Below, piece by piece: positions 1 through 64,000 of a stretch of DNA of 64,000 bases. This stretch comes from an uncultured Bacteroidota bacterium. Its GTDB lineage: Bacteria > Bacteroidota > Bacteroidia > Bacteroidales > P3. The stretch is taken from positions 1 through 64,000 of the forward strand of contig CADAQX010000007.1 of NCBI GenBank assembly GCA_902790215.1. Direction: 5' to 3'. The notes under the pieces are model-generated. The model worked only from the letters and a program-made list of their open reading frames with translations. It did not search any database and had not been told where the DNA came from. The translations under genes were made by a program, and so were the position numbers. Numbering within the stretch: the stretch's first letter is position 1; every line of letters starts with the position of its first letter.

Positions 1-2127
1 GTAGTCCCACGAGCAGTGGGGGCAGGTGGAGAAGTCTATGGTGAAGAGGGTGTCGCAGCCCGAGGGGGTCCAGTAGGTGGTGATGTAGTAGGTGTCGGTG
101 TATTCAAGCAGATGGTTGCGGAAGGTGTAGGTCCCTTCGCACAGGTGCACGGAGAAAGCCGAGTCGTAGTGGTTGTGTATCCAGATGGGTGCCCATAGAG
201 TGTCGGGCTTGAGGGTGAAGCAGCTGTCGTACTCGTAGGTGAAGACGCACATGACGCGGTATTTCCCGGTATCGTGGTAGGTGTGCACCTGCGGGGAGTC
301 GAAGCCTTCCTGGAGATGGGAGTAGGCGCGTGTGGTGCCGTCGCCGAAGTCCCAGAAGACGCTGTCGGCGGGGCGCTCGTCCCACGACCGGAAGGTGATG
401 GGGTCGTACATGCACCAGATGGAGTCCTCGCTCAGGCTGTCGGCGGGGATGCCGTTGACGGTGAGGCAGGTCTTGCCGGGTTGTGAATGGGGCAAGTTGA
501 CCACAGCCTGTTCTTCTGCTGCCGCTGAGGCCATCACAGCCATGAACTTGGCACCCGTAGTGCTCTTGATGTAGTGGGAGCCTTCCGAGACATACTGGCT
601 GTTAAAGTCAAAACGCGCATGGCTGTAGGGGGTGCCGGGAATGGGTGTGAAATAGTTCTCTATGTAGTAGCTGTCCACCATGATGGAGGAGGCATCCACC
701 GTGCGGGTGAAAATATAGAGTGAAGCATGCCTTGTCTGGCGATTGTTGTTGGCATCCACGTCGGTGATGGTGCCGAAGTTCACTTGCCCGTTGTGCCACC
801 ATTCCACAGGCTTCACTGCAAAGAAACCAGGGTCGCCGCCATACATGTCAAGGACACGGGGCATCCCGTACATAAGGTACTCTTTCATGATGACAGGGTG
901 TGTGGAGCTCACATAAAACGGTCCCTCGCCGGGCATGAGGGCGAACCATTCGGTCTCGTAGGCGTCGACCGTGAGGGTGCGGATGTTGTTGAAGCTGCGC
1001 GACCCGTCGTGAATGGTTATCATGGTGCTGTCGTGCAGTCCTGTGATGCGGATATAGTCGGTGTCGGAGTTGTAGACATTGGGAACCAAGAATTCCTTGC
1101 CTACATACTTTGTCGGCAGCGACTGTTCTATCATCAAATCCATCGTCGGAACGCCGCTATGGGGAAAGAGTACCGACCCGCCGCCTTCGAAGACGGCAAT
1201 GCGCTTGCAGTCGCGTGCCTTGATGCGGGTGCCGGTCAAATCCACCGTGAAGGTGTCCACAGTAATATAGGAAGCGTCAAAGGCGTGACGACGCATTTTT
1301 ACCGGCCTCGCAAGAGGAGAGACGCAGTCGTTCCAGAAAATATAATAACGGTAGTATGGCTCGAACAGGGGATAATATTTTTCCCTCACCTCGCCCACTC
1401 CCAACTGGAACATTTCGCCACGGGAAAGCGTCACTGTCACCGTGTCGCCCGGATGGCGGTTTGTCCAGTCCCAGTCGCTCAGCACGATGTCCACCACTGT
1501 ACTGTCCTCTACCGCCACGATGTCTATCGAGGCACAGGAGGGCGACATGTTGATGGGGGTTGTGATGGCTGTGTCGTTATAGTCTATCAGTTCCCTGAAA
1601 GCCTTTGGGGTCTGGACCACATACTCGTCGCGGAGCATTTCGGTGGGCAAAACATTGGTGGCGGCACTCGACCCCATTGAACGCACCCACAGGAACAGCG
1701 ACACGGTGTCGGTGCTCGTCACGTGAAATCCCCTAGGCTGCGGACGGTCACCAGTCTGTCCCACATAGGAGCGGTCGTACTCGATAGGGTAAGTGTAAGC
1801 AATAGTATCAATGAAGTGGCTTATCTCATAAGGGATGTTAATATAATTGGTGTCGGGTCCGCACATCTCGCGCCGCATGATATGCACAGTCTGAGAGTAA
1901 TCCAGCAGCGGACAGGTGACCGTCACGTCGCAGTCGCGCTCGCTCACCACATAGAGGCGCGAAGCGTTGTAGGAAAACCCAGCTCTTGTGCGGGGGAAGC
2001 AAACCCAGAAGTCAGTCCCCTGCGCAGCGAACTGCACTCCCCGCTGGTCGTAGGGGTCGTCCTGCTGGGCGTAGAGGGATGCCGTCAGCAGCAGTACAGA
2101 CAGTAGCGTGAGTATTTGTTTGGCCAT
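1..2127 (-). CDS. Secreted IgGFc-binding-like / PKD-domain surface protein (3' end missing)
   Basis: The frame is open from the ATG at 2127 to the window edge without a stop, giving 709 residues; the C-terminus lies outside. Residues 1-20 form a signal peptide ending ..SLYA before QQDD. Residues 37-46 read GTDFWVCFPR, the opening signature of the IgGFc-binding N-terminal domain common in Bacteroidota surface proteins. A PKD domain lies near the end of the visible part, with WDFGDG at 592-597 followed by a strand of the HTYHDTGKYRV type. After it comes Asp-Thr/Cys-rich sequence of the kind found in large secreted adhesins. It probably ends in a T9SS sorting or gliding-type C-terminal domain, but that is not visible. 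It lies downstream of the flippase on the same strand, with a repeat-filled 110 bp gap between them. The ligand is unknown; the family name does not prove IgG binding. Confidence 0.85.
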   Translation of the reverse strand, partial: MAKQILTLLSVLLLTASLYAQQDDPYDQRGVQFAAQGTDFWVCFPRTRAGFSYNASRLYVVSERDCDVTVTCPLLDYSQTVHIMRREMCGPDTNYINIPYEISHFIDTIAYTYPIEYDRSYVGQTGDRPQPRGFHVTSTDTVSLFLWVRSMGSSAATNVLPTEMLRDEYVVQTPKAFRELIDYNDTAITTPINMSPSCASIDIVAVEDSTVVDIVLSDWDWTNRHPGDTVTVTLSRGEMFQLGVGEVREKYYPLFEPYYRYYIFWNDCVSPLARPVKMRRHAFDASYITVDTFTVDLTGTRIKARDCKRIAVFEGGGSVLFPHSGVPTMDLMIEQSLPTKYVGKEFLVPNVYNSDTDYIRITGLHDSTMITIHDGSRSFNNIRTLTVDAYETEWFALMPGEGPFYVSSTHPVIMKEYLMYGMPRVLDMYGGDPGFFAVKPVEWWHNGQVNFGTITDVDANNNRQTRHASLYIFTRTVDASSIMVDSYYIENYFTPIPGTPYSHARFDFNSQYVSEGSHYIKSTTGAKFMAVMASAAAEEQAVVNLPHSQPGKTCLTVNGIPADSLSEDSIWCMYDPITFRSWDERPADSVFWDFGDGTTRAYSHLQEGFDSPQVHTYHDTGKYRVMCVFTYEYDSCFTLKPDTLWAPIWIHNHYDSAFSVHLCEGTYTFRNHLLEYTDTYYITTYWTPSGCDTLFTIDFSTCPHCSWDY

Positions 2128-2270
2128 ATTCCCTTTTAATTATTGCTTGATTGTTTGATTGCTTGATTATGTTTTTGTTGATATGTTGATACGTTGATAT
2201 GTTGATATGATGCGAGCCGTATAAACTTATCAACTTATCAACGGACAACGATAAATGCGGCAGCAACTAA
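2128..2270. repeat. Short-repeat intergenic element with GTTGATAT and TTGATTGCT arrays
   Basis: The gap between the flippase and the IgGFc-type gene holds a nonamer array (about 2141-2168, TTGATTGCT/TTGATTGTT units) and an octamer array (about 2175-2208, GTTGATAT units). These are followed by a core around ATGATGCGAGCCG and then TTATCAAC units. The stretch 2235-2268, ending in TGCGGCAGCAACT, is repeated exactly at 28201-28234. The last ten flippase codons and its TGA (2238-2240) lie inside this shared stretch. Confidence 0.85.
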
Positions 2271-3752
2271 TTTCACAGACTGCAGCAGTCCCTTCACCAT
2301 GTTCCGCTCGTTGTACAGCACCACGGCCACATACACACATACCGCCGCCGTGTTCAGCACCAGCCGCCACCCTGTGGACTCCGGCCTCAGCCACACCGTC
2401 AGGCCATACAGACCCAATGCCAAGACAAAGTAGCCCGCCAGGGGCAGCAGTTTGTACGGCACAGGGTTCTTGCGTCTGCCCACTGCATAGGAGAGCACCA
2501 TGCACACGCCATAGCCCGCAAGGCCACCCCAGGCGCAGGCCATATAGCCATAGCGCGGGACAAAGACGATGTTGATGGCCAGCAGCACCGCACACCCTAT
2601 GGCCGAAAAAACGGCACCCCACCACGTCTGCTCATTGAGCTTATACCAGAACGACAGGTTGAAATAAACACTCATGAACACTTCGGCCATCATCACAATG
2701 GGCACCACGCGCAACCCCTCCCAGTAGGACGGCGCGATGAAGTACTTGAACACATCGAGGTAGGCCATCACGGTAAGATAGGCCAGCAGTGCAAATATGA
2801 CGAAATACTTCATCACCACAGCCTGGTTCTCCTTGCTGTCGCGACTGCGCTGACCGCCGAACACAAACGGCTCGTAGGCATAGCGGAACGCCTGTGTAAT
2901 CAGAGCCATGATCATGGCTATCTTCACACATGCGCCGTAAATTCCCAACTGGACCTTGCCTTCCTCGCCCGGCACCAAGTGGTTGAAGCATATCTTGTCG
3001 GCCACCTGGTTCAGGATGCCCGCGATGCCGAACAGCAGGAGCGGCCACGTGTACCGCAGCATCTCCTTCAGCAGTTTCCAGTCTACGCCGCAGCGCAATT
3101 TGCGCAACTCGGGCAGGAAGCCCAGCGTGATGCCGGCCACGCAGATGAGGTTCACCACAAAGATGTAGCCTACCTGATAGTCGGGGTCGTACCACGGCAG
3201 CCAGCGGGGATGTGACTCATACAGCCCCGGAGCGACAAGGAAGATAAACAGATTCAGCCCGATGTTGCAAAAGATGAACAGCAGTTTCAGGGAGGCGAAC
3301 TTGATAGGCCTGCCCTGGAAACGCAGCAAAGCGTACAGTATCGCCTGGAAGGCATCTATCGCCACCACGCACCCCATCATGGTCAGGAACTCGGGATGTG
3401 CGTCGTAGCCCAGCGCGTGGGAGACGGGCTTGATAAAGCAAAAGAGCAGCAGTAAGAACACTGCCGACACCCCGCCCACGGCAGTGAGCGCCGTGGAGAA
3501 GACCGTGTCCGACCGCTCCCGGTACTTGTTGGCAAAATAAAAGAAGGTCGTCTCCATGCCGAAAGTGAGAATGACCAGCATCAGAGCCGTGTATGCATAA
3601 ATCTCGGTGACGATGCCGTAGCCCCCGGAGGTGGCGGCAATCTTGTAGGTGTACAGCGGAACAAGAAGATAGTTCAAAAAACGGCCTATAATGCTGCTCA
3701 TGCCGTAGATCATCGTGTCGGTAAACAGTCGTTTCAGAGAGTTTTGTGCCAT
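2238..3752 (-). CDS. Polysaccharide flippase (Wzx/MATE-like, oligosaccharide flippase family)
   Basis: The 504-residue protein is hydrophobic throughout, with about 12-14 membrane segments. Its N-terminus (LKRLFTDTMIYGMSSIIGRF) is typical of Bacteroidota polysaccharide biosynthesis/flippase proteins of the MOP superfamily. Such proteins move undecaprenyl-linked glycan units across the inner membrane for O-antigen, capsule or, in T9SS species, the polysaccharide that anchors secreted cargo. The length fits the family. A probable promoter motif at 3810-3840 is shared with two T9SS cargo genes. The last ten residues (LVAAAFIVVR) and the stop codon are encoded by a dispersed intergenic repeat also found at 28201-28234, so the natural C-terminus has probably been replaced. 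The glycan carried cannot be inferred. Confidence 0.85.
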   Translation of the reverse strand: MAQNSLKRLFTDTMIYGMSSIIGRFLNYLLVPLYTYKIAATSGGYGIVTEIYAYTALMLVILTFGMETTFFYFANKYRERSDTVFSTALTAVGGVSAVFLLLLFCFIKPVSHALGYDAHPEFLTMMGCVVAIDAFQAILYALLRFQGRPIKFASLKLLFIFCNIGLNLFIFLVAPGLYESHPRWLPWYDPDYQVGYIFVVNLICVAGITLGFLPELRKLRCGVDWKLLKEMLRYTWPLLLFGIAGILNQVADKICFNHLVPGEEGKVQLGIYGACVKIAMIMALITQAFRYAYEPFVFGGQRSRDSKENQAVVMKYFVIFALLAYLTVMAYLDVFKYFIAPSYWEGLRVVPIVMMAEVFMSVYFNLSFWYKLNEQTWWGAVFSAIGCAVLLAINIVFVPRYGYMACAWGGLAGYGVCMVLSYAVGRRKNPVPYKLLPLAGYFVLALGLYGLTVWLRPESTGWRLVLNTAAVCVYVAVVLYNERNMVKGLLQSVKLVAAAFIVVR

Positions 3753-3809
3753 AATGTAGCGTTTTTGTTTTCACACTTCAGTCGCCGTCGATGCAAAACC
3801 TTATTATAA

Positions 3810-3840
3810 TATAGAGTCGAAACAGCCGTTTTGGATACCC
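3810..3840 (-). promoter_or_regulatory. Candidate ECF-type promoter motif upstream of the flippase
   Basis: Read on the minus strand it is GGGTATCCAAAA, then TTTCGACTCT and TATA, ending 58 nt before the flippase ATG. Near-identical blocks precede the T9SS fn3 genes (36228-36259 and 41113-41144). The layout (GTAACC/GTATCC, about 15-17 nt, CGACTCT) resembles promoters of Bacteroidota ECF sigma factors; that assignment is inference. Confidence 0.5.
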
Positions 3841-4043
3841 CCCTGCATGCGTTATTTATATTTTTTTAACACTCCACACCTGTTTCTTCCGCCAACCAAG
3901 GCTTCCTACACCGTCAACGTACAAATAATAACGCGCCGGCACGCGAATTATTATATCCCCATTATTATTTTGATTGCCCAATTCACAATATATAATAATT
4001 CTTAACAGCGGGTGCGGACCGTTGCAGAAATGTTTTTTTTTTG

Positions 4044-4051
4044 TATTTTTG
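4044..4051 (+). promoter_or_regulatory. Bacteroidota -7 box (TATTTTTG) for the GH20 gene
   Basis: The box matches TAnnTTTG, 15 nt before the ATG at 4066. A TTG lies about 19 nt upstream (4022-4024), consistent with the -33 element. Confidence 0.65.
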
Positions 4052-4065
4052 CAATTTGATTTAAG

Positions 4066-5928
4066 ATGAAACCCATTAGGAACATAAGCCTGGCTGTGGC
4101 GGCGGCGGTAGCGCTGCTGGTGGCCGTGTCGTGCGGAAAGAAAGTCGAGATTACAGACTACTCCATTATCCCTGAGCCCGAATACATGGTGCAGAAGGGG
4201 CGCACCTTCACGCTGACATCCTCCACAAGGCTGTGTTTCGAGAACCTCGGCCGCAACACCCCCACCGCCAAATACATCACCACCTCGCTGCGCAGGATGC
4301 ATGTGCGTCCGGCCTTCATCGGCTCGCCTTCTAACGACTGCATCATCTTCGCCCTCAACGACACGGTGAACCCCGAGCTGGGCAGCGAAGGCTATCTGCT
4401 TCAGGTCCGTCCCGAGGGCATTTTCATCAGCGCCAACAGCGAGACGGGTATTTTCTATGCCTTCCAGACTTTTGTGCAGATGCTGCCGCCCGACATCACG
4501 CAAACGACCTACAGGCGCATCACGCTGCCCGAATGCACCATCCTCGACAAGCCCCGCTACAGCTGGCGCGGAAGCCTGCTCGATGTGTGCCGCCATTTCA
4601 TCCCCGTGAAAGAGGTGAAACGCCACCTCGACCTGATGGCCGCCTACAAGCTCAACAAGTTCGTGTGGCATCTGGCCGACGACCAAGGCTGGCGTATCGA
4701 GTCGGAACAGTATCCGGCGCTCAACGACGTGGGGTCGTGGCGTGTCAACCGCTCCGACTACCCTTGGGGCAGCGCACCGCCTCCCGCCCCGGGCGAGGAA
4801 CCCACCTACGGCGGTTTCTACACGCAACGCGAGATTGCCGAGATAGTGGCCTACGCCGCCCAGCGGCACATCGAGGTCATCCCCGCCATCGAACTGCCCG
4901 GACACTGCAGCGCCGTTCTTGCCGCCTACCCTTCGCTCGGCTGCAGCGGACAGCCGTACACGGTGGCCGTGGGTCCCTGCTGGCCGCCCTCTGCCCTGCT
5001 CTGCGCAGGCAACGACTCCACACTCCTGTTCCTCGACAGCCTCCTCGACGAGATTTCGACGCTCTTCCCCTCCGAATACATCCACATAGGATGCAGCCAG
5101 GCATGGTTCGGCAACTGGGAGCAGTGCCCAAAATGCCAGTCCAGGAAGCAGCGGCTGCACCTCCGCAGCGAAGAGGAGCTGGCGGGATGGCTTGTCACCC
5201 AGGTCGCCGCACACCTTGCCCGCAAGGGGAAGAAGGTTATGGGCTGGGACGACATGATCGACTTCGGCACACCGCCGACCGACGCAGCGGTGACCGCCTA
5301 TCGGGGCGACAGCCTCACGGGCATTGCCCTGCGACTATCCTCAGGTGTGGTGGCGGCCCCGTCGCAGTGGTGCAACTTCGACACCTACCAGGCCGACACA
5401 GCCCACCACCCCACAGCGTTCCCGGGGCAGTTGACGCTGCGGCAAGTCTACAACTTCGACCCCATGCCTCCGGGCATACCCGCCGTGCTGCGGCCGCTGC
5501 TGTGGGGCGGCATGTGTGTGCTGTGGACCGACTACATCCAGACCTACCACCAAGCCGAATACATGCTGCTGCCGCGCCTGTGCGCCTTTGCCGAATGCCT
5601 GTGGTCGCCTGCCGACAGCAAGGACTGGGATCGTTTCCGTCACAAGACCGAGCAGCACAAAAACCGCCTTCAAGCCGAGGGCTACACACCCTGCCGGGGG
5701 TCGTTCAAACCCGTTGTAACCAAGACCGCCGACGGCAGCGCACTGATTGTCACCGTCACCACCGAAGTGGAAGGCACCTACGTATACTACACCACCGACG
5801 GCAGCGAACCCTCGCCCGAGTCAGCCCTCTACACCTCTCCCCTGCACCTGCAGCCAGGCACACTCCTGCGCACCCTCTCCCTCTACCACGGGCAGCCTCA
5901 AGAGAGCGTCTACGACTACCGCCTATAA
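4066..5928 (+). CDS. GH20-family (beta-hexosaminidase-like) lipoprotein lacking the catalytic Asp-Glu
   Basis: This 620-residue protein starts with a lipoprotein signal peptide (lipobox ending at Cys24, AVSCGKK). It has the GH20 N-terminal domain, the GH20 barrel and a C-terminal chitobiase-type domain (YYTTDGSEPS). Barrel landmarks are clear: RGSLLDVCRHF, WHLADDQGWRIE, VIPAIELPGH, GWDDM, LWTDYI. The motif that should read HIGGDE is HIGCSQ at residues 340-345, so the catalytic Asp-Glu pair is Ser344-Gln345. Other usual acidic residues are also changed (VIPEI to VIPAI, LWTEY to LWTDY). GH20 enzymes remove terminal GlcNAc/GalNAc by substrate-assisted catalysis that needs this pair, so the protein is probably a carbohydrate-binding pseudoenzyme or has another activity. 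The frame is intact and long, so it does not look like a decaying pseudogene. Confidence 0.88.
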   Translation: MKPIRNISLAVAAAVALLVAVSCGKKVEITDYSIIPEPEYMVQKGRTFTLTSSTRLCFENLGRNTPTAKYITTSLRRMHVRPAFIGSPSNDCIIFALNDTVNPELGSEGYLLQVRPEGIFISANSETGIFYAFQTFVQMLPPDITQTTYRRITLPECTILDKPRYSWRGSLLDVCRHFIPVKEVKRHLDLMAAYKLNKFVWHLADDQGWRIESEQYPALNDVGSWRVNRSDYPWGSAPPPAPGEEPTYGGFYTQREIAEIVAYAAQRHIEVIPAIELPGHCSAVLAAYPSLGCSGQPYTVAVGPCWPPSALLCAGNDSTLLFLDSLLDEISTLFPSEYIHIGCSQAWFGNWEQCPKCQSRKQRLHLRSEEELAGWLVTQVAAHLARKGKKVMGWDDMIDFGTPPTDAAVTAYRGDSLTGIALRLSSGVVAAPSQWCNFDTYQADTAHHPTAFPGQLTLRQVYNFDPMPPGIPAVLRPLLWGGMCVLWTDYIQTYHQAEYMLLPRLCAFAECLWSPADSKDWDRFRHKTEQHKNRLQAEGYTPCRGSFKPVVTKTADGSALIVTVTTEVEGTYVYYTTDGSEPSPESALYTSPLHLQPGTLLRTLSLYHGQPQESVYDYRL

Positions 5929-5934
5929 CACAAT

Positions 5935-6060
5935 TGTCCGATTGCTTGACGAATTGAGAGTTGAGAATTGAGAATTGAGAAAACCCTAAAGCCCTTCAAA
6001 CCCTTAAACCCTTAAACCTTAAAACCTTCCAACCCTAAAACCCTTCAACCCTCCAAGCAA
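5935..6060. repeat. Intergenic arrays of TTGAGAA and CCCTTAAAC-type units
   Basis: The gap between the GH20 and EamA genes begins with TTGAGAA-type heptamers (about 5955-5980). It continues with a run of about ten 8-9 bp units of the CCCTTAAAC/CCCTTCAAC kind (about 5988-6055). No coding potential is seen. Confidence 0.75.
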
Positions 6061-6084
6061 TAATTTTCGCATTTTGCAGACCCA

Positions 6085-6987
6085 ATGAAGAAATCCCTCG
6101 TTTACATCCTGCTGGCCTTAGCCGCTGTCATTTGGGGTGTCAGCTTCATCCTCACCAAGGAGCTGTTTGTCACCGAGCCCCACATCACCGTGTTCATCAT
6201 CCTCACCTTCCGGCTGCTGCTTGCCTCGGCCGTGACAATCCCCGCGATGCTGCTGTTCAAGAAACTGGAGCCCATCCGAAAAGGCGACCTGAAATGGTTC
6301 CTGCTGCTGGCGTTGTTCGAGCCATTTATCTACAGCATCTGCGAGACGAGCGGAGTGCAGCTCGTGAGTGGCAGCATGGCTTCGATAGTGGTTGCCACCA
6401 TACCGCTGTTCGTGCCTTTTGGCATGGCCGTGGCCTACAAAGAGAAGATACGTGCCGTCACATTGGTGGGCATCGTGCTGTCCCTGGCCGGACTGGCGGT
6501 GATGCTGCTGCCCGGCGGCGCCGGCAATCTGGATGCCAACCCCGCAGGACTGGCCTGGCTGGCGGGGGCAGTGCTGACGGCCGTGTTTTTCACCATCGTG
6601 CTGGTAAAGCTGGTTGACCGCTACCGTCCGCTGACAATCACCGCCTACCAAAACCTGTTCGGATGCCTGTACTTCATCCCTTTCATGCTGGTCTTTAACG
6701 GCGAGAGCCTCCCGCTCCTTTCCTATTCTGGCAAAATGATCGTCATGCTGCTGGTGCTGGGCGTGTTCTGCAGCACGGTGGCCTATGTGTGCTACAACGT
6801 GGGCGTAGCACGGCTGGGAGCCAGCGCCGCCTGCATCTTCACCAACGTCATTCCCGTGTTCTCGCTGATTGCCGCCCTGCTGATAGGCCAGGAGCAGCTG
6901 TCGTGGAGCAAGCCCGTAGGCATGGCCATAGTGATAGTGGGCGTAGTGCTGGCCCAGCTGGAACTGAGAAAGAAGCCAGTGAAGTGA
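6085..6987 (+). CDS. EamA/DMT-family transporter
   Basis: This is a 300-residue integral membrane protein with about ten transmembrane helices in two repeated EamA halves. The N-terminal motif ILLALAAVIWGVSFILTKEL is typical of the RhaT/EamA drug/metabolite transporter superfamily. It acts in the inner membrane, exporting or importing a small metabolite; the substrate cannot be read from sequence. The length is normal. It is convergent with the phosphodiesterase gene, and the gap is filled by a repeat element. I see no clear -7 box upstream, only the short-repeat array. Confidence 0.88.
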   Translation: MKKSLVYILLALAAVIWGVSFILTKELFVTEPHITVFIILTFRLLLASAVTIPAMLLFKKLEPIRKGDLKWFLLLALFEPFIYSICETSGVQLVSGSMASIVVATIPLFVPFGMAVAYKEKIRAVTLVGIVLSLAGLAVMLLPGGAGNLDANPAGLAWLAGAVLTAVFFTIVLVKLVDRYRPLTITAYQNLFGCLYFIPFMLVFNGESLPLLSYSGKMIVMLLVLGVFCSTVAYVCYNVGVARLGASAACIFTNVIPVFSLIAALLIGQEQLSWSKPVGMAIVIVGVVLAQLELRKKPVK

Positions 6988-6989
6988 AA

Positions 6990-7080
6990 ATTGAACTCGT
7001 GAATTCGTTAATTCGTTAATTCGTGAGTCTTTGATGCGTCAAGGACTAACACATTAACACATTCACGCATTAACACATTC
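6990..7080. repeat. Repeat element with core GTCCTTGaCGCATCAAAGACT (copy 1)
   Basis: A core at about 7025-7048 can fold (AGTCTTTGA pairing with TCAAGGACT). It is flanked by TTCGTTAA units on the left and ACACATTA units on the right. The reverse complement of the core and one arm type recurs at 47101-47182. The element lies between convergent genes, so each gene meets an arm with stop codons. Confidence 0.75.
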
Positions 7081-7081
7081 A

Positions 7082-7576
7082 TTAAATTTTCAATTTATCA
7101 AAGTCCAGTATCTCCAAGTCCTTCGGCGTGCCGTCGATGGTAAAGCGCACCAGGGTGCCCACCTTGTGGAAACCCTGCCGTCCCGCCGCGCCGGGATTGA
7201 TGTGGAGCAGGTTCAGCTCCTTGTCATACATCACCTTGAGAATATGGCTGTGCCCGCACACAAAGATGTCGGGCCTGTCGTCCTGCAGAATCTTGAGGAT
7301 GTCGGGAGGATAGTGCCCCGGCCAGCCGCCGATATGGGTCAGCAGAACCTTGAGCCCCTCGCAGGTGAAGAGGCTCGTGGCCGGCACACGGTAGCGGAGG
7401 TCATATCCGTCCATATTGCCATAAACCGCCCTGAGGGGCTTGAAACGGCACAGCTCGTCATACACCCCTGCGCCCATGTCGCCGGCATGCCACAGCTCGT
7501 CGCAGTCCTCGAAGAATGTGTAAACCTGGCGCGGAACCACGCCGTGCGTGTCGGAAAGTACTCCAATGCGTTTCAT
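7082..7576 (-). CDS. YfcE/MJ0936-family metallophosphoesterase
   Basis: The 164-residue protein opens with RIGVLSDTHG, the first metal-binding motif of calcineurin-like phosphoesterases. It also has the internal motifs YGNMDG, LTHIGG and VCGHSH, all typical of the YfcE/MJ0936 phosphodiesterase family. The substrate is likely a phosphodiester, but none is established here. I place the start at the ATG at 7576, which overlaps the TGA of the upstream gene by one base (TGATG) and suggests translational coupling. A GTG one codon upstream is possible. It forms a two-gene operon with the GHKL ATPase. Confidence 0.88.
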   Translation of the reverse strand: MKRIGVLSDTHGVVPRQVYTFFEDCDELWHAGDMGAGVYDELCRFKPLRAVYGNMDGYDLRYRVPATSLFTCEGLKVLLTHIGGWPGHYPPDILKILQDDRPDIFVCGHSHILKVMYDKELNLLHINPGAAGRQGFHKVGTLVRFTIDGTPKDLEILDFDKLKI

Positions 7577-8124
7577 CACTGATTGGCGTGGATTTCCTCA
7601 AGGTTCTCGGCCACCATCTCCTTGAGGTAACGGATAATGGTGAGGTCATTCATGCTCATGCCGCCGAGAGCCTCCTTAATCTCGTCCGTGTCGAACACAA
7701 ACTCGCCCTCGTCAGTGACATAGGTGATGATAAAATGGATATCCTCGTGCTGGGAAACCAGCATGACCAGCGTGCCGGTCAGGTCGCCCATGGGGGGACG
7801 GTCCCAGTGGTCGTGCAGAAACCAAAACTCCAGCCGTGTGCCCTTGCCCACCTCGCTGGTCAGCTTCATGCCGCCGCCGCAGTTCTCCGTGTTCATCTTG
7901 ATCAGGGGGAGGCCGAGCCCCACCTTCCGCGTGGTGCGCGACGTGGTGTAAGGGTCGGTGACCTTCGCCAGGAACTCGGGCGACATGCCCTTGCCGTTGT
8001 CCTCTATAACGAAATGGAACAGGTTATCCTTAATGCTGTCACGGATTGTAAGCCTCACCTCGGTAGAATTGGCAGCAGTGGAATTCTCCATTAAATCATA
8101 CACATGCATCGATAATTCCTTCAT
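7576..8124 (-). CDS. GHKL-type ATP-binding protein
   Basis: This 182-residue protein carries a histidine-kinase-like ATPase fold. It has an N-box near residue 14 (ENSTAANSTEV), a G1 box (IEDNGKGM, about residues 40-47) and a G2 box (GLGLPLI, about 68-74). There is no dimerisation/phosphoacceptor domain, receiver domain or membrane segment, so it is a stand-alone cytosolic ATPase like anti-sigma kinases, not a complete sensor kinase. Similar short ATPases occur beside redox or hydrogenase genes in other anaerobes, but no such genes are visible here. It is the first gene of a pair coupled to the phosphodiesterase and has a clear -7 box 23 nt upstream. Confidence 0.82.
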   Translation of the reverse strand: MKELSMHVYDLMENSTAANSTEVRLTIRDSIKDNLFHFVIEDNGKGMSPEFLAKVTDPYTTSRTTRKVGLGLPLIKMNTENCGGGMKLTSEVGKGTRLEFWFLHDHWDRPPMGDLTGTLVMLVSQHEDIHFIITYVTDEGEFVFDTDEIKEALGGMSMNDLTIIRYLKEMVAENLEEIHANQ

Positions 8125-8146
8125 AATGGCAGATATTTTTTCAATG

Positions 8147-8154
8147 CAAAGATA
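8147..8154 (-). promoter_or_regulatory. Bacteroidota -7 box (TATCTTTG) for the GHKL/phosphodiesterase pair
   Basis: The minus-strand TATCTTTG is a perfect TAnnTTTG match, 23 nt upstream of the ATG at 8124. Confidence 0.65.
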
Positions 8155-8179
8155 CTAAAAAAAATAAAAAGGCGTTACT

Positions 8180-8286
8180 TTTGAGTTGAGAGTTGAAAGT
8201 TGAGAGTTGAAAGTTGCTGCCGCACCCGGATAATTCTCAATTCTCAACTTTCAACTTTCAACTCTCAACTTTCAACTCTCAAAACA
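8180..8286. repeat. Heptamer-armed element with TGCGGCAGCAACT core
   Basis: Left arm: TTGAGAG/TTGAAAG heptamers (8181-8213). Core: AGTTGCTGCCGCA at 8212-8224, followed by CCCGGATAA. Right arm: TCTCAAT/TTTCAAC heptamers up to four bases before the ATG at 8287. The two arms are roughly complementary and could form a long imperfect hairpin. Confidence 0.85.
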
Positions 8287-9219
8287 ATGAAACACTCCCA
8301 TATAGCCCTTGCATGCCTGCTGACCGTGTCGGCCCTCTGCTCATGCAACAAATTCAAAGGCGACGTGGAAATCCCCGCCTACCTCCACCTCGACCGCATC
8401 GACATCGTGCCCCAAGCCCAGAACGCCCCCTCCGTAGAGCCCGGCTTCTACACCAGCATCGTCGATGCCGTACAGCTTGTCTGCTGGTTCGAGGGCGACG
8501 AGTCCGAAACAAACCTCGGCGTCTACCAGATGCCCTTCACCATCCCCGTGCTGCGCCACGGCACAGCCAAATACATCCGGGTGGTCCCCGTCGTGAAGCA
8601 GAACGGCATTGCCGGCTCCCGCATCGCCTACCCCTACTACCAGGTCATCCAGCTGGACAACGTCAAGCTGGCGCCCGACAGCGTCACCCGCCTGGGGCGA
8701 TTCGACAGCGTTGCCAACCAATGGTACCTGCGGGCCAACTACTACTCGCGCGACCTCATCGACATACTCTCCGAAGACTACTTCGAGCCCACCAGCTTCT
8801 CCATCAACTTCGACTCCACCGTGACCTGGGTGCGCAACGACCCCGACAACGCCTGCTCCGGGCAGGGCTACGGCCTCATAGAGGTGCCCGACAGCGCGAC
8901 AGTCGTCAACATCTCCATCACCACCCCCTACAGCCCCGCCAACACCAAGATACTCTATCTCGAAATGGACTACAAAACCGACCTCGACCTCTACATCAAC
9001 ATGCTCGGCTTCACCCTCTCCACATCGGGCACAGCCACCTCCAACTCCGTCATGACCCTCTACCCCAACAGCCAATGGCAGAAAATCTACATCAACCTGG
9101 GGCGCACCTGGCGCCAGTTCAACTACAACACACCCATCACGCTCTTCTTCCAAGTGGCCAACCCCGACCACAAAGGCGGCCGCGTAATGCTGGACAACGT
9201 AAAAGTCATCACCATATAG
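8287..9219 (+). CDS. Conserved Bacteroidales lipoprotein of unknown function
   Basis: The 310-residue protein has a lipoprotein signal peptide ending SALCSC, so Cys19 or Cys21 would be lipidated. I start it at ATG 8287: an upstream in-frame ATG at 8200 would only translate the repeat array (ILNSQLSTFNSQ..) ahead of the signal peptide. The body is beta-rich and ends GGRVMLDNVKVITI, resembling a carbohydrate-binding-like jelly roll. I do not recognise a named family. It directly precedes the sugar-phosphate transferase, so a role in surface glycan handling is plausible but unproven. Confidence 0.75.
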   Translation: MKHSHIALACLLTVSALCSCNKFKGDVEIPAYLHLDRIDIVPQAQNAPSVEPGFYTSIVDAVQLVCWFEGDESETNLGVYQMPFTIPVLRHGTAKYIRVVPVVKQNGIAGSRIAYPYYQVIQLDNVKLAPDSVTRLGRFDSVANQWYLRANYYSRDLIDILSEDYFEPTSFSINFDSTVTWVRNDPDNACSGQGYGLIEVPDSATVVNISITTPYSPANTKILYLEMDYKTDLDLYINMLGFTLSTSGTATSNSVMTLYPNSQWQKIYINLGRTWRQFNYNTPITLFFQVANPDHKGGRVMLDNVKVITI

Positions 9220-9221
9220 AA

Positions 9222-9337
9222 GATTGCTTGATTGTCTGATTGCTTGATTGTTTGAGTATTTTTCACTCAAGCATTAACACAATCAAGCATTCAAGCAATA
9301 ATTTCAACTTTCAACTTTCAACTTTCAACTTTCAAAA
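9222..9337. repeat. Nonamer inverted-repeat hairpin followed by TTCAACT array
   Basis: A left arm of TTGATTGCT/TTGATTGTC units (9222-9257) is followed by a short spacer (TATTTTTCA). The right arm is complementary, made of CAATCAAGCATTCAAGCA-type units (about 9267-9300), giving a long imperfect hairpin. A run of TTCAACT heptamers (9302-9334) then ends four bases before the ATG at 9338. Confidence 0.8.
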
Positions 9338-10768
9338 ATGAACGCCCGAAAAGTCACAATCCGATACATCCTCCTCGACATCCTCAGCGCCATGACAGCC
9401 TGGGCCCTGCTGTTCCTCTTCCGGAAAATAGGCTTCGAGCACCTCCAGCCCGGCGACATCAGCCTCGTCTTCTCCGACACCAACTTCTGGCGCGGCATCG
9501 TCGTCGTCCCCCTCGGCTGGCTCGCCCTCTACACCATGCAGGGAACCTACAAAAACGTCCTCCGCAAATCCCGCCTCAAAGAGTTCCAGCAAACCCTCCT
9601 CGCCACAGTCATCGGCGTCGTCGTCATCTTCTTCGTCCTCCTGCTCGACGACCAAGTGGGAGCCTACAACAACTACTACCTCTCGCTCGTCTTCCTCCTC
9701 ATCATCCACTTCACCCTCACCTACGCCTGCCGCCTGGTGCAGACCTCCTCCATCGTGCGCAAAGTCCACAACCGCCAGATTGGGTTCCCCACCCTCCTCA
9801 TTGGCAGCCACCGCAAAGCCTACCAAACCTACCTCGACCTCGAAAACCAGGAAACCTACTCCGGCAACACCTTCGTGGGCTTCGTCACCGTCGACAGCCC
9901 CAACCCCACCCATGCCGAAAGCCGCCTCGCCGCCGTAATGCCCTGCATGGGCACCACCGACGACATCAGGCAGATCATCGCCGACCACCGCGTCGAAGAA
10001 GTCATCATCGCCGTGGAAGACACCGAGCAAACCCAAATCCAGCAAATCCTCCGCACCCTCGACGGCTGCGGCGAAGTCATCATCAAAATCACCCCCGATG
10101 CCCGCGACATCATCCTCGGCATGGTGCGCATCGACAGCATCTTCCACTCCCCCCTCATCACCATCAACACCCGCCTCATGGAAGAATGGCAATACAGCGT
10201 CAAACGCCTCTGCGACATCCTCTTCTCCATCCTCGCTCTCATCCTCCTCAGCCCCCTCTTCCTCATCACCGCCATCCTCGTCAAAACCACCAGTCCCGGA
10301 CCCGTCTTCTACGCCCAGGAACGCATCGGCTACAAAGGCAAACCCTTCAAAATGCACAAATTCCGCAGCATGTACACCGACGCCGAAGCCTGCGGACCCG
10401 CACTCTCGCGCGACGACGACCCCCGCATCACCCCCTTCGGCCGCATCATGCGCAAAGTGCGCCTCGACGAAATACCCCAGTTCTACAACGTCCTCAAAGG
10501 CACCATGTCCATCGTCGGCTACCGCCCCGAGCGGCAGTTCTACATCGACCAAATCGTCAAACGCTGCCCCGAATACCTCCTCCTCCAGCGCATCAAACCC
10601 GGCATCACCTCCTGGGGGCAAGTCAAATACGGCTACGCCACCACCGTCGACGAAATGTGCGAACGCCTCAAATACGACCTCCTCTACATGGAAAACATGT
10701 CCATCACCACCGACATCAAAATACTCATCTACACCGTCGGCATCATCTTCCAAGGCCGCGGAAAATGA
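9338..10768 (+). CDS. Undecaprenyl-phosphate sugar-1-phosphate transferase (WcaJ/WbaP-type)
   Basis: At 476 residues this matches the polyisoprenylphosphate hexose-1-phosphate transferase family. It has four N-terminal membrane helices, a Rossmann-like central region, then a re-entrant segment (LALILLSPLFLITAILVK). The cytosolic bacterial sugar transferase domain carries PVFYAQERIGYKGKPFKMHK, FRSMYTDAE, the RLDEIPQFYNVLKG motif and MSIVGYRPER. The enzyme starts assembly of lipid-linked surface polysaccharide by transferring a sugar-1-phosphate to undecaprenyl phosphate. The sugar is not predictable. Its stop codon TGA runs straight into TTGAGAA repeats. It probably cooperates with a flippase such as the one at 2238-3752. 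Confidence 0.92.
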   Translation: MNARKVTIRYILLDILSAMTAWALLFLFRKIGFEHLQPGDISLVFSDTNFWRGIVVVPLGWLALYTMQGTYKNVLRKSRLKEFQQTLLATVIGVVVIFFVLLLDDQVGAYNNYYLSLVFLLIIHFTLTYACRLVQTSSIVRKVHNRQIGFPTLLIGSHRKAYQTYLDLENQETYSGNTFVGFVTVDSPNPTHAESRLAAVMPCMGTTDDIRQIIADHRVEEVIIAVEDTEQTQIQQILRTLDGCGEVIIKITPDARDIILGMVRIDSIFHSPLITINTRLMEEWQYSVKRLCDILFSILALILLSPLFLITAILVKTTSPGPVFYAQERIGYKGKPFKMHKFRSMYTDAEACGPALSRDDDPRITPFGRIMRKVRLDEIPQFYNVLKGTMSIVGYRPERQFYIDQIVKRCPEYLLLQRIKPGITSWGQVKYGYATTVDEMCERLKYDLLYMENMSITTDIKILIYTVGIIFQGRGK

Positions 10769-10934
10769 ATTGAGAATTGAGAATTGAGAATTATCCGGGT
10801 GCGGCAGCAACTTTCAACTTTCAATTTTCAATTTTCAATTCCCAAGCAACTTTCAATTTTCAATTTTCAGCATCATATCAACATATCAACGCAAAACATA
10901 TCAACATATCAACGTATCAACAATCAACAACATC
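10766..10934. repeat. Composite heptamer/octamer element with TGCGGCAGCAACT core
   Basis: Starting at the transferase stop codon there are TTGAGAA heptamers (10770-10792) and the core ATCCGGGTGCGGCAGCAACT (10793-10812). TTCAACT/TTTCAAT heptamers follow (10810-10868), then ATATCAAC octamers (about 10874-10925), leading to the ATG at 10935. This is the clearest example of the stop-rich arm, core, stop-free arm layout. Confidence 0.85.
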
Positions 10935-11681
10935 ATGAACAACCAAGCAAACACAAAAACATTCAAGAAATCTCAATTCTCAATTCTCAATTCTCAATTT
11001 ATCACAATCCTCCTCCTCGCCCTGACCCTCGTCTCCTGCGGCGGCAAAACCGAAACCCCCGTCCTCCGCACCCAGCAGGACACCCTCAGCTGGGCCATGG
11101 GCATGAGCCTCGCCCAGACCGCCGACGGCGGCTTCTACAACTTCGACAAGGACCTCGTCGTCAAAGCCTTCGAAAGCTGCATCCGCGGCGAGAAACAACC
11201 CCTCACCCAGCAGGACTACAACGACGCCGTCGAATACATCTCCTTCCTCGTCACCATGAAAAACCGGCAGAACGCCCAGTCCCAGGCGCAGAACGCCGAC
11301 CAGGCCGAAGAAGCCCTCTTCGCCAAACTCATCAAGGAAAACCCCGACCTCCAGAAATCCCCCGACGGCTACTACTACCAAGTCCTCCGCCAAGGCCACG
11401 GCCCCCGTGCCACCGTCGGCCAGCGCATCCGCTTCGACTTCAAAGGCGTCAACCTCGTCAACAACCAGCTCATCGAACAAACCTACGGCAAGCGCGAATC
11501 CGTCGTCCACGTGCTCGGCAAACCCATGTTCCAAGGCCTCCTCTCCGGCATTCAGCTCATGAACGCCGGCAGCAAATACCGCTTCTTCTTCCCCTACCGC
11601 CTCGTCGCCGGTGCCAACGGCATCCCCCCCTACACCCCCGTCGCCTACGAAGTCGAACTCCACGAAATCTACAACGACTAA
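10935..11681 (+). CDS. FKBP-type peptidyl-prolyl isomerase lipoprotein
   Basis: This 248-residue exported protein has the hydrophobic stretch ITILLLALTLVSCGG with a lipobox Cys near residue 36. A helical FKBP N-terminal region (with TLSWAMGMSLAQ) precedes a C-terminal FKBP fold (about residues 150-246, with VGQRIRFDFKG and GIPPYTPVAYEVELHEI). It likely assists folding of periplasmic or outer-membrane proteins. The signal-peptide n-region (residues about 12-22, KSQFSILNSQF) is encoded by the same TCTCAAT heptamers that fill the gap upstream. No later start would preserve the signal peptide. The gap to the CHASE2 gene is six bases, so the genes are probably co-transcribed. Confidence 0.88.
   Translation: MNNQANTKTFKKSQFSILNSQFITILLLALTLVSCGGKTETPVLRTQQDTLSWAMGMSLAQTADGGFYNFDKDLVVKAFESCIRGEKQPLTQQDYNDAVEYISFLVTMKNRQNAQSQAQNADQAEEALFAKLIKENPDLQKSPDGYYYQVLRQGHGPRATVGQRIRFDFKGVNLVNNQLIEQTYGKRESVVHVLGKPMFQGLLSGIQLMNAGSKYRFFFPYRLVAGANGIPPYTPVAYEVELHEIYND
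10971..11000 (+). repeat. Heptamer array inside the FKBP signal-peptide coding region
   Basis: About four copies of TCTCAAT encode the SQFSILNSQF stretch between the start codon and the hydrophobic core. This is the stop-free orientation of the intergenic array. Confidence 0.85.
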
Positions 11682-11687
11682 CTGTCC

Positions 11688-12911
11688 ATGGACTCCAAAG
11701 AACATAGCAGAGCGAAGCTGAAAGCCATCCTCCACGACACCCACGTGTGGTGGAGCCTTGGCATTGCCATTGCCATACTCTGCCTCTGCTATCTCTTCAA
11801 CAACATAGCCTACTCTCCGCTGCTCTCCACCACCAAATACTCCATCTTCGAACCCTTCTACCGGGCCACCCACAACACCAGCGCCGACCTCGAAGATGCG
11901 GTCTTTGTCAACGTATCATATGACAAGATGCTCATCACCGACACCGTGGAAGTCCCCGACACCAACCGCAAGCGTGCCATCACCGACCGCAAGCGACTAC
12001 TTGACTTCCTGAAGAAAGTGGAGAACACCAACTACCGCTACCTGTTCATCGACATACGCTTCGAGCAGAACGAATGCTCCCCCTACGATTCCGCACTGAC
12101 CGAACAACTGCTCAAAATGCGCGATGCAGCAATAGCCAAGCACTGGGACATGGACAGCAACCGTCCCTACCCCATGACCAACAGCCGCATGGAGCCTCTC
12201 GGCTTCTACTGCGACTTCGATAATTCAAGGAGTAATGCAGGATTCTGCAAATACCGGTACCTACAAAACGGCGGCAACTCCATCGCATTGGAGATGTACC
12301 GGTACGAAACAGCACGAAGCATTACCCGGCACGGGCCGCTATACTTCGATGGCTGCAAACTTTGTCAGAATGCCCGTTTCCTCACCATCCACACCAGTAT
12401 GGAGAACGAATGCCAAGATGACTACGAGCAAAACTACTGGCACCTGCCAGAACTGCTCTTCGACAGCCTGTGCTGGAACAGCTTCCGTGACGACGTAAGT
12501 GGCAAATACCTAATCGTGGGCGACATGAAAGAGGACTTGCACGACACCTATGCCCACGCCCAGCCCGGTGCCTACCTCCACTACTTGGGCTTCAAATCGC
12601 TTATCAATGGCAAACACATCGTCCGATGGTGGTACGTGCTTCTCCTGCTGCTCGTCTACTTCTTTATCAGCTACACCACCCTGCAAGGACTGAGGAAAGA
12701 GGACACCCGCTGGCGACCTTTCCAATGGATAGCCCAACGGCCCCTCCTCCACTTCCTCTGCTCCCTCTTGGGCTACGGAGCCATACTCTTTCTGCTCTCC
12801 GCCCTGCTCTACCTGTGCTGCGACATAGCATACAATATCACAATACCGTCCTTTTGCTTTGCCCTGCTTAGCCATTATGTACAATTCAAAAGAATGAGGA
12901 ACACCGCATGA
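11688..12911 (+). CDS. CHASE2-domain membrane protein
   Basis: The protein has 407 residues. One membrane helix lies near residues 20-42 (WWSLGIAIAILCLCYLF). A periplasmic CHASE2-like sensor domain follows (FVNVSYDKMLI, FIDIRFEQNE with a downstream SALTEQL, then GKYLIVGDM, a DTYAHAQPGAYLH motif and LINGKHIV). Two to four C-terminal helices (about 305-400) complete it. CHASE2 is an extracytoplasmic sensory domain usually fused to kinases or cyclases; here no cytosolic output domain follows. The stop overlaps the start of the caspase gene by four bases (ATGA), so the two proteins are probably made together. I infer that it senses or anchors something for the caspase-Sel1 protein. The CHASE2 call rests on motif layout. 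Confidence 0.75.
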   Translation: MDSKEHSRAKLKAILHDTHVWWSLGIAIAILCLCYLFNNIAYSPLLSTTKYSIFEPFYRATHNTSADLEDAVFVNVSYDKMLITDTVEVPDTNRKRAITDRKRLLDFLKKVENTNYRYLFIDIRFEQNECSPYDSALTEQLLKMRDAAIAKHWDMDSNRPYPMTNSRMEPLGFYCDFDNSRSNAGFCKYRYLQNGGNSIALEMYRYETARSITRHGPLYFDGCKLCQNARFLTIHTSMENECQDDYEQNYWHLPELLFDSLCWNSFRDDVSGKYLIVGDMKEDLHDTYAHAQPGAYLHYLGFKSLINGKHIVRWWYVLLLLLVYFFISYTTLQGLRKEDTRWRPFQWIAQRPLLHFLCSLLGYGAILFLLSALLYLCCDIAYNITIPSFCFALLSHYVQFKRMRNTA

Positions 12912-14959
12912 AACACTTCTTACCCTGCATTACCCTATTCCTGATGCTGGCAACTTCTACCCATGTCATGGGGCAGGACACCTACGAAATCCTGCGCATC
13001 TACAATGCCGAAAGCATCACCATCGGCAACCGCCCGAAGAAAGTCGGCGACACCTTCAAATCCACCGACCAAATCGTCTTTCCAAACGACCGCCAGAGTT
13101 TCAAAGCACAGAAAAAAGGCACCTCAAAAGCTTACTACTTCAACAAAAAGGCCATGGAGGCCAAAAAGTCCAAGACGCTGAAGGACTATTTTGCCAACGA
13201 CTACAACAAGACCAAAGGCTCCACCCGTGGTGAAACACGCAACACACTTGCCATCAATCAAGGAAAGTATGATGTCAACAAATATCCTGAAAAACGTATC
13301 GCCCTCGTCATTGGCAACGGCAACTACCAAGAACTGGACATACTGCCCAACGCCATTAACGATGCCCGCGACGTCTCCGACCGTCTGAAGCAGTTAGGCT
13401 TCGATGTGGCAACATTATACGACGGTGATATCTACGACATGCTAACCACCGTCGACTCATTTTTCACAGTGGCACAAAGCTACCAAGTTGCGCTCATCTA
13501 CTTTGCCGGACACGGCATCCGCTACGAGGGAAAAGACTACCTGCTCTCCGTCGACAGAAAAGGCTTGGGTATAAAAGACGAATGCTCTTTAGAGTACCTG
13601 ATAGCCGAAAGCGAGAAATGGAAAAGCAGCGGCAAGGTAATGATATTTGTCATCGATGCATGCCGCAACCGTGCAGGCTTCGCCAACGCTGGCGACAACC
13701 GAGCCATTGAGGCCAAGAAAGGCACCGCCATCCTCCAGTCCACCTCTTCGGGCGAAGTAGCAATGGATGCCGATGCGGGAAGTGGCAACAGCCCCTTTGC
13801 CTCAGCCTTTATCAACAAAATAGGTCAGACTGGCGACGACCTCGAAGAAGAATTCTTAGACATCCGCCGAGAAGTAAAACGAAAAACATCCGACCGCCAA
13901 GTACCACGCACCTCACTCGGTGGCGGCTACGATTTCCATTTCTGCAAAGGATGCAACACACACTCCTCTCAATCCAAAACACAATCAACTCCTATTCCAA
14001 CACAAAACAACAACCCTTCAACCAATAAAGAAACGACAACATCCAACACCACACAAATAGAAACATCCACCGCTGAACATTCTTCTGAATACTATCACAG
14101 AGGAAATGAAGAATATAAAAAAAAGAATTACACTGAAGCCGTCAAATGGTACCGTTTAGCCGCTGAACAAGGACATGCTAAAGCTCAATATAAACTCGGG
14201 GAATGCCACGCCAAAGGTCTTGGAGTTCTTCAATCCCATACAGAAGCTATAAAATGGTTTCGATTGGCAGCCCAACAAGGGAATGATAATGCTCAAACAA
14301 TCCTTGGTTTTTATTATGAACAAGGAGAATATATTTCACAATCCCAAACCGAGGCAATTAAATGGTACCAACTTGCCGCCAATCAAGGCAATAAAATTGC
14401 CCAATATCTGCTTGGCGTATACTATGATCAAAAGCAATCTTGGACAGATGCTATAAAATGGTATAAACAGTCAGCAAACCAAGGTTACGCGAATGCACAA
14501 AACAATCTTGGCACTTGCTACAAAGAAGGGAAAGGTGTAACTAAATCTGAATCTGAAGCAATTAAATGGTACAAATTAGCTGCTGATCAAGGATATGCTG
14601 AAGCCCAATACAATCTTGGAGAGTACTATTACCATAGTTCTGGGATTAGCCATTACTCCAAAGCAGCAAACTGGTATAAATTAGCTGCCGAACAAGGTCA
14701 TGCCAAAGCTCAATGCGCCCTCGCTTTCTGCTATTCGTCAGCGAAAGGTGTCAAAGCATCCTATAGCGAGGCAGCAAAATGGTTTCGATTGGCAGCCGAA
14801 CAAGGAGACGCTACTGCCCAATATAATATAGGTAAATGCTATTTGTACGCTATAGGTGTACCACAATCTGATTCCGAGGCGATAAAATGGCTTCGCCTGG
14901 CTGCCGATCAAGGTGAAGAAATGGCAATATGGGAACTTGAAAGGAGAGGACTTTTATAA
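12908..14959 (+). CDS. Exported caspase-fold (C14) protein with eight Sel1 repeats
   Basis: This 683-residue protein has an N-terminal signal peptide (cleavage near THVMGQ, residue 22) and a short beta domain. The caspase/metacaspase domain (about residues 118-345) has RIALVIGNGNYQ, the catalytic His202 in YFAGHG and catalytic Cys252 in VIDACRNR; their 50-residue spacing fits the C14 family. A Ser/Thr/Gln/Asn-rich linker (about 355-395) follows. Then come eight Sel1-like TPR units marked by KWYRLAAEQG-type motifs to the C-terminus, a likely protein-interaction solenoid. The Sel1 part (from about 14090) is visibly AT-richer than the caspase part. Both catalytic residues are present, so it should be an active protease with Arg/Lys or Asp preference unknown. 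Translation is coupled to the CHASE2 gene. Confidence 0.9.
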   Translation: MKHFLPCITLFLMLATSTHVMGQDTYEILRIYNAESITIGNRPKKVGDTFKSTDQIVFPNDRQSFKAQKKGTSKAYYFNKKAMEAKKSKTLKDYFANDYNKTKGSTRGETRNTLAINQGKYDVNKYPEKRIALVIGNGNYQELDILPNAINDARDVSDRLKQLGFDVATLYDGDIYDMLTTVDSFFTVAQSYQVALIYFAGHGIRYEGKDYLLSVDRKGLGIKDECSLEYLIAESEKWKSSGKVMIFVIDACRNRAGFANAGDNRAIEAKKGTAILQSTSSGEVAMDADAGSGNSPFASAFINKIGQTGDDLEEEFLDIRREVKRKTSDRQVPRTSLGGGYDFHFCKGCNTHSSQSKTQSTPIPTQNNNPSTNKETTTSNTTQIETSTAEHSSEYYHRGNEEYKKKNYTEAVKWYRLAAEQGHAKAQYKLGECHAKGLGVLQSHTEAIKWFRLAAQQGNDNAQTILGFYYEQGEYISQSQTEAIKWYQLAANQGNKIAQYLLGVYYDQKQSWTDAIKWYKQSANQGYANAQNNLGTCYKEGKGVTKSESEAIKWYKLAADQGYAEAQYNLGEYYYHSSGISHYSKAANWYKLAAEQGHAKAQCALAFCYSSAKGVKASYSEAAKWFRLAAEQGDATAQYNIGKCYLYAIGVPQSDSEAIKWLRLAADQGEEMAIWELERRGLL

Positions 14960-15383
14960 ATCATCCACATAATTTTTGCATAACAGAACAAAAACATACA
15001 ATAAAACTCCGTATGAGAGCAATTGTATTAATACGACATGTCTGATTGTAAAAAAAGCTGCAACCTATCATATCGCAACAATCACCATTAACCCACCATA
15101 CACAGCCCCGAAGGGGCTGACTCTCAATAACCCCGCACTAAACACCTCAGATGCGCAGTGTGAGGTGCGTGTTGTGTAGTGTACCATCGTGCTGGAGACA
15201 CGTTACCATATACAAATCAACGATGGAGCATTTCCAGATCACCCTTGTCTGACCGGTCCTTTTACACTCCTTTGACCTTCGTTCTCCCCTCGTTTTCCCT
15301 TTTATAACGAATAACTAACAAACAAATGACGACCTGACTCCTGAGTTTTGGGGCACCCTCTTCTTCGCACTCTAAAAGCCTCT
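14960..15383. other. Gene-free region after the caspase operon
   Basis: I find no convincing gene. Two small hairpins are visible: CAGCCCC-GAA-GGGGCTG (15104-15120) and CACCTCA..TGAGGTG (about 15141-15165). Neither has a clear T-tract. A degenerate fragment resembling part of the palindromic element (CTCGTTTTCCCTTTT, about 15290-15304) precedes the fuller copy at 15384. Confidence 0.6.
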
Positions 15384-15715
15384 GCAAAAGTACTCACTTT
15401 GTTTTTGTCCGGATCGTTATTTTACCTTAACCCCGCCTTGTCTTTCGTAAAAATACCGATAAGGGTCATTAAACCGTCTTTACAGGCTTTTTGTTCTCAG
15501 ATTTTCCCACGCCATATCTTCTTTTCGTCCATCTTTTGCCTTATGTTACTAAGTCGTTGTAGTGTCGTTCTTTATGCATTTTATGTCATATTTGTTTCCC
15601 ATCGTTTTTCCTTCCGGAAAGGGAAAACAATGGGAAAACGATCGAATAAGGAACGAATAAATGACGACGTTACTACGACGTTGTGACGGTTGCAGAGTGG
15701 CTAGCGGAAGGGGCG
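15384..15715. repeat. Dispersed palindromic (MITE-like) element, copy 1
   Basis: It shares blocks with 31044-31383 in the same order: TTTCGTAAAAATACC, then CTTTACAGGCTTTT, then a large imperfect palindrome centred on CCGGAAAGGGAAA, then AATAAATGACGACGTTACTA. The ends (CTCTGCAAAAGT left, TTGCAGAG right) are short inverted repeats. There is no transposase frame. The right half also matches, in inverse orientation, 50480-50620. Confidence 0.75.
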
Positions 15716-15886
15716 CGGCAGTGTTGTCCGAGTTGGGTTGTCTCAGTATGATGCGATGTGTTGGGTGGATGCCTCTGGCGGGCATGCGGTTTAGCAGCAT
15801 TCACTCGCCAATGAAGGGAAAACCTAATGACCGATTTGGTTTTATAAAACAGCCTCTCTTCGTTTTGGATTTGTGGATTACGAAGG
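15716..15886. other. Gene-free stretch downstream of arginine decarboxylase
   Basis: I see no gene, promoter box or terminator hairpin in this stretch between the palindromic element and the decarboxylase stop codon. Confidence 0.5.
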
Positions 15887-17287
15887 TCAGTAGCCGAGGA
15901 TTTTGAGCATGGATTTGTGACTCTGCTCTTTGGCGAAGAGTTTGGTGACGTATTCGCCGTCCTCGTCTTTGTCGATGATGATGTGCTTGGGTGCGGGGAT
16001 GAGGCAGTGCTGTATGCCGCCGTAGCCGCCGAGGCTTTCCTGGTAGGCGCCGGTGTGGAAAAAGCCGATGTAGAGGGGGTCGTCTTTCTGCAGCTTGGGG
16101 AGGAAGATGGCGTTGGCATGGGAGTCGGCGTTGTAGTAGTCTTCGCTGTCGCAGGTGAGGCCGCCGAGGAAGACACGCTGGTATTCGCAGTCCCAGTGGT
16201 TGATGGGCAGCATGATGAACCGCTGGTTGATGCCCCAGGTGTCGGGGAGGGTGGTGATGAATGAGCTGTCGATCATGTACCACATTTCGCGGTCGTTTTG
16301 CTGCTTTTGGTCGAGGATGCTGTAGAGGGTGGCGCCGCTCTCGCCGACGGTGAAGCTGCCGAATTCGGTGAAGATGTTGGGTTCGTCGACTTCGCGGTTG
16401 GTGCAAATGTTTTTGATTTGCGCGAGGACTTCTTCGGCCATGTACTCGTAGTCGTAGGTGGCAGCGAGGGAGGTTTTGCAGGGGAAGCCGCCGCCGATGT
16501 TGAGGGAGTCGAGTTCGGGACAGACGCGCTTGAGGTCGCAGTAGACGTTGACGCATTTGGAGAGTTCGTTCCAGTAGTAGGCGGTGTCGCGGATGCCGGT
16601 GTTGATGAAGAAATGGAGCATTTTGAGGCTGAACTGCCGGTTGGGCTTGACGTGCTCTTCGTAGAAGCTGACGATGTCACTGTAGCGCATGCCGAGGCGG
16701 GAGGTGTAGAAGTCGAATTTGGGCTCTTCTTCGGAGGCGATGCGGATGCCGAGCTGCATGGGCTGCGAAGGATGGCCGAGGGCGGAGGTGAGGGCGAAGT
16801 ATTCGTTTTTGTTGTCGAGGACGGGCACGACGTTGGCGAAGCCTTCGTTGAAGAGGCCGACGATGTTGTCGATATATTGCTGGCGTTTGTAGCCGTTGCA
16901 GACGATGAAGATGTCTTTGGTGACAAGCCCCTGGGCGTGGAGCTCCTGGATGAGGTTGATGTCGAATGCCGAGGAGGTCTCGAGGTTGATGTCGTTTTTG
17001 AGGGCTTCTTCGAGGACGAAGCTGAAGTGGCTGGACTTGGTGCAGTAGCAGTAGTTGTAGGTGCCTTTGTAGTCGGTCTTGGCTATGGCGACGTTGAACA
17101 TGCGCTTGGCACGCTGTATCTGCGAGGTTATTTTGGGCAGATAGGTTATCTTGAGGGGTGTTCCGTACTGCTTGATGACTTCCATGAGGGGTATGTCGTG
17201 GAAGTAGAGTTGGCCGTCTTCCGTGCGGAATTCATCCTGCGGAAAATCGAAGGTCTGGTCGACCAGATCGTAGTATTTATTTTTCAT
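15887..17287 (-). CDS. Arginine decarboxylase (PLP fold type III)
   Basis: This 466-residue protein is a fold-III PLP-dependent decarboxylase of the ornithine/DAP/arginine family. The PLP lysine is probably Lys84 in YCTKSS. The phosphate-binding glycines are in LNIGGGFP (about residue 270), and the C-terminal barrel has GFFHTGAYQ. Bacteroidota proteins of this length and sequence are annotated as biosynthetic arginine decarboxylase, giving agmatine for polyamine synthesis. Substrate assignment rests on family resemblance; a diaminopimelate or carboxynorspermidine activity is less likely. The gene stands alone with its own promoter; the stretch between it and the C25 gene holds that gene's terminator. 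Confidence 0.82.
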   Translation of the reverse strand: MKNKYYDLVDQTFDFPQDEFRTEDGQLYFHDIPLMEVIKQYGTPLKITYLPKITSQIQRAKRMFNVAIAKTDYKGTYNYCYCTKSSHFSFVLEEALKNDINLETSSAFDINLIQELHAQGLVTKDIFIVCNGYKRQQYIDNIVGLFNEGFANVVPVLDNKNEYFALTSALGHPSQPMQLGIRIASEEEPKFDFYTSRLGMRYSDIVSFYEEHVKPNRQFSLKMLHFFINTGIRDTAYYWNELSKCVNVYCDLKRVCPELDSLNIGGGFPCKTSLAATYDYEYMAEEVLAQIKNICTNREVDEPNIFTEFGSFTVGESGATLYSILDQKQQNDREMWYMIDSSFITTLPDTWGINQRFIMLPINHWDCEYQRVFLGGLTCDSEDYYNADSHANAIFLPKLQKDDPLYIGFFHTGAYQESLGGYGGIQHCLIPAPKHIIIDKDEDGEYVTKLFAKEQSHKSMLKILGY

Positions 17288-17342
17288 CCGTCTGAGTTGG
17301 TTTGCTTAAAAATTTATTATCCGAGTTGATTGGATTGGACTG

Positions 17343-17350
17343 CAAAGGTA
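17343..17350 (-). promoter_or_regulatory. Bacteroidota -7 box (TACCTTTG) for arginine decarboxylase
   Basis: The minus-strand TACCTTTG lies 56 nt before the ATG at 17287, which leaves a short leader. Confidence 0.6.
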
Positions 17351-17382
17351 CATTTTTTTACGGATAAATAGACTTTTTTACA

Positions 17383-17418
17383 ATAAAAAAAATCAGCCGG
17401 ATTACTTTCCGGCTGATT
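17383..17418 (-). terminator. Rho-independent terminator of the C25 protease gene
   Basis: AATCAGCCGG (17391-17400) pairs perfectly with CCGGCTGATT (17409-17418). On the minus strand the hairpin is followed by eight T residues. It lies 20 nt past the C25 stop codon. Confidence 0.85.
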
Positions 17419-17437
17419 CATAGTGGTATAGAAACTG

Positions 17438-21241
<3,804 letters not shown>

Positions 21242-21244
21242 GTC

Positions 21245-21312
21245 TTTATTTTTTGCTTGAGGGTTTAAGGGTTTTAAAAGTTGAAAGTTGAAATTCGAAA
21301 TTCAAAATTCGA
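21245..21312. repeat. Short-repeat spacer upstream of the C25 gene
   Basis: The 73 bp between the RluA-type gene and the C25 start consist of GGGTTTAAG, TTGAAAG and AATTCGAAA units. No -7 box is apparent, so the C25 gene may depend on read-through from the upstream operon. Confidence 0.6.
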
Positions 21313-21314
21313 AA

Positions 21315-21983
21315 TTATTCTGTCGGCCAGGGTTCGGGGGCGGTGACGACGACGGGCTCGCGGCGCACGGGATGGAGGAATTCCACCCGGTAGGCGTGGA
21401 GCGAGATGCTGCCGTCGGGGTTGGAACGCGGGGCGCCGTACTTGAGGTCGCCTTTGACGGGACAGCCCATGTGGGCCAGCTGGCAGCGAATTTGGTGGTG
21501 GCGCCCGGTGTGGAGGTCTATCTCAAGGCGGTGGTAGCCTCCCTGTGTGGTGCCTATCAGGCGGTAGTCGAGCACGGCCAGCTTGGCACCGGTGCGCTCT
21601 TTGCTGTCCACCACGTAGCTTTTGTTCTGCTTTTCGTTGCGGACGAGGTAGTCTTCCAGATGCCCCTCGCTCTGGGGAGGCATGTTCTTGACGAGTGCGC
21701 GGTACTGTTTTTTGAACGAGCGGTCTTTCACCATTGCATTCATGCGGCTGAGGGCCTTGCCGGTCTTGGCGAACAGGACGACACCGCTGACCGGCCGGTC
21801 GAGCCTGTGGATGACTCCGCAGAAGACGTTGCCGGGCTTGGCGTCGCGCTCTTTGAGGAAGGCCTTGACTTCGTCGGCCAGGCACACGTCGCCCGTTTTG
21901 TCGCCCTGGACTATCTGTCCGGGCAATTTGTTGAGGGCAATCAGGTGATTGTCTTCGTAGAGTATCTGCCCGGCAATGGTCAT
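21315..21983 (-). CDS. RluA-family pseudouridine synthase
   Basis: The 222-residue protein has the RluA/RsuA-type catalytic motif HRLDRPVSG (Asp about residue 60), preceded by the conserved ILYEDNHLIALNKLPG strand. A second landmark is HRLEIDLHTGRHHQIRCQLA. It isomerises uridines in rRNA or tRNA; the target site cannot be assigned. There is no S4 domain, and the length is that of the short RluA subgroup. Its ATG overlaps the psd stop codon by four bases (ATGA), placing it as the last gene of the DUF4293-to-psd operon. Confidence 0.9.
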   Translation of the reverse strand: MTIAGQILYEDNHLIALNKLPGQIVQGDKTGDVCLADEVKAFLKERDAKPGNVFCGVIHRLDRPVSGVVLFAKTGKALSRMNAMVKDRSFKKQYRALVKNMPPQSEGHLEDYLVRNEKQNKSYVVDSKERTGAKLAVLDYRLIGTTQGGYHRLEIDLHTGRHHQIRCQLAHMGCPVKGDLKYGAPRSNPDGSISLHAYRVEFLHPVRREPVVVTAPEPWPTE

Positions 21984-22675
21984 GACTGTTCCTGCTGTTG
22001 GTGTTCCGACGGCTCGGGCTGGATGGTGCAGATGGGTGACACCGCATTGCGAACCACATCCTGAAGGTCGACATCCATAATGAAGTGCTTGGGTACGAAC
22101 AGGTCAACCCGCGAGCCGAACTTGATGAAGCCCAGCTCCTGGTTCTGCCGCACGCTCTCGCCCTCGCGGGCGTAGCAGACGATGCGGCGTGCCATGGTGC
22201 CGGCCACCTGTCGGATGAGTATCTTTTGTCCGTCAACCAGACGGAGGCCTATGGAATAATGCTCGTTGAGCACACTCGACTTGGGATAGGAGGCTACGAA
22301 GTAGTTGCCCCGATGGAATTTGCAATACTCCACTGTGCCATCGCAGGGGTATCGGTTCACGTGCACATCGGTGCCATACATGAAGATGCTCACTTGGATG
22401 CAATCACTCTTGATATACTCCTTTTCATAGGTTTCTTCAATGGTCACCACCGTGCCGTCGGCCGGAGCTATCAGACGCTTGTCGTCAGAAGTGAAAATCC
22501 GCCGTGGGATGCGGAAGAAAAGGGACACCATAACCCATAACACCAAAAGGATGGTGATAAACAGGAAATGGAAGAATGTCCAGTGCTGCACAAAGAATAT
22601 CATGGCAGCGTAGATTACCAGCACGACCACCAGCATCCACATTATCAACTTACGTCCTTCTCTATGTATATACAT
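21980..22675 (-). CDS. psd: Phosphatidylserine decarboxylase (short type)
   Basis: At 231 residues it is the short, PSD-A-like form usual in Bacteroidota. Two N-terminal hydrophobic segments (about residues 12-53) come first. Then come the conserved IAPADGTV, the DVHVNRYPCDG motif, and the self-cleavage site in IKFGSRVDLF, where the Gly-Ser bond is cut to make the pyruvoyl cofactor. It converts phosphatidylserine to phosphatidylethanolamine at the inner membrane. It directly follows cdsA, so CDP-diacylglycerol synthesis and PE formation are in one operon. The C-terminal tail is Gln/Glu-rich. Confidence 0.92.
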   Translation of the reverse strand: MYIHREGRKLIMWMLVVVLVIYAAMIFFVQHWTFFHFLFITILLVLWVMVSLFFRIPRRIFTSDDKRLIAPADGTVVTIEETYEKEYIKSDCIQVSIFMYGTDVHVNRYPCDGTVEYCKFHRGNYFVASYPKSSVLNEHYSIGLRLVDGQKILIRQVAGTMARRIVCYAREGESVRQNQELGFIKFGSRVDLFVPKHFIMDVDLQDVVRNAVSPICTIQPEPSEHQQQEQS

Positions 22676-22690
22676 ATCAGATACAGTTTA

Positions 22691-23526
22691 TTATTCCCAA
22701 CCTAAGAAAAAACAATAGGCACACACCACAGGCAGGATGAACAGCAGGCTGTCGAAACGGTCGAGAAAACCGCCATGCCCGGGCATGATGTTGCCCGAAT
22801 CCTTCAATCCCACGGAACGTTTGAGCATCGACTCTGTCAGGTCACCCAGCGTTCCCACAATGCTGCACACCAGCGCCAGCACCACCCAGTCGTGCCACGA
22901 CAGGACGGTGTGGAAAAGAGGACCGACCAGCACTCCCGTGGCCACGGCGGCAGCCACACCGATGGCGGTGCCTTCCCACGTCTTGCCGGGGGAGTGGCGC
23001 GGCCACATCTTGTGCTTTCCCACCAGCGAGCCGCCCATATAGGCAAACGAGTCGTTCACCCACACCATGACGATGCACATCACCAACACATTCATTTCGT
23101 AATGCAAATACGGCATCATAGCCAACGGCAGTGCCGCATAGAACATGGGCAGCAGGGTGTGCAGGGCGTCGGCAAAGGGCTGCTCTGTCTTGCGCCACAG
23201 GTGTGCTCCCAGCGTGACAACCATAGAAAGAACAACTATCCATGCCGCTGTTTCCACTACAAAACCCCGCGAACAAAACAGCTCGTTCAACGTCCATACG
23301 GCAATCATCAGCGCGCAGTAGGCATAGCCCAACGGTCTGAGGGGCCTGGCACCCTGTTTCTCTGCCATGCGGTAGTACTCAAAGGCACACCCCACGGCCA
23401 CAAACAGGGCAAAGGCTGACAAAATGACCGTGCCCCACAGCTTCCCCACCAGGCGTCCGCTGTAGATGGAGCCGAGGAAGAGCAGGGCGTAAACCGTTGC
23501 ACTGGCAGTGCGTATCCAGAATGTCT

Positions 23527-23530
<4 letters not shown>
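22691..23530 (-). CDS. cdsA: Phosphatidate cytidylyltransferase
   Basis: The 279-residue membrane protein has about eight helices and the CdsA signature near its C-terminus (SMLKRSVGLKDSGN followed by PGHGGFLDRFDS). It makes CDP-diacylglycerol from phosphatidic acid and CTP, the precursor of all the cell's phospholipids. Its ATG overlaps the ftsH stop codon (ATGA), indicating coupled translation, and psd follows 15 bases later. Confidence 0.95.
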
Positions 23531-25605
<2,075 letters not shown>

Positions 25606-25633
25606 ATAGTAAAAGTAGTAAAATGTAGTGTTT

Positions 25634-25981
25634 TTAAACATTGACCCGCTCAGCGTCGGCCCACAGCTGCTCCAAGCGGTAGAAAGCGCGCCGCTCCTGC
25701 TGGAAGACGTGCACCACCACGTCGAAGTAGTCCATCAGAACCCACTCCGAGTTGGCATAGCCCTCCACCTTGGAAGGGGTCAGACCCGTGGCCTTCTTCA
25801 CCGTCTCAAACACGTGGTCGCTCAGGGCGCCCACATGTGACGGCACATTGCCCGAGGCAATCACAAAAAACGCCGCCGGCGGGGTGGATAGGCCGCGCAT
25901 GTCCAGAATCTGCACATCCGTAGCCTTTTTCTCCTCCAATGCCCGTGCGGCAAGCTTTGCCAAAATTTCCGATTCAGTCAT
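25634..25981 (-). CDS. rsfS: Ribosome silencing factor RsfS
   Basis: The 115-residue protein has the RsfS/Iojap signature: an N-terminal helix, then KATDVQILDMRGLS, FFVIASGNVPSHV and NSEWVLMDYFDVVVHVF. It binds ribosomal protein L14 (uL14) and blocks subunit joining during starvation. Its start overlaps the tsaE stop by eight bases and it precedes ftsH, a usual Bacteroidales arrangement. Confidence 0.94.
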   Translation of the reverse strand: MTESEILAKLAARALEEKKATDVQILDMRGLSTPPAAFFVIASGNVPSHVGALSDHVFETVKKATGLTPSKVEGYANSEWVLMDYFDVVVHVFQQERRAFYRLEQLWADAERVNV

Positions 25982-26396
25982 CTATTGTTTTTGCTATTAT
26001 CGTTCTTATTCCGTTGTTTTCATTTATTTCGACCCTGACATAGTGTTCGGGGAGCAGTTCTTCAACCTTTTCAGTCCACTCCGTGAAACAGTATTCGCCG
26101 CTGTAGAAATACTCCTCGTATCCGATGTCGTAAGCCTCCTCGGCATGCTTCAGGCGGTAGAAATCAAAGTGGTAGACTGGTGCTCCATCGCCCGTCCGGT
26201 ACACGTTGATGATGGCGAAAGTGGGGCTGCACACATTGTCCTCCACACCCAGCCGCTCGCACACTGCCTTTATCAGCGTGGTCTTGCCCACGCCCATTTT
26301 CCCGAAGAATGCAAAGAAACGCTCGTCCGGATATTCCTCCAGCAATTTCCGTGCCACTTCGGGCAGTTGTTCCGTGCTATGGACTTCAACCGTCAT
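25974..26396 (-). CDS. tsaE: tRNA threonylcarbamoyladenosine biosynthesis ATPase TsaE
   Basis: This is a 140-residue P-loop protein with GKMGVGKTTLIKAVCERLG (about residues 31-49) and the downstream SPTFAIINVYR and VYHFDFYRL motifs of TsaE/YjeE. It works with TsaB and TsaD to make t6A37 on ANN-decoding tRNAs. It is spaced two bases after the DUF4293 gene. Confidence 0.94.
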   Translation of the reverse strand: MTVEVHSTEQLPEVARKLLEEYPDERFFAFFGKMGVGKTTLIKAVCERLGVEDNVCSPTFAIINVYRTGDGAPVYHFDFYRLKHAEEAYDIGYEEYFYSGEYCFTEWTEKVEELLPEHYVRVEINENNGIRTIIAKTIDD

Positions 26397-26398
26397 AC

Positions 26399-26932
26399 CT
26401 ATCTCAGTCTGTCGGCGGCACGCACTTTCTCTTCGTCCTTTTTAATTGACCGCTGGGCGAGCAGCATCAGCACGGCCGCAGCAATCATGGCCCAAGTGGA
26501 GACGCCGTAGGTCACCTGCACATCGGTGCAGGCCATAGCCGCCGTAGCCTTGTCGACAAAGGCATCCACTGCCCAGATGAAGACAAGGAACACGTTCAGT
26601 ACACTCAGCAGGAACCCCACAGCCACCACGCGCATCTGCAGCACTCTTTTCTTATACAGGAAGATGCTCACCAATGCGATAGCTGCCACGGCAACCGTGA
26701 CCAGGATGAGCGGCCAGGTCTTCACATACCCGCGCTGACCCATCACCACGGGCTCGCCGTTCAATATCTGCGACATCGTCTCGGGCACATCCTTGGCCAC
26801 AAGGGTCAAACTGCCCGACACCGGCACGCCCAGCGGGGCGACTGCCTTGAAACTGGCAACAGGGAACATGAAACACACGGCCATCAACACAGCGGCCAGA
26901 AGCAGGAACAGGGTTTGTTTTCTTTGTATCAT
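26399..26932 (-). CDS. DUF4293 family membrane protein
   Basis: The 177-residue protein has four predicted helices, the first at residues about 7-28. It begins MIQRKQTLFLLLAAVLM, the characteristic start of the Bacteroidota DUF4293 family. The C-terminus is charged (IKKDEEKVRAADRLR). No function is established. It lies directly upstream of tsaE (two-base gap), so it is co-transcribed with the rsfS-ftsH-cdsA-psd group. Confidence 0.88.
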   Translation of the reverse strand: MIQRKQTLFLLLAAVLMAVCFMFPVASFKAVAPLGVPVSGSLTLVAKDVPETMSQILNGEPVVMGQRGYVKTWPLILVTVAVAAIALVSIFLYKKRVLQMRVVAVGFLLSVLNVFLVFIWAVDAFVDKATAAMACTDVQVTYGVSTWAMIAAAVLMLLAQRSIKKDEEKVRAADRLR

Positions 26933-26972
26933 AAGTTTAGTGATGTGTAATTTGTGTATTGAAAAATGTCAT

Positions 26973-28124
26973 TTAATCCAAAACCATATCGGACATGTTG
27001 CGGACACGGCGGTGATGCCATTTGCCCAGCACCTTGCCCGCTTTCATCAGCACGAAGCCGGGGTTGGAACGCATCATCGTCTCGATAGCGGTGGCGTCGG
27101 CAAAGTAGAACTCCAGCTCGTCGGCGCCGAGAGTCTCTCTGAAAGAGTCTATCTCCTCCGGCAATGCCGAAACCAGCACCACCATCTGGATGTTGTTCTC
27201 CTTGGCATACTCCGCTGCCCAGCGCAGGCTGCTCACGCCCTGCTCGTTCACTTTGTCCAAGTGATGTATCGTGGCGATAAGCACATAGTCCTCCGAGCCT
27301 ATCAGCTCCTTGGCATGGTCGTTCATCTCGTAGTCAAGCATGGAGAATCCGGCAGCCCTGATCTCATGCGGGTCAACCACACGGCTGCTCTCCCATTCCC
27401 AAGCCTCTTCCCATGCCGGGTCTTCCATCTTCTTCACCAGCTCTTCCGACAAGAACTCGTCCGTCTCGCCCGTGGTCTTGTTGCGGTAGGTGACATAGCT
27501 CTTCACCTGCAGACTCTCGTCCATGTCAATCATCTGGTTGCCCACCTTCCAGGCACGGAAATCGATGCAAGGCTCGTTATAAACATTGAACAGGCCGAAA
27601 ATCACCATGGCGACAACGGCGAAGATGGATATGAGCATATCCCGTTCAAAACGGCGGCGGTAACGCAGGTCGCGCGTCATGAAAATCCACACCGTGGGCA
27701 CATCCAGCGCAATATTCTTCCAGAAAGTCTGCCAATTGGTCAGCTTGATAGCGTCGCCAAAACAGCCGCAGTCCGTCACCTCGTTGGTGATGGCGTCAAA
27801 CAGTGTGGTAAAGGTGAAGAAGACCATCATCAGCAGCAACAGCCAGGCGCCGAATTTGCGGAACGCACCCGTAATCATCAGCACACCCACCAAAAACTCG
27901 GCCACAATCAAAAACATGGCCATGAGAGTAGCCATCGGCACCAACCAGTCGAAGCTGATTCCGAGAAACGTCCATGTGGTCAGGTACTCGGTTATCTTAT
28001 ACGAAGTGCCCAGCGGGTCCACACCCTTCACGAAGCTCGAAAAAAGGAACACCAAACCCACCACGATGCGGGCTATCACGTTCAAAGTCCAATTAAGATT
28101 AGTATCCTTTACTTTGCAAGACAT
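26973..28124 (-). CDS. BT_3928-family protein (DoxX/MauE-like membrane domain)
   Basis: This 383-residue protein starts at ATG 28124 (MSCKVKDTN). An upstream in-frame ATG at 28232 would translate the repeat element and is rejected. It has a four-helix DoxX/MauE-like N-terminal half (WTLNVIARIVVGLVFLFSSF; CGCF redox-type cysteines near DAITNEVTDCGCFGD). A hydrophilic C-terminal half begins around residue 180 and has a thioredoxin-like flavour (VVLVSALPEE; FYFADATAIETMMRSNPGFVL). MauE-type proteins supply reducing equivalents or oxidise thiols in the envelope; that role here is inference. DUF1599 upstream is its usual Bacteroidales neighbour. Confidence 0.85.
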   Translation of the reverse strand: MSCKVKDTNLNWTLNVIARIVVGLVFLFSSFVKGVDPLGTSYKITEYLTTWTFLGISFDWLVPMATLMAMFLIVAEFLVGVLMITGAFRKFGAWLLLLMMVFFTFTTLFDAITNEVTDCGCFGDAIKLTNWQTFWKNIALDVPTVWIFMTRDLRYRRRFERDMLISIFAVVAMVIFGLFNVYNEPCIDFRAWKVGNQMIDMDESLQVKSYVTYRNKTTGETDEFLSEELVKKMEDPAWEEAWEWESSRVVDPHEIRAAGFSMLDYEMNDHAKELIGSEDYVLIATIHHLDKVNEQGVSSLRWAAEYAKENNIQMVVLVSALPEEIDSFRETLGADELEFYFADATAIETMMRSNPGFVLMKAGKVLGKWHHRRVRNMSDMVLD

Positions 28125-28256
28125 AATTTTTATTTTTGTATTGTTTGATTGCTTGATTGTGTTTTTGTTGATATGTTGATATGATGCGAGCCGAATAAAC
28201 TTATCAACGGACAACGATAAATGCGGCAGCAACTTTCAATTTTCAACTTTCAATTT
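28125..28256. repeat. Composite octamer/heptamer element between DUF1599 and BT_3928 genes
   Basis: It contains TTGATTGCT units (28140-28158), GTTGATAT units (28168-28182) and the ATGATGCGAGCCG core. The exact 34 bp block 28201-28234 is shared with the flippase 3' end (2235-2268). It ends in TTTCAAT heptamers up to the DUF1599 stop codon. Read in the transcription direction, the arm after DUF1599 is stop-rich and the arm before BT_3928 is stop-free. Confidence 0.85.
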
Positions 28257-28820
28257 TCATTTTTCCAGTCTTATCAGGCAGAACAGCGAATAGTTGATGA
28301 TGTCGGTGTAGCCGCCTTCCACTCCTTCGGAGATAAGGGTCTGTCCCTGATGGTCCTCAATCTGTTTGATGCGGCGAAGTTTCATCAAAATCAAATCGAC
28401 CATGCTGCTCACCCGCATCATGCGCCAAGCCTCGCCGTAGTCGTGGTTCTTGTCCATCATCAGCTGGGCGGCGCGGTTGATATGCTTGTCATACAGTTCC
28501 AGGGCGCGCTCCACCGTCAGATCCTGTTCTTCGTCGGGTCCCAGTTCCTGCTGTATCAGAGCCATGACAGCATAGTTCACCATTGCCACAAACTCCGGTT
28601 CTACACCGTCGCCCACCCGGTTCTCGCCGCTCTCCTGGATGCTGCGGATTCGGTTGGCCTTGATATATATCTGGTCGGTCAGCGACGGCAGTCTCAACAC
28701 CCGCCACGACGTGCCGTAGTCACGGGTCTTCTTCTCGAAAATCTCCCGGCAACGGGCTATCTCGACCCTGAATTCTTCAGCCGTGCGGGATGACTGTTCT
28801 GTTGTTGTTATATTCTCCAT
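28257..28820 (-). CDS. DUF1599 domain protein
   Basis: The 187-residue protein contains two similar halves, each with a DYG(T/E)(S/A)WR motif (KTRDYGTSWRVLRLPSL and NHDYGEAWRMMRVSS) and a following D-Q/L-I hydrophobic helix. This duplicated motif defines DUF1599, proposed to relate to nucleotide modification; no activity is established here. The family is common beside BT_3928-type genes. The stop codon abuts the heptamer array. Confidence 0.88.
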   Translation of the reverse strand: MENITTTEQSSRTAEEFRVEIARCREIFEKKTRDYGTSWRVLRLPSLTDQIYIKANRIRSIQESGENRVGDGVEPEFVAMVNYAVMALIQQELGPDEEQDLTVERALELYDKHINRAAQLMMDKNHDYGEAWRMMRVSSMVDLILMKLRRIKQIEDHQGQTLISEGVEGGYTDIINYSLFCLIRLEK

Positions 28821-29099
28821 TCAGTTTTGTTTATTCCAGTTATTGAGAATTGGATTGAGGGTTTGAAGGTTAAAGGGTTTGAGGGTTTATATGTTGATAC
28901 GTTGATATGTTGATATGATGCGAGCCGTATAAACTTATCAACTTATCAACGGCATACAATAACACACTAAAACCTTTCTCCCCTAAAACCTTTCAGTTTT
29001 CACTTTTCAACTTTCAATTTTCAATCTAAACGCACTTTATGCTTTTTTATTGTTGTAACACAATTAAAAAAACAAAAATGCGTTTTTATGTCCAAACTG
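28821..29099. repeat. Repeat-filled divergent intergenic region (DUF1599 / folP)
   Basis: It contains GGGTTTGAA units (28856-28886), GTTGATAT octamers (28889-28917) and the ATGATGCGAGCCG core with TTATCAAC units (28916-28951). AAAACCTTT and TTTCAAC units follow (28970-29025). A minus-strand -7 box lies at its far edge. No gene is seen. Confidence 0.8.
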
Positions 29100-29107
29100 C
29101 AAAGATA
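29100..29107 (-). promoter_or_regulatory. Bacteroidota -7 box (TATCTTTG) facing the DUF1599 operon
   Basis: It is a perfect minus-strand TAnnTTTG match, 280 nt before the DUF1599 ATG. The leader would therefore transcribe the whole repeat element. Confidence 0.55.
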
Positions 29108-29124
29108 CATTTTTTTTTCAATAT

Positions 29125-30018
29125 ATGAATTATCCGCTCACCTTTTCGCCTCTCACCCTGTCCTGCAGGGGACGGCAGACAGTCTTTCGTCGCCCTCTGG
29201 TGATGGGCATTCTCAACGCCACGGACGACTCGTTCTACGACGGCGGCAGATACAACACACCCGATGCCCTGCTGGCCCACGCCCGCCAGCTCCTCTCCGA
29301 AGGGGCCGACCTGCTCGACCTCGGCGTCATGTCGTCCCGCCCGGGAGCCTCCATGCCCACCCCGCAGGAAGAGACCGCCCGCCTCGTACCCCTCGTGAAA
29401 CTACTGCGGAGCGAACTGCCCGACGCCATCCTCTCTGTCGACACCTGCCGCAGCCTCGCCGCCGCAGGAGCCGTGGAGGCCGGCGCCGACATCATCAACG
29501 ACATCTCCGGCGGACAGCTCGACCCCGACATGCTCCCCACGGCGGCCTCGCTCCGTGTGCCCTACATCCTCATGCACATGCGTGGCACACCCGCCACCAT
29601 GCAACTGCCCGAAAACACCCGCTACAACGACATCGTCGACGACCTTTCACGCTACTTCGACGAAAAGCTCGACACCCTCCACCGTCTCGGTGCCACCGAT
29701 GTGTGGCTCGACCCGGGTCTCGGCTTTGCCAAAACATTGGAGCAGAACCACGAGCTGCTGCACCGCCTGCCTGAACTCATCGCCCGCTTCCCGGAGCACC
29801 CCATGCTGGTGGCCCTCTCCAACAAATCGATGATAACCAAGCGGCTCGCCTCCTTCCAAAACCAGTTTCCCGAAGAGCCGTCCCCCCTCCTACCCGACTC
29901 CGAGCTGGGCACACTCGCCCTCAACACCGTTGCACTCATGGGCAGAGCCTCCATCCTCCGCGTCCACACCCCGCGCCCCACACGCATCGCCATCCAGCTG
30001 CTGTACGGCTCCGATTAA
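29125..30018 (+). CDS. folP: Dihydropteroate synthase
   Basis: The 297-residue TIM-barrel enzyme carries the DHPS signatures VMGILNATDDSFYDGG (usually ILNVTPDSFSDGG), DLLDLGVMSSRPGA and ILMHMRGTPATMQ. It joins p-aminobenzoate to dihydropterin pyrophosphate in folate synthesis and is the sulfonamide target. The Val-Thr-Pro to Ala-Thr-Asp change in the first loop is slightly unusual; the Asn that binds metal is kept. It pairs with cdaA downstream, the usual Bacteroidota synteny. Confidence 0.94.
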   Translation: MNYPLTFSPLTLSCRGRQTVFRRPLVMGILNATDDSFYDGGRYNTPDALLAHARQLLSEGADLLDLGVMSSRPGASMPTPQEETARLVPLVKLLRSELPDAILSVDTCRSLAAAGAVEAGADIINDISGGQLDPDMLPTAASLRVPYILMHMRGTPATMQLPENTRYNDIVDDLSRYFDEKLDTLHRLGATDVWLDPGLGFAKTLEQNHELLHRLPELIARFPEHPMLVALSNKSMITKRLASFQNQFPEEPSPLLPDSELGTLALNTVALMGRASILRVHTPRPTRIAIQLLYGSD

Positions 30019-30029
30019 TAAATAAATTA

Positions 30030-30184
30030 ACACAAACGACAATAAAAACAGCAACGACACGTTACCAAGTTAAATTAAAAATTGAAAAGTGAAAATTTGT
30101 TGACCTGTGGTGCGGCAGCAACTTTCAATTTTCAATTCTCAAACATTCAAACAATCAGACAATCAAACAATCAAACATCCCCCC
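30030..30184. repeat. Intergenic repeat element between folP and cdaA
   Basis: After AT-rich sequence it contains TGCGGCAGCAACT (30111-30123) and TTTCAAT heptamers (30122-30140). AATCAAACA/AATCAGACA nonamers (30148-30178) follow, ending near the cdaA ATG at 30185. Confidence 0.8.
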
Positions 30185-30988
30185 ATGTTCCCATTTCCTG
30201 AAATCCGCTTTGTAGATATTCTAGACATTTTCCTTGTCGCCCTGCTCGTCTACGAGCTGTACCGCATGCTGCGGGGCACCAACATCATACGCATTTTCTG
30301 GGCACTGCTGATCATGTACATTGCCTGGCGCATATTCGACATGCTCAACATGCGGTTCTGCAGCCAGATACTCGGCGGCATCATGAGCATCGGGCTCATC
30401 GCTCTGGTCATCGTCTTCCAGCCCGAAATCCGCAAGTTCCTCCTCATGGTGGGCACCAAGACACAGCTCACAGGCGACACCCTGGCCAAGCGGCTGCGGT
30501 TCTGGCGCAGCGACGTCGACAAACACAAAGGAGTCGATTTCGAGCCCTACATCCAAGCCTGCATGCACATGTCGCAGAGCAAGACCGGCGCCCTCATCAT
30601 CTTCAAGCGCGCCAACGAAGTGGAGGAGCTGGTGCGCACGGGCGAAGTGGTGAATGCCAAGGCCTCCTCCGCATTGCTCGAAACACTCTTCTTCAAGAAC
30701 TCCCCCCTGCACGATGGCGCCGTCATCGTCAGCGGCAACGAGATTTTGGCCGCCCGCTGCATACTACCCGTCACCTCGCGCACCGACATCGACCCCAACC
30801 TGGGTCTGCGCCACCGCAGCGCCATCGGCGTGACGGAACAGCTGGATGTCATCAGCGTCATCGTCTCCGAAGAAACCGGTGCCATCTCCTACGCCCTTGA
30901 GGGAGAAATACACCACGACGTCACCCCCGTCCAGCTCCGCCACGCTCTGGAAAAATACATCGGCCAGACCGGAGCAGTTGAAAGTTGA
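30185..30988 (+). CDS. cdaA: Diadenylate cyclase CdaA
   Basis: This 267-residue membrane enzyme begins at ATG 30185 (MFPFPEIRFVDIL); an upstream ATG at 30107 lies in the repeat element and is rejected. Three N-terminal helices precede the DAC domain with GALIIFKR, HDGAVIV (the DGA motif) and RHRSAIGVTE (the RHR motif). It makes cyclic di-AMP, which controls osmolyte transport and envelope balance. The last three residues (VES) and the TGA are written in TTGAAAG/TTGAGAA heptamers, so the repeat array sets the C-terminus. Confidence 0.94.
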   Translation: MFPFPEIRFVDILDIFLVALLVYELYRMLRGTNIIRIFWALLIMYIAWRIFDMLNMRFCSQILGGIMSIGLIALVIVFQPEIRKFLLMVGTKTQLTGDTLAKRLRFWRSDVDKHKGVDFEPYIQACMHMSQSKTGALIIFKRANEVEELVRTGEVVNAKASSALLETLFFKNSPLHDGAVIVSGNEILAARCILPVTSRTDIDPNLGLRHRSAIGVTEQLDVISVIVSEETGAISYALEGEIHHDVTPVQLRHALEKYIGQTGAVES

Positions 30989-31043
30989 GAATTGAGAATT
31001 ATCCGGGTGCGGCAGCAACTCTCAACTTTCAACTCTCATCCCG
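30977..31043. repeat. Heptamer-armed element with ATCCGGGTGCGGCAGCAACT core
   Basis: It overlaps the 3' end of cdaA. TTGAAAG/TTGAGAA units are followed by the core (31001-31020) and TCTCAAC/TTTCAAC units to about 31038. Confidence 0.85.
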
Positions 31044-31383
31044 CTGCAAAATTACACATCTTGTTATTGTCCGGCGCATAATCCTACCTCAACCCGCCTC
31101 GACATTCGTAAAAATACCAATAAGAGTCGTCAAACCGACTTTACAGGCTTTTAGTTCCCCGTTATTCCCATGCCCACGAACTAACGAACCCACAACTCCC
31201 AGCTTTCAACTCTCAATTTTCAACTATGTCGTTAAGACATTGTTGTACCGTTCTTTATGCACTTTATATCATATCCTTTTCCCATCGTTTTCCCCTCCGG
31301 AAAGGGAAACAAAAGGGAAACAAAAGGGAAACAGATCGAATAAATGACGACGTTACTACGACGCCACGAAGTTTGCAGAGCGG
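31044..31383. repeat. Dispersed palindromic (MITE-like) element, copy 2
   Basis: It is collinear with 15384-15715: CGCTGCAAAATTA end, ATTCGTAAAAATACC, GACTTTACAGGCTTTT, palindrome centred on CCGGAAAGGGAAA, AATAAATGACGACGTTACTA, and a TTTGCAGAGCGG end. A few TTTCAAC/TCTCAAT heptamers (31204-31226) are inserted in the middle. AAACAAAAGGG is triplicated in the right arm. Confidence 0.75.
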
Positions 31384-31387
31384 ATGT

Positions 31388-31458
31388 TTGATAATTGAAA
31401 GTTGAAAGTTGAAAATTGCTGCCGCACCCGATCAATTTTCAATTTTCAATTTATAAAA
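31388..31458. repeat. Heptamer-armed element at the left edge of the tandem duplication
   Basis: TTGAAAG units are followed by TTGCTGCCGCACCCG (31418-31432) and TTTCAAT units. It is followed by a terminator hairpin that recurs at the matching point of the second unit. Confidence 0.8.
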
Positions 31459-31459
31459 G

Positions 31460-31494
31460 CCACGAGGGGTGGCGCTGAGTGCGTCACCCCGTGG
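31460..31494 (-). terminator. Terminator of fn3 gene A
   Basis: CCACGAGGGGTG pairs with CACCCCGTGG; on the minus strand the hairpin is followed by CTTTTAT. It lies about 27 nt past the stop codon of gene A. The equivalent hairpin behind gene B is at 36381-36415. Confidence 0.7.
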
Positions 31495-31520
31495 TGTCAA
31501 AACGTAGTTGTCATGCAAAA

Positions 31521-32251
31521 CTACTTGACGATAAGTTTGCGCACAACCGAATGTTGTTCAGCGGCAATGCGTACAAAGTAGGCACCCTGCGCCAGGTCGG
31601 AGACGTCCAGCACCAGGCGGCAGTTGCCGTCGCATCCGATGCTGCGCGACAGCACTTTTCGACCTGTGAGGTCGGACACCGTAACCTCCACGGCGCCCCG
31701 ATACTCCTTAGGCAATCCTTCAATATACAAAGTAGCCACACCCTTAGCCGGATTGGGGGTAATTGAAAACTGAAAATTGTAAGTTGAGTGTTCGGTGTTT
31801 TGTATCCCCACCGGCTGGCGGGTGGCGACATTGAGAAGGCTGGCGTATTCGCCTGCCACCCAATCGTCGGCACAGCGCGTGCGCAGATAGAAATCGTATG
31901 TCGTGGCTGGATTCAAGCCCACAACCACGCAGCTATTGCCCGACACCATGCTGTCGGCGCCTTCGACGGGCTCGAAGCCCGCAGGGCCGTATTGAAGCAG
32001 GTAGTCCTGCGCCATCGTATCGGCATCCCACACTAACGACACGGAGGTGGCGGTGACCCCCACAGTGTCCAACCCCCGCACAGCGGGGCAGGCTGTGGTG
32101 GTGAATCTTTCCTCGTTGCTCCACTCTCCCGCTATCTGTCCTTCGCTGCCGCAGTAGCCGCGGACTCGGGCGAAGTGTTCCGCACCGGGAGTAAGGCCTT
32201 CCACTGTGTATGGACGCTCGGTGACAGCGTAACCAGTCGAAGGTGGCGGTG
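31521..32251 (-). pseudogene. fn3 surface protein A, 3' fragment with T9SS sorting domain
   Basis: This is the third reading frame of a broken gene that starts at 36146. From about 32251 it encodes part of an fn3 domain (YAVTERPYTVEGLTPG), another fn3 domain (CPAVRGLDTVGVTATSVSLVW) and the linker NTEHSTYNFQFSI from the heptamer array. It ends in a T9SS type A domain (TPNPAKG..GAYFVRIAAEQ). Relative to paralogue B there are 19 extra bases at 32233-32251, which put it out of frame with the middle fragment. The frame is open further upstream (to 32441), but that part is not fn3-like. Without the upstream frames it lacks a signal peptide and could not be exported. Confidence 0.82.
31761..31790 (-). 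repeat. Heptamer array in the linker of gene A
   Basis: Degenerate TTGAAAA/CTGAAAA/TTGTAAG units (plus-strand view) encode the HSTYNFQFSI linker before TPNPAKG. Confidence 0.75.
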
Positions 32252-34101
32252 TTGTGTGTGATGTCAAAGACATACAAGGTGTCGGGGGCAGGACATAGGA
32301 ATGTGTCGGTAGTGTATTCGACGGTGACCGGGTCGGAGTAGCCAAGACTGTCGGCCGTGCAGTTTTGCCACAAGGTGACATGGTAGGTAGTGGCAGGCTG
32401 CAAGCCGGTGAAAGTATAGCTGTTACCACTGACAGGCACATTGACAGCGTAGCCGGGACTTATGTTGATCTGATACTCGCTGCCGGTGCCGCTCCAGGCC
32501 ACGGTGATTGACTCGTGGTCGGCGACAATACTGTCGATGGTTGGAGGCGCGCAGAGGGGGAGAGCGCAGGTGTTGGTAAAGAGGCGCATGTCGCCTAAGA
32601 TATAGGTGCCATAGCTGCTGTAGTAGGGCGAGGCATAGGTGCGTGCGCTGTCGATGTCGATGGGGTTGTAGCCCGCAATGATGTAGCCGCGGTTGATATT
32701 GTTCACAATGTCGGAGTAGCGATAGTGGCCTGCATACTCGGTCCGCAATCCGCTGCCGCCGTCCTGCCGCAGCACGGCGACGAGGAGGTTTTGGCGACCG
32801 TCCCACATAAAGGGGCGGTCGAAGCTGAAGAGCTGCCAGTCGGTGGTAGCCCCATGGCTGAAGTTGGCCGAGTCTATCACCTTCACAAAGCGGTGCCCGC
32901 CATCGGGCAGCAACGGCCCGACGGTGAAGGCAGTGTCCGGCACATTGGCCAGATAGACGCTGATGCGTCCCTGATGGTCGGCGGCGATGTAGTCGGCCGG
33001 GCGGAAGGCCAATGCCGTGATGCCGCCCTCAAGGCCTGCCAGGTGTGCCGAGTCGATGAGGGTTTGCACATAGCTGTAGGGAGTGCCGTTGAAACCTATC
33101 GGCATGTTCGGGGTGGTGTTTTCCCAGAGGGTGCTGTCGTAGTTCTCGCGGTAGACGGCATCGTCGCACAGCTGGGTGGAGAAGACTCCGCTCACCCACT
33201 CGCCCGTGTCGCCCGCACCACAGATGCTGCGCACCCGCACCTCGCGGCGGTCGAGGCTGCCAAGTCCGGCAATGGTGTAGTGGTTGGTCGTTGTGCTGTC
33301 GGTGGCGCCGCTACCCGGGGCAAAACCCACAGGGCCGTATTCCACTTGGTAGTGCGACGACCCGTTGCACTGCCAGGTGAGGGCAATTGTCGAGTCGCTG
33401 GCTGGCACCGTGGGGTCGAGCCGCAGGTCGTGGACGATGCAGGTGTCCGGCACACAACTCACTTGGAGCGCAAAGCCTTCGTAGGTATAGAATGCTGTTG
33501 AGCCGCGGAACTCGAGGGTCAGCGCACCAGTGGAAGAGCGGATGGGGCCGAGGTTTATCGTGTAGTTGTTGTTGAGGCCCGTGGTCCAAAGCACAGGACC
33601 CGTGGTGCCCACTCCGTCGTAGATAGTGAGTGGCGAGCCGCCGCCGCAGTGGGAGTAGCCACTGATGCTGACGAGATGGCCGGGCATGTCGGGCAGAAGG
33701 ACTAACTGGGAGTTCTGATAGCTGAAGTCGCCCGTCGGGCCACCATTGTCGTACAGGCTCACGCCGCACATGGTGAGGGTATCGTGCTTGTTGGCGCGCA
33801 TGTTCCAGGTGCCAGGCACCACCTGCATGGGGCCTTCCCAGCCCGAGGTGTCGCCCTTGGGGCAGATGGCACGTACCCATACGTAGTAGGGCATTTCCGA
33901 TACCAGTCCGCTGAATGTATAGGTTGGCGAGGTCAGCACGGTGGTGCCTGCCAGAGGCGTTGCGGTGGCAGAGCTGTCGATAAAGACCTGCCACATTGTG
34001 CCGCTGTCGGCGGCATCCCACCCCACCGTTACCGAGGTGGCGGTGAGACCCGTGAGGGCCATTCCCGTCACACTCGGGCAGGGGGGAACCAATTCGGGCA
34101 A
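31933..34101 (-). pseudogene. fn3 surface protein A, middle fragment
   Basis: This second frame of gene A encodes 722 residues, coherent down to about 32251. It starts with an fn3 domain (TGLTATSVTVGWDAA), then a CUB-like/beta-sandwich domain, more fn3 units (LTWQCNGSSHYQVEYG) and a module with SYVQTLIDSAHLAGLEGGI. It ends with ITHNTATFDW, the start of another fn3 domain. Beyond that point the translation is off-frame. It has no credible start: the first codon is TTG, directly after the tract of six C (plus-strand G, 34081-34086) where the first frame is lost. It aligns throughout with the intact-frame part of gene B (36442-38991). Confidence 0.82.
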
Positions 34102-36146
34102 CTCAGGATGACAATATTTCTACCCATGCCGCGATAGGAGGAGAGTGGCACGTCGTAGCGGCTCCATTCTTCGCCCACTATGTCAATCGTGTCCACTAAC
34201 TGGAAGGTGGTGTCCACCGCAGGGTCGTCCATCACGCCCACCAGCACCCGGGCAGGGTCGTAGCGGTTGAATGTATTTTCCACGTTCTTGGCCCAGAAGG
34301 AGAGCTGCAACGTATTGATGGGCAGCACTGCCGTGTTGATGGTGGGCAGGACAATCTTTTGGTCGACCACAGCCTCGTATATGCTCCACTCGAAGCGCAT
34401 CACCTTGCTGCCCGAATGGGCATCGCCCGGCAGGTTGGCAACCAAGGTGTTCAAGGACACCGTTCCCTGCCAGCAGGGTATGACAGTAGGATGTGTGCCA
34501 ACGGCGTAGGTTTCGAAATCCTCAACCAATGGCAGCGTATCCATGAGGCTGCAGAGTGTACGGAACGTCATTACTGGCGACCAGTGAGTGGTGAAGCTGC
34601 CGCACTCGGGCCGCACGTAGACATCGTATTGTGTGTAGGGCAGCAGGCCCGTAAGCAGCAGGCTGTCGGTACGCACATCGGTAACTATGGTTGTAGAATC
34701 TGGCACAAAGCCCGCCGGGCCGTAGGCCACATCGTAGTACACCGCCCCCGCCGTGTCGGTCCAGCGCACCAGTGCCGCCGTGTCGAGTTTCCAATCGACG
34801 GTTGCCGGAGCCAATGCCTCGCAGGGCACAATGTGGCTCACATCTATGTCGTCGATGTACAGCCATGTGTTGAGCGGGTCGGCGGTGACGATGGCCAGTC
34901 TTCCCGACGAGCGGGGATAGCGGCTGGTTCGTACTGACGCCGACACCCAGTCGGCAGATCTGGGCACTGCCACGGTGTCTAAAGGATAGAAGGTGGAGAG
35001 GTCCAAGGGGTCGGTCACCATGCCCACATAAAGGTTGCGGATGGAGCCACCGTTGCTCTTGGCCCAGAAGTACAGCTCCAGGCTGTCGGGCGAGGTGTTG
35101 AAGGCCGGAAGCACCACTGCGCCGCCCTGAAGCCTCACCGACCTTGTGGCAGAATGGCTGTAGCTTGAATTAATGCCGGGCATGGTTCCTGCCGCGCCCG
35201 CTATGGTATTCCAGCACGAGGGCACCTGCCACGAGCCCTCAAAGTTCTCGCTATAGGGAAGTGGCGAGTGGGTGCAGTTGGTGAGTACATGCTTCATGAC
35301 CGTAGTGAAGGTGTCGGTGCAAAAAGCGGTGAGACGGAAAAAGTAATGTGTGTTGGGCGAGAGGCCTGTCATGGTGTATGCTGTGTCGCCCCACAGCAAG
35401 CCACTGCTGCGCCTGGCGGTGTCACCATCGGCAATGCATTCCACTGTCCAAGAGGTGTCCTGGTAGCCGGGGCTCCAGCGCAGGCGCACAGCATCGGAGC
35501 CTAAGGAGTCGACCCACACCACCGGCGCCGGACAGGTGGCAACCGGAGTTGCAGGCTGTGTGTGCAGACGCATGATGTTGCGGTAGGTTGTGGCGGTGGA
35601 GGAGGTATTTTGGGTGATGGATGCAATCGGGAAGTCGCTGTAGCGTGCCCGTCCCTGTACATAATCAGTGTTGAACGAGCTGCCGCCCCTGCCCCACGGA
35701 GCATCCACGGCCACCACCAGATTGCCGGAACCGAAGTAGTGGAACGGGGTGTCGAATGCATAGTGGTTCCACCCTGCTGTGCAGGCCAGCGAGGTGACAG
35801 CCACCGCCTGGAACGTGGCTCCATAGGGCACCATATTGTAAAACAAATCACTCGCAAAAGTGTTGGCAAGATAGATGGTGCAATTGGCCCGGCCAGTACT
35901 GGTAGGCTGGTAGCAATAGAAGTCGATGCCTGTAATTATCGCCTCGCCATTCATCTCGCTGGCCAACACCAACTGCTGTGTGCAGCCGCTATTCATCGCT
36001 TGGTAAGGGATATAGAAACTGCCGGAAGCGCCCATGGTTGTGGTGTCGCCAATCAGCACAAGGCTCGCCCCCGGAGACTGGGCCTCTGCTACCCAAGGCA
36101 GCGCAAAAGCCACCAATAGCAGCCAAAGTGAAATGTGTTTTTTCAT
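34068..36146 (-). pseudogene. fn3 surface protein A, 5' fragment with signal peptide
   Basis: This first frame of gene A (692 residues) starts with a signal peptide (cleavage after VAEA, residue 22). It has the opening domain SLVLIGDTTTMG, an fn3 domain (PAPVVWVDSLGSDAVRLRWSPG) and two MAM/choice-of-anchor-J-like modules (LPYSENFEGSWQVPSCW; DTLPLVEDFETYAVG). It ends off-frame in CPNWFPPARV. Removing a 20 bp insertion flanked by repeated TGCCCGA would join ILSCP directly to SVTGMALTGL in frame, so one continuous T9SS protein of about 1,500 residues is the likely ancestor. The insertion includes the six-C tract. Assembly error or phase variation could also explain the break. Confidence 0.85.
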
Positions 36147-36227
36147 AATTCCAATTTTTTAGTTAATACTATAATGTCTAATTCATCCTTTTCCATATGC
36201 ACCGGATGGTGCGTCTTCACTTATACT

Positions 36228-36259
36228 TATAAGAGTCGAAAGATGCGTTTTGGTTACCC
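36228..36259 (-). promoter_or_regulatory. Candidate ECF-type promoter motif upstream of gene A
   Basis: On the minus strand it reads GGGTAACCAAAA, then TTTCGACTCTTATA, 82 nt before the ATG at 36146. It matches the blocks before the flippase and gene B. Confidence 0.5.
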
Positions 36260-36304
36260 TTGCACCCCGATATTTAACATCATTTAACAAGAAAACCACA
36301 ATAT

Positions 36305-36380
36305 GAATGGAGAATTGAGATTTGAGAATTGAGAATTGGCTGCCGCACTCGGATAATTTTCAATTTTCAATTTATAAAAG
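36305..36380. repeat. Heptamer-armed element between the tandem units
   Basis: TTGAGAT/TTGAGAA units are followed by GGCTGCCGCACTCGGATAA (36335-36353) and TTTCAAT units. Confidence 0.8.
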
Positions 36381-36415
36381 CCACAAGGGGTGGCGCTGTG
36401 TGCGTCACCCCGTGG
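36381..36415 (-). terminator. Terminator of fn3 gene B
   Basis: CCACAAGGGGTG pairs with CACCCCGTGG; on the minus strand it is followed by CTTTTAT. It is homologous to 31460-31494. Confidence 0.7.
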
Positions 36416-36441
36416 TGTCAAAACGTAGTTGTCATGCAAAA

Positions 36442-38991
36442 CTACTTGACGATGAGTTTGCGCACAACCGAATGTTGTTCAGCGGCAATGCGTACGAAGT
36501 AGGCACCCTGCGCCAGGTCGGAGATGTCCAGCACCAAGCGGCAGTTACTGTCGCAACCGATGCTGCGCGACAGCACTTCGCGGCCTGTGAGGTCGGACAC
36601 GGTCACATCAACGGTGCCACGGTATTGCCTGGGCAGTCCTTCGAGAAGCAGTGTTGTGGTGTTCTTGGCCGGATTGGGGGTAATTGAAAACTGAAAATTG
36701 GAAGTTGAAAGTTCGGTGTTTTGTATCCCCACCGGCTGGCGGGTGGTAACATTGAGAAGGCTGGTGTATTGAACTGCCACCCAATCGTCGGCACAGCGCG
36801 TGCGCAGGTAGAAGTCGTAAGCCGTGGCGGGACGGAGTCCTACAATCACACAGCTATTGCCCGACACCATGCTGTCGGCGCCTTCAGTCAGCTCAAAGCC
36901 CGCGGGGCCGTATTGAAGCAGGTAGTCCTGTGCCATCGTATCGGAATCCCACGCCAACGTCACCGAAGTGGTGGTGATCCCTAGGGTGTCCAACCCGCTC
37001 ACTGCAGGGCAGGTCGTTGTTGTGAATCTTTCCACATCACTCCACTCTCCCGCAATCTGTCCTTCGCTGCCGCAGTAGCCGCGGACTCGGGCGAAGTGTT
37101 CCGCACCGGGAGTAAGGCCTTCCACTGTGTATGGACGCTCGGTGACAGCGTAATTGTGTGTGATGTCAAAGACATACAAGGTGTCGGGGGCAGCACATAA
37201 ATATGAGTCGGTGGTATATTCGACAGTCACTCCGTCGGAGTAGCCGAGGCTGTCGGCGGTGCAGTTCTGCCACAGGGTAATCTGGTAGGTGGTGGCAGGC
37301 TGCAGGCCCAAAAAGGTGTAGCTGTTGCCGCTTACGGGGAGCAGCTGGGCGTAGCCGGGTGTGATGGACAACTGGTAGTCGTTGCTTTCGCCGCTCCAAT
37401 AGACGGTAACGTTTTCGTAGTCGCCCGTGATGCTGTCAATCACCGGCGTTGCGCACAGGGGCAGGTCGCAGGTGTTGGTGTAGAGGCGCAAGTCGCCAGT
37501 GCTCCAGTCGCCATAGGACATGTTGGTGGTGGTGTTGGCAAGGCTGTCGATGTTGATGGGCCAATCGCTGTATATTACATAGCTACGATTGACTCTGTTC
37601 TGGAGGTCATCGTAACGGAAGTGGCTTGCATATTCGCTCCTCATTCCAGTGGCGCCGTCCTCGTCAAGCACGGTGACCAAGAGGTTTTGGCGGCCGTCCC
37701 ACATGAAGGGGTGGTCGAAGGGGATGGGTTGCCATTCGGTGGTGCCAAGGTGGTTAAGGTTGGCCGAATCAATCACTTTTACGAACCGGTGTCCGGCATC
37801 GGGCACGATGGGACCGCCCGCGAAGGCGGTATCGGGCACGTTGGCCAAATAGACGGTGACACGGGAATGATGGTCACCCGCAACATTGTTGACAGGATGG
37901 AATGCCAACGCTGTGATGCCGCCTTCAAGACCGGCAAGGAATGCGGAGTCGACGAGGGTCTGCGCCAGGCTGTATTCGGAACCGTTGAAGCCAATGGGGA
38001 CTCCAGGGTGGGTGCCGATGCCGAGGGTGGAGTCGAAGTTTTCACGGTAGACAGCATCGTTGCAGGGCTGGGTGTTGAATATGCCGCTGACCCAGGCTCC
38101 CGTGTCGTAGGTGCCGCAGATGCTGCGCACACGCACTTCACGACGGGCAAGGCTGGTGAGGCCGCCGATAGTGTAGTGGTTCGTCGCGGTGCTGACTATC
38201 GTGCCACTGCCAGGGGCAAAGCCCACAGGACCGTACTCCACTTCATAATGCGAGGAACCATTGCACTGCCATGTGAGGGCGATAGTTGAGTCACTGGCCG
38301 GCACTGCGGGGTCGAGTTGAAGATGGTGGATAATGCAGGTGTCAGGCACACAGCTCACCTGCAGTTCAAATCCATCATTGTAGAGGCTGAAGGGTGTCCA
38401 ACCATCAAAATAGAGCGTCAAAGCACCCGCCTCAGAAATAACAGGTCCAAAGTTAACCGCATAATTGTTGTTGATTGTCTTGTTCCAAAGGACGGAGCCC
38501 GAGGTGCCGACTCCTTCGTAGATAGTGAGGGTGGAGCTGCCACCGATGTCGCAAAGTCCGCTGATACTGACCAGGTGTCCCGGCATATCGGGCAGGATGA
38601 CCAGCTGCGAGGTCTGGGTGGTAAAGACATCCGTCGCGCCGCCGTTGTCGTAGAGGCTGACGCCGCACAGGGTGAGTGTGTCGTTCTTGTTGGCTCGCAT
38701 GTTCCATACGCCGGGCACCACCTGCATGGGGCCTTCCCAGCCCGAGGTGTCGCCCTTGGGGCAGATGGTGCGCACCCAAATATAATAGGGTGTTTCCGTC
38801 ACCAAGTCCGTAAAAGTGCAGGTTGGCGAGGTCAGCACGGTGGTGCCTGCCAGAGGCGTTGCGGTGGCAGAGCTGTCGATAAAGACCTGCCATGTTGTGC
38901 CGCTGTCGGCGGCATCCCACCCCACCGTTACCGAGGTGGCGGTGAGACCCGTGAGGGCCATTCCCGTCACACTCGGGCAGGGGGGAACCAA
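36442..38991 (-). pseudogene. fn3 surface protein B, 3' fragment with T9SS sorting domain
   Basis: This is an 849-residue frame starting at the six-C tract (plus-strand G, 38980-38985). It has fn3 domain TGLTATSVTVGWDAA, a CUB-like beta domain, fn3 domains and a module with SLAQTLVDSAFLAGLEGGI. A shortened fn3 domain follows (ITHN joined to YAVTERPYTV), then CPAVSGLDTLGITTTSVTLAW and the repeat-coded linker NTELSTSNFQFSI. It ends in a T9SS type A domain (TPNPAKN..GAYFVRIAAEQ). It lacks a signal peptide; its N-terminal half is the frame at 38453-41035. Unlike gene A it has no second frameshift, because it lacks the 19 bases present in A at 32233-32251. Confidence 0.85.
36682..36711 (-). repeat. 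Heptamer array in the linker of gene B
   Basis: TTGAAAA/CTGAAAA/TTGGAAG units encode the LSTSNFQFSI linker before TPNPAKN. Confidence 0.75.
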
Positions 38992-41035
38992 TTATATACT
39001 TGCCCGTGCCGCGATAGGCGGTGAGCGGCACATCGTAGCGAGTCCATTCGTTTCCCACAATATTCAATGTGTCTATCATCTGGAACGTGCTGTCCACAGC
39101 AGGGTCGTCCATTACACCCACCACCACGCGGGCAGGGTCGTAGCGGTCGTATATGTTCTCTATATTCTTTGCCCAGAGCGACAGTTGCAGACTATTCATA
39201 GGCAGCACAGCCGTTTTGATGGCGGGCAGGACTATCTTCTGGTCGGCATCGGTGCCGTCGAGGCTCCATTCCCATCGCAAGACTCGGGTGCCCGAATGGG
39301 CGTCGCCTGCCAGGTTGACGACACAGGTGTTGGGGCTCACTCTGCCCTGCCAGCAGGGAATGGCGGTGGGGCTGGTGGCGACAGCATAGCTGTCGAAGTC
39401 CTCTCTGTAGTTCAGTGTGTCAAGCAGGCTGCACAGTGTGCGGAACATCATTACGGGCGACCAGTGGGTTGTAAAGCTGCCGCACTCTGGCCGCACATAT
39501 ACGTCGTACTGGGTGTAGGGCTGCAGTCCCGTCAGCAGCAAGCTGTCGGTGCGCACATTGGTGACAATGGTGGTGGAGTCGGGCACAAAGCCCGCAGGAC
39601 CATAGGCCACATCGTAATAGACTGCCCCCGCTGTGTCGGTCCAGCGCACCAGGGCTGCTGTGTCGGTCTTCCAGTCCAGCGTGGCCGGAGCCAAAGCCTC
39701 GCAAGGCACGATATGGCTCACTTCGATGTCGTCGATAAACATCAAATGGTTTATGGGGTCGGCGGTAACGATCGCCAGCCGTCCTGCCTCTCGGGGATAG
39801 CGGTCGGTCCGCACCGCCACGGGAACCCAACTTGAATAGTTCGGCACCACCACGGTGTCCAACGGCACAAAGGTTGACAAGTCCAGCGGGTCGGTCACCA
39901 AGCCCACATACAGGTTGCGTATGGAGCCGCCGCCGCTCTTGGCCCAGAAATACAGCTCCAGGCTGTCTGCTGGCGCATCGAAGACGGGCAGCACGACAGC
40001 TCCTCCATACAGCTGCATTGCGCGCGTCCCCGTGTGAGTGTATCTTATAGAAACCGCAGGCCTATCCCCTGCCGCTCCGGGCGAGGCATACCAGCAGCTG
40101 GGCACTCCCCACGCGCTTTCAAGATTCTCCGCGTAGGGCAACGCCGTCGGCGTGCAATTGGTCAGCACATGTTTCAGTACCGTGGTGAATGTGTCGGTGC
40201 AGTAGGCCGTGAGACGGAAGGTGTAGTCGGTGTTGGGCGTGAGGCTAGCCATCGTATAGGAGGTGTCGCCCCACACCATGCCGCTGGTATGCCACGCCGT
40301 GTCGCCGTCGGCAATGCACTCTACCCTCCACATGGTATCTTGGTATCCGGGACTCCACTCCATCTTCACCGCCGTAGAACCCAGCGAGTCCACCCACATG
40401 GTGGGAGCCGGACAGGTGGCAACAGCCGACGAGACAGGCTGAGTATGCAGCCGCATAATGTTGCGGTATGTCAAACTCGTAGTGGAGGTGTACTGAGTAA
40501 TATTCGCCAGATTGGTTCTCGCATACCTCGACTCGGTCATACCCCGCTGGGCGACATAGAAGTTGGCGCCCGTCCAGCCCCATGGGCAATCGACCGCAAT
40601 AAGCAGGTTGCCGAGGCCGTTGTAGTAGAAAGGTGTGTCGAAATCATAGTGGTTCCAACCCGTGGTGCTGACCATCGTGTCCACCAGCACCTGCTGGAAA
40701 AGTGGGCCGAACCCCACCATGCTGCCCAACATATTAGGCACATACGTGTTGGCGAGATAGATGGTGCAGCCCGCGCGACCGTTGCTGCTCGGTGTGCCGC
40801 AATAAAAGTCTATACCCGTAATCATCGCCTCGCCGTTCAGCTCGTCGCCTTGCACCAGCTGCTGGGTATAGCTAGCCCAGCCGTCCAGGTATGGCAGGGT
40901 GGCGTCGTTCGGCACCAAATACATGGTGGTCGTGTCGCCGACAAGAATTACATTTGTGCCTGGCGTCTGCGCCTTAACCCATTGGGGGAGTAGCAGCGCT
41001 GCGAGCAGCATAAAAAGAGAAAAATGTGTCTTCAT
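38453..41035 (-). pseudogene. fn3 surface protein B, 5' fragment with signal peptide
   Basis: It starts at ATG 41035 (MKTHFSLFMLLAALLLPQW, cleavage near VKAQ). An in-frame ATG 13 codons upstream is less likely. The first domain has NVILVGDTTTM; fn3 and two MAM/anchor-J-like modules follow (LPYAENLESAWGVPSCW; DTLNYREDFDSYAVA), clearly paralogous to gene A. The reading is coherent to about 38985 (YRGTGKYIIG), then runs off-frame for about 175 codons. One C fewer in the six-C tract would restore the frame into the 3' fragment. This is one interrupted T9SS protein of about 1,500 residues. Confidence 0.85.
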
Positions 41036-41112
41036 AACATGTGAAAATGTTTTTAAAATGTGTTGTTGTATCATTTTTTCAGCCCGGTGGCCGGGTAAAA
41101 ACCGGTTTTTCC

Positions 41113-41144
41113 TATAAGAGCCGAAAGATGCATTTTGGATACCC
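41113..41144 (-). promoter_or_regulatory. Candidate ECF-type promoter motif upstream of gene B
   Basis: On the minus strand it reads GGGTATCCAAAA, then TTTCGGCTCTTATA, 78 nt before the ATG at 41035. It is the third copy of this motif in the window. Confidence 0.5.
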
Positions 41145-41199
41145 TTGCACCCCGATATTTAACATCATTTAACAAGAAAACCACAATATGAATGGAGAA

Positions 41200-41285
41200 T
41201 TGAGATTTGAGAATTGAGAATTGGCTGCCGCACCCGGATAACTCTCAATTCTCCATTCTCAATTCTCCATTATTAACACAATCCG
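41200..41285. repeat. Heptamer-armed element downstream of the 1628-residue fn3 gene
   Basis: TTGAGAT/TTGAGAA units, GGCTGCCGCACCCGGATAA (41223-41241), then TCTCAAT/TCTCCAT units up to nine bases before the stop codon at 41293. It marks the right edge of the tandem duplication. Confidence 0.8.
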
Positions 41286-41292
41286 GTAATCA

Positions 41293-44200
41293 TTATTTCA
41301 CTACGGTCAGCTTGCGGGTGACGGTGGATGTCGGTGTGGTTACAGTGACATAGTAGATGCCGGAGGGGAAGTTGGGAATTGAGATTTGGGAATTGAGAAT
41401 TGAGAGTTGGGTGTTTAGGAGTGTGCGGCCATGTGTGTCGCGGATGATGACGCCGTAGGCACCGTGTGTGTCGATGCCATGAATGGTGAAGTGTGTGTTG
41501 GCGGGATTGGGGGAAATTGAGAATTGAGATTTGAGAATTGAGATTTGAGAGTTGAGGGTGGTGGTGACGGTGAGTTTGTCGCTCCAGAGGCTGTGGACGT
41601 TTTCGTCGCAGAGGGTGCGGATGTATATGTCGTAGGCGGTGGCGGGTGCGAGGCCGAAGATGGTTACGGCGGCGTGGCCACCTCCCGCCTGTACGGGCAT
41701 CAGTCCCAGTTCTCCGTTGCCCTGTGTGAATCCTTCGTAGCCATAGGCGACTTGCCAGGGGCCGTTGGTGGGGCTGCTCCATTCCACTTGGATGGAATGG
41801 TCGGTGACTTGTGTCGCAACGACGTTGTCCGGTACAGGGCAGGAGGCAGTGGTGAAGGTGACGGTGTCGCTCCACTCAACCAGGCTGTCGGTGCATATCG
41901 GTCGGACGGCAAGGCTGTAGTTCCAGCCAGGCTGGAGCCCTGTGAGCGGTACGGTGACGGTGTCCAGTCCAAAGTCGCTGCCGACGTGTATGAGTGTGTC
42001 CTCTATTCCACCGAAGAGGTGCATTTGCCACGATGTCTCGATGTTGCCGCGTAACCACTGCGCCTGGGCGGTGGTGATGCTTACGTAGTCTACCTGCAGT
42101 TCCCTGACGGGGAAGCAGGGCGGGTCGTGGTGGACGGAGACGACGCTGAGGCTGTCGAAGGCGAATGCGAAGGAGTGGGAGAAGAGAGTGGCGGTGTCGC
42201 GCAGGAAGGCGAACAGCAGCGAGCCTGTGCCGGAGGGGATCAGGGGTGTGGAGAAGTGGATTTGCTCCCAGTTTTCGTCGTGGGAGGCCGAGGAGATGGT
42301 GTCTTGGCGGATAAGCCGCGGTTGGTCCCACAGGGTGTCGAGGTAGTATACTTGGTATTGCAGGGGGAGGTAGCGCAGCTGCGCATTGTCGTAGTAGGAT
42401 TGTCCCGTCTGGGCATGGAAGGTGATGAATATGTCGGTGTCGACCACATGGAACAGGGGTGTGGCGAAGGTGACGCGATTGGAGAGCGCCGACAGGTTAA
42501 GCGAACCTAAGATGTATTTGCGGTCGTTGTAGGAGTAGACACTCGGACCGACAGAGGCAGTGTCGACCACTTGCCAGCAGTAGGGCAACCGGGACGACGG
42601 GGTGGAATTGAAATTTTCGAAGTATGGCAGGGTGTAGACACCGCAGGCGGTGACAAAGCTTAGGGACAGGGGATGGGTGGCTGCGCCCCCGGTGCAGACG
42701 GCAGAGAGGCTTAGGGTGTAGTCTGTGGCATGGGTGAGACCGGTGAGGAGGATGGTGTCGGAAAAGTAGTCGACTGAGTCGCCTGCCATTCGGATGCGGT
42801 AGTGTCCTGCGCCGCGGGGGTCGTGGACAAGGAGGGTGGCAGTGGTGTCGGTGACGGCGAGCAGGGTGACCGAGTCGGGCGGGAGGCAGGAGAGGTCTTC
42901 GATGAGGGTTATATCGTCCACATTCACCGTCCAGGCATGTTCTCCGCCATGTGCACCGAAACGGATGGCGGGATGCAGTGACGAGCCGGCATAGTATCCA
43001 AGGCTGACACGAATCTCTTCCCAATCGTTGTCGACGGTGGGATAAACCGTTTGAACGGGAGTGAAGGTGGAGGTGTCGGACGGGTCGGTCATCAAGCCGA
43101 CGGTGAATTTGTTAAAGTCATGATGTGTACAGCGTGACCAGAACGAGAGTGCCACACGCGCCGTGGTGTCGATTCCAGGCAGAATGAAGAAGAAAGGCAC
43201 TGAGTCGTTGTCGGCTGTGGGGTACAATGATTTGCCCGATGTGCCACGATAGTAGGCGGGTGTAATATGGTCGCCTTGCCAATCCGAATGGTCGATAAAC
43301 GAGGTGCAGCCGTTCAGGCTATTGTCGAAATTCTCGGTGTAAGGAAGGTCTGAATGGGTGACGACTCCGCATGCCGTGGCCGACACTGCTGCGGTGATGC
43401 TGCTGTCTGCCATGCAGATTGCAGCAACACTGACGGTGTAGATTGGGAAATGAGGGAGGCCTGTAACGGTATAGCTGTTGCCCTCGAAGTCCACCGAGTC
43501 TATCAACGTCCCGGCACCCGGACCGGTGGTTGCCATTTCGCCACTGTAGACCCACGCACGGTAGTGTCCCGCCGAGTCGGGATCGTCGACTGTGAGGGAG
43601 ATGGATGTGGCTGTGACACTGTCGATAATTACAGCTGCCGGATGCGGACAGGCCGGCAAACGGATGACGGTGATGTCGTCGATAGCATTGCTGCTGGCAC
43701 TGGAGCCACGCACACTGTAGCGAAAGGCCACACGCCCGTAGGGGCTGACACCTGCGTCTGACCCCGTATAATTGGAGAAATCATATTCGCAGTAGCCCCA
43801 TGAGGTGCCTGAAGGACGGACGGTGTCGATGGCAACAAAGGTGGTGGTGTCGGCAGCGTCCGACATCACCCCTATCTCGAAGCCGTGGTCGTCTGAGAAG
43901 ACATAGAAACTCACTACAAGGCGATTGACAGGCACTTCGAATTCGGGCAGTACTGCCACGGTTCTGTAATGCGTGCCCTGACTGTTGTTTTTCACCGCAC
44001 GGAAATAGAGGCCACGGTTCCCGGCATGTGCCATGAGATTGGAGGAATAGAGGTTCTGGCCGCTCTGCGTGGCGTAGCCTTGCCAGCAGTTATTGAGTGT
44101 CTCGAACGCCCAAGTCTCGAAGCCTTCGCTCCAGGGCAGGGCTGCGGGATAGCAGGGCGCGGTGGTGAAGGTGGTGGCAAGGGCGGCTGTGGCGGAGTCT

Positions 44201-46179
44201 GCCAGACCGGTTGCGGGATTTGTGCAGAGACGCCTCACGGTAACTGTATAGGTGGTTGAGGGGGTGAGTCCGGTTAGCATCAGGGAAGTGTCGAGGGTGA
44301 CGGTGTCGCTTAAAGAATAGCCTGTACCCGTGCAGAGGATGTGATATGCCCCCACTTCGTTGGGCTCCACCCACCTGACTGTAGCCGAGGTGCCACCTAT
44401 AGAGGCTATTTGCACCGCTGTGGGCGGCGCACAGGTGGGCAGAGTGGTGGCGGTGACGGTGGTGGGAGAGCCTACCCCGAATCCGGGACAGAAGGCATAG
44501 ACTTTTACGGTGTATCCCGTTTCGGGTGTCAGACCCGTAATGATGGCTCTTGTGGTGTTCACTTCAACACTGTCGGCCAGATTCGGATAGCCTGTCGGGT
44601 AGTAGACCACGCGGTAGTGTCCCACATAATCAAGGTCGACCCAACCCACACGTATCGACGTAGCCGTCACGTTGCCTATGGTCAACGAGTCCACCGCCGG
44701 ACAGGAAGTGACAACATGCACGTTGATGTTGTCGACGAGGGCTCTCGCGTAGTTGGCGTATCCGACGCCAAAGCGCATGGCTATCATATTGCCTGGACCG
44801 CTGTAGCTACTCAGACGAACCGAACGGCCAACCCATGTGCCATTGGGGATGCTGCAAACAGGAACAAAGGAAGAGGGGTCGCCTGCATCGTCAAGGACAC
44901 CTACCTCGAAACGCGTCCCGCTCCCAGAAGAACTGAAACTGACATCAAAGGAAATCTCAAGATCCGCCAGAATGTCAATGGGCGGCAACGCTGCCAACAC
45001 CACAGGATCTCCCATACCACTCATACTGGAACCATACACCGGCAACGACAACTGTCTCTGCGAGGCAACAATCTCCAAGACCGTAATGTTCCGATTCGAG
45101 CGTCGCCAGCATCCTGGAACGAAGAGTGTCGAATCCACGGAACTCACGGAATTGCCCGTATAGGACTGGAAATCCTCGGTGAAAGGCAAATCCGTGTGTG
45201 ACATCGGTATACATGGAGTCAGGAATGTTAGTCGCTGCCACTGTCCAGTGACAGAGCCGCAACGTGTGGCTACGTAGGCATAGTATCTCGTGTTTGGCAT
45301 GAGAGTTATGGCTTGCGAAGTGTCGCTCGTCAGGCTATAATTGTGCTGGTTTTCGTTACCCGGCAGGAAATCAATGCTGTCGTACTGGACAGCGTAGAGA
45401 GCATTTTCCCTCCCGCTGCCCGGCCATGTGAGCATGCCGGAATAAGGTGTCAGCTCGCTTATGTTTAAGTCTGCGGGACTGATGCAGGGAGGCGGGGGAT
45501 TTAATGTGACCACCAAACCACTGTCGGGAAACCCACTCATCTGGGCCTGCCAAATGAAACTTGCCGACATGGCCGTTGGCGAATCCCACGTGCCGTTGAG
45601 GATCACCCGTTCGGCACTGTCAGCCAATCCCGCCACAAGGAAAAAATTGTAGTCGTAGTTTTGCTGACCACTCTGCATGTGGCCGAAATGCACCGACACA
45701 CGCCCGTCTTCGTATAGACGCAACTGATAGTTGAAATCATCGGGATTGCTATAATTTTGATGACTCAAATGCTGGAATTCCATTACAAGAACACTAGTAC
45801 CTGCGTCATCGGTATCAGTCATCGCATAACACGCTCCACCCGATGCCAATGGGCAACTTTTCATAAAGGGCACTATCGCCGCATTCTGCGAAAAATGGTC
45901 ATACCAATAGCTCCCGTAGCAGGCAGAGGCAATAAACCCCACGTTAAACAGGATGTATGATTTGCGAGGATATATGCTTGTTCCCTGTGGAATGACCCGT
46001 CCTCCGAGGGGGAAGTCGAATGGCATAGTAATGAAGGTTGTATAACGTGAAGGAGAATAAATAGACACATATTCGGCAGTGTCGGTCGTGACTACGTAGT
46101 CAGACAGTTTTTGAGCTTGTGCAGTTCCAATACCAATCATCGTCACTGTCAACAAAAAGAGAGAGAACCGTTTTTTCAT
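41293..46179 (-). CDS. Large multidomain fn3 surface protein with T9SS type A sorting domain
   Basis: This intact 1628-residue protein has a signal peptide (MKKRFSLFLLTVTMIGIGTAQAQ region). Its N-terminal beta domain has YDHFSQNAAIVPF and the VSVHFGHMQ motif seen in Bacteroidota secreted proteins. Alternating modules follow: MAM/anchor-J-like units (PFTEDFQSYTG; LPWSEGFETWA; LPYTENFDNSLNGC; LPYFENFNSTPSSR) and fn3 units (NVTATSIRVGWVDLDYVGHY; SIGGTSATVRWVEPNEVGAY and others). It ends with a T9SS type A domain (SPNPANTH..GIYYVTVTT). Two heptamer arrays are read in frame near the end: one before SPNPA, and one inside the sorting domain (NTQLSILNSQISI). It is probably displayed on the surface as an adhesin or scaffold; no enzymatic domain is recognised. 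It shares architecture but little direct sequence with genes A and B. Confidence 0.9.
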   Translation of the reverse strand: MKKRFSLFLLTVTMIGIGTAQAQKLSDYVVTTDTAEYVSIYSPSRYTTFITMPFDFPLGGRVIPQGTSIYPRKSYILFNVGFIASACYGSYWYDHFSQNAAIVPFMKSCPLASGGACYAMTDTDDAGTSVLVMEFQHLSHQNYSNPDDFNYQLRLYEDGRVSVHFGHMQSGQQNYDYNFFLVAGLADSAERVILNGTWDSPTAMSASFIWQAQMSGFPDSGLVVTLNPPPPCISPADLNISELTPYSGMLTWPGSGRENALYAVQYDSIDFLPGNENQHNYSLTSDTSQAITLMPNTRYYAYVATRCGSVTGQWQRLTFLTPCIPMSHTDLPFTEDFQSYTGNSVSSVDSTLFVPGCWRRSNRNITVLEIVASQRQLSLPVYGSSMSGMGDPVVLAALPPIDILADLEISFDVSFSSSGSGTRFEVGVLDDAGDPSSFVPVCSIPNGTWVGRSVRLSSYSGPGNMIAMRFGVGYANYARALVDNINVHVVTSCPAVDSLTIGNVTATSIRVGWVDLDYVGHYRVVYYPTGYPNLADSVEVNTTRAIITGLTPETGYTVKVYAFCPGFGVGSPTTVTATTLPTCAPPTAVQIASIGGTSATVRWVEPNEVGAYHILCTGTGYSLSDTVTLDTSLMLTGLTPSTTYTVTVRRLCTNPATGLADSATAALATTFTTAPCYPAALPWSEGFETWAFETLNNCWQGYATQSGQNLYSSNLMAHAGNRGLYFRAVKNNSQGTHYRTVAVLPEFEVPVNRLVVSFYVFSDDHGFEIGVMSDAADTTTFVAIDTVRPSGTSWGYCEYDFSNYTGSDAGVSPYGRVAFRYSVRGSSASSNAIDDITVIRLPACPHPAAVIIDSVTATSISLTVDDPDSAGHYRAWVYSGEMATTGPGAGTLIDSVDFEGNSYTVTGLPHFPIYTVSVAAICMADSSITAAVSATACGVVTHSDLPYTENFDNSLNGCTSFIDHSDWQGDHITPAYYRGTSGKSLYPTADNDSVPFFFILPGIDTTARVALSFWSRCTHHDFNKFTVGLMTDPSDTSTFTPVQTVYPTVDNDWEEIRVSLGYYAGSSLHPAIRFGAHGGEHAWTVNVDDITLIEDLSCLPPDSVTLLAVTDTTATLLVHDPRGAGHYRIRMAGDSVDYFSDTILLTGLTHATDYTLSLSAVCTGGAATHPLSLSFVTACGVYTLPYFENFNSTPSSRLPYCWQVVDTASVGPSVYSYNDRKYILGSLNLSALSNRVTFATPLFHVVDTDIFITFHAQTGQSYYDNAQLRYLPLQYQVYYLDTLWDQPRLIRQDTISSASHDENWEQIHFSTPLIPSGTGSLLFAFLRDTATLFSHSFAFAFDSLSVVSVHHDPPCFPVRELQVDYVSITTAQAQWLRGNIETSWQMHLFGGIEDTLIHVGSDFGLDTVTVPLTGLQPGWNYSLAVRPICTDSLVEWSDTVTFTTASCPVPDNVVATQVTDHSIQVEWSSPTNGPWQVAYGYEGFTQGNGELGLMPVQAGGGHAAVTIFGLAPATAYDIYIRTLCDENVHSLWSDKLTVTTTLNSQISILKSQFSISPNPANTHFTIHGIDTHGAYGVIIRDTHGRTLLNTQLSILNSQISIPNFPSGIYYVTVTTPTSTVTRKLTVVK
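41371..41411 (-). repeat. Heptamer array inside the T9SS sorting domain
   Basis: TTGAGAT/TTGAGAA units encode NTQLSILNSQISIPN between two strands of the sorting domain. An insertion inside the domain itself, not only its linker, is unusual. Confidence 0.85.
41515..41555 (-). repeat. Heptamer array in the linker before the sorting domain
   Basis: About six TTGAGAA/TTGAGAT units encode TLNSQISILKSQFSI directly before SPNPA. Confidence 0.85.
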
Positions 46180-46229
46180 AACATAATGTTTTATTAATGA
46201 TTACTATTAATTTACTACATTTTATACGG

Positions 46230-46237
46230 CAATAATA
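46230..46237 (-). promoter_or_regulatory. Possible -7 box (TATTATTG) for the 1628-residue gene
   Basis: It has one mismatch to TAnnTTTG and lies 51 nt before the ATG at 46179. The palindrome at 46256-46274 falls where the -33 region would be. Confidence 0.4.
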
Positions 46238-46255
46238 CGAATGCCTTTCCCTTAT

Positions 46256-46274
46256 ATGACACACAAGGTGTCAT
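46256..46274. promoter_or_regulatory. Perfect palindrome ATGACAC-N5-GTGTCAT (operator-like)
   Basis: A 7-5-7 perfect inverted repeat lies 77-95 nt upstream of the 1628-residue fn3 gene and about 19 nt beyond its candidate -7 box. The position suits a regulator-binding site; no regulator is identified. Confidence 0.45.
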
Positions 46275-46375
46275 TTCGCTGCTTTTATTTAACACTATTT
46301 AGCATTATTTAACACTATAGCCATCTGCTGGGAGAGAAAAATATCGAAAAACGATAATAATTTAGAAAAAAAGCG

Positions 46376-46383
46376 TATCTTTG
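46376..46383 (+). promoter_or_regulatory. Bacteroidota -7 box (TATCTTTG) for the DUF2975/HTH genes
   Basis: It is a perfect TAnnTTTG match preceded by an A-rich tract, 47 nt before the ATG at 46431. Confidence 0.65.
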
Positions 46384-46430
46384 CAACGCGTTTAACGGGG
46401 GTATATCCCTTGACTTATACAAATATTATT

Positions 46431-47102
46431 ATGAATAACAGAAAAATAGCACAGCTAAAACTACTATACTATATCTTTGCAGGTATCCTGCTGGTGTGTG
46501 TGGCCCTGTTTGTTGTGGGTATTGTCACCACGGAGGAGAACCCACAGGTGGGCGGTCTGTCCACTCCCAATTCCCCATATGCTTTCAGCATCACCGACCT
46601 GCAGACCGACAGCCCCATGCACGACATGGAGCAGCCTATCGACCTCAGTGGCAAGAGTGTGAAGGCGCACGCCCATATCAACCGTTTCGACATGGATTTC
46701 TACACCCGCGACGAGCAGGTGACCGGCGACTCGCGCATCACGTGGGTGCTGGTGTTGCAGAGCTTCGTGGTGGCGGCCACTGCCGTCATCGTGATTCTGG
46801 TGGCCATAACGCTGGTATCGCTCTACCGCAGTGCCAAACGGGGACGGCCGTTTCCTGCCCGCAACGCATCGCTGCTGCTGGTGGCGGGCATCCTGATGGT
46901 GGCCATATCGCTTTGCGTGGACACGGGCGCTTATCTGGAACGCACGCTGGCCCGCGACCTGCTGGCCGGGACAGAGTGGCAGCCCAAAGCCTCTTTCACC
47001 ATTCACTTCACGCTGATATTCTTCGGCCTCGCCGTCATTTTCATTTCCCAAATCTTCCGCATCGGGCGTGAGATGCAGGAAGAACAGGATTTAACAGTAT
47101 GA
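46431..47102 (+). CDS. DUF2975 family membrane protein
   Basis: This 223-residue protein has four helices: about residues 8-30 (LLYYIFAGILLVCVALFVVG), 112-135, 148-170 and 197-215. A periplasmic loop follows the first helix. The order and the following Xre-type HTH gene match DUF2975 modules, where membrane protein and small regulator always come together. The biochemical role is unknown. I start at ATG 46431; an in-frame TTG at 46410 is less likely. The HTH gene follows after an 82 bp repeat element. Confidence 0.83.
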   Translation: MNNRKIAQLKLLYYIFAGILLVCVALFVVGIVTTEENPQVGGLSTPNSPYAFSITDLQTDSPMHDMEQPIDLSGKSVKAHAHINRFDMDFYTRDEQVTGDSRITWVLVLQSFVVAATAVIVILVAITLVSLYRSAKRGRPFPARNASLLLVAGILMVAISLCVDTGAYLERTLARDLLAGTEWQPKASFTIHFTLIFFGLAVIFISQIFRIGREMQEEQDLTV

Positions 47103-47182
47103 ATGTGTTAATGTGTTAACGTGTAAATGTGTTAGTCCTTGGCGCATCAAAGACTCACGAATTAAAGAATTAAAGAATTAAA
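47101..47182. repeat. Repeat element with core GTCCTTGGCGCATCAAAGACT (copy 2)
   Basis: TGTGTTAA units (47104-47133), then the core (about 47134-47156, reverse complement of that at 7025-7048), then GAATTAAA units (47157-47181). It sits between the DUF2975 and HTH genes. Confidence 0.75.
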
Positions 47183-47184
47183 GT

Positions 47185-47388
47185 ATGATAGTGGTAAACC
47201 TCGATGTAATGATGGCCAAGCGCAAGATTTCGCTTACTGAATTGGCTGCACGGGTGGATCTGACACCCGCCAACCTGTCAATCCTCAAGACCGGCAAAGC
47301 CCGCGCCGTGCGCTTCAGCACGCTGGAAAGGCTCTGCCGCGAGCTGGACTGCCAGCCCTCCGACCTGCTTGAATACAAGGAAGGCTAA
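47185..47388 (+). CDS. Small Xre/Cro-type HTH regulator (DUF2975 partner)
   Basis: The 67-residue protein is almost entirely one helix-turn-helix domain (MMAKRKISLTELAARVDLT, ANLSILKTGKARAVRFSTLE, LCRELDCQPSDLLEY). It resembles the YozG-type regulators that accompany DUF2975 membrane proteins. It probably binds DNA as a dimer and may regulate its own operon; targets are unknown. Confidence 0.9.
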   Translation: MIVVNLDVMMAKRKISLTELAARVDLTPANLSILKTGKARAVRFSTLERLCRELDCQPSDLLEYKEG

Positions 47389-47470
47389 AAAATTCAGAAT
47401 AATCTGAATAATCTGAACATTCCGAATAATCAGAACAATCCGACAACAACATCAAACAATTTATCAACAT
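47389..47470. repeat. AATAATCTG-type repeat spacer
   Basis: About seven degenerate 8-9 bp units (AATCTGAAT, AATCAGAAC, AATCCGACA) fill most of the gap before the M16 peptidase start at 47483. No -7 box was recognised here. Confidence 0.6.
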
Positions 47471-47482
47471 AAACAAAAAACA

Positions 47483-50329
47483 ATGAAAAAATTTCTCACC
47501 ACTCTGCTGCTTCTGCTCTTTGTAAGCAGCATGGCTTTTGCCCAGACGGACAAGGCCGCCAAGGAGAAGAAGACGGATCTCACCGCCAAGGTGCCCGTCG
47601 ACAAGAAAGTCAAGATTGGCAAACTGGCCAACGGCTTGACCTATTACATCCGCGCCAACAAGAAGCCGGAGAACCGCGTGCAGTTCCGCTTAGTGACCAA
47701 TGCCGGTTCCATTCTTGAAGACGACGACCAGCAGGGTCTCGCCCACTTCTGTGAGCACATGGCCTTCAACGGCACCCAGTACTTCAAGGGCAACGAGATG
47801 ATCTCCACCCTGCAGAAGAACGGTATCGAGTTCGGCCGCGGCATCAATGCCTACACCGGCTTCGACCAGACCGTGTACTACGTGGAAGTTCCCGCCGACA
47901 ATGCCGACCTCATGGAGATGGGCTACAAGATTCTCGACGGATGGGCTTCGAAGCTCCTCTTTGACCAGGACGAAATCGAGCACGAGCGCGGCGTCATCCT
48001 CGAGGAATGGCGTGGCGGTCTGGGCGCTCAGGACCGTCTGCGCAAGGCCACTTGGCCCATCATGTTCAAGGGCTCGAAGTATGCCGACCGTCTGCCTATC
48101 GGACAGGAGGAGGTTATCCGCACCTTCCAGCGTCCCGTCATCACCCGTTTCTACAACGACTGGTACCGTCCCGACCTGCAGGCTGTGGTCATCGTGGGCG
48201 ATGTGGACGTGAACACCGTCGAGGCCAAAATCCACGAGTATTTCGACAGCCGCAAGGCCGTTGAGAATCCCCGTCCCCGTCCTGAGTTCAACATCCCCGA
48301 CAACAAGGAGCCCCTCGTGGCCATCGCCACCGACAAGGAGGCCACCAACGCCAGCGTGATGATGCTGTGGAAACACCGCAAAGCCCCCCAGGGCACCGTG
48401 GGCGACTATCGCGCCAGCCTTGTCCGCAGCCTGGTTAGCGGCATGCTCGACGACCGTTTCAACGAGCTGAACGAAAAAGCCACCGCTCCCTTCCTCTATT
48501 CCGGTGCCGGATACGGTGGATTCCTTGCCCGCTCGTGCGATGCCTTCATAGGCAGCTGCGCCCCCAAGGAGAACCGCATTGAAGAGGCCGTTGAGGCTGT
48601 CCTGGCTGAAATCTACCGCGCTGTGCAGAACGGTTTCACCCAGACCGAGCTCGACCGCCAGAAAGAAGAAATGCTTGAGCGCTACCGCAAGATGGCCAAG
48701 GAGGCCAACAAGACCAACAGCAACAGCTTCGCCGACGAGTACACCAACAACTTCCTCGAGGGCGAGGTAATCCCCGGCATCATGGCCGAGAACCGCTACG
48801 CCAAGGAGTTCGTCCCCGAAATCACCCTGGCCGAATGCGACGCCCTCATCAAGACCTGGGTCACCAACGAGAACTTTGTCTTCAACCTCACTGCCCCCCA
48901 GCAGGAAGGCTACAAGGTGCCCGACGAGCAGACCATCCTCAACATCTACAACCGTGTGCGCAACACCAAGTATGCCGCATGGGTTGACAACTACAAAGAC
49001 GAGCCTCTCTTCGACAAGCAGCTGGCCGCCGTCACTCCCAAACTGACCAAGACCAACACCGTGCTCGACTATAAGGAATACACCTGCCCCAACGGCGTGA
49101 AATTCGTTGTGAAACAAACCGAACTCAAGGACGACGAAATCCAGATGAACTCCTTCGCATGGGGCGGCACCTCGCTCTACAGCGATGCCGAGTTCTTCAA
49201 CGCCAGCCAGGCTGCCGGTTTCATCGACGATGCCGGTATCGCCCAGTTCTCCAGCACTCAGCTGAGCAAGAAACTCAAAGGCACCAACGTCAGCATCAGC
49301 CCCAACATCAGTGGCCAGACCCAGGGCTTCAGCGGCAGCTGCGTGCCCAAAGACCTCGAGACCATGCTACAGCTCCTCACCCTCTACTACGAGGCTCCGC
49401 GCAAAGACAAAGAGTCGTTTGACAAAAACATCGACCAGATGCGCAACCAGTACAAATTCATCGGCGAAAACCCGCAGTATGTCTTCATCAAGAAGTACAT
49501 CGAAATGGCTCGTCCAGGCGACCCCCGTGCCATCGTCATTCCTACCGAGGAACAGCTCAACAGCCTGAACCTCGACCGTATGTACGACATCTTCCGCGAG
49601 CGCTTCAGCAATGCCGCCCACCAGACCTTCTTCTTCGTGGGTAACATCGAAGAGAGCGACATCGCCCTCATCGCCAAATACCTCGGCAACCTGCCCACCA
49701 CCAAGGCCAAACCCGAGAACTGGAAGAAACTCAAAGACTACGACTATAAGGGCACCCCGCGCGGCACCGCCTACAAAGGCACCGACAACCAGGGCATCAT
49801 GCTCATGAGCGGCACCACCAAGGGCTACAAACACAGCCCCAAGAACGCTGAAATCATCGACCAGCTCAGCGCCTGCATGGAAATCACCGCCCTCGAAATC
49901 ATCCGCGAGAAGATGGGTGGCACCTACAGCCCCAGCATCAATGTCAGCTACAGCCGTCTGCCCGAACAGGAAGTTGACTGGACCTTCTACATCAACTGCA
50001 ATCCCGACAGCACCCAGCTCATTGAGAACGCCGCCCTCGAAATCCTGAAGAAATACATCAACGAAGGCCCCGACGCCGAGACCCTCGCCAAAGTTCAGGA
50101 GCAGCAGATTATCAACCGCCAGAACAGCAAACAGAACAACAGTTTCTGGATGGGTCAGATAATGGGTAGCTACCGCTTCAACGAGAGCCGCGACTATGTG
50201 GTCAACGACTATGAGAGCATCGTGAAGTCTGTCACTGCAAAAGAGATCAAGGACGCCGCCAAGAAGTTCATCGACCTCAAGCACTACCTGACCGTCTTCC
50301 TCAAACCCGAAGCCACTCCCGCCGAATAA
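47483..50329 (+). CDS. Exported M16 (pitrilysin-type) metallopeptidase
   Basis: At 948 residues it has a signal peptide (MKKFLTTLLLLLFVSSMAFA) and two M16 halves. The active N-terminal half has the inverted zinc motif HFCEH at residues 88-92, with the downstream glutamate in DEIEHERGVILEEW (near residue 165). The C-terminal half lacks the motif, as usual. It probably degrades peptides in the periplasm. Codon use is strongly biased to GC-ending codons, suggesting high expression. A strong terminator follows at 50351. Confidence 0.94.
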   Translation: MKKFLTTLLLLLFVSSMAFAQTDKAAKEKKTDLTAKVPVDKKVKIGKLANGLTYYIRANKKPENRVQFRLVTNAGSILEDDDQQGLAHFCEHMAFNGTQYFKGNEMISTLQKNGIEFGRGINAYTGFDQTVYYVEVPADNADLMEMGYKILDGWASKLLFDQDEIEHERGVILEEWRGGLGAQDRLRKATWPIMFKGSKYADRLPIGQEEVIRTFQRPVITRFYNDWYRPDLQAVVIVGDVDVNTVEAKIHEYFDSRKAVENPRPRPEFNIPDNKEPLVAIATDKEATNASVMMLWKHRKAPQGTVGDYRASLVRSLVSGMLDDRFNELNEKATAPFLYSGAGYGGFLARSCDAFIGSCAPKENRIEEAVEAVLAEIYRAVQNGFTQTELDRQKEEMLERYRKMAKEANKTNSNSFADEYTNNFLEGEVIPGIMAENRYAKEFVPEITLAECDALIKTWVTNENFVFNLTAPQQEGYKVPDEQTILNIYNRVRNTKYAAWVDNYKDEPLFDKQLAAVTPKLTKTNTVLDYKEYTCPNGVKFVVKQTELKDDEIQMNSFAWGGTSLYSDAEFFNASQAAGFIDDAGIAQFSSTQLSKKLKGTNVSISPNISGQTQGFSGSCVPKDLETMLQLLTLYYEAPRKDKESFDKNIDQMRNQYKFIGENPQYVFIKKYIEMARPGDPRAIVIPTEEQLNSLNLDRMYDIFRERFSNAAHQTFFFVGNIEESDIALIAKYLGNLPTTKAKPENWKKLKDYDYKGTPRGTAYKGTDNQGIMLMSGTTKGYKHSPKNAEIIDQLSACMEITALEIIREKMGGTYSPSINVSYSRLPEQEVDWTFYINCNPDSTQLIENAALEILKKYINEGPDAETLAKVQEQQIINRQNSKQNNSFWMGQIMGSYRFNESRDYVVNDYESIVKSVTAKEIKDAAKKFIDLKHYLTVFLKPEATPAE

Positions 50330-50350
50330 TCACATTTGGCCAATAACATT

Positions 50351-50390
50351 AGGAGCGGCACTGCCAACCGGCGGTGCCGCTCCTTTCTAT
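50351..50390 (+). terminator. Rho-independent terminator of the M16 peptidase gene
   Basis: AGGAGCGGCACTGCC pairs with GGCGGTGCCGCTCCT (50370-50384) around an AACC loop with a single G-T pair, followed by TTCTATT. It lies 21 nt past the stop codon. Confidence 0.85.
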
Positions 50391-50394
50391 TACG

Positions 50395-50478
50395 CTAATT
50401 GCTTGATTGTTTTAGCAATTCGACCGCGCCAGCCACTCAAGCAATTACACAATCAAGCATTCACGCAATCACTCATGC
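50395..50478. repeat. Nonamer inverted-repeat element
   Basis: ATTGCTTGATTGTTTTAGCAAT on the left pairs with TCAAGCAATTACACAATCAA-type units on the right, across a short GC-rich centre (GACCGCGCCAGCC). It resembles the hairpin at 9222-9300. Confidence 0.7.
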
Positions 50479-50479
50479 A

Positions 50480-50620
50480 TCTATTATCAGTCGTTGTTGC
50501 ATCGTCATTTATTCGCTCGTTATTCGATCGTTTTCCACTCTTTTTCCGTTTCACAAGGGGAAAAATGAGGGGATCATATCGAAAAACGATATGGCAAAGA
50601 ACGACGCAACATCGAGCCCT
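50480..50620. repeat. Palindromic (MITE-like) element, partial copy 3, inverted
   Basis: It contains CGTCATTTATTCG, TTATTCGATCGTTTTCC and AAAGAACGAC, matching the reverse complement of the right part of copies 1 and 2. The left part (ATTCGTAAAAATACC, TTACAGGCTTTT) is missing. Confidence 0.65.
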
Positions 50621-50856
50621 GAAAGCACATTGAGGAACGTTAGGGACAAATATGCGACAATAACGGAACGTTGAGGAACGTTGGCGTAATCCATCACAGA
50701 ATAAAAAGTAAATTCCGCGCGAAGCGGCAGAATGCAAAGAAGAGGTAAGAGATAAGAACCAGGATTGTATGCAACAGTTCCTGGCTCTTAGTTCTTACCT
50801 CTAAACTCGAGTGGGGTAGCCCGCTTCCTGTTTATTAATCAGAATGACGGAGTCAC
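50621..50856. other. Gene-free region with TTGAGGAACGTT repeats and a long hairpin
   Basis: TTGAGGAACGTT occurs twice (about 50629-50640 and 50671-50682). An imperfect hairpin at 50741-50802 pairs AGAGGTAAGA..TAAGAACCAGGA with TCCTGGCTCTTA..TCTTACCTCT. It has no T-tract, so it is not a standard terminator. No gene is seen. Confidence 0.6.
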
Positions 50857-51327
50857 CTACATGTTGCGGGTGACGCTCACTTTCACGCTGATGGTTTCGG
50901 CAATCTGGGAGGGGTCGTAGCCGTCAAGGTCCTGAATAACCAAGGTCACCTTGCCCATTTCCCACTCAAACCGCATGTTTTCCGGAACCACGTAGTATTC
51001 TCCGTTATCATAGATCTCGAGAGGATAGACAAAGGGAAGGGTGTTCCAGGCTCCGAGGTTGTTGGACACATCATAGATGTTCCACACGTAGGCCTGTACG
51101 GTGCCATAGTCGAACACTTGTTTGTCAATGCCCGGCACATCCAATTCGCAGTAGAGATAGTTATCCGAACCCGGTTCATTGGGGCCTTGGTTCACTTTCC
51201 ATTGCGACGGAGTGACATTGAAGCGGTAGGTTGAAATCTGCGAGCCGTAGGTGATGATCTCCTTTGTGCAGCCCGTGAACAACATGGCAAATGCCAGCAG
51301 CGGAAGGATTATTCTACTTTTTTTCAT
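50857..51327 (-). CDS. Small lipoprotein of unknown function
   Basis: The 156-residue protein has a clear lipoprotein signal (LLAFAMLFTGC, Cys20) and a beta-rich body rich in Tyr, Trp and Asp (PSQWKVNQGPNEPG; YVWNIYDVSNN; FEWEMGKVTLVIQDLDGY). I do not recognise the family; small Bacteroidales lipoproteins of this form are common. It has its own promoter and lies 111 bp downstream of mutS2, so it is probably an independent unit. Confidence 0.8.
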   Translation of the reverse strand: MKKSRIILPLLAFAMLFTGCTKEIITYGSQISTYRFNVTPSQWKVNQGPNEPGSDNYLYCELDVPGIDKQVFDYGTVQAYVWNIYDVSNNLGAWNTLPFVYPLEIYDNGEYYVVPENMRFEWEMGKVTLVIQDLDGYDPSQIAETISVKVSVTRNM

Positions 51328-51375
51328 TGTATTGAAATTTTAAATTGTTATTATTGTTTCTTTTGTTTCACGTTG

Positions 51376-51383
51376 CAAAAATA
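51376..51383 (-). promoter_or_regulatory. Bacteroidota -7 box (TATTTTTG) for the small lipoprotein
   Basis: It is a minus-strand TAnnTTTG match, 49 nt before the ATG at 51327. Confidence 0.6.
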
Positions 51384-51438
51384 CAAATATTTTTGCTGTA
51401 AAATTCCTTTCTATCCACATATTTTTCCAACTACAGGG

Positions 51439-53880
51439 TTATTTCAGTTTCACAACAGTGATTCCGTCGCCGCCCAGTTCGAGTTTCTCGGAGCGGAACG
51501 ACTGCACGTCGCGGTTGCCCTGCAGGTACTCGCGAATCATCTGTTTGAGGATTCCGTAGCCCTTGCCGTGGAGGATGCGGAGCTCTTTTTCGCTGAGCAG
51601 CTGAGCATCGTCGAGAAAACGCTGCAGATTCTCCATGGCCTCGTCGCCGCGCTGTCCGCGCAGGTCGATGGTGGGGTTGAAGGTCTTGCGTTTCTCGTTG
51701 ATGTCGTCGTAGATGGACTGGAAGCGGCTGTTCTGTCGGCTGAGTTTGTCCACGGGGATGCCTTTCTTCTTGGTGCCGCTGAGGCGGTCGAGCGGGATGG
51801 TCATGCGCATGCTGTTGCTCTCCACCACAGCTTTCTTGCCCTTGATTTCCACCACCTGGGCAAAGGTGTCCTGTCCGTCTATGCGCACAATGCCGCCCAC
51901 AACAATCGGGGCATTGTCGTCGTGGCTGTCGACAGCCTTGGAGGTCGAGGCCACAGGCTCTTCGGCGGCCTGCTGCTGTTTGAGACGGGACATCTCGTCG
52001 TTGTGGCGTTCCTGCGAGAGGGCAAGGCGTTCGGCCTCGGTCTTCAACTGTTTCCTTGCCTCGATGGTGGGTTCGCGCTCGGCTTTTGCCTCCTTGATGG
52101 CAGCGATGGTCTGCTCCACGGTGCGGTTGGCATCGGCCAGTATCTGCTGCGCCTCCTTGCGGGCAGCGCTGAGGATGTCGTATTTCTTCTCCTCCAAGGA
52201 GCGGTTAAGGCGTTGGTACTTATCCGTCACCTCGGCCAGGAAACTGTCGGCCACCTCCACTTCGGCCTGCCGGCGTGCCAGTTCCTGCTTGTCGAGTTCC
52301 ATCTGCTGTAGCTGGTGCTCGAAGTTGAGCATTTCGCCACCCACTTTTTCCGACGCCGCCTTGAGCACTTCGGCGGGGAAGCCTATGTTCTGCGCTATCT
52401 CGAAAGCAAAGGAGCTGCCGGGATGGCCGATGGACAGGCGGTAGAGCGGCCGCATCTGCACGGTGTCGAAAAGCATGGCCCCGTTGCATATCCCCGGGCA
52501 TTGGTCAGCCATGAGCTTGAGGTCGGCCAGGTGGGTGGTGACCACCCCGAAGGCATGGCGGCGGTGGAGTTCCTGCAGCAATGCCTGGGCGATGGCGCTG
52601 CCTGAGCGGGGTTCGGTGCCGCCGCCCAGCTCGTCGAGCAGGAAAAGGGTGTTGGCATCGGCTGTCTCGAGCAGCTGCTTCATGTTCTGCAGGTGCGAAG
52701 TGTAGGTGCTCAAGTCGTTGTCGATGGACTGCTGGTCGCCTATGTCGATAAAAATTTGGTCGAAGATGCCGAATTCGGAGGTCTCGCGACAGGGGACAAG
52801 CATGCCGCACTGCAGCATGTACTGTATCAGTCCCACGGCTTTCAAGCACACCGACTTGCCCCCGGCATTAGGGCCTGAGACAATCAGTATGTGGGTGTCG
52901 TCGTCGAGATTGATGTTGAAGGGCACCACTTCGTCCTTGCGATTGAGATAAAGGAGAGGATGGCGTGCGTCGAGCCAGTTTATCTTGGTGATGCTGTCGA
53001 CAATGGGGCGTCCGCAGCGCAGGGTGAGAGCCAGGCGCGCCTTGGCGCGTATGAAGTCCATGCGTGCCAGGAACCAATAGGCGTTGACCAGTTGGTCGAT
53101 GTGAGAGCGCAGCAGGTCGGTGAAGCGCAGCAGGATGTTGTGTATCTCGTGCTGCTCGGCAAACTCCAGTTCGCGAAGGTCGTTGTTGAGTTCCACCACC
53201 TCGTTGGGTTCGAGATAGGCGGTCTGGCGTGTGGCGGATTCGTCGTGGATGAGGCCTTTGATTTTGCGGCGGTGGGTGTCGAGCATGGGTATCACCATGC
53301 GTCCGTTGCGGATGGTGACCTCGGCGCCGTCGGGAGCCCAACCTTCACGCTTGGCATGCGCGAGCGAGCGGTTGATTTGCACATCCACCTCGTTGCGTTT
53401 GCGCGTTATCTGACGGCGGATGTCCTGCAGTTGAGGCGAGGCGTTGTCGAATATCTCCCCCTTGTCGTCGATAATCTTGGCTATGGCCTTGGTAATAGCG
53501 GGGTCGAGTTCCACCCGCTTGGCCAGGTCGTGGAGCAGAGGATAGCGCACGGTGTCGTCGCGCAGCAGGAAACGCAGGCACTCGTTGATGGTGTGGAGCG
53601 AGCATTTAAGGTCGAACAAGGCAGCCTGTTCGATGACAGTGTTGCCCACACGCAGCCGCACCAGTTCGTCGGTGAGGTCGAAGAAGTCCTGCGAGGGAAA
53701 GGAGTTGTCGAGCACCAGTATCTGGCGGAACTCCTCGGTTTGCTGCAGTTCGCGCACCACGCGGTCGTAGTTGCTGGAGAACTTCATTTCGCCCACCATG
53801 CGCACAGCCAGGGGGTTGGTGCATTCGGCGGCGAGAAGTTCGCGAATCTTGGTAAAACCCAGTTTGTCTTCTATGGTCAT
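51439..53880 (-). CDS. mutS2: MutS2-type ATPase/endonuclease
   Basis: The 813-residue protein has the MutS2 layout. It has no mismatch-recognition domain; a core leads to Walker A GPNAGGKS (336-343), and the ABC-like ATPase includes the LLDELGGGTEPRSG stretch. A long coiled coil (about 515-640) is followed by the C-terminal Smr nuclease domain (IDLRGQRGDEAMENLQRFLD..ILHGKGYG). MutS2 acts on branched DNA or on collided ribosomes rather than in mismatch repair. It is the last gene of the ribF-LRR-nitrilase-mutS2 run, 11 bases after the nitrilase. Confidence 0.94.
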   Translation of the reverse strand: MTIEDKLGFTKIRELLAAECTNPLAVRMVGEMKFSSNYDRVVRELQQTEEFRQILVLDNSFPSQDFFDLTDELVRLRVGNTVIEQAALFDLKCSLHTINECLRFLLRDDTVRYPLLHDLAKRVELDPAITKAIAKIIDDKGEIFDNASPQLQDIRRQITRKRNEVDVQINRSLAHAKREGWAPDGAEVTIRNGRMVIPMLDTHRRKIKGLIHDESATRQTAYLEPNEVVELNNDLRELEFAEQHEIHNILLRFTDLLRSHIDQLVNAYWFLARMDFIRAKARLALTLRCGRPIVDSITKINWLDARHPLLYLNRKDEVVPFNINLDDDTHILIVSGPNAGGKSVCLKAVGLIQYMLQCGMLVPCRETSEFGIFDQIFIDIGDQQSIDNDLSTYTSHLQNMKQLLETADANTLFLLDELGGGTEPRSGSAIAQALLQELHRRHAFGVVTTHLADLKLMADQCPGICNGAMLFDTVQMRPLYRLSIGHPGSSFAFEIAQNIGFPAEVLKAASEKVGGEMLNFEHQLQQMELDKQELARRQAEVEVADSFLAEVTDKYQRLNRSLEEKKYDILSAARKEAQQILADANRTVEQTIAAIKEAKAEREPTIEARKQLKTEAERLALSQERHNDEMSRLKQQQAAEEPVASTSKAVDSHDDNAPIVVGGIVRIDGQDTFAQVVEIKGKKAVVESNSMRMTIPLDRLSGTKKKGIPVDKLSRQNSRFQSIYDDINEKRKTFNPTIDLRGQRGDEAMENLQRFLDDAQLLSEKELRILHGKGYGILKQMIREYLQGNRDVQSFRSEKLELGGDGITVVKLK

Positions 53881-53891
53881 TGTAGTTATTG

Positions 53892-54671
53892 CTAATCGAA
53901 ATCAAGAAAGAAAGGCCAGTGCTGCCTGAAGGTTTCAAGGGCGTCGCGGTCGAGAAGTGCGGTCTGCACCTCGGCCTTGCCGGGAGTGCAGCATGCGATG
54001 TCGAGCCCTTTGTAGTCCACTGCGGCACTGTAGCCGGCGTAGGGGATGTCCACGCCGTCGGTGCCCACACGGTTGACGCCCACCACATAGCAGAGATTCT
54101 CGATGGCACGGGCGCGAAGCAGGGTGCTCCAGGCCTCGTGGCGCGAAGCAGGCCAGTTGGCGCAAAGGAGGAGGAGGTCGTAGTCGGGCGGATTGGCATT
54201 GCGGAGCCATTTGGGGAACCGCAAGTCGTAGCAGACGGCAGGCTTGATGCGCCAGCCCCGCCACTCAAACACTTCGCGGCGAGTGCCGCGTGCCAGCTGC
54301 GAGGCTTCGCTGCTCATGCGGAAGGTGTGTGCCTTGTCGTAGTAGCCGTAGGTGCCGTCGGGTCTCACCCAGTGGAGTCGGTTCACCACGCTCTTCGGCC
54401 CGTCGCCGGTCTTCACCGTCCACGTCCCCACAAAAAGGGCATTGTGGCGCTGTGCCATGCTGCAGGCGAACCGGTAGGTCTCCCCTTCCGGCGGTTCAGC
54501 CATTGCGGCCATATTGTCGGAGAACCCGGTGTTGAAGGTTTCGGGAACAATCAGTACATCGGCTTGAGTGCCCAAGGGGGCAAAAGCCTCTTCAACCATG
54601 GTGCGGTTGGCAACGGGCTGCTCCCAGGCGATGTCCTGCTGATAGAAGGCTATGTTCAACTTGGCTGGCAT
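53892..54671 (-). CDS. Carbon-nitrogen hydrolase (nitrilase family, omega-amidase-like)
   Basis: The 259-residue enzyme shows the Glu-Lys-Cys triad: VPETFNTGF (Glu about 43), GYYDKAHTF (Lys about 118) and CYDLRFPKWLR (Cys about 153). The sequence around RFP resembles omega-amidases/Nit2, which hydrolyse alpha-ketoglutaramate or similar amides. I start at ATG 54671 (MPAKLNIAFYQQDI); an upstream in-frame start overlapping the LRR gene would add a low-complexity leader coded by TGATAGA repeats. Exact substrate is uncertain. Confidence 0.9.
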   Translation of the reverse strand: MPAKLNIAFYQQDIAWEQPVANRTMVEEAFAPLGTQADVLIVPETFNTGFSDNMAAMAEPPEGETYRFACSMAQRHNALFVGTWTVKTGDGPKSVVNRLHWVRPDGTYGYYDKAHTFRMSSEASQLARGTRREVFEWRGWRIKPAVCYDLRFPKWLRNANPPDYDLLLLCANWPASRHEAWSTLLRARAIENLCYVVGVNRVGTDGVDIPYAGYSAAVDYKGLDIACCTPGKAEVQTALLDRDALETFRQHWPFFLDFD

Positions 54672-54745
54672 GGGTGGTTGGGTTGTTGGGGTTGTGTAGA
54701 TGTGATAGAATTGATAGATATGATAGATTCTTTGGGATGTTATTG

Positions 54746-55249
54746 TCAATCTGTCGGGCAGTTGCAGGCGTAGTCCCACAGTTTCTTGACGGTGGGCAGC
54801 AGCTGTTCTATTGCCTTTTGGTCGTCAAGCGTAAGGGGACAGTCGCGCAGGTCGAGCAGTTGCAGGGTGTTGTCCAGTCGGGCAAACTCCTTGGGCAGGT
54901 TGGTCACCCGGGTGTCCCACAGCACCAGATGGGTCAGGTGCGGCAGGGAAGCCATGACGGGCGGCAGGGAGTCGATAGGATTGCGGCTCAACTCAATCCG
55001 CTCCAAGTTCTGCAGGAGGACAATGCTGTCGGAGAGCGTGGCTATGCGGTTGCCACGGAGGTTCAGTTCGCGCAGGTTGTGCATGGCGTAGACCTGCTGC
55101 GGCACCGCATTAAGCCGTTTGCTGCGCAAGTGCAAGATATACACCTCGTCGGGATTTGTCACCTCGGACAGAGAGCGGTATACCTTGTCCGGCTGGCATG
55201 TTGCCATGCCGGGCAGGAGGAGCAGCGCTATCAACAGCAGTCGGTGCAT
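54746..55249 (-). CDS. Exported leucine-rich-repeat protein
   Basis: The 167-residue protein has a signal peptide (MHRLLLIALLLLPGMATC; possibly a lipobox at Cys18) and about four to five LRR units (LRELNLRGNRIATLSDSI; LERIELSRNPIDSLPP; LTHLVLWDTRVTNLPKEF; LQLLDLRDCPLTL). Such short LRR proteins mediate protein-protein contacts at the cell surface or in the periplasm. The partner is unknown. It lies 10 bases after ribF and ahead of the nitrilase gene, an odd insertion among housekeeping enzymes. Confidence 0.85.
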   Translation of the reverse strand: MHRLLLIALLLLPGMATCQPDKVYRSLSEVTNPDEVYILHLRSKRLNAVPQQVYAMHNLRELNLRGNRIATLSDSIVLLQNLERIELSRNPIDSLPPVMASLPHLTHLVLWDTRVTNLPKEFARLDNTLQLLDLRDCPLTLDDQKAIEQLLPTVKKLWDYACNCPTD

Positions 55250-55259
55250 GATTGAGAGG

Positions 55260-56204
55260 TTAGTCGTTTTCTTGAAGCAGCCGTCGGGCAGAGTCGCGGT
55301 CGGCGTTCAGCTGCGCCACCAGCATCTCCACACTGTCGAACCGGCATATATCGCGCAGCCTGGGACCGAACTCCACGGTGAGCGTGGTGTCGTACAGGTC
55401 GCCGTCGAAATCAAAGATGTTCACTTCGAAGACAGGCTTGTCCAATCCGAAAGTGGGCTGTGCACCGAAGTTGGCCATGCCCGCAAGCCCCGAGGTACCA
55501 TTCTCCAGCGTGACACGGACGGCATAGACACCGTCGGCCGGCCACACCTTCGAGGTATCGGCCAGCGACACATTGGCTGTGGGGAAGCCCAACGTGCGGC
55601 CCAGTTGGCGACCCCGCTCGACGGTGCCCCACATGCGATAGCCGCGTCCCAGCATGGCAGCGGCGCGGTCGGTTTGACCCAACTGTAGGGCTTTGCGTAT
55701 GCGGGTGGAGCTAACCTCCTTGCCACCATAGCAGACCGCTGTGTCGACATGCAGTGCCACACCAAGTTCCCTGGCCATTGCGGGCAACTGGTCGAAATCG
55801 TTGCGACTGCGGCTGCCGAACATGTTGTCAAAGCCCAGCACAAGAGCCTTGGCATTCAACTGTTCCACCAATATCTGCCGGAAGAACTCACAAGCCGACA
55901 TGTGGGCCAATTCGGGCGTAAACTCCACCTCTACCACAGCTTCCACCCCACAGGAGGCCAGCAACTCGCCCCGCTCACTATTGGTGGTGACACGGAAGTG
56001 GGTAGGCACATCCGTGGCCAGCACCTGTCGGGGATGGCGGTCAAAGGTCACCGCCATCGGCTTCAGTCCCCCACGCATCGCCACATCGGCCAATAGGGAC
56101 AGAATATGGCGGTGTCCGATATGAACACCGTCGAACATTCCCACCGTCACAGCCGTGCCTTCAACGGATAACTTATTAATATCTGCTAATTTATATATTG
56201 TCAT
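55260..56204 (-). CDS. ribF: Bifunctional riboflavin kinase / FMN adenylyltransferase
   Basis: At 314 residues (start ATG 56204, MTIYKLADIN) it has the nucleotidyltransferase half with VTVGMFDGVHIGHRHIL, VLGFDNMFGSRS and SSTRIRKAL. The flavokinase half has GTVERGRQLGRTLGFPTANV and FNFDGDLYD-type sequence. It makes FMN and FAD. It is the first gene of the run leading to mutS2, with a -7 box 20 nt upstream. Confidence 0.94.
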   Translation of the reverse strand: MTIYKLADINKLSVEGTAVTVGMFDGVHIGHRHILSLLADVAMRGGLKPMAVTFDRHPRQVLATDVPTHFRVTTNSERGELLASCGVEAVVEVEFTPELAHMSACEFFRQILVEQLNAKALVLGFDNMFGSRSRNDFDQLPAMARELGVALHVDTAVCYGGKEVSSTRIRKALQLGQTDRAAAMLGRGYRMWGTVERGRQLGRTLGFPTANVSLADTSKVWPADGVYAVRVTLENGTSGLAGMANFGAQPTFGLDKPVFEVNIFDFDGDLYDTTLTVEFGPRLRDICRFDSVEMLVAQLNADRDSARRLLQEND

Positions 56205-56223
56205 TCTATATTCAAAAGTCTTG

Positions 56224-56231
56224 CAAAGGTA
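56224..56231 (-). promoter_or_regulatory. Bacteroidota -7 box (TACCTTTG) for ribF
   Basis: It is a minus-strand TAnnTTTG match, 20 nt before the ribF ATG. Confidence 0.6.
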
Positions 56232-56367
56232 CGAAGAAATTAATAAATGGGAATAAAAATTAATAATAAGTTTCAACAGGGGCATCTTGAAACGTGCAGT
56301 ATACGCTCAATCCTATCAAAAAAATAAAAATAAAATGCGAAAAAATACACAATTCAAGAAAAATGTG

Positions 56368-56375
56368 TATCTTTG
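56368..56375 (+). promoter_or_regulatory. Bacteroidota -7 box (TATCTTTG) for rpsP
   Basis: It is a perfect TAnnTTTG match, 53 nt before the rpsP ATG, with a TTC/TTG-poor AT-rich region upstream. Confidence 0.65.
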
Positions 56376-56428
56376 CAAATCGATTTAAATAACAATTATT
56401 TCAATAACAATTTAAACAACAAACAATT

Positions 56429-56977
56429 ATGCCTACAAGAATTAGATTGCAGCGTCATGGTAAAAAGAATCAACCCTTCTACCATATCGTTGTTGCGGAC
56501 GGTCGTGTACCCCGGGACGGTAAATTTATTGAGAAATTAGGCACGTACAATCCGCTGACCAACCCCGCCACCATTGAACTGAATGTCGAGCGCGCCGCCC
56601 AGTGGCTCAAGAACGGAGCCCAGCCCAGCGACACTGCCCGCCGCATTCTCTCCTACAAAGGCGCCCTGCTCAAACACCACCTGCAGGTCGGTGTCGACAA
56701 AGGTGCCATCAGCCAGGAAACTGCTGACGTGAGATTCAACGAGTGGCTCCAGGCCAAAGAGGCCAAGATAGCCGCCGCCAAGAGCGAGAACGACAACAAG
56801 CTGCGCAACGTGAAGAAAGACCGTCTCGATGCCGAGAAGAAGCACAACGAGACCGTTGCCGCCGCCGTGGCCGCCAAGCGCAAAGCTGCCGCTGAGGCCG
56901 AAGCAGCTGCCAAGGCTGAAGCCGAGGCCGCTACCGAAGAGGCTCCCGCTGCAGAAGAAGCCCCCGCTGCAGAGTAA
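56429..56977 (+). CDS. rpsP: 30S ribosomal protein S16 with Ala/Glu-rich tail
   Basis: Residues 1-85 form the S16 core (MPTRIRLQRHGKKNQPFYHI, DGRVPRDGKFIEKLGTYNP, WLKNGAQPSDTARRIL). The remaining half is a charged helix followed by an Ala/Glu-rich tail (EEAPAAEEAPAAE). The tail makes it 182 residues, against about 80-90 in many bacteria, which is usual for Bacteroidota. S16 stabilises the 30S body. A hairpin terminator separates it from rimM. Confidence 0.96.
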   Translation: MPTRIRLQRHGKKNQPFYHIVVADGRVPRDGKFIEKLGTYNPLTNPATIELNVERAAQWLKNGAQPSDTARRILSYKGALLKHHLQVGVDKGAISQETADVRFNEWLQAKEAKIAAAKSENDNKLRNVKKDRLDAEKKHNETVAAAVAAKRKAAAEAEAAAKAEAEAATEEAPAAEEAPAAE

Positions 56978-56993
56978 TCCAACAGCAAGTGAT

Positions 56994-57027
56994 AAAAAAG
57001 CGTGTTCCACCAGAGCACGCTTTTTTT
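56994..57027 (+). terminator. Hairpin terminator/attenuator between rpsP and rimM
   Basis: AAAAAAGCGTG (56994-57004) pairs with CACGCTTTTTT (57016-57026), followed by T. It would reduce read-through into rimM, or be partial. Confidence 0.75.
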
Positions 57028-57044
57028 CTTAAACCCACAGCATC

Positions 57045-57569
57045 ATGACCAAAGACGAATGCTACCGCTTAGGCAACATCACCAAGCCTTTCGGATACAA
57101 AGGACAAATGGTCTTCTATCTCGACGTGGACAGCCCGCAGGACTACGCCGACCTCGACTCGGTCTTCATAGAAACCAAGACCGGCCTTGTCCCCTACTTT
57201 TTCAAAGTGGACAATATCAACGGCAACAAGGCCGTCGTCACCTTTGAGGATCTTACTCCCGACGAAGCCCATGCCCTGGCCGGACACGACCTGTACCTGC
57301 CCCTTGACCTGCTGCCCAAGCTCACCGGCAACCAATTCTATTTCCACGAAGTTATCGGTTTCCGCGTTGTCGATAGCCAGTACGGCGACATCGGCACCCT
57401 GCAAAGCATCATCGAATACCCCGCACAACCCCTTTTCCAAATCGACAAAGAGGGCAAAGAGATACTCATTCCCATCATCGACCCAGTAATAAAACTGGTA
57501 GACAGAGAGAACAAGACCCTCCACATAGACGCTCCCAACGGCCTGATAGAGCTTTATTTGAATAGTTAG
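57045..57569 (+). CDS. rimM: 16S rRNA processing protein RimM
   Basis: The 174-residue protein has the RimM N-terminal domain (YRLGNITKPFGYKGQMVF) and the PRC-barrel half (IGFRVVDSQYGDIGTLQSI; ILIPIIDPVIKLVDRENK). It assists 30S maturation at the S19/head region. It follows rpsP, a standard pairing, although a terminator-like hairpin lies between them. Confidence 0.94.
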   Translation: MTKDECYRLGNITKPFGYKGQMVFYLDVDSPQDYADLDSVFIETKTGLVPYFFKVDNINGNKAVVTFEDLTPDEAHALAGHDLYLPLDLLPKLTGNQFYFHEVIGFRVVDSQYGDIGTLQSIIEYPAQPLFQIDKEGKEILIPIIDPVIKLVDRENKTLHIDAPNGLIELYLNS

Positions 57570-57615
57570 TAACAGCCTGTTAATATCTTTTTATCTACAT
57601 ATGCGAAAGTATATG

Positions 57616-57623
57616 TACTTTTG
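57616..57623 (+). promoter_or_regulatory. Bacteroidota -7 box (TACTTTTG) for the DksA-like gene
   Basis: It is a perfect TAnnTTTG match, 46 nt before the ATG at 57670. Confidence 0.65.
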
Positions 57624-57669
57624 CAAAGTGAAAAAAGTGTGAAATCAAAGGAATCAATCGACCACTATT

Positions 57670-58071
57670 ATGGAGAAAAAAGAACCCACACCCGAAAAAA
57701 CATGCTACTCGGCAGAAGAGTTGCAGTTCTTTAAAGAGCTCATTCTGAAAAAACGCGAGGAAGCTATACACAGTCTCGAACTGCTTAACGAAGCCGTTGC
57801 CGGCGGAGTGAACGATGTCACCGACACCGCCCCCACCTTCAAGACCCTTGAAGAAGGCAGCAATGTGCTATCGAAAGAAGAGAACTCCCGTCTCGCCGCC
57901 CGCCAGCAGAAATTCATCAAAGACCTCGATGCCGCCCTTATCCGCATTGAGAACAAGACCTACGGTATCTGCCGTGTCACAGGCAAACTCATTCCCAAGG
58001 AACGCCTCATGATTGTGCCCCACGCCACCATGACCATCGAGGCCAAGATGCAGGAGAAAAAACGCCGCTAA
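57670..58071 (+). CDS. TraR/DksA-family protein without the four-cysteine zinc finger
   Basis: The 133-residue protein has a coiled-coil N-terminal part and the DksA/TraR C-terminal region (YGICRVTGKLIPKERLMIVPHA). Only one cysteine of the usual four remains (Cys in ICRVTGK; then Thr, and no second pair). Bacteroidota members commonly lack the full site, so this is not a decay sign. DksA-like proteins bind in the secondary channel of RNA polymerase and tune transcription; the exact role here is inferred. It has its own promoter and strong terminator. Confidence 0.9.
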   Translation: MEKKEPTPEKTCYSAEELQFFKELILKKREEAIHSLELLNEAVAGGVNDVTDTAPTFKTLEEGSNVLSKEENSRLAARQQKFIKDLDAALIRIENKTYGICRVTGKLIPKERLMIVPHATMTIEAKMQEKKRR

Positions 58072-58102
58072 CTGCCGCACCTAATACAACCCACATATAT
58101 CC

Positions 58103-58134
58103 CGGCAAGACGGCTACCGTCTTGCCGCTTTTTT
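58103..58134 (+). terminator. Rho-independent terminator of the DksA-like gene
   Basis: GGCAAGACGG (58104-58113) pairs perfectly with CCGTCTTGCC (58117-58126), followed by GCTTTTTT. Confidence 0.9.
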
Positions 58135-58208
58135 ACATTCTGAAAGGAAAAACAGCAACTGCTGTGCCTGACAGCACAACTGTATAGCAATTATTTAACA
58201 TCTTGATT

Positions 58209-58823
58209 ATGAAAAGACAAATACCCATCATTCTGACGGTCATAATCATGCTGGGGTGCATGCCCAGCTGCACCACGCCGCAGCAACCCAAAAACGAAGA
58301 GACCATGACAACAGAATTGACACCCTTCGACGTTCAGCAAGAGTTTGCGAAGAACGGTTTCAACTGGTTCACCGAGAATCTGATACTCTGCAGCGGAGAC
58401 ACTGCAGCCAGCAATGCCATGACCATTGGCTGGGGCGGAATAGGCAACTATCTGGGCCACGAGCGCCCGGCAGTGACTGTCTATGTAGCTCCCGCACGCT
58501 ACACCTGGCAGTTTATGGAACGCTATCCCCGTTTCACCATCATGCAGTTTGACGACCCCGAAGTGGCAAAGTATATGGGCAGCCATAGCGGCCGCGACGG
58601 CGACAAAGCCGCTGCCCTTGGCCTCCACGTGGCCTATACAGAACACGGCACACCCTATTACGAAGAGGCCACAACGGTGATTGAATGCGAGACCATGACA
58701 GCATGGCACCAGACCGAAGCCGATTTCCGCAACGACACCCCGCGCCAGTGGTACAACGGCTTCGAGGCCGGTATCCACACCGTATATATCGGCGAGGTAA
58801 TCGGTGCCTGGCGCCGACAGTAG
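58209..58823 (+). CDS. Flavin-reductase-like (FMN-binding split barrel) lipoprotein
   Basis: It starts at ATG 58209 (a TTG two codons earlier is less likely). The 204-residue protein has a lipoprotein signal ending MPSC and a flavin-reductase-like split barrel (NWFTENLILCSGD..NAMTIGWGGIGNYLG; AVTVYVAPARYTWQFME; FEAGIHTVYIGEVIG). Relatives bind FMN and reduce flavins or act as redox partners; a lipoprotein form implies a periplasmic or surface flavin role. It is followed after 18 bases by the PhzF gene, probably co-transcribed. Confidence 0.82.
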   Translation: MKRQIPIILTVIIMLGCMPSCTTPQQPKNEETMTTELTPFDVQQEFAKNGFNWFTENLILCSGDTAASNAMTIGWGGIGNYLGHERPAVTVYVAPARYTWQFMERYPRFTIMQFDDPEVAKYMGSHSGRDGDKAAALGLHVAYTEHGTPYYEEATTVIECETMTAWHQTEADFRNDTPRQWYNGFEAGIHTVYIGEVIGAWRRQ

Positions 58824-58841
58824 CCACAATACCCCATCGCC

Positions 58842-59678
58842 ATGGAATACTATATCGTCGACGCTTTTTCCGACAAGCCTTTCGGCGGCAACCCAGCCGG
58901 AGTGGTGCTGCTGGGCAACAACGACTTTCCCAATGAAGGGCTGATGCTGCAAGTGGCCGCCGAGTTGCGCTATTCGGAGACTGCCTTTGTGCGACGCCAT
59001 TCGGCAAACGAGTACACCCTGCGCTATTTCACCCCCAAGCATGAAGTGGAACTTTGCGGCCACGCCACCGTGGCCACTTTCTCGCTCCTGCACCGCAAAG
59101 GTTTGGCAGCAGGGCAATGCCTGTGCCACACCAAGGCCGGAGACCTAGCCATAGAGGCCGACACTCGGGTAATGATGCAGATGGCCGTGCCACGCATTGT
59201 GGACACTGTCCGGCATCCCGCCGACATCTACAAAGCCGTGGGCTTGCCCAGCTATGAGCCCTCGCTGCCCGTACAGATAGCCTATTCCGGATTGGCCGAC
59301 ATCATGCTGCCCCTGCCCGACGTGGCCTCATTGCAAGCGCTGCAGCCCGACATGGAGGCCATCACAGCGCTGACCCGACAGCTCAACGCGGTCAGCATCC
59401 ACCCCTTTGCCTTCGGCCATGACGGCTACACAGCACATGTACGCGATTTCGCCCCTCTCTACGGCGTTCCCGAAGAGTCGGCCACCGGCACAGCCAACGC
59501 CGCACTGACCTATTACCTAATGCAGAACAATCTAATATCACCCACTGGAGAATACACCTTCCTGCAAGGCGAAGCGATGGGCCGGCCTTCTGTGGTGGCC
59601 ACACGGATTACATCCGACGGCACCCTGTACGTGGGCGGCACCGCCGCCATAGTCGCCCAAGGCGAACTGCTGCCGTGA
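58842..59678 (+). CDS. PhzF-family isomerase
   Basis: The 278-residue protein has the PhzF fold with two similar halves, the N-terminal FGGNPAGVVLL, the catalytic-Glu region ELRYSETAFV (Glu about 45) and the CGHATVATF motif. The C-terminal half has EESATGTANAALTYYL. Family members do trans-2,3-dihydro-3-hydroxyanthranilate isomerisation or related epimerisations; no other phenazine genes are present, so the substrate is unknown. It follows the flavin-reductase-like gene. Confidence 0.93.
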   Translation: MEYYIVDAFSDKPFGGNPAGVVLLGNNDFPNEGLMLQVAAELRYSETAFVRRHSANEYTLRYFTPKHEVELCGHATVATFSLLHRKGLAAGQCLCHTKAGDLAIEADTRVMMQMAVPRIVDTVRHPADIYKAVGLPSYEPSLPVQIAYSGLADIMLPLPDVASLQALQPDMEAITALTRQLNAVSIHPFAFGHDGYTAHVRDFAPLYGVPEESATGTANAALTYYLMQNNLISPTGEYTFLQGEAMGRPSVVATRITSDGTLYVGGTAAIVAQGELLP

Positions 59679-59680
59679 CA

Positions 59681-61378
59681 CTAAAGCCGCGGAATGGCGG
59701 CAAGCAAGCGCTGGGTATAGGGGTGCTGCGGATTGGCGAAGAGCTGGTCAGAGGGACCTTCTTCCACTATGCGTCCCTTTTCCATCACCATGATGCGGTC
59801 GGAGAAGAATTTGACCACAGAGAGGTCGTGGGTTATAAAGATGTAGGTGTAGCCGTAATGCTCCTTCAAGTCGTTAAGCAGGTTGAGCACTTGCGCCTGC
59901 ACAGAGACATCAAGGGCTGATACGCTTTCGTCGCAGATGACCAGTTCGGGCTGCAGCACCAGCGCACGTGCGATACAGACACGCTGCCGCTGACCACCGC
60001 TGAACTCATGGGGATAGCGGTTGAACCACTCCTCGGAGAGCCCTACCTGATGCATTAGTTCCCTGACCCGTTCACGTCGTTGGCTGTCGCTGTCAAGCAA
60101 ATGGTGGCTGCGGAGTGGCTCAAGGATTGCCTCGCCAACCGTGATACGCGGATTAAGCGATGAGTAAGGGTCTTGGAACACAATCTGCATCTTTCGCCGC
60201 AAGGCCTTCTGCTCCGAGAACGACAGTTTGTCAAGGCTCACACCGTCGTATTCCACAGTGCCGGCACTGCGCTCTATCAGTTGCAGGATGGCACGTCCCA
60301 ATGTGCTTTTCCCGCAGCCGCTTTCGCCAACCAGTCCCACGGTCTCGCCCCGAAACACATCAAACGACAAGCCGTCAACAGCCTTCAATTCCTGCATTAC
60401 CTTGCCGAAAAGATTTTTCTTGAGGGCATACGTCACCTCCAAATCGCGCACCCGCAGCAGAGGTGTGGCAGATATTTCCCGCTTCACGGCGGGTGTCTGC
60501 ACCTCCTGCGGCACATTGCCTTCAAGAAAGTCCTGCACCGTGGGCAGCCTGTGTGGACGGCTGTCAAGTGGCGGGCGACAAGCAAGCAATCCCCGTGTGT
60601 AGGGATGTTGCGGATGATAGAGGACCTGCTCAGCCGTACCCTGCTCCACAATCTCACCTTTGTACATGACTGCCACATCGTCGGCTATCTGGGCGATGAC
60701 ACCCAAGTCGTGGGTAATAAAGATGATGCCAATCTGATATTTGTTCTGTAGTGTGCGGAGCAATTCAAGAATAGTCTTCTGCACCGTCACGTCAAGAGCC
60801 GTGGTGGGTTCGTCTGCTATAAGGAGGTCGGGATGGCAAATCAAGGCCATGGCAATCATCACGCGCTGTTTTTGTCCACCGCTGATTTCATGCGGGTAGC
60901 TGTCGAATATTTTTTCAGGGCGAGGAAGCATAACCTCCTCGAAGAGTTCTATCACCCTGCGCCGAGCCTCTGCCTTGTCAACTTTTTCGTGCGCCAACAG
61001 CATTTCCATCACCTGTTCACCACATTTATGCACAGGGTTAAGGCTTGTCATAGGTTCCTGGAAAATCATCGACACATGCCGTCCCAACTCGATATGCTCC
61101 ACAGCCTCCTGCTGCCCGTCGGCAAAGAGACGTATGCTCCCCGTTACCCTACAGGCCGGCGGCTTGGGCAACAGCCCCATGACAGCCAACGAACTGACTG
61201 ACTTGCCACTGCCTGATTCGCCCACAATACCAAGTGTGCGGCCTCGGCAGACCTCAAAACTCACATCCTTCACCGCAACATTCACCTCGCCGTCATGCAC
61301 AAACTCGACACGCAGGTGTTCCACTTGCAGTACTTTCCCGTCGCCTGCAGCGCCGGACATATCCCGAACATTATCCAT
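59681..61378 (-). CDS. Two-domain peptide-type ABC transporter ATPase (DppD-DppF-like fusion)
   Basis: At 565 residues it joins two ABC ATPase domains. The first has Walker [12 protein letters not shown] (about 54-64) and signature [11 protein letters not shown]. The second has Walker [10 protein letters not shown] (about 355) and signature [14 protein letters not shown]. Each is followed by an oligopeptide/dipeptide C-terminal segment ([22 protein letters not shown]). It powers uptake or export by Dpp/Opp/Yej-type permeases; no permease or binding protein lies in the window, so the substrate is uncertain. It is convergent with phzF. Confidence 0.93.
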
Positions 61379-61505
61379 TGCTATCCAAGTTTAACATTCT
61401 ATATTACACATTCATGACTCATCCGTTGCCCTGATAAAGATTGGCAAAACGGACATTATTTTCACTAAAACGCAGAATTATTCTTTTTATTTGAAGAATA
61501 ATGTG

Positions 61506-61513
61506 TAAATTTG
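61506..61513 (+). promoter_or_regulatory. Bacteroidota -7 box (TAAATTTG) for rocD
   Basis: It is a TAnnTTTG match, 85 nt before the ATG at 61599. Confidence 0.55.
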
Positions 61514-61598
61514 CAAATTATTTCGGAGAACGTACCCACCTACACCGACATAACACAGAACAATCAATAAAATAACAACATATAAAAACAACGACATT

Positions 61599-62819
61599 AT
61601 GACGAAATCAGAAGAATTCATGGAAATGGAAGCCCGTTACGGCGCTCACAACTATCATCCCCTGCCCGTCGTCCTCGCCAAAGGCGAAGGCGCATTTGTG
61701 TGGGACTGCGAAGGCAAACGCTATTTTGACTTCCTTTCCGCCTACTCCGCCGTCAACCAAGGCCATTGTCACCCCAAGATTATCAAGGCTCTCTGCGACC
61801 AGGCTCACCAGCTCACCCTCAGCAGCCGTGCGTTCTACAACAACTGCCTTGGCGAATGGGAGAAATATGTCACCGAGTATTTCGGCTACGACAAGGTGCT
61901 GCCCATGAACAGCGGTGCCGAAGCCGACGAGACTGCCCTGAAACTTGCCCGCCGCTGGGGTGTGGTGAAAAAAGGCATCCCCAACGACGAAGTGATGATT
62001 GTCTGCTGCGAAGGCAACTTCCACGGCCGCACCATCACCATCATCACCATGAGCAACGACCCGGAGAGCTATGCCAACTACGGTCCTATGACCCCCGGTT
62101 TCCTCCGCATACCTTACAACGACCCCGCCGCACTGGAGAAGGTTCTCGAAGAGCATGGCAAGAAGATTGCCGGTTTCCTGGTTGAGCCCATCCAAGGCGA
62201 GGCTGGTGTATATGTTCCCGACGAGGGTTACCTCAAGAAATGCTACGACATCTGTCACAAGCACAACGTGCTCTTCATGGCCGACGAGGTGCAGTGCGGT
62301 ATTGCCCGTACCGGCAAGATGCTGGCTTGCGACCACGAAGGCGTGCGTCCCGACATCCTCATCCTCGGCAAAGCCCTCGGTGGCGGTGTTGTGCCCGTCA
62401 GCTGCGTGTTGGCCGACGACGACATCATGCTGAACATCAAACCCGGTGAGCACGGCTCCACTTTCGGTGGCAACCCCATTGCCGCCAAAGTCTCCATTGC
62501 CGCCCTGCAGGTCATCAAGGACGAGCACCTGATGGAGAACGCCGAGCGTTTGGGCAAAATCTTCCGCGAGGAGATGAGCAACTTCAAGAGCCCCATGATC
62601 GAGAAAGTACGCGGCAAGGGCCTCTTGAACGCCATCATCATCAAGCCCCACAACGGCAAGGAAGCTTGGGATGTGTGCTTAAAGATGCGCGACATGGGCG
62701 TGCTGGCCAAACCCACACACCAGCACATTATCCGCTTTGCTCCTCCGCTGGTCATCACCGAAGAGCAACTGCGCGAAGCCATGGATATCATCAAGAAGGC
62801 CATCGCCTCCTTCGAATGA
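61599..62819 (+). CDS. rocD: Ornithine--oxo-acid aminotransferase
   Basis: The 406-residue PLP enzyme has the class-III aminotransferase features [15 protein letters not shown] and [24 protein letters not shown] carries the Asp for the PLP nitrogen, and [14 protein letters not shown] carries the Schiff-base Lys. Length and sequence fit ornithine delta-aminotransferase, which makes glutamate semialdehyde from ornithine and 2-oxoglutarate; acetylornithine transaminase is the main alternative. Codon use is strongly biased. A long terminator follows. Confidence 0.93.
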
Positions 62820-62850
62820 TTCTTCCCTTTATCCCTTTGGGTTTATAATC

Positions 62851-62893
62851 ACAAAGGACACCCTTGCATACACTTAGGGTGTCCTTTGTTTTT
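62851..62893 (+). terminator. Strong terminator of rocD
   Basis: ACAAAGGACACCCT (62851-62864) pairs perfectly over 14 bp with AGGGTGTCCTTTGT (62876-62889), followed by TTTTT. Confidence 0.9.
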
Positions 62894-62942
62894 CCCGACA
62901 TCCAAGTTCGAACAAAAAAGTCAGTGATTGCGAAAAAAAGCG

Positions 62943-62950
62943 TATCTTTG
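62943..62950 (+). promoter_or_regulatory. Bacteroidota -7 box (TATCTTTG) for the GH3 gene
   Basis: It is a perfect TAnnTTTG match after an A-rich tract, 26 nt before the ATG at 62977. Confidence 0.65.
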
Positions 62951-62976
62951 CAAAGCGAAATTATATATAATTATTG

Positions 62977-64000
62977 ATGAAAAAAATTATTATTTGGGCC
63001 TTGATTCTGGTGTTTTGCGGTGTCGGGCTGCTATTGACAAGAAAAACTATCACCGGGTCAATAATTCCAGTGTGTCGCAGTGTCTGGGCACAGACGCAGC
63101 ATTTTCCATTTCAGGATACTACACTGAGTGTGGACGAGCGCGTAGAGGACTTGCTATCGCGGCTGACGTTGGAGGACAAGCTGGGCATGATGCAGCACCG
63201 AAACCCCGCTATCCCGTCGTTGGGGCTACCGGCCTACAGCTGGTGGAATGAAGCCCTGCACGGTGTGGGCCGCAACGGACAGGCCACTGTGTGGCCCATG
63301 CCGATTGCCTTGGCGGCCACCTTTGACCCCGGAACCGTGCAAAGGGTATTCGAGGAGGTGGCTCTCGAAGCTTGCGAAAAATATCATCAGGCTCGAAAAA
63401 CCATCCTCAGTCATGCATTGCGTAAGCCCGAAGACTATACAGGGTTGACATTCTTCACTCCCAACGTCAACATCTTCCGCGACCCGCGTTGGGGACGCGG
63501 CATGGAAACCTACGGCGAAGACCCTTACTTGTCGGGTATCATGGGGTTGGCATGTGTGCAGGGGCTACAGGGCGGAGAGCCTTGGCAGGACGGGCTTCTC
63601 ACGGCAGCCTGCCTAAAGCATCTGGCCGTACACAGCGGTCCCGAAGGTGTGCGCCACGAGTTTGACGCACAAGTGTCCCCCCGCGACCTATGGACCACTT
63701 ACCTGCCCGCATTTGAATATGTCATCAAGAACAGCGACGTGCAGCAGGTGATGTGCGGCTTCAACCGCCTCAATGGCGAACCCTGCTGCACCAGTGACCA
63801 CTTGTTAGTAAACATCCTACGAAACAGATGGGGGTATGACGGCATTGTTGTAACCGACTGCTGGGCCTTGAACGACTGCTGGGATCGCGACACTGTCATC
63901 CCTCGCCACAAAACCCACCCTACCGCCGTCCAGGCAGCAAGAGCGGCCTTTGGCAGCGAAGTGGACTTGGAATGCGGCAGCGGCTTGGATGCCCTGCGTA
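62977..64000 (+). CDS. Exported GH3-family beta-glycosidase (3' end missing)
   Basis: The frame is open from ATG 62977 to the window edge (341 residues visible). After a hydrophobic N-terminal signal (IIIWALILVFCGVGLLL) comes the GH3 N-terminal barrel: LPAYSWWNEALHGVGRNG, WPMPIALAATFD, PNVNIFRDPRWGRGMETYGEDP and KHLAVHSGPE. The VVTDCWAL motif carries the catalytic nucleophile, probably Asp294. The YSWWNEALHG signature is typical of beta-xylosidase/beta-glucosidase GH3 enzymes such as Bxl types. It probably releases xylose or glucose from plant oligosaccharides in the periplasm. The C-terminal domain with the acid/base residue lies beyond the window. Confidence 0.9.
   Translation, partial: MKKIIIWALILVFCGVGLLLTRKTITGSIIPVCRSVWAQTQHFPFQDTTLSVDERVEDLLSRLTLEDKLGMMQHRNPAIPSLGLPAYSWWNEALHGVGRNGQATVWPMPIALAATFDPGTVQRVFEEVALEACEKYHQARKTILSHALRKPEDYTGLTFFTPNVNIFRDPRWGRGMETYGEDPYLSGIMGLACVQGLQGGEPWQDGLLTAACLKHLAVHSGPEGVRHEFDAQVSPRDLWTTYLPAFEYVIKNSDVQQVMCGFNRLNGEPCCTSDHLLVNILRNRWGYDGIVVTDCWALNDCWDRDTVIPRHKTHPTAVQAARAAFGSEVDLECGSGLDALR

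Follow-up and report, generated by a model that had tools for sequence, protein, structure and literature searches.

The gap between a sugar-transferase gene and an FKBP-type isomerase gene in this uncultured Bacteroidales genome holds two arrays of heptamers, roughly mirror images of each other, on either side of a short core. The element begins at the stop codon of the sugar-transferase gene, and the direct arrays that trail it run up to the ATG at 10935, where the isomerase gene starts. What is this element, and by what process has it been repeated? We analyzed the window (the whole stretch of 64,000 nucleotides), the 2.98-Mb genome to which it belongs (G000), and relatives from the same genus, to which the other G-numbers refer. 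At slightly better than an even chance, we think that these are small non-autonomous palindromic elements of about 65 to 110 bp whose way of working resembles that of Rickettsia palindromic elements (RPE) or MITEs.

Cores, arms, and layout

All nine loci named in the initial annotation as carrying a 13-bp core or a close variant do hold the 13-mer TGCGGCAGCAACT: it is exact at 2256, 8212, 10800, 28222, 30111, and 31008, has one mismatch at 31414, and has two at 36335 and 41220. With up to two mismatches, it matches the window 15 times, compared with a mean of 2.64 and a maximum of 7 in 100 shuffles. The genome search that had been proposed returned 42 exact places versus none for the reversed control, so the core is not rare elsewhere. 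The core is longer than the 13-mer, either TTATCCGGGTGCGGCAGC (type A) or AATTTGTTGACCTGTGGTGCGGCAGC (type B), each standing between a heptamer array and an inverted array, of heptamers in type A. Type A was found at 65 places with up to three mismatches (reversed control, 3) and type B at 18 (control, 1); with 6 others, these make up the deduplicated G000 set, which is both dispersed and high in copy number. Coordinates within the window are collected in Table 1.

Table 1. Repeat elements and nearby features of the window
Feature	Position	Strand	Details
Octamer palindrome with 13-mer	2173..2268	+	(GTTGATAT)n - GATGCGAGCCG - (TTATCAAC)n, then 13-mer at 2256-2268
Heptamer array running into octamer array	5946-6052		AAACCCT/AAACCCTT octamers, resembling the telomere type
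Octamer palindrome	6991..7081	+	(TTAATTCG)n - TTTGATGCGTCAAGG - (TTAACACA)n; many matches in relatives
Type A element	8179..8283	-	Arms GAGTTGA/TCTCAAC
Octamer palindrome	9222..9303	+	(GATTGCTT)n - TTGAGTATTTTTCACTCAA - (CAAGCAAT)n; at most 96% identical elsewhere in relatives
Type A element	10764..10848	+	(GAATTGA)n left, core TTATCCGGGTGCGGCAGC at 10791-10808, (AACTTTC/AATTTTC)n right
Trailing direct arrays	10849..10930	+	Heptamers, then CATATCAA octamers; reach ATG at 10935
Protein-coding gene	12908-14959		Caspase-like Peptidase_C14 domain and Sel1 repeats
Octamer palindrome with 13-mer and right heptamer array	28167..28265	+	13-mer at 28222-28234
Octamer palindrome	28884..28952	+	Family of 2173-2250; 99% identical to a G021 place
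Type B element	30071..30144	+	Core TTGTTGACCTGTGGTGCGGCAGC, arms GAAAAGTG and TTTTCAA
Type A element	30975..31040	+	
Perfect 11-mer repeat	31301-31333		AAAGGGAAACA, three units, adjoining the element at 31387
Type A element	31387..31457	-	Core end TGCGGCAGCAATT
Gene series with fn3	31521-46179		Por-secretion-tail domains in 2 of 4 scanned
Type A element	36304..36378	-	Core end TGCGGCAGCCAAT
Type A element	41189..41273	-	Core end TGCGGCAGCCAAT
Period-7 palindrome	50741-50802		agaggtaagagataagaacca ... tggctcttagttcttacctct; center unrelated to the cores

The heptamer arrays said to flank the core stand on both sides of it, as inverted arms, at seven of the nine loci (8212, 10800, 30111, 31008, 31414, 36335, and 41220). 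At 2256 heptamers are absent and an octamer palindrome precedes the 13-mer; the 28222 copy has heptamers on its right side only, and an octamer palindrome on its left. That palindrome is the same at both loci, and the 36335 copy matches 31414 in its left flank and 41220 in its right, but the remaining printed flanks of the nine copies differ. A single segmental duplication is thus rejected as the whole cause and accounts for these parts only. Assembly collapse is also unlikely, because the core recurs with its arms in other assemblies of the genus. The mixed flanks of the 36335 element may mark the location of a recombination junction. Separately, a G000 subfamily (loci L001, L002, L018, L019, L034, L050, L061, and L120) carries the element within a longer repeated flank, for example gataaagaacgacgcaac on the left or atgttggggacaaatatgcgacac on the right, and is possibly a larger mobile unit.

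Period-7 arrays flank both sides of 63 of the 83 G000 copies (48 of 65 type A and 15 of 18 type B), compared with 13 of 3,000 random window positions. Arms on both sides were likewise present in 35 of 38 copies examined in G053 and in 25 of 38 matches at loci L071-L095 and L226-L239, one of them from G053; the 10 of these 38 core matches in relatives that lack arms were treated as chance. A detector blind to the core found eight period-7 palindromes in the window, seven of which are core copies (the exception lies at 50741), and two period-8 palindromes; it found none in two Markov controls per period. When neighboring arrays of period 7 or 8 were paired, again without reference to the core, 28 of 62 pairs were inverted and 11 direct (10 versus 2 in the window; 18 versus 9 in other loci, which include L164 and L196 from G000 itself). 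Ninety loci around three genus genes (452,941 bases) held 13 period-7 palindromes and one period-8 palindrome, several with different cores; the three genes (L136-L225) were picked because one genome's copy bears an element, and 3 of the 14 palindromes are these query copies. The constant feature is the layout, and the cores are several: besides type A there is a second core, there are variant cores, and octamer palindromes have the same build. The constant layout of the initial annotation accordingly held across several cores and unit families, but its fixed core did not, as several cores share the layout and swap or invert at a single site.

The arms are inverted, and their folds are predicted to be stable. 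The fit between partner arms varied with the set analyzed. In G000 type A elements, own arms gave -27.0 kcal/mol versus -24.7 kcal/mol for swapped arms, and 4 of 5,000 permutations were as good; among 65 candidate partners, the own one had a median rank of 28. In type B, own arms were no better than swapped ones (1,951 of 5,000 permutations as good). In 17 copies from relatives, chosen by eye for arms out of the 25 loci L071-L095, the means were -29.8 and -21.7 kcal/mol, with 3 of 5,000 permutations as good, a coupling which may in part be due to species differences. Two proposed regularities of the arms were dropped: the absence of C from one arm and of G from its partner is not general (81 of 213 arrays), and a stop-free unit is not a special property, as 8,264 of 16,384 heptamers are stop-free in six frames. 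Loci L091 and L269 have a further palindromic piece in common, CCCCTCTTTAGAGGGG with ACCCCGGTCTTCGACC, beside or within the heptamer arms.

The elements across the genus and at orthologous sites

Type A matches with up to two mismatches occur in 27 of the 59 genus genomes, some as single matches without arms that we took as chance. At this threshold, G000 and G053 each hold 54 copies and the next genome holds 8. Across relatives, the same core is surrounded by arms that vary by copy and by species yet are mirrored within the copy: GTGGAAA/TTTCCAC in G007, GTGGAGA/TCTCCAC in G019, TAAGAGT/ACTCATA at one orthologous site in G008 and G023, and TTCGGAA/TTCCGAA in one G015 copy, the other G015 copies having TTGARAA. 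Octamer elements are 94 to 99% identical to other places in relatives, and longer gene-spanning matches are about 64 to 87% identical. The 18-mer core was present, with up to two mismatches, in 0 of 16 order-level relatives. Spread beyond the genus was rejected: GGTGCGGCAGCAACTTTCAA matched two stretches in GTDB contigs, in a search that may omit the window's own genome, one without arms and the other with the flanks of a G021 locus. Carriage by phages was likewise rejected, as the three viral contigs that contain the 17-mer TATCCGGGTGCGGCAGC have no arms around it.

Several sites in the window are free of the element in relatives. At 8212, it is absent from all six comparable relatives, and the gap is 166 nt in G000 versus 77 to 78 nt. 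At 10800, the core is absent from six of six, with short heptamer arrays in G017 and G006. The octamer elements at 7000 (6991..7081) and 9222 are absent from six of six and seven of seven comparable relatives, respectively, and G017 has heptamers at the latter site. Elsewhere, similar arms enclose a core that has been inverted or exchanged for another. The 30111 site has core B in G000, an inverted core A in G053, octamer palindromes in G021, heptamer arms around a different core in G043, a heptamer array without a core in G006, and nothing in G017, G044, and G046. At L115, a B-like core in G000 corresponds to an inverted A core in G053 behind a nearly identical left arm, and in a glycosyltransferase gene G053 carries the A core reversed between similar arms. 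The octamer palindrome at 28222 is common to G000 and G021. No target-site duplications were visible in this comparison, which involved diverged relatives with one genome per species. Among the options raised in the initial annotation, the mobile and slippage-driven ones gain from these results: the multi-copy core, the empty orthologous sites, and the species-specific arms support dispersal and array turnover.

Copies inside genes were outside what the initial annotation could see. They reside in frame in conserved proteins: LeuRS (G007); PurL and CysRS (G012); TypA, LacZ, and a helicase (G015); RsgA (G052 and G072); an alpha-L-rhamnosidase (G041); HPPK (G000 and G006); a glycosyltransferase (G000); and an RlmI-like methyltransferase (G000, G021, and G043). 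By Pfam, a domain match continues through the insert in LeuRS (the editing domain), in LacZ, in the G000 copy of HPPK, and in the AAA_12 helicase; the RsgA insert comes after profile position 160 of 174 in the GTPase domain, and the inserts of TypA, CysRS, and the rhamnosidase are located between domains. Set against solved structures, the TypA insert puts 31 residues in place of about 5, and HPPK gains about 20 residues from its insert. In structure models built on 26 and 27 aligned rows of the 30 viewed, the inserts coincide with segments of low confidence: residues 97 to 121 of the RlmI-like protein have a pLDDT under 50 within an otherwise confident fold, and the HPPK blocks have means of 52 to 58 with the rest of the fold confident.

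In-gene copies occur in either orientation. A tandem TTGAGAA array of at least about 23 nt is computed to contain TGA in all frames, and several in-gene copies use TGGAGAA-type or GTGGAAA units instead, as an open frame requires. The rlmI copy keeps its whole right arm in G000, but G021 has a shortened one and G043 has lost it, which means that the hairpin is not preserved at this site; G018 has an orthologue naturally free of the insert. For each gene we viewed 30 loci, drawn from 40, 41, 39, and 57 genomes with matches. Among the 30 species viewed for HPPK, the loop holds the palindrome in 2 and one coreless heptamer-like array in 4. A second PurL site (L136, about 4018-4113; compare L137, L148, and L150) has inverted heptamer arrays around native-looking residues, so that arms may form without a mobile core. 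In other species, the PurL and LeuRS loops (L137-L195) contain low-complexity repeats, KDLKDLKDF or EPIKPIQPTKPIK, which suggests other tandem arrays in frame.

Gene orientation, folding, and possible origins

Relative to tandem genes, 27 of the 83 copies are co-directional and 20 run against; a further 16 lie between convergent genes and 8 between divergent ones, while 9 were assigned to the inside of a gene and 3 were undetermined. These counts come from a home-made gene caller, by which three of the nine in-gene calls are armless core matches and the HPPK copy was missed. The predicted folds are stable, as they must be for palindromes, with a median z of -3.31 and 59 of 83 copies below -2. 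Departures from complementarity between the arms, counted as G.T versus A.C, were 178 and 111 in G000 type A, 9 and 31 in type B, 34 and 38 in relatives, and 149 and 27 in G053, where alone the G.T excess is marked. By duplex energy, 54 of 100 copies favored the plus strand, 43 favored the minus strand, and 3 were tied. Selection on RNA structure was dropped as a lead on account of the mixed counts and the split strand preference; orientation, folding, and the G.T and A.C counts give an RNA role no general support. The RNA-level option of the initial annotation gains little, since copies take both orientations to genes and the departures give no consistent strand.

The preferred reading, of small palindromic elements behaving like RPE or MITEs, would account for these observations as follows. 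New copies would arise when a hairpin is copied into new places, and slippage would then lengthen, shrink, and alter the arm units. Hairpin-templated or inter-copy exchange could keep the arms roughly mirror-imaged, and the same exchange might also flip or swap cores. Copies would survive mainly where harm is small, in intergenic gaps and flexible protein loops, and no host benefit would be needed. Found between genes and at times in frame within essential ones, they have the appearance of small selfish elements by which proteins are remodeled. The absence of visible target-site duplications, the mismatch between Y1 transposase matches and copy number described below, and the decay of the right arm in rlmI count against this reading. 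Against it, too, stand the weak arm coupling inside G000 and the single, coreless, partnerless arrays in protein loops; the arrays in the HPPK loop and at the second PurL site count against mobility because slippage alone can make such arrays. These same observations speak for a rather unlikely alternative without mobility, in which arrays form in place by slippage (an idea cited for heptamers in the accessible text of PMC4692102), template switching at quasi-palindromes copies one arm across to the other, and gene conversion between arrays spreads the cores. The orthologous sites at which the arms stay alike while the core is flipped or substituted fit it as well. However, a core of 18 to 25 nt at dozens of places in two genomes needs a copying step besides slippage, as do the element-free sites in relatives.

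That the elements are ordinary MITEs, moved in trans by a known transposase and with terminal repeats turned into arrays, seems quite improbable to us. Size, copy number, and intergenic habit fit, as does the G000 subfamily with longer repeated flanks, but no fixed termini were seen outside the arms in the printed copies. Moreover, PF01797 (Y1_Tnp), the only transposase family searched, does not track copy number: it had no matches in G053, an 85%-complete genome with 54 copies, seven in G001 with no copies, and two in G000 with 54 copies. A RAYT/Y1 mobilizer was rejected on the same comparison. We give a similarly small probability to a modular hairpin system, in which cores would be interchangeable cassettes and some templated process, either copying primed by the hairpin or the action of a telomerase-like reverse transcriptase, would write a lineage-specific repeat on each of the two arms. 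Arm unit and core would then evolve separately, and the system would keep supplying essential proteins with in-frame loop inserts. RNA or DNA signals under host selection (terminators, mRNA stabilizers, or nucleoid sites, for instance) are very unlikely. The stable predicted folds and the G.T excess of G053 are in their favor, and an Rfam search of the window gave no matches at the gathering score, so that an undescribed RNA family is possible; nevertheless, the elements take both orientations to genes and either orientation inside coding genes, no G.T excess is common to all four groups, and sites 8212, 10800, 7000, and 9222 are free of the element in every comparable relative.

If the reading as RPE- or MITE-like elements is true, a genus of Bacteroidales has a system of palindromes that, like RPE, insert into proteins, and whose arms are changeable by design. 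Such a system would offer a natural experiment on the entry of new loops into essential enzymes, and would also inform arm likeness in palindromic repeats and the drivers of bacterial heptamer arrays. Because a single site can be full, decayed, inverted, swapped, or empty depending on the species, the mechanism is testable.

Comparison with known systems

REP/RAYT elements resemble the present ones in being short dispersed palindromes. To our knowledge, they lack tandem-repeat arms, and the Y1 (RAYT-type) transposase that accompanies them does not follow copy number here. As to the terminal inverted repeats and target-site duplications of MITEs, inverted arms are present, fixed termini were not seen, and the relatives are too diverged to show duplications. 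Protein-coding palindromes akin to RPE have reportedly been found in Wolbachia, and we know of no mover for RPE.

The initial annotation knew of no named bacterial family with this build. This holds only in part, as inverted heptamer pairs in Xanthomonas (PMC4692102) and in-frame palindromes in Rickettsia (PMC2229807, PMC10969869) are already in print, as far as the accessible text of these papers goes. A literature search covering few subscription journals returned no account in which common cores are combined with arms that change, cores that swap, and copies inside genes. The other systems below are compared on the accessible portions of the papers cited. BrickBuilt, a MITE of Porphyromonas gingivalis, is also from the Bacteroidales and also has tandem repeats within a dispersed element, but its repeats are 23-nt direct ones with a leader and tail, and its copies are 84 to 991 nt long and always intergenic (PMC4596501), whereas here the arrays are inverted, with units of 7 or 8 nt, and copies lie inside genes. 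The TAACTGA heptamers likewise form intergenic arrays, some of them in Bacteroidetes; those described are direct repeats of one unit, with one indirect case, and lack the palindromic core layout (PMC4679880). Like BrickBuilt and the TAACTGA repeats, PARCELs (PMC2996958) differ more from the present elements than either RPE or the Xanthomonas heptamers do.

The inverted GGGAATC heptamers of Xanthomonas form neighboring inverted pairs, 70 in Xcc and 75 in Xac, mostly intergenic, in both orientations, and seldom between divergent genes (accessible text of PMC4692102). Here, too, neighboring arrays are more often inverted than direct (28 versus 11 of 62 pairs), and the spread over gene orientations is similar. 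The Xanthomonas units are of the G-rich, quadruplex-forming GGGANTN type, whereas units here such as TTGAGAA, GTGGAAA, and TTCGGAA have, by reading, no three-G tracts; the accessible text describes no common dispersed core, core swap, or in-frame insertion in named essential enzymes.

The closest likeness in behavior is to the Rickettsia palindromic elements, which in the accessible text of PMC2229807 and PMC10969869 are small palindromes of several families, found both between genes and in frame in conserved genes; here, too, a multi-copy palindrome also resides in frame in conserved genes. Target duplication is marked with a question mark for RPE in the table of PMC2229807. RPE are 105 to 146 bp long and belong to families of fixed sequence, as far as these sources describe them, whereas the elements of this genus have heptamer or octamer arrays as arms, which vary by copy and species, and a core that inverts or is replaced, and their hosts are Bacteroidales.
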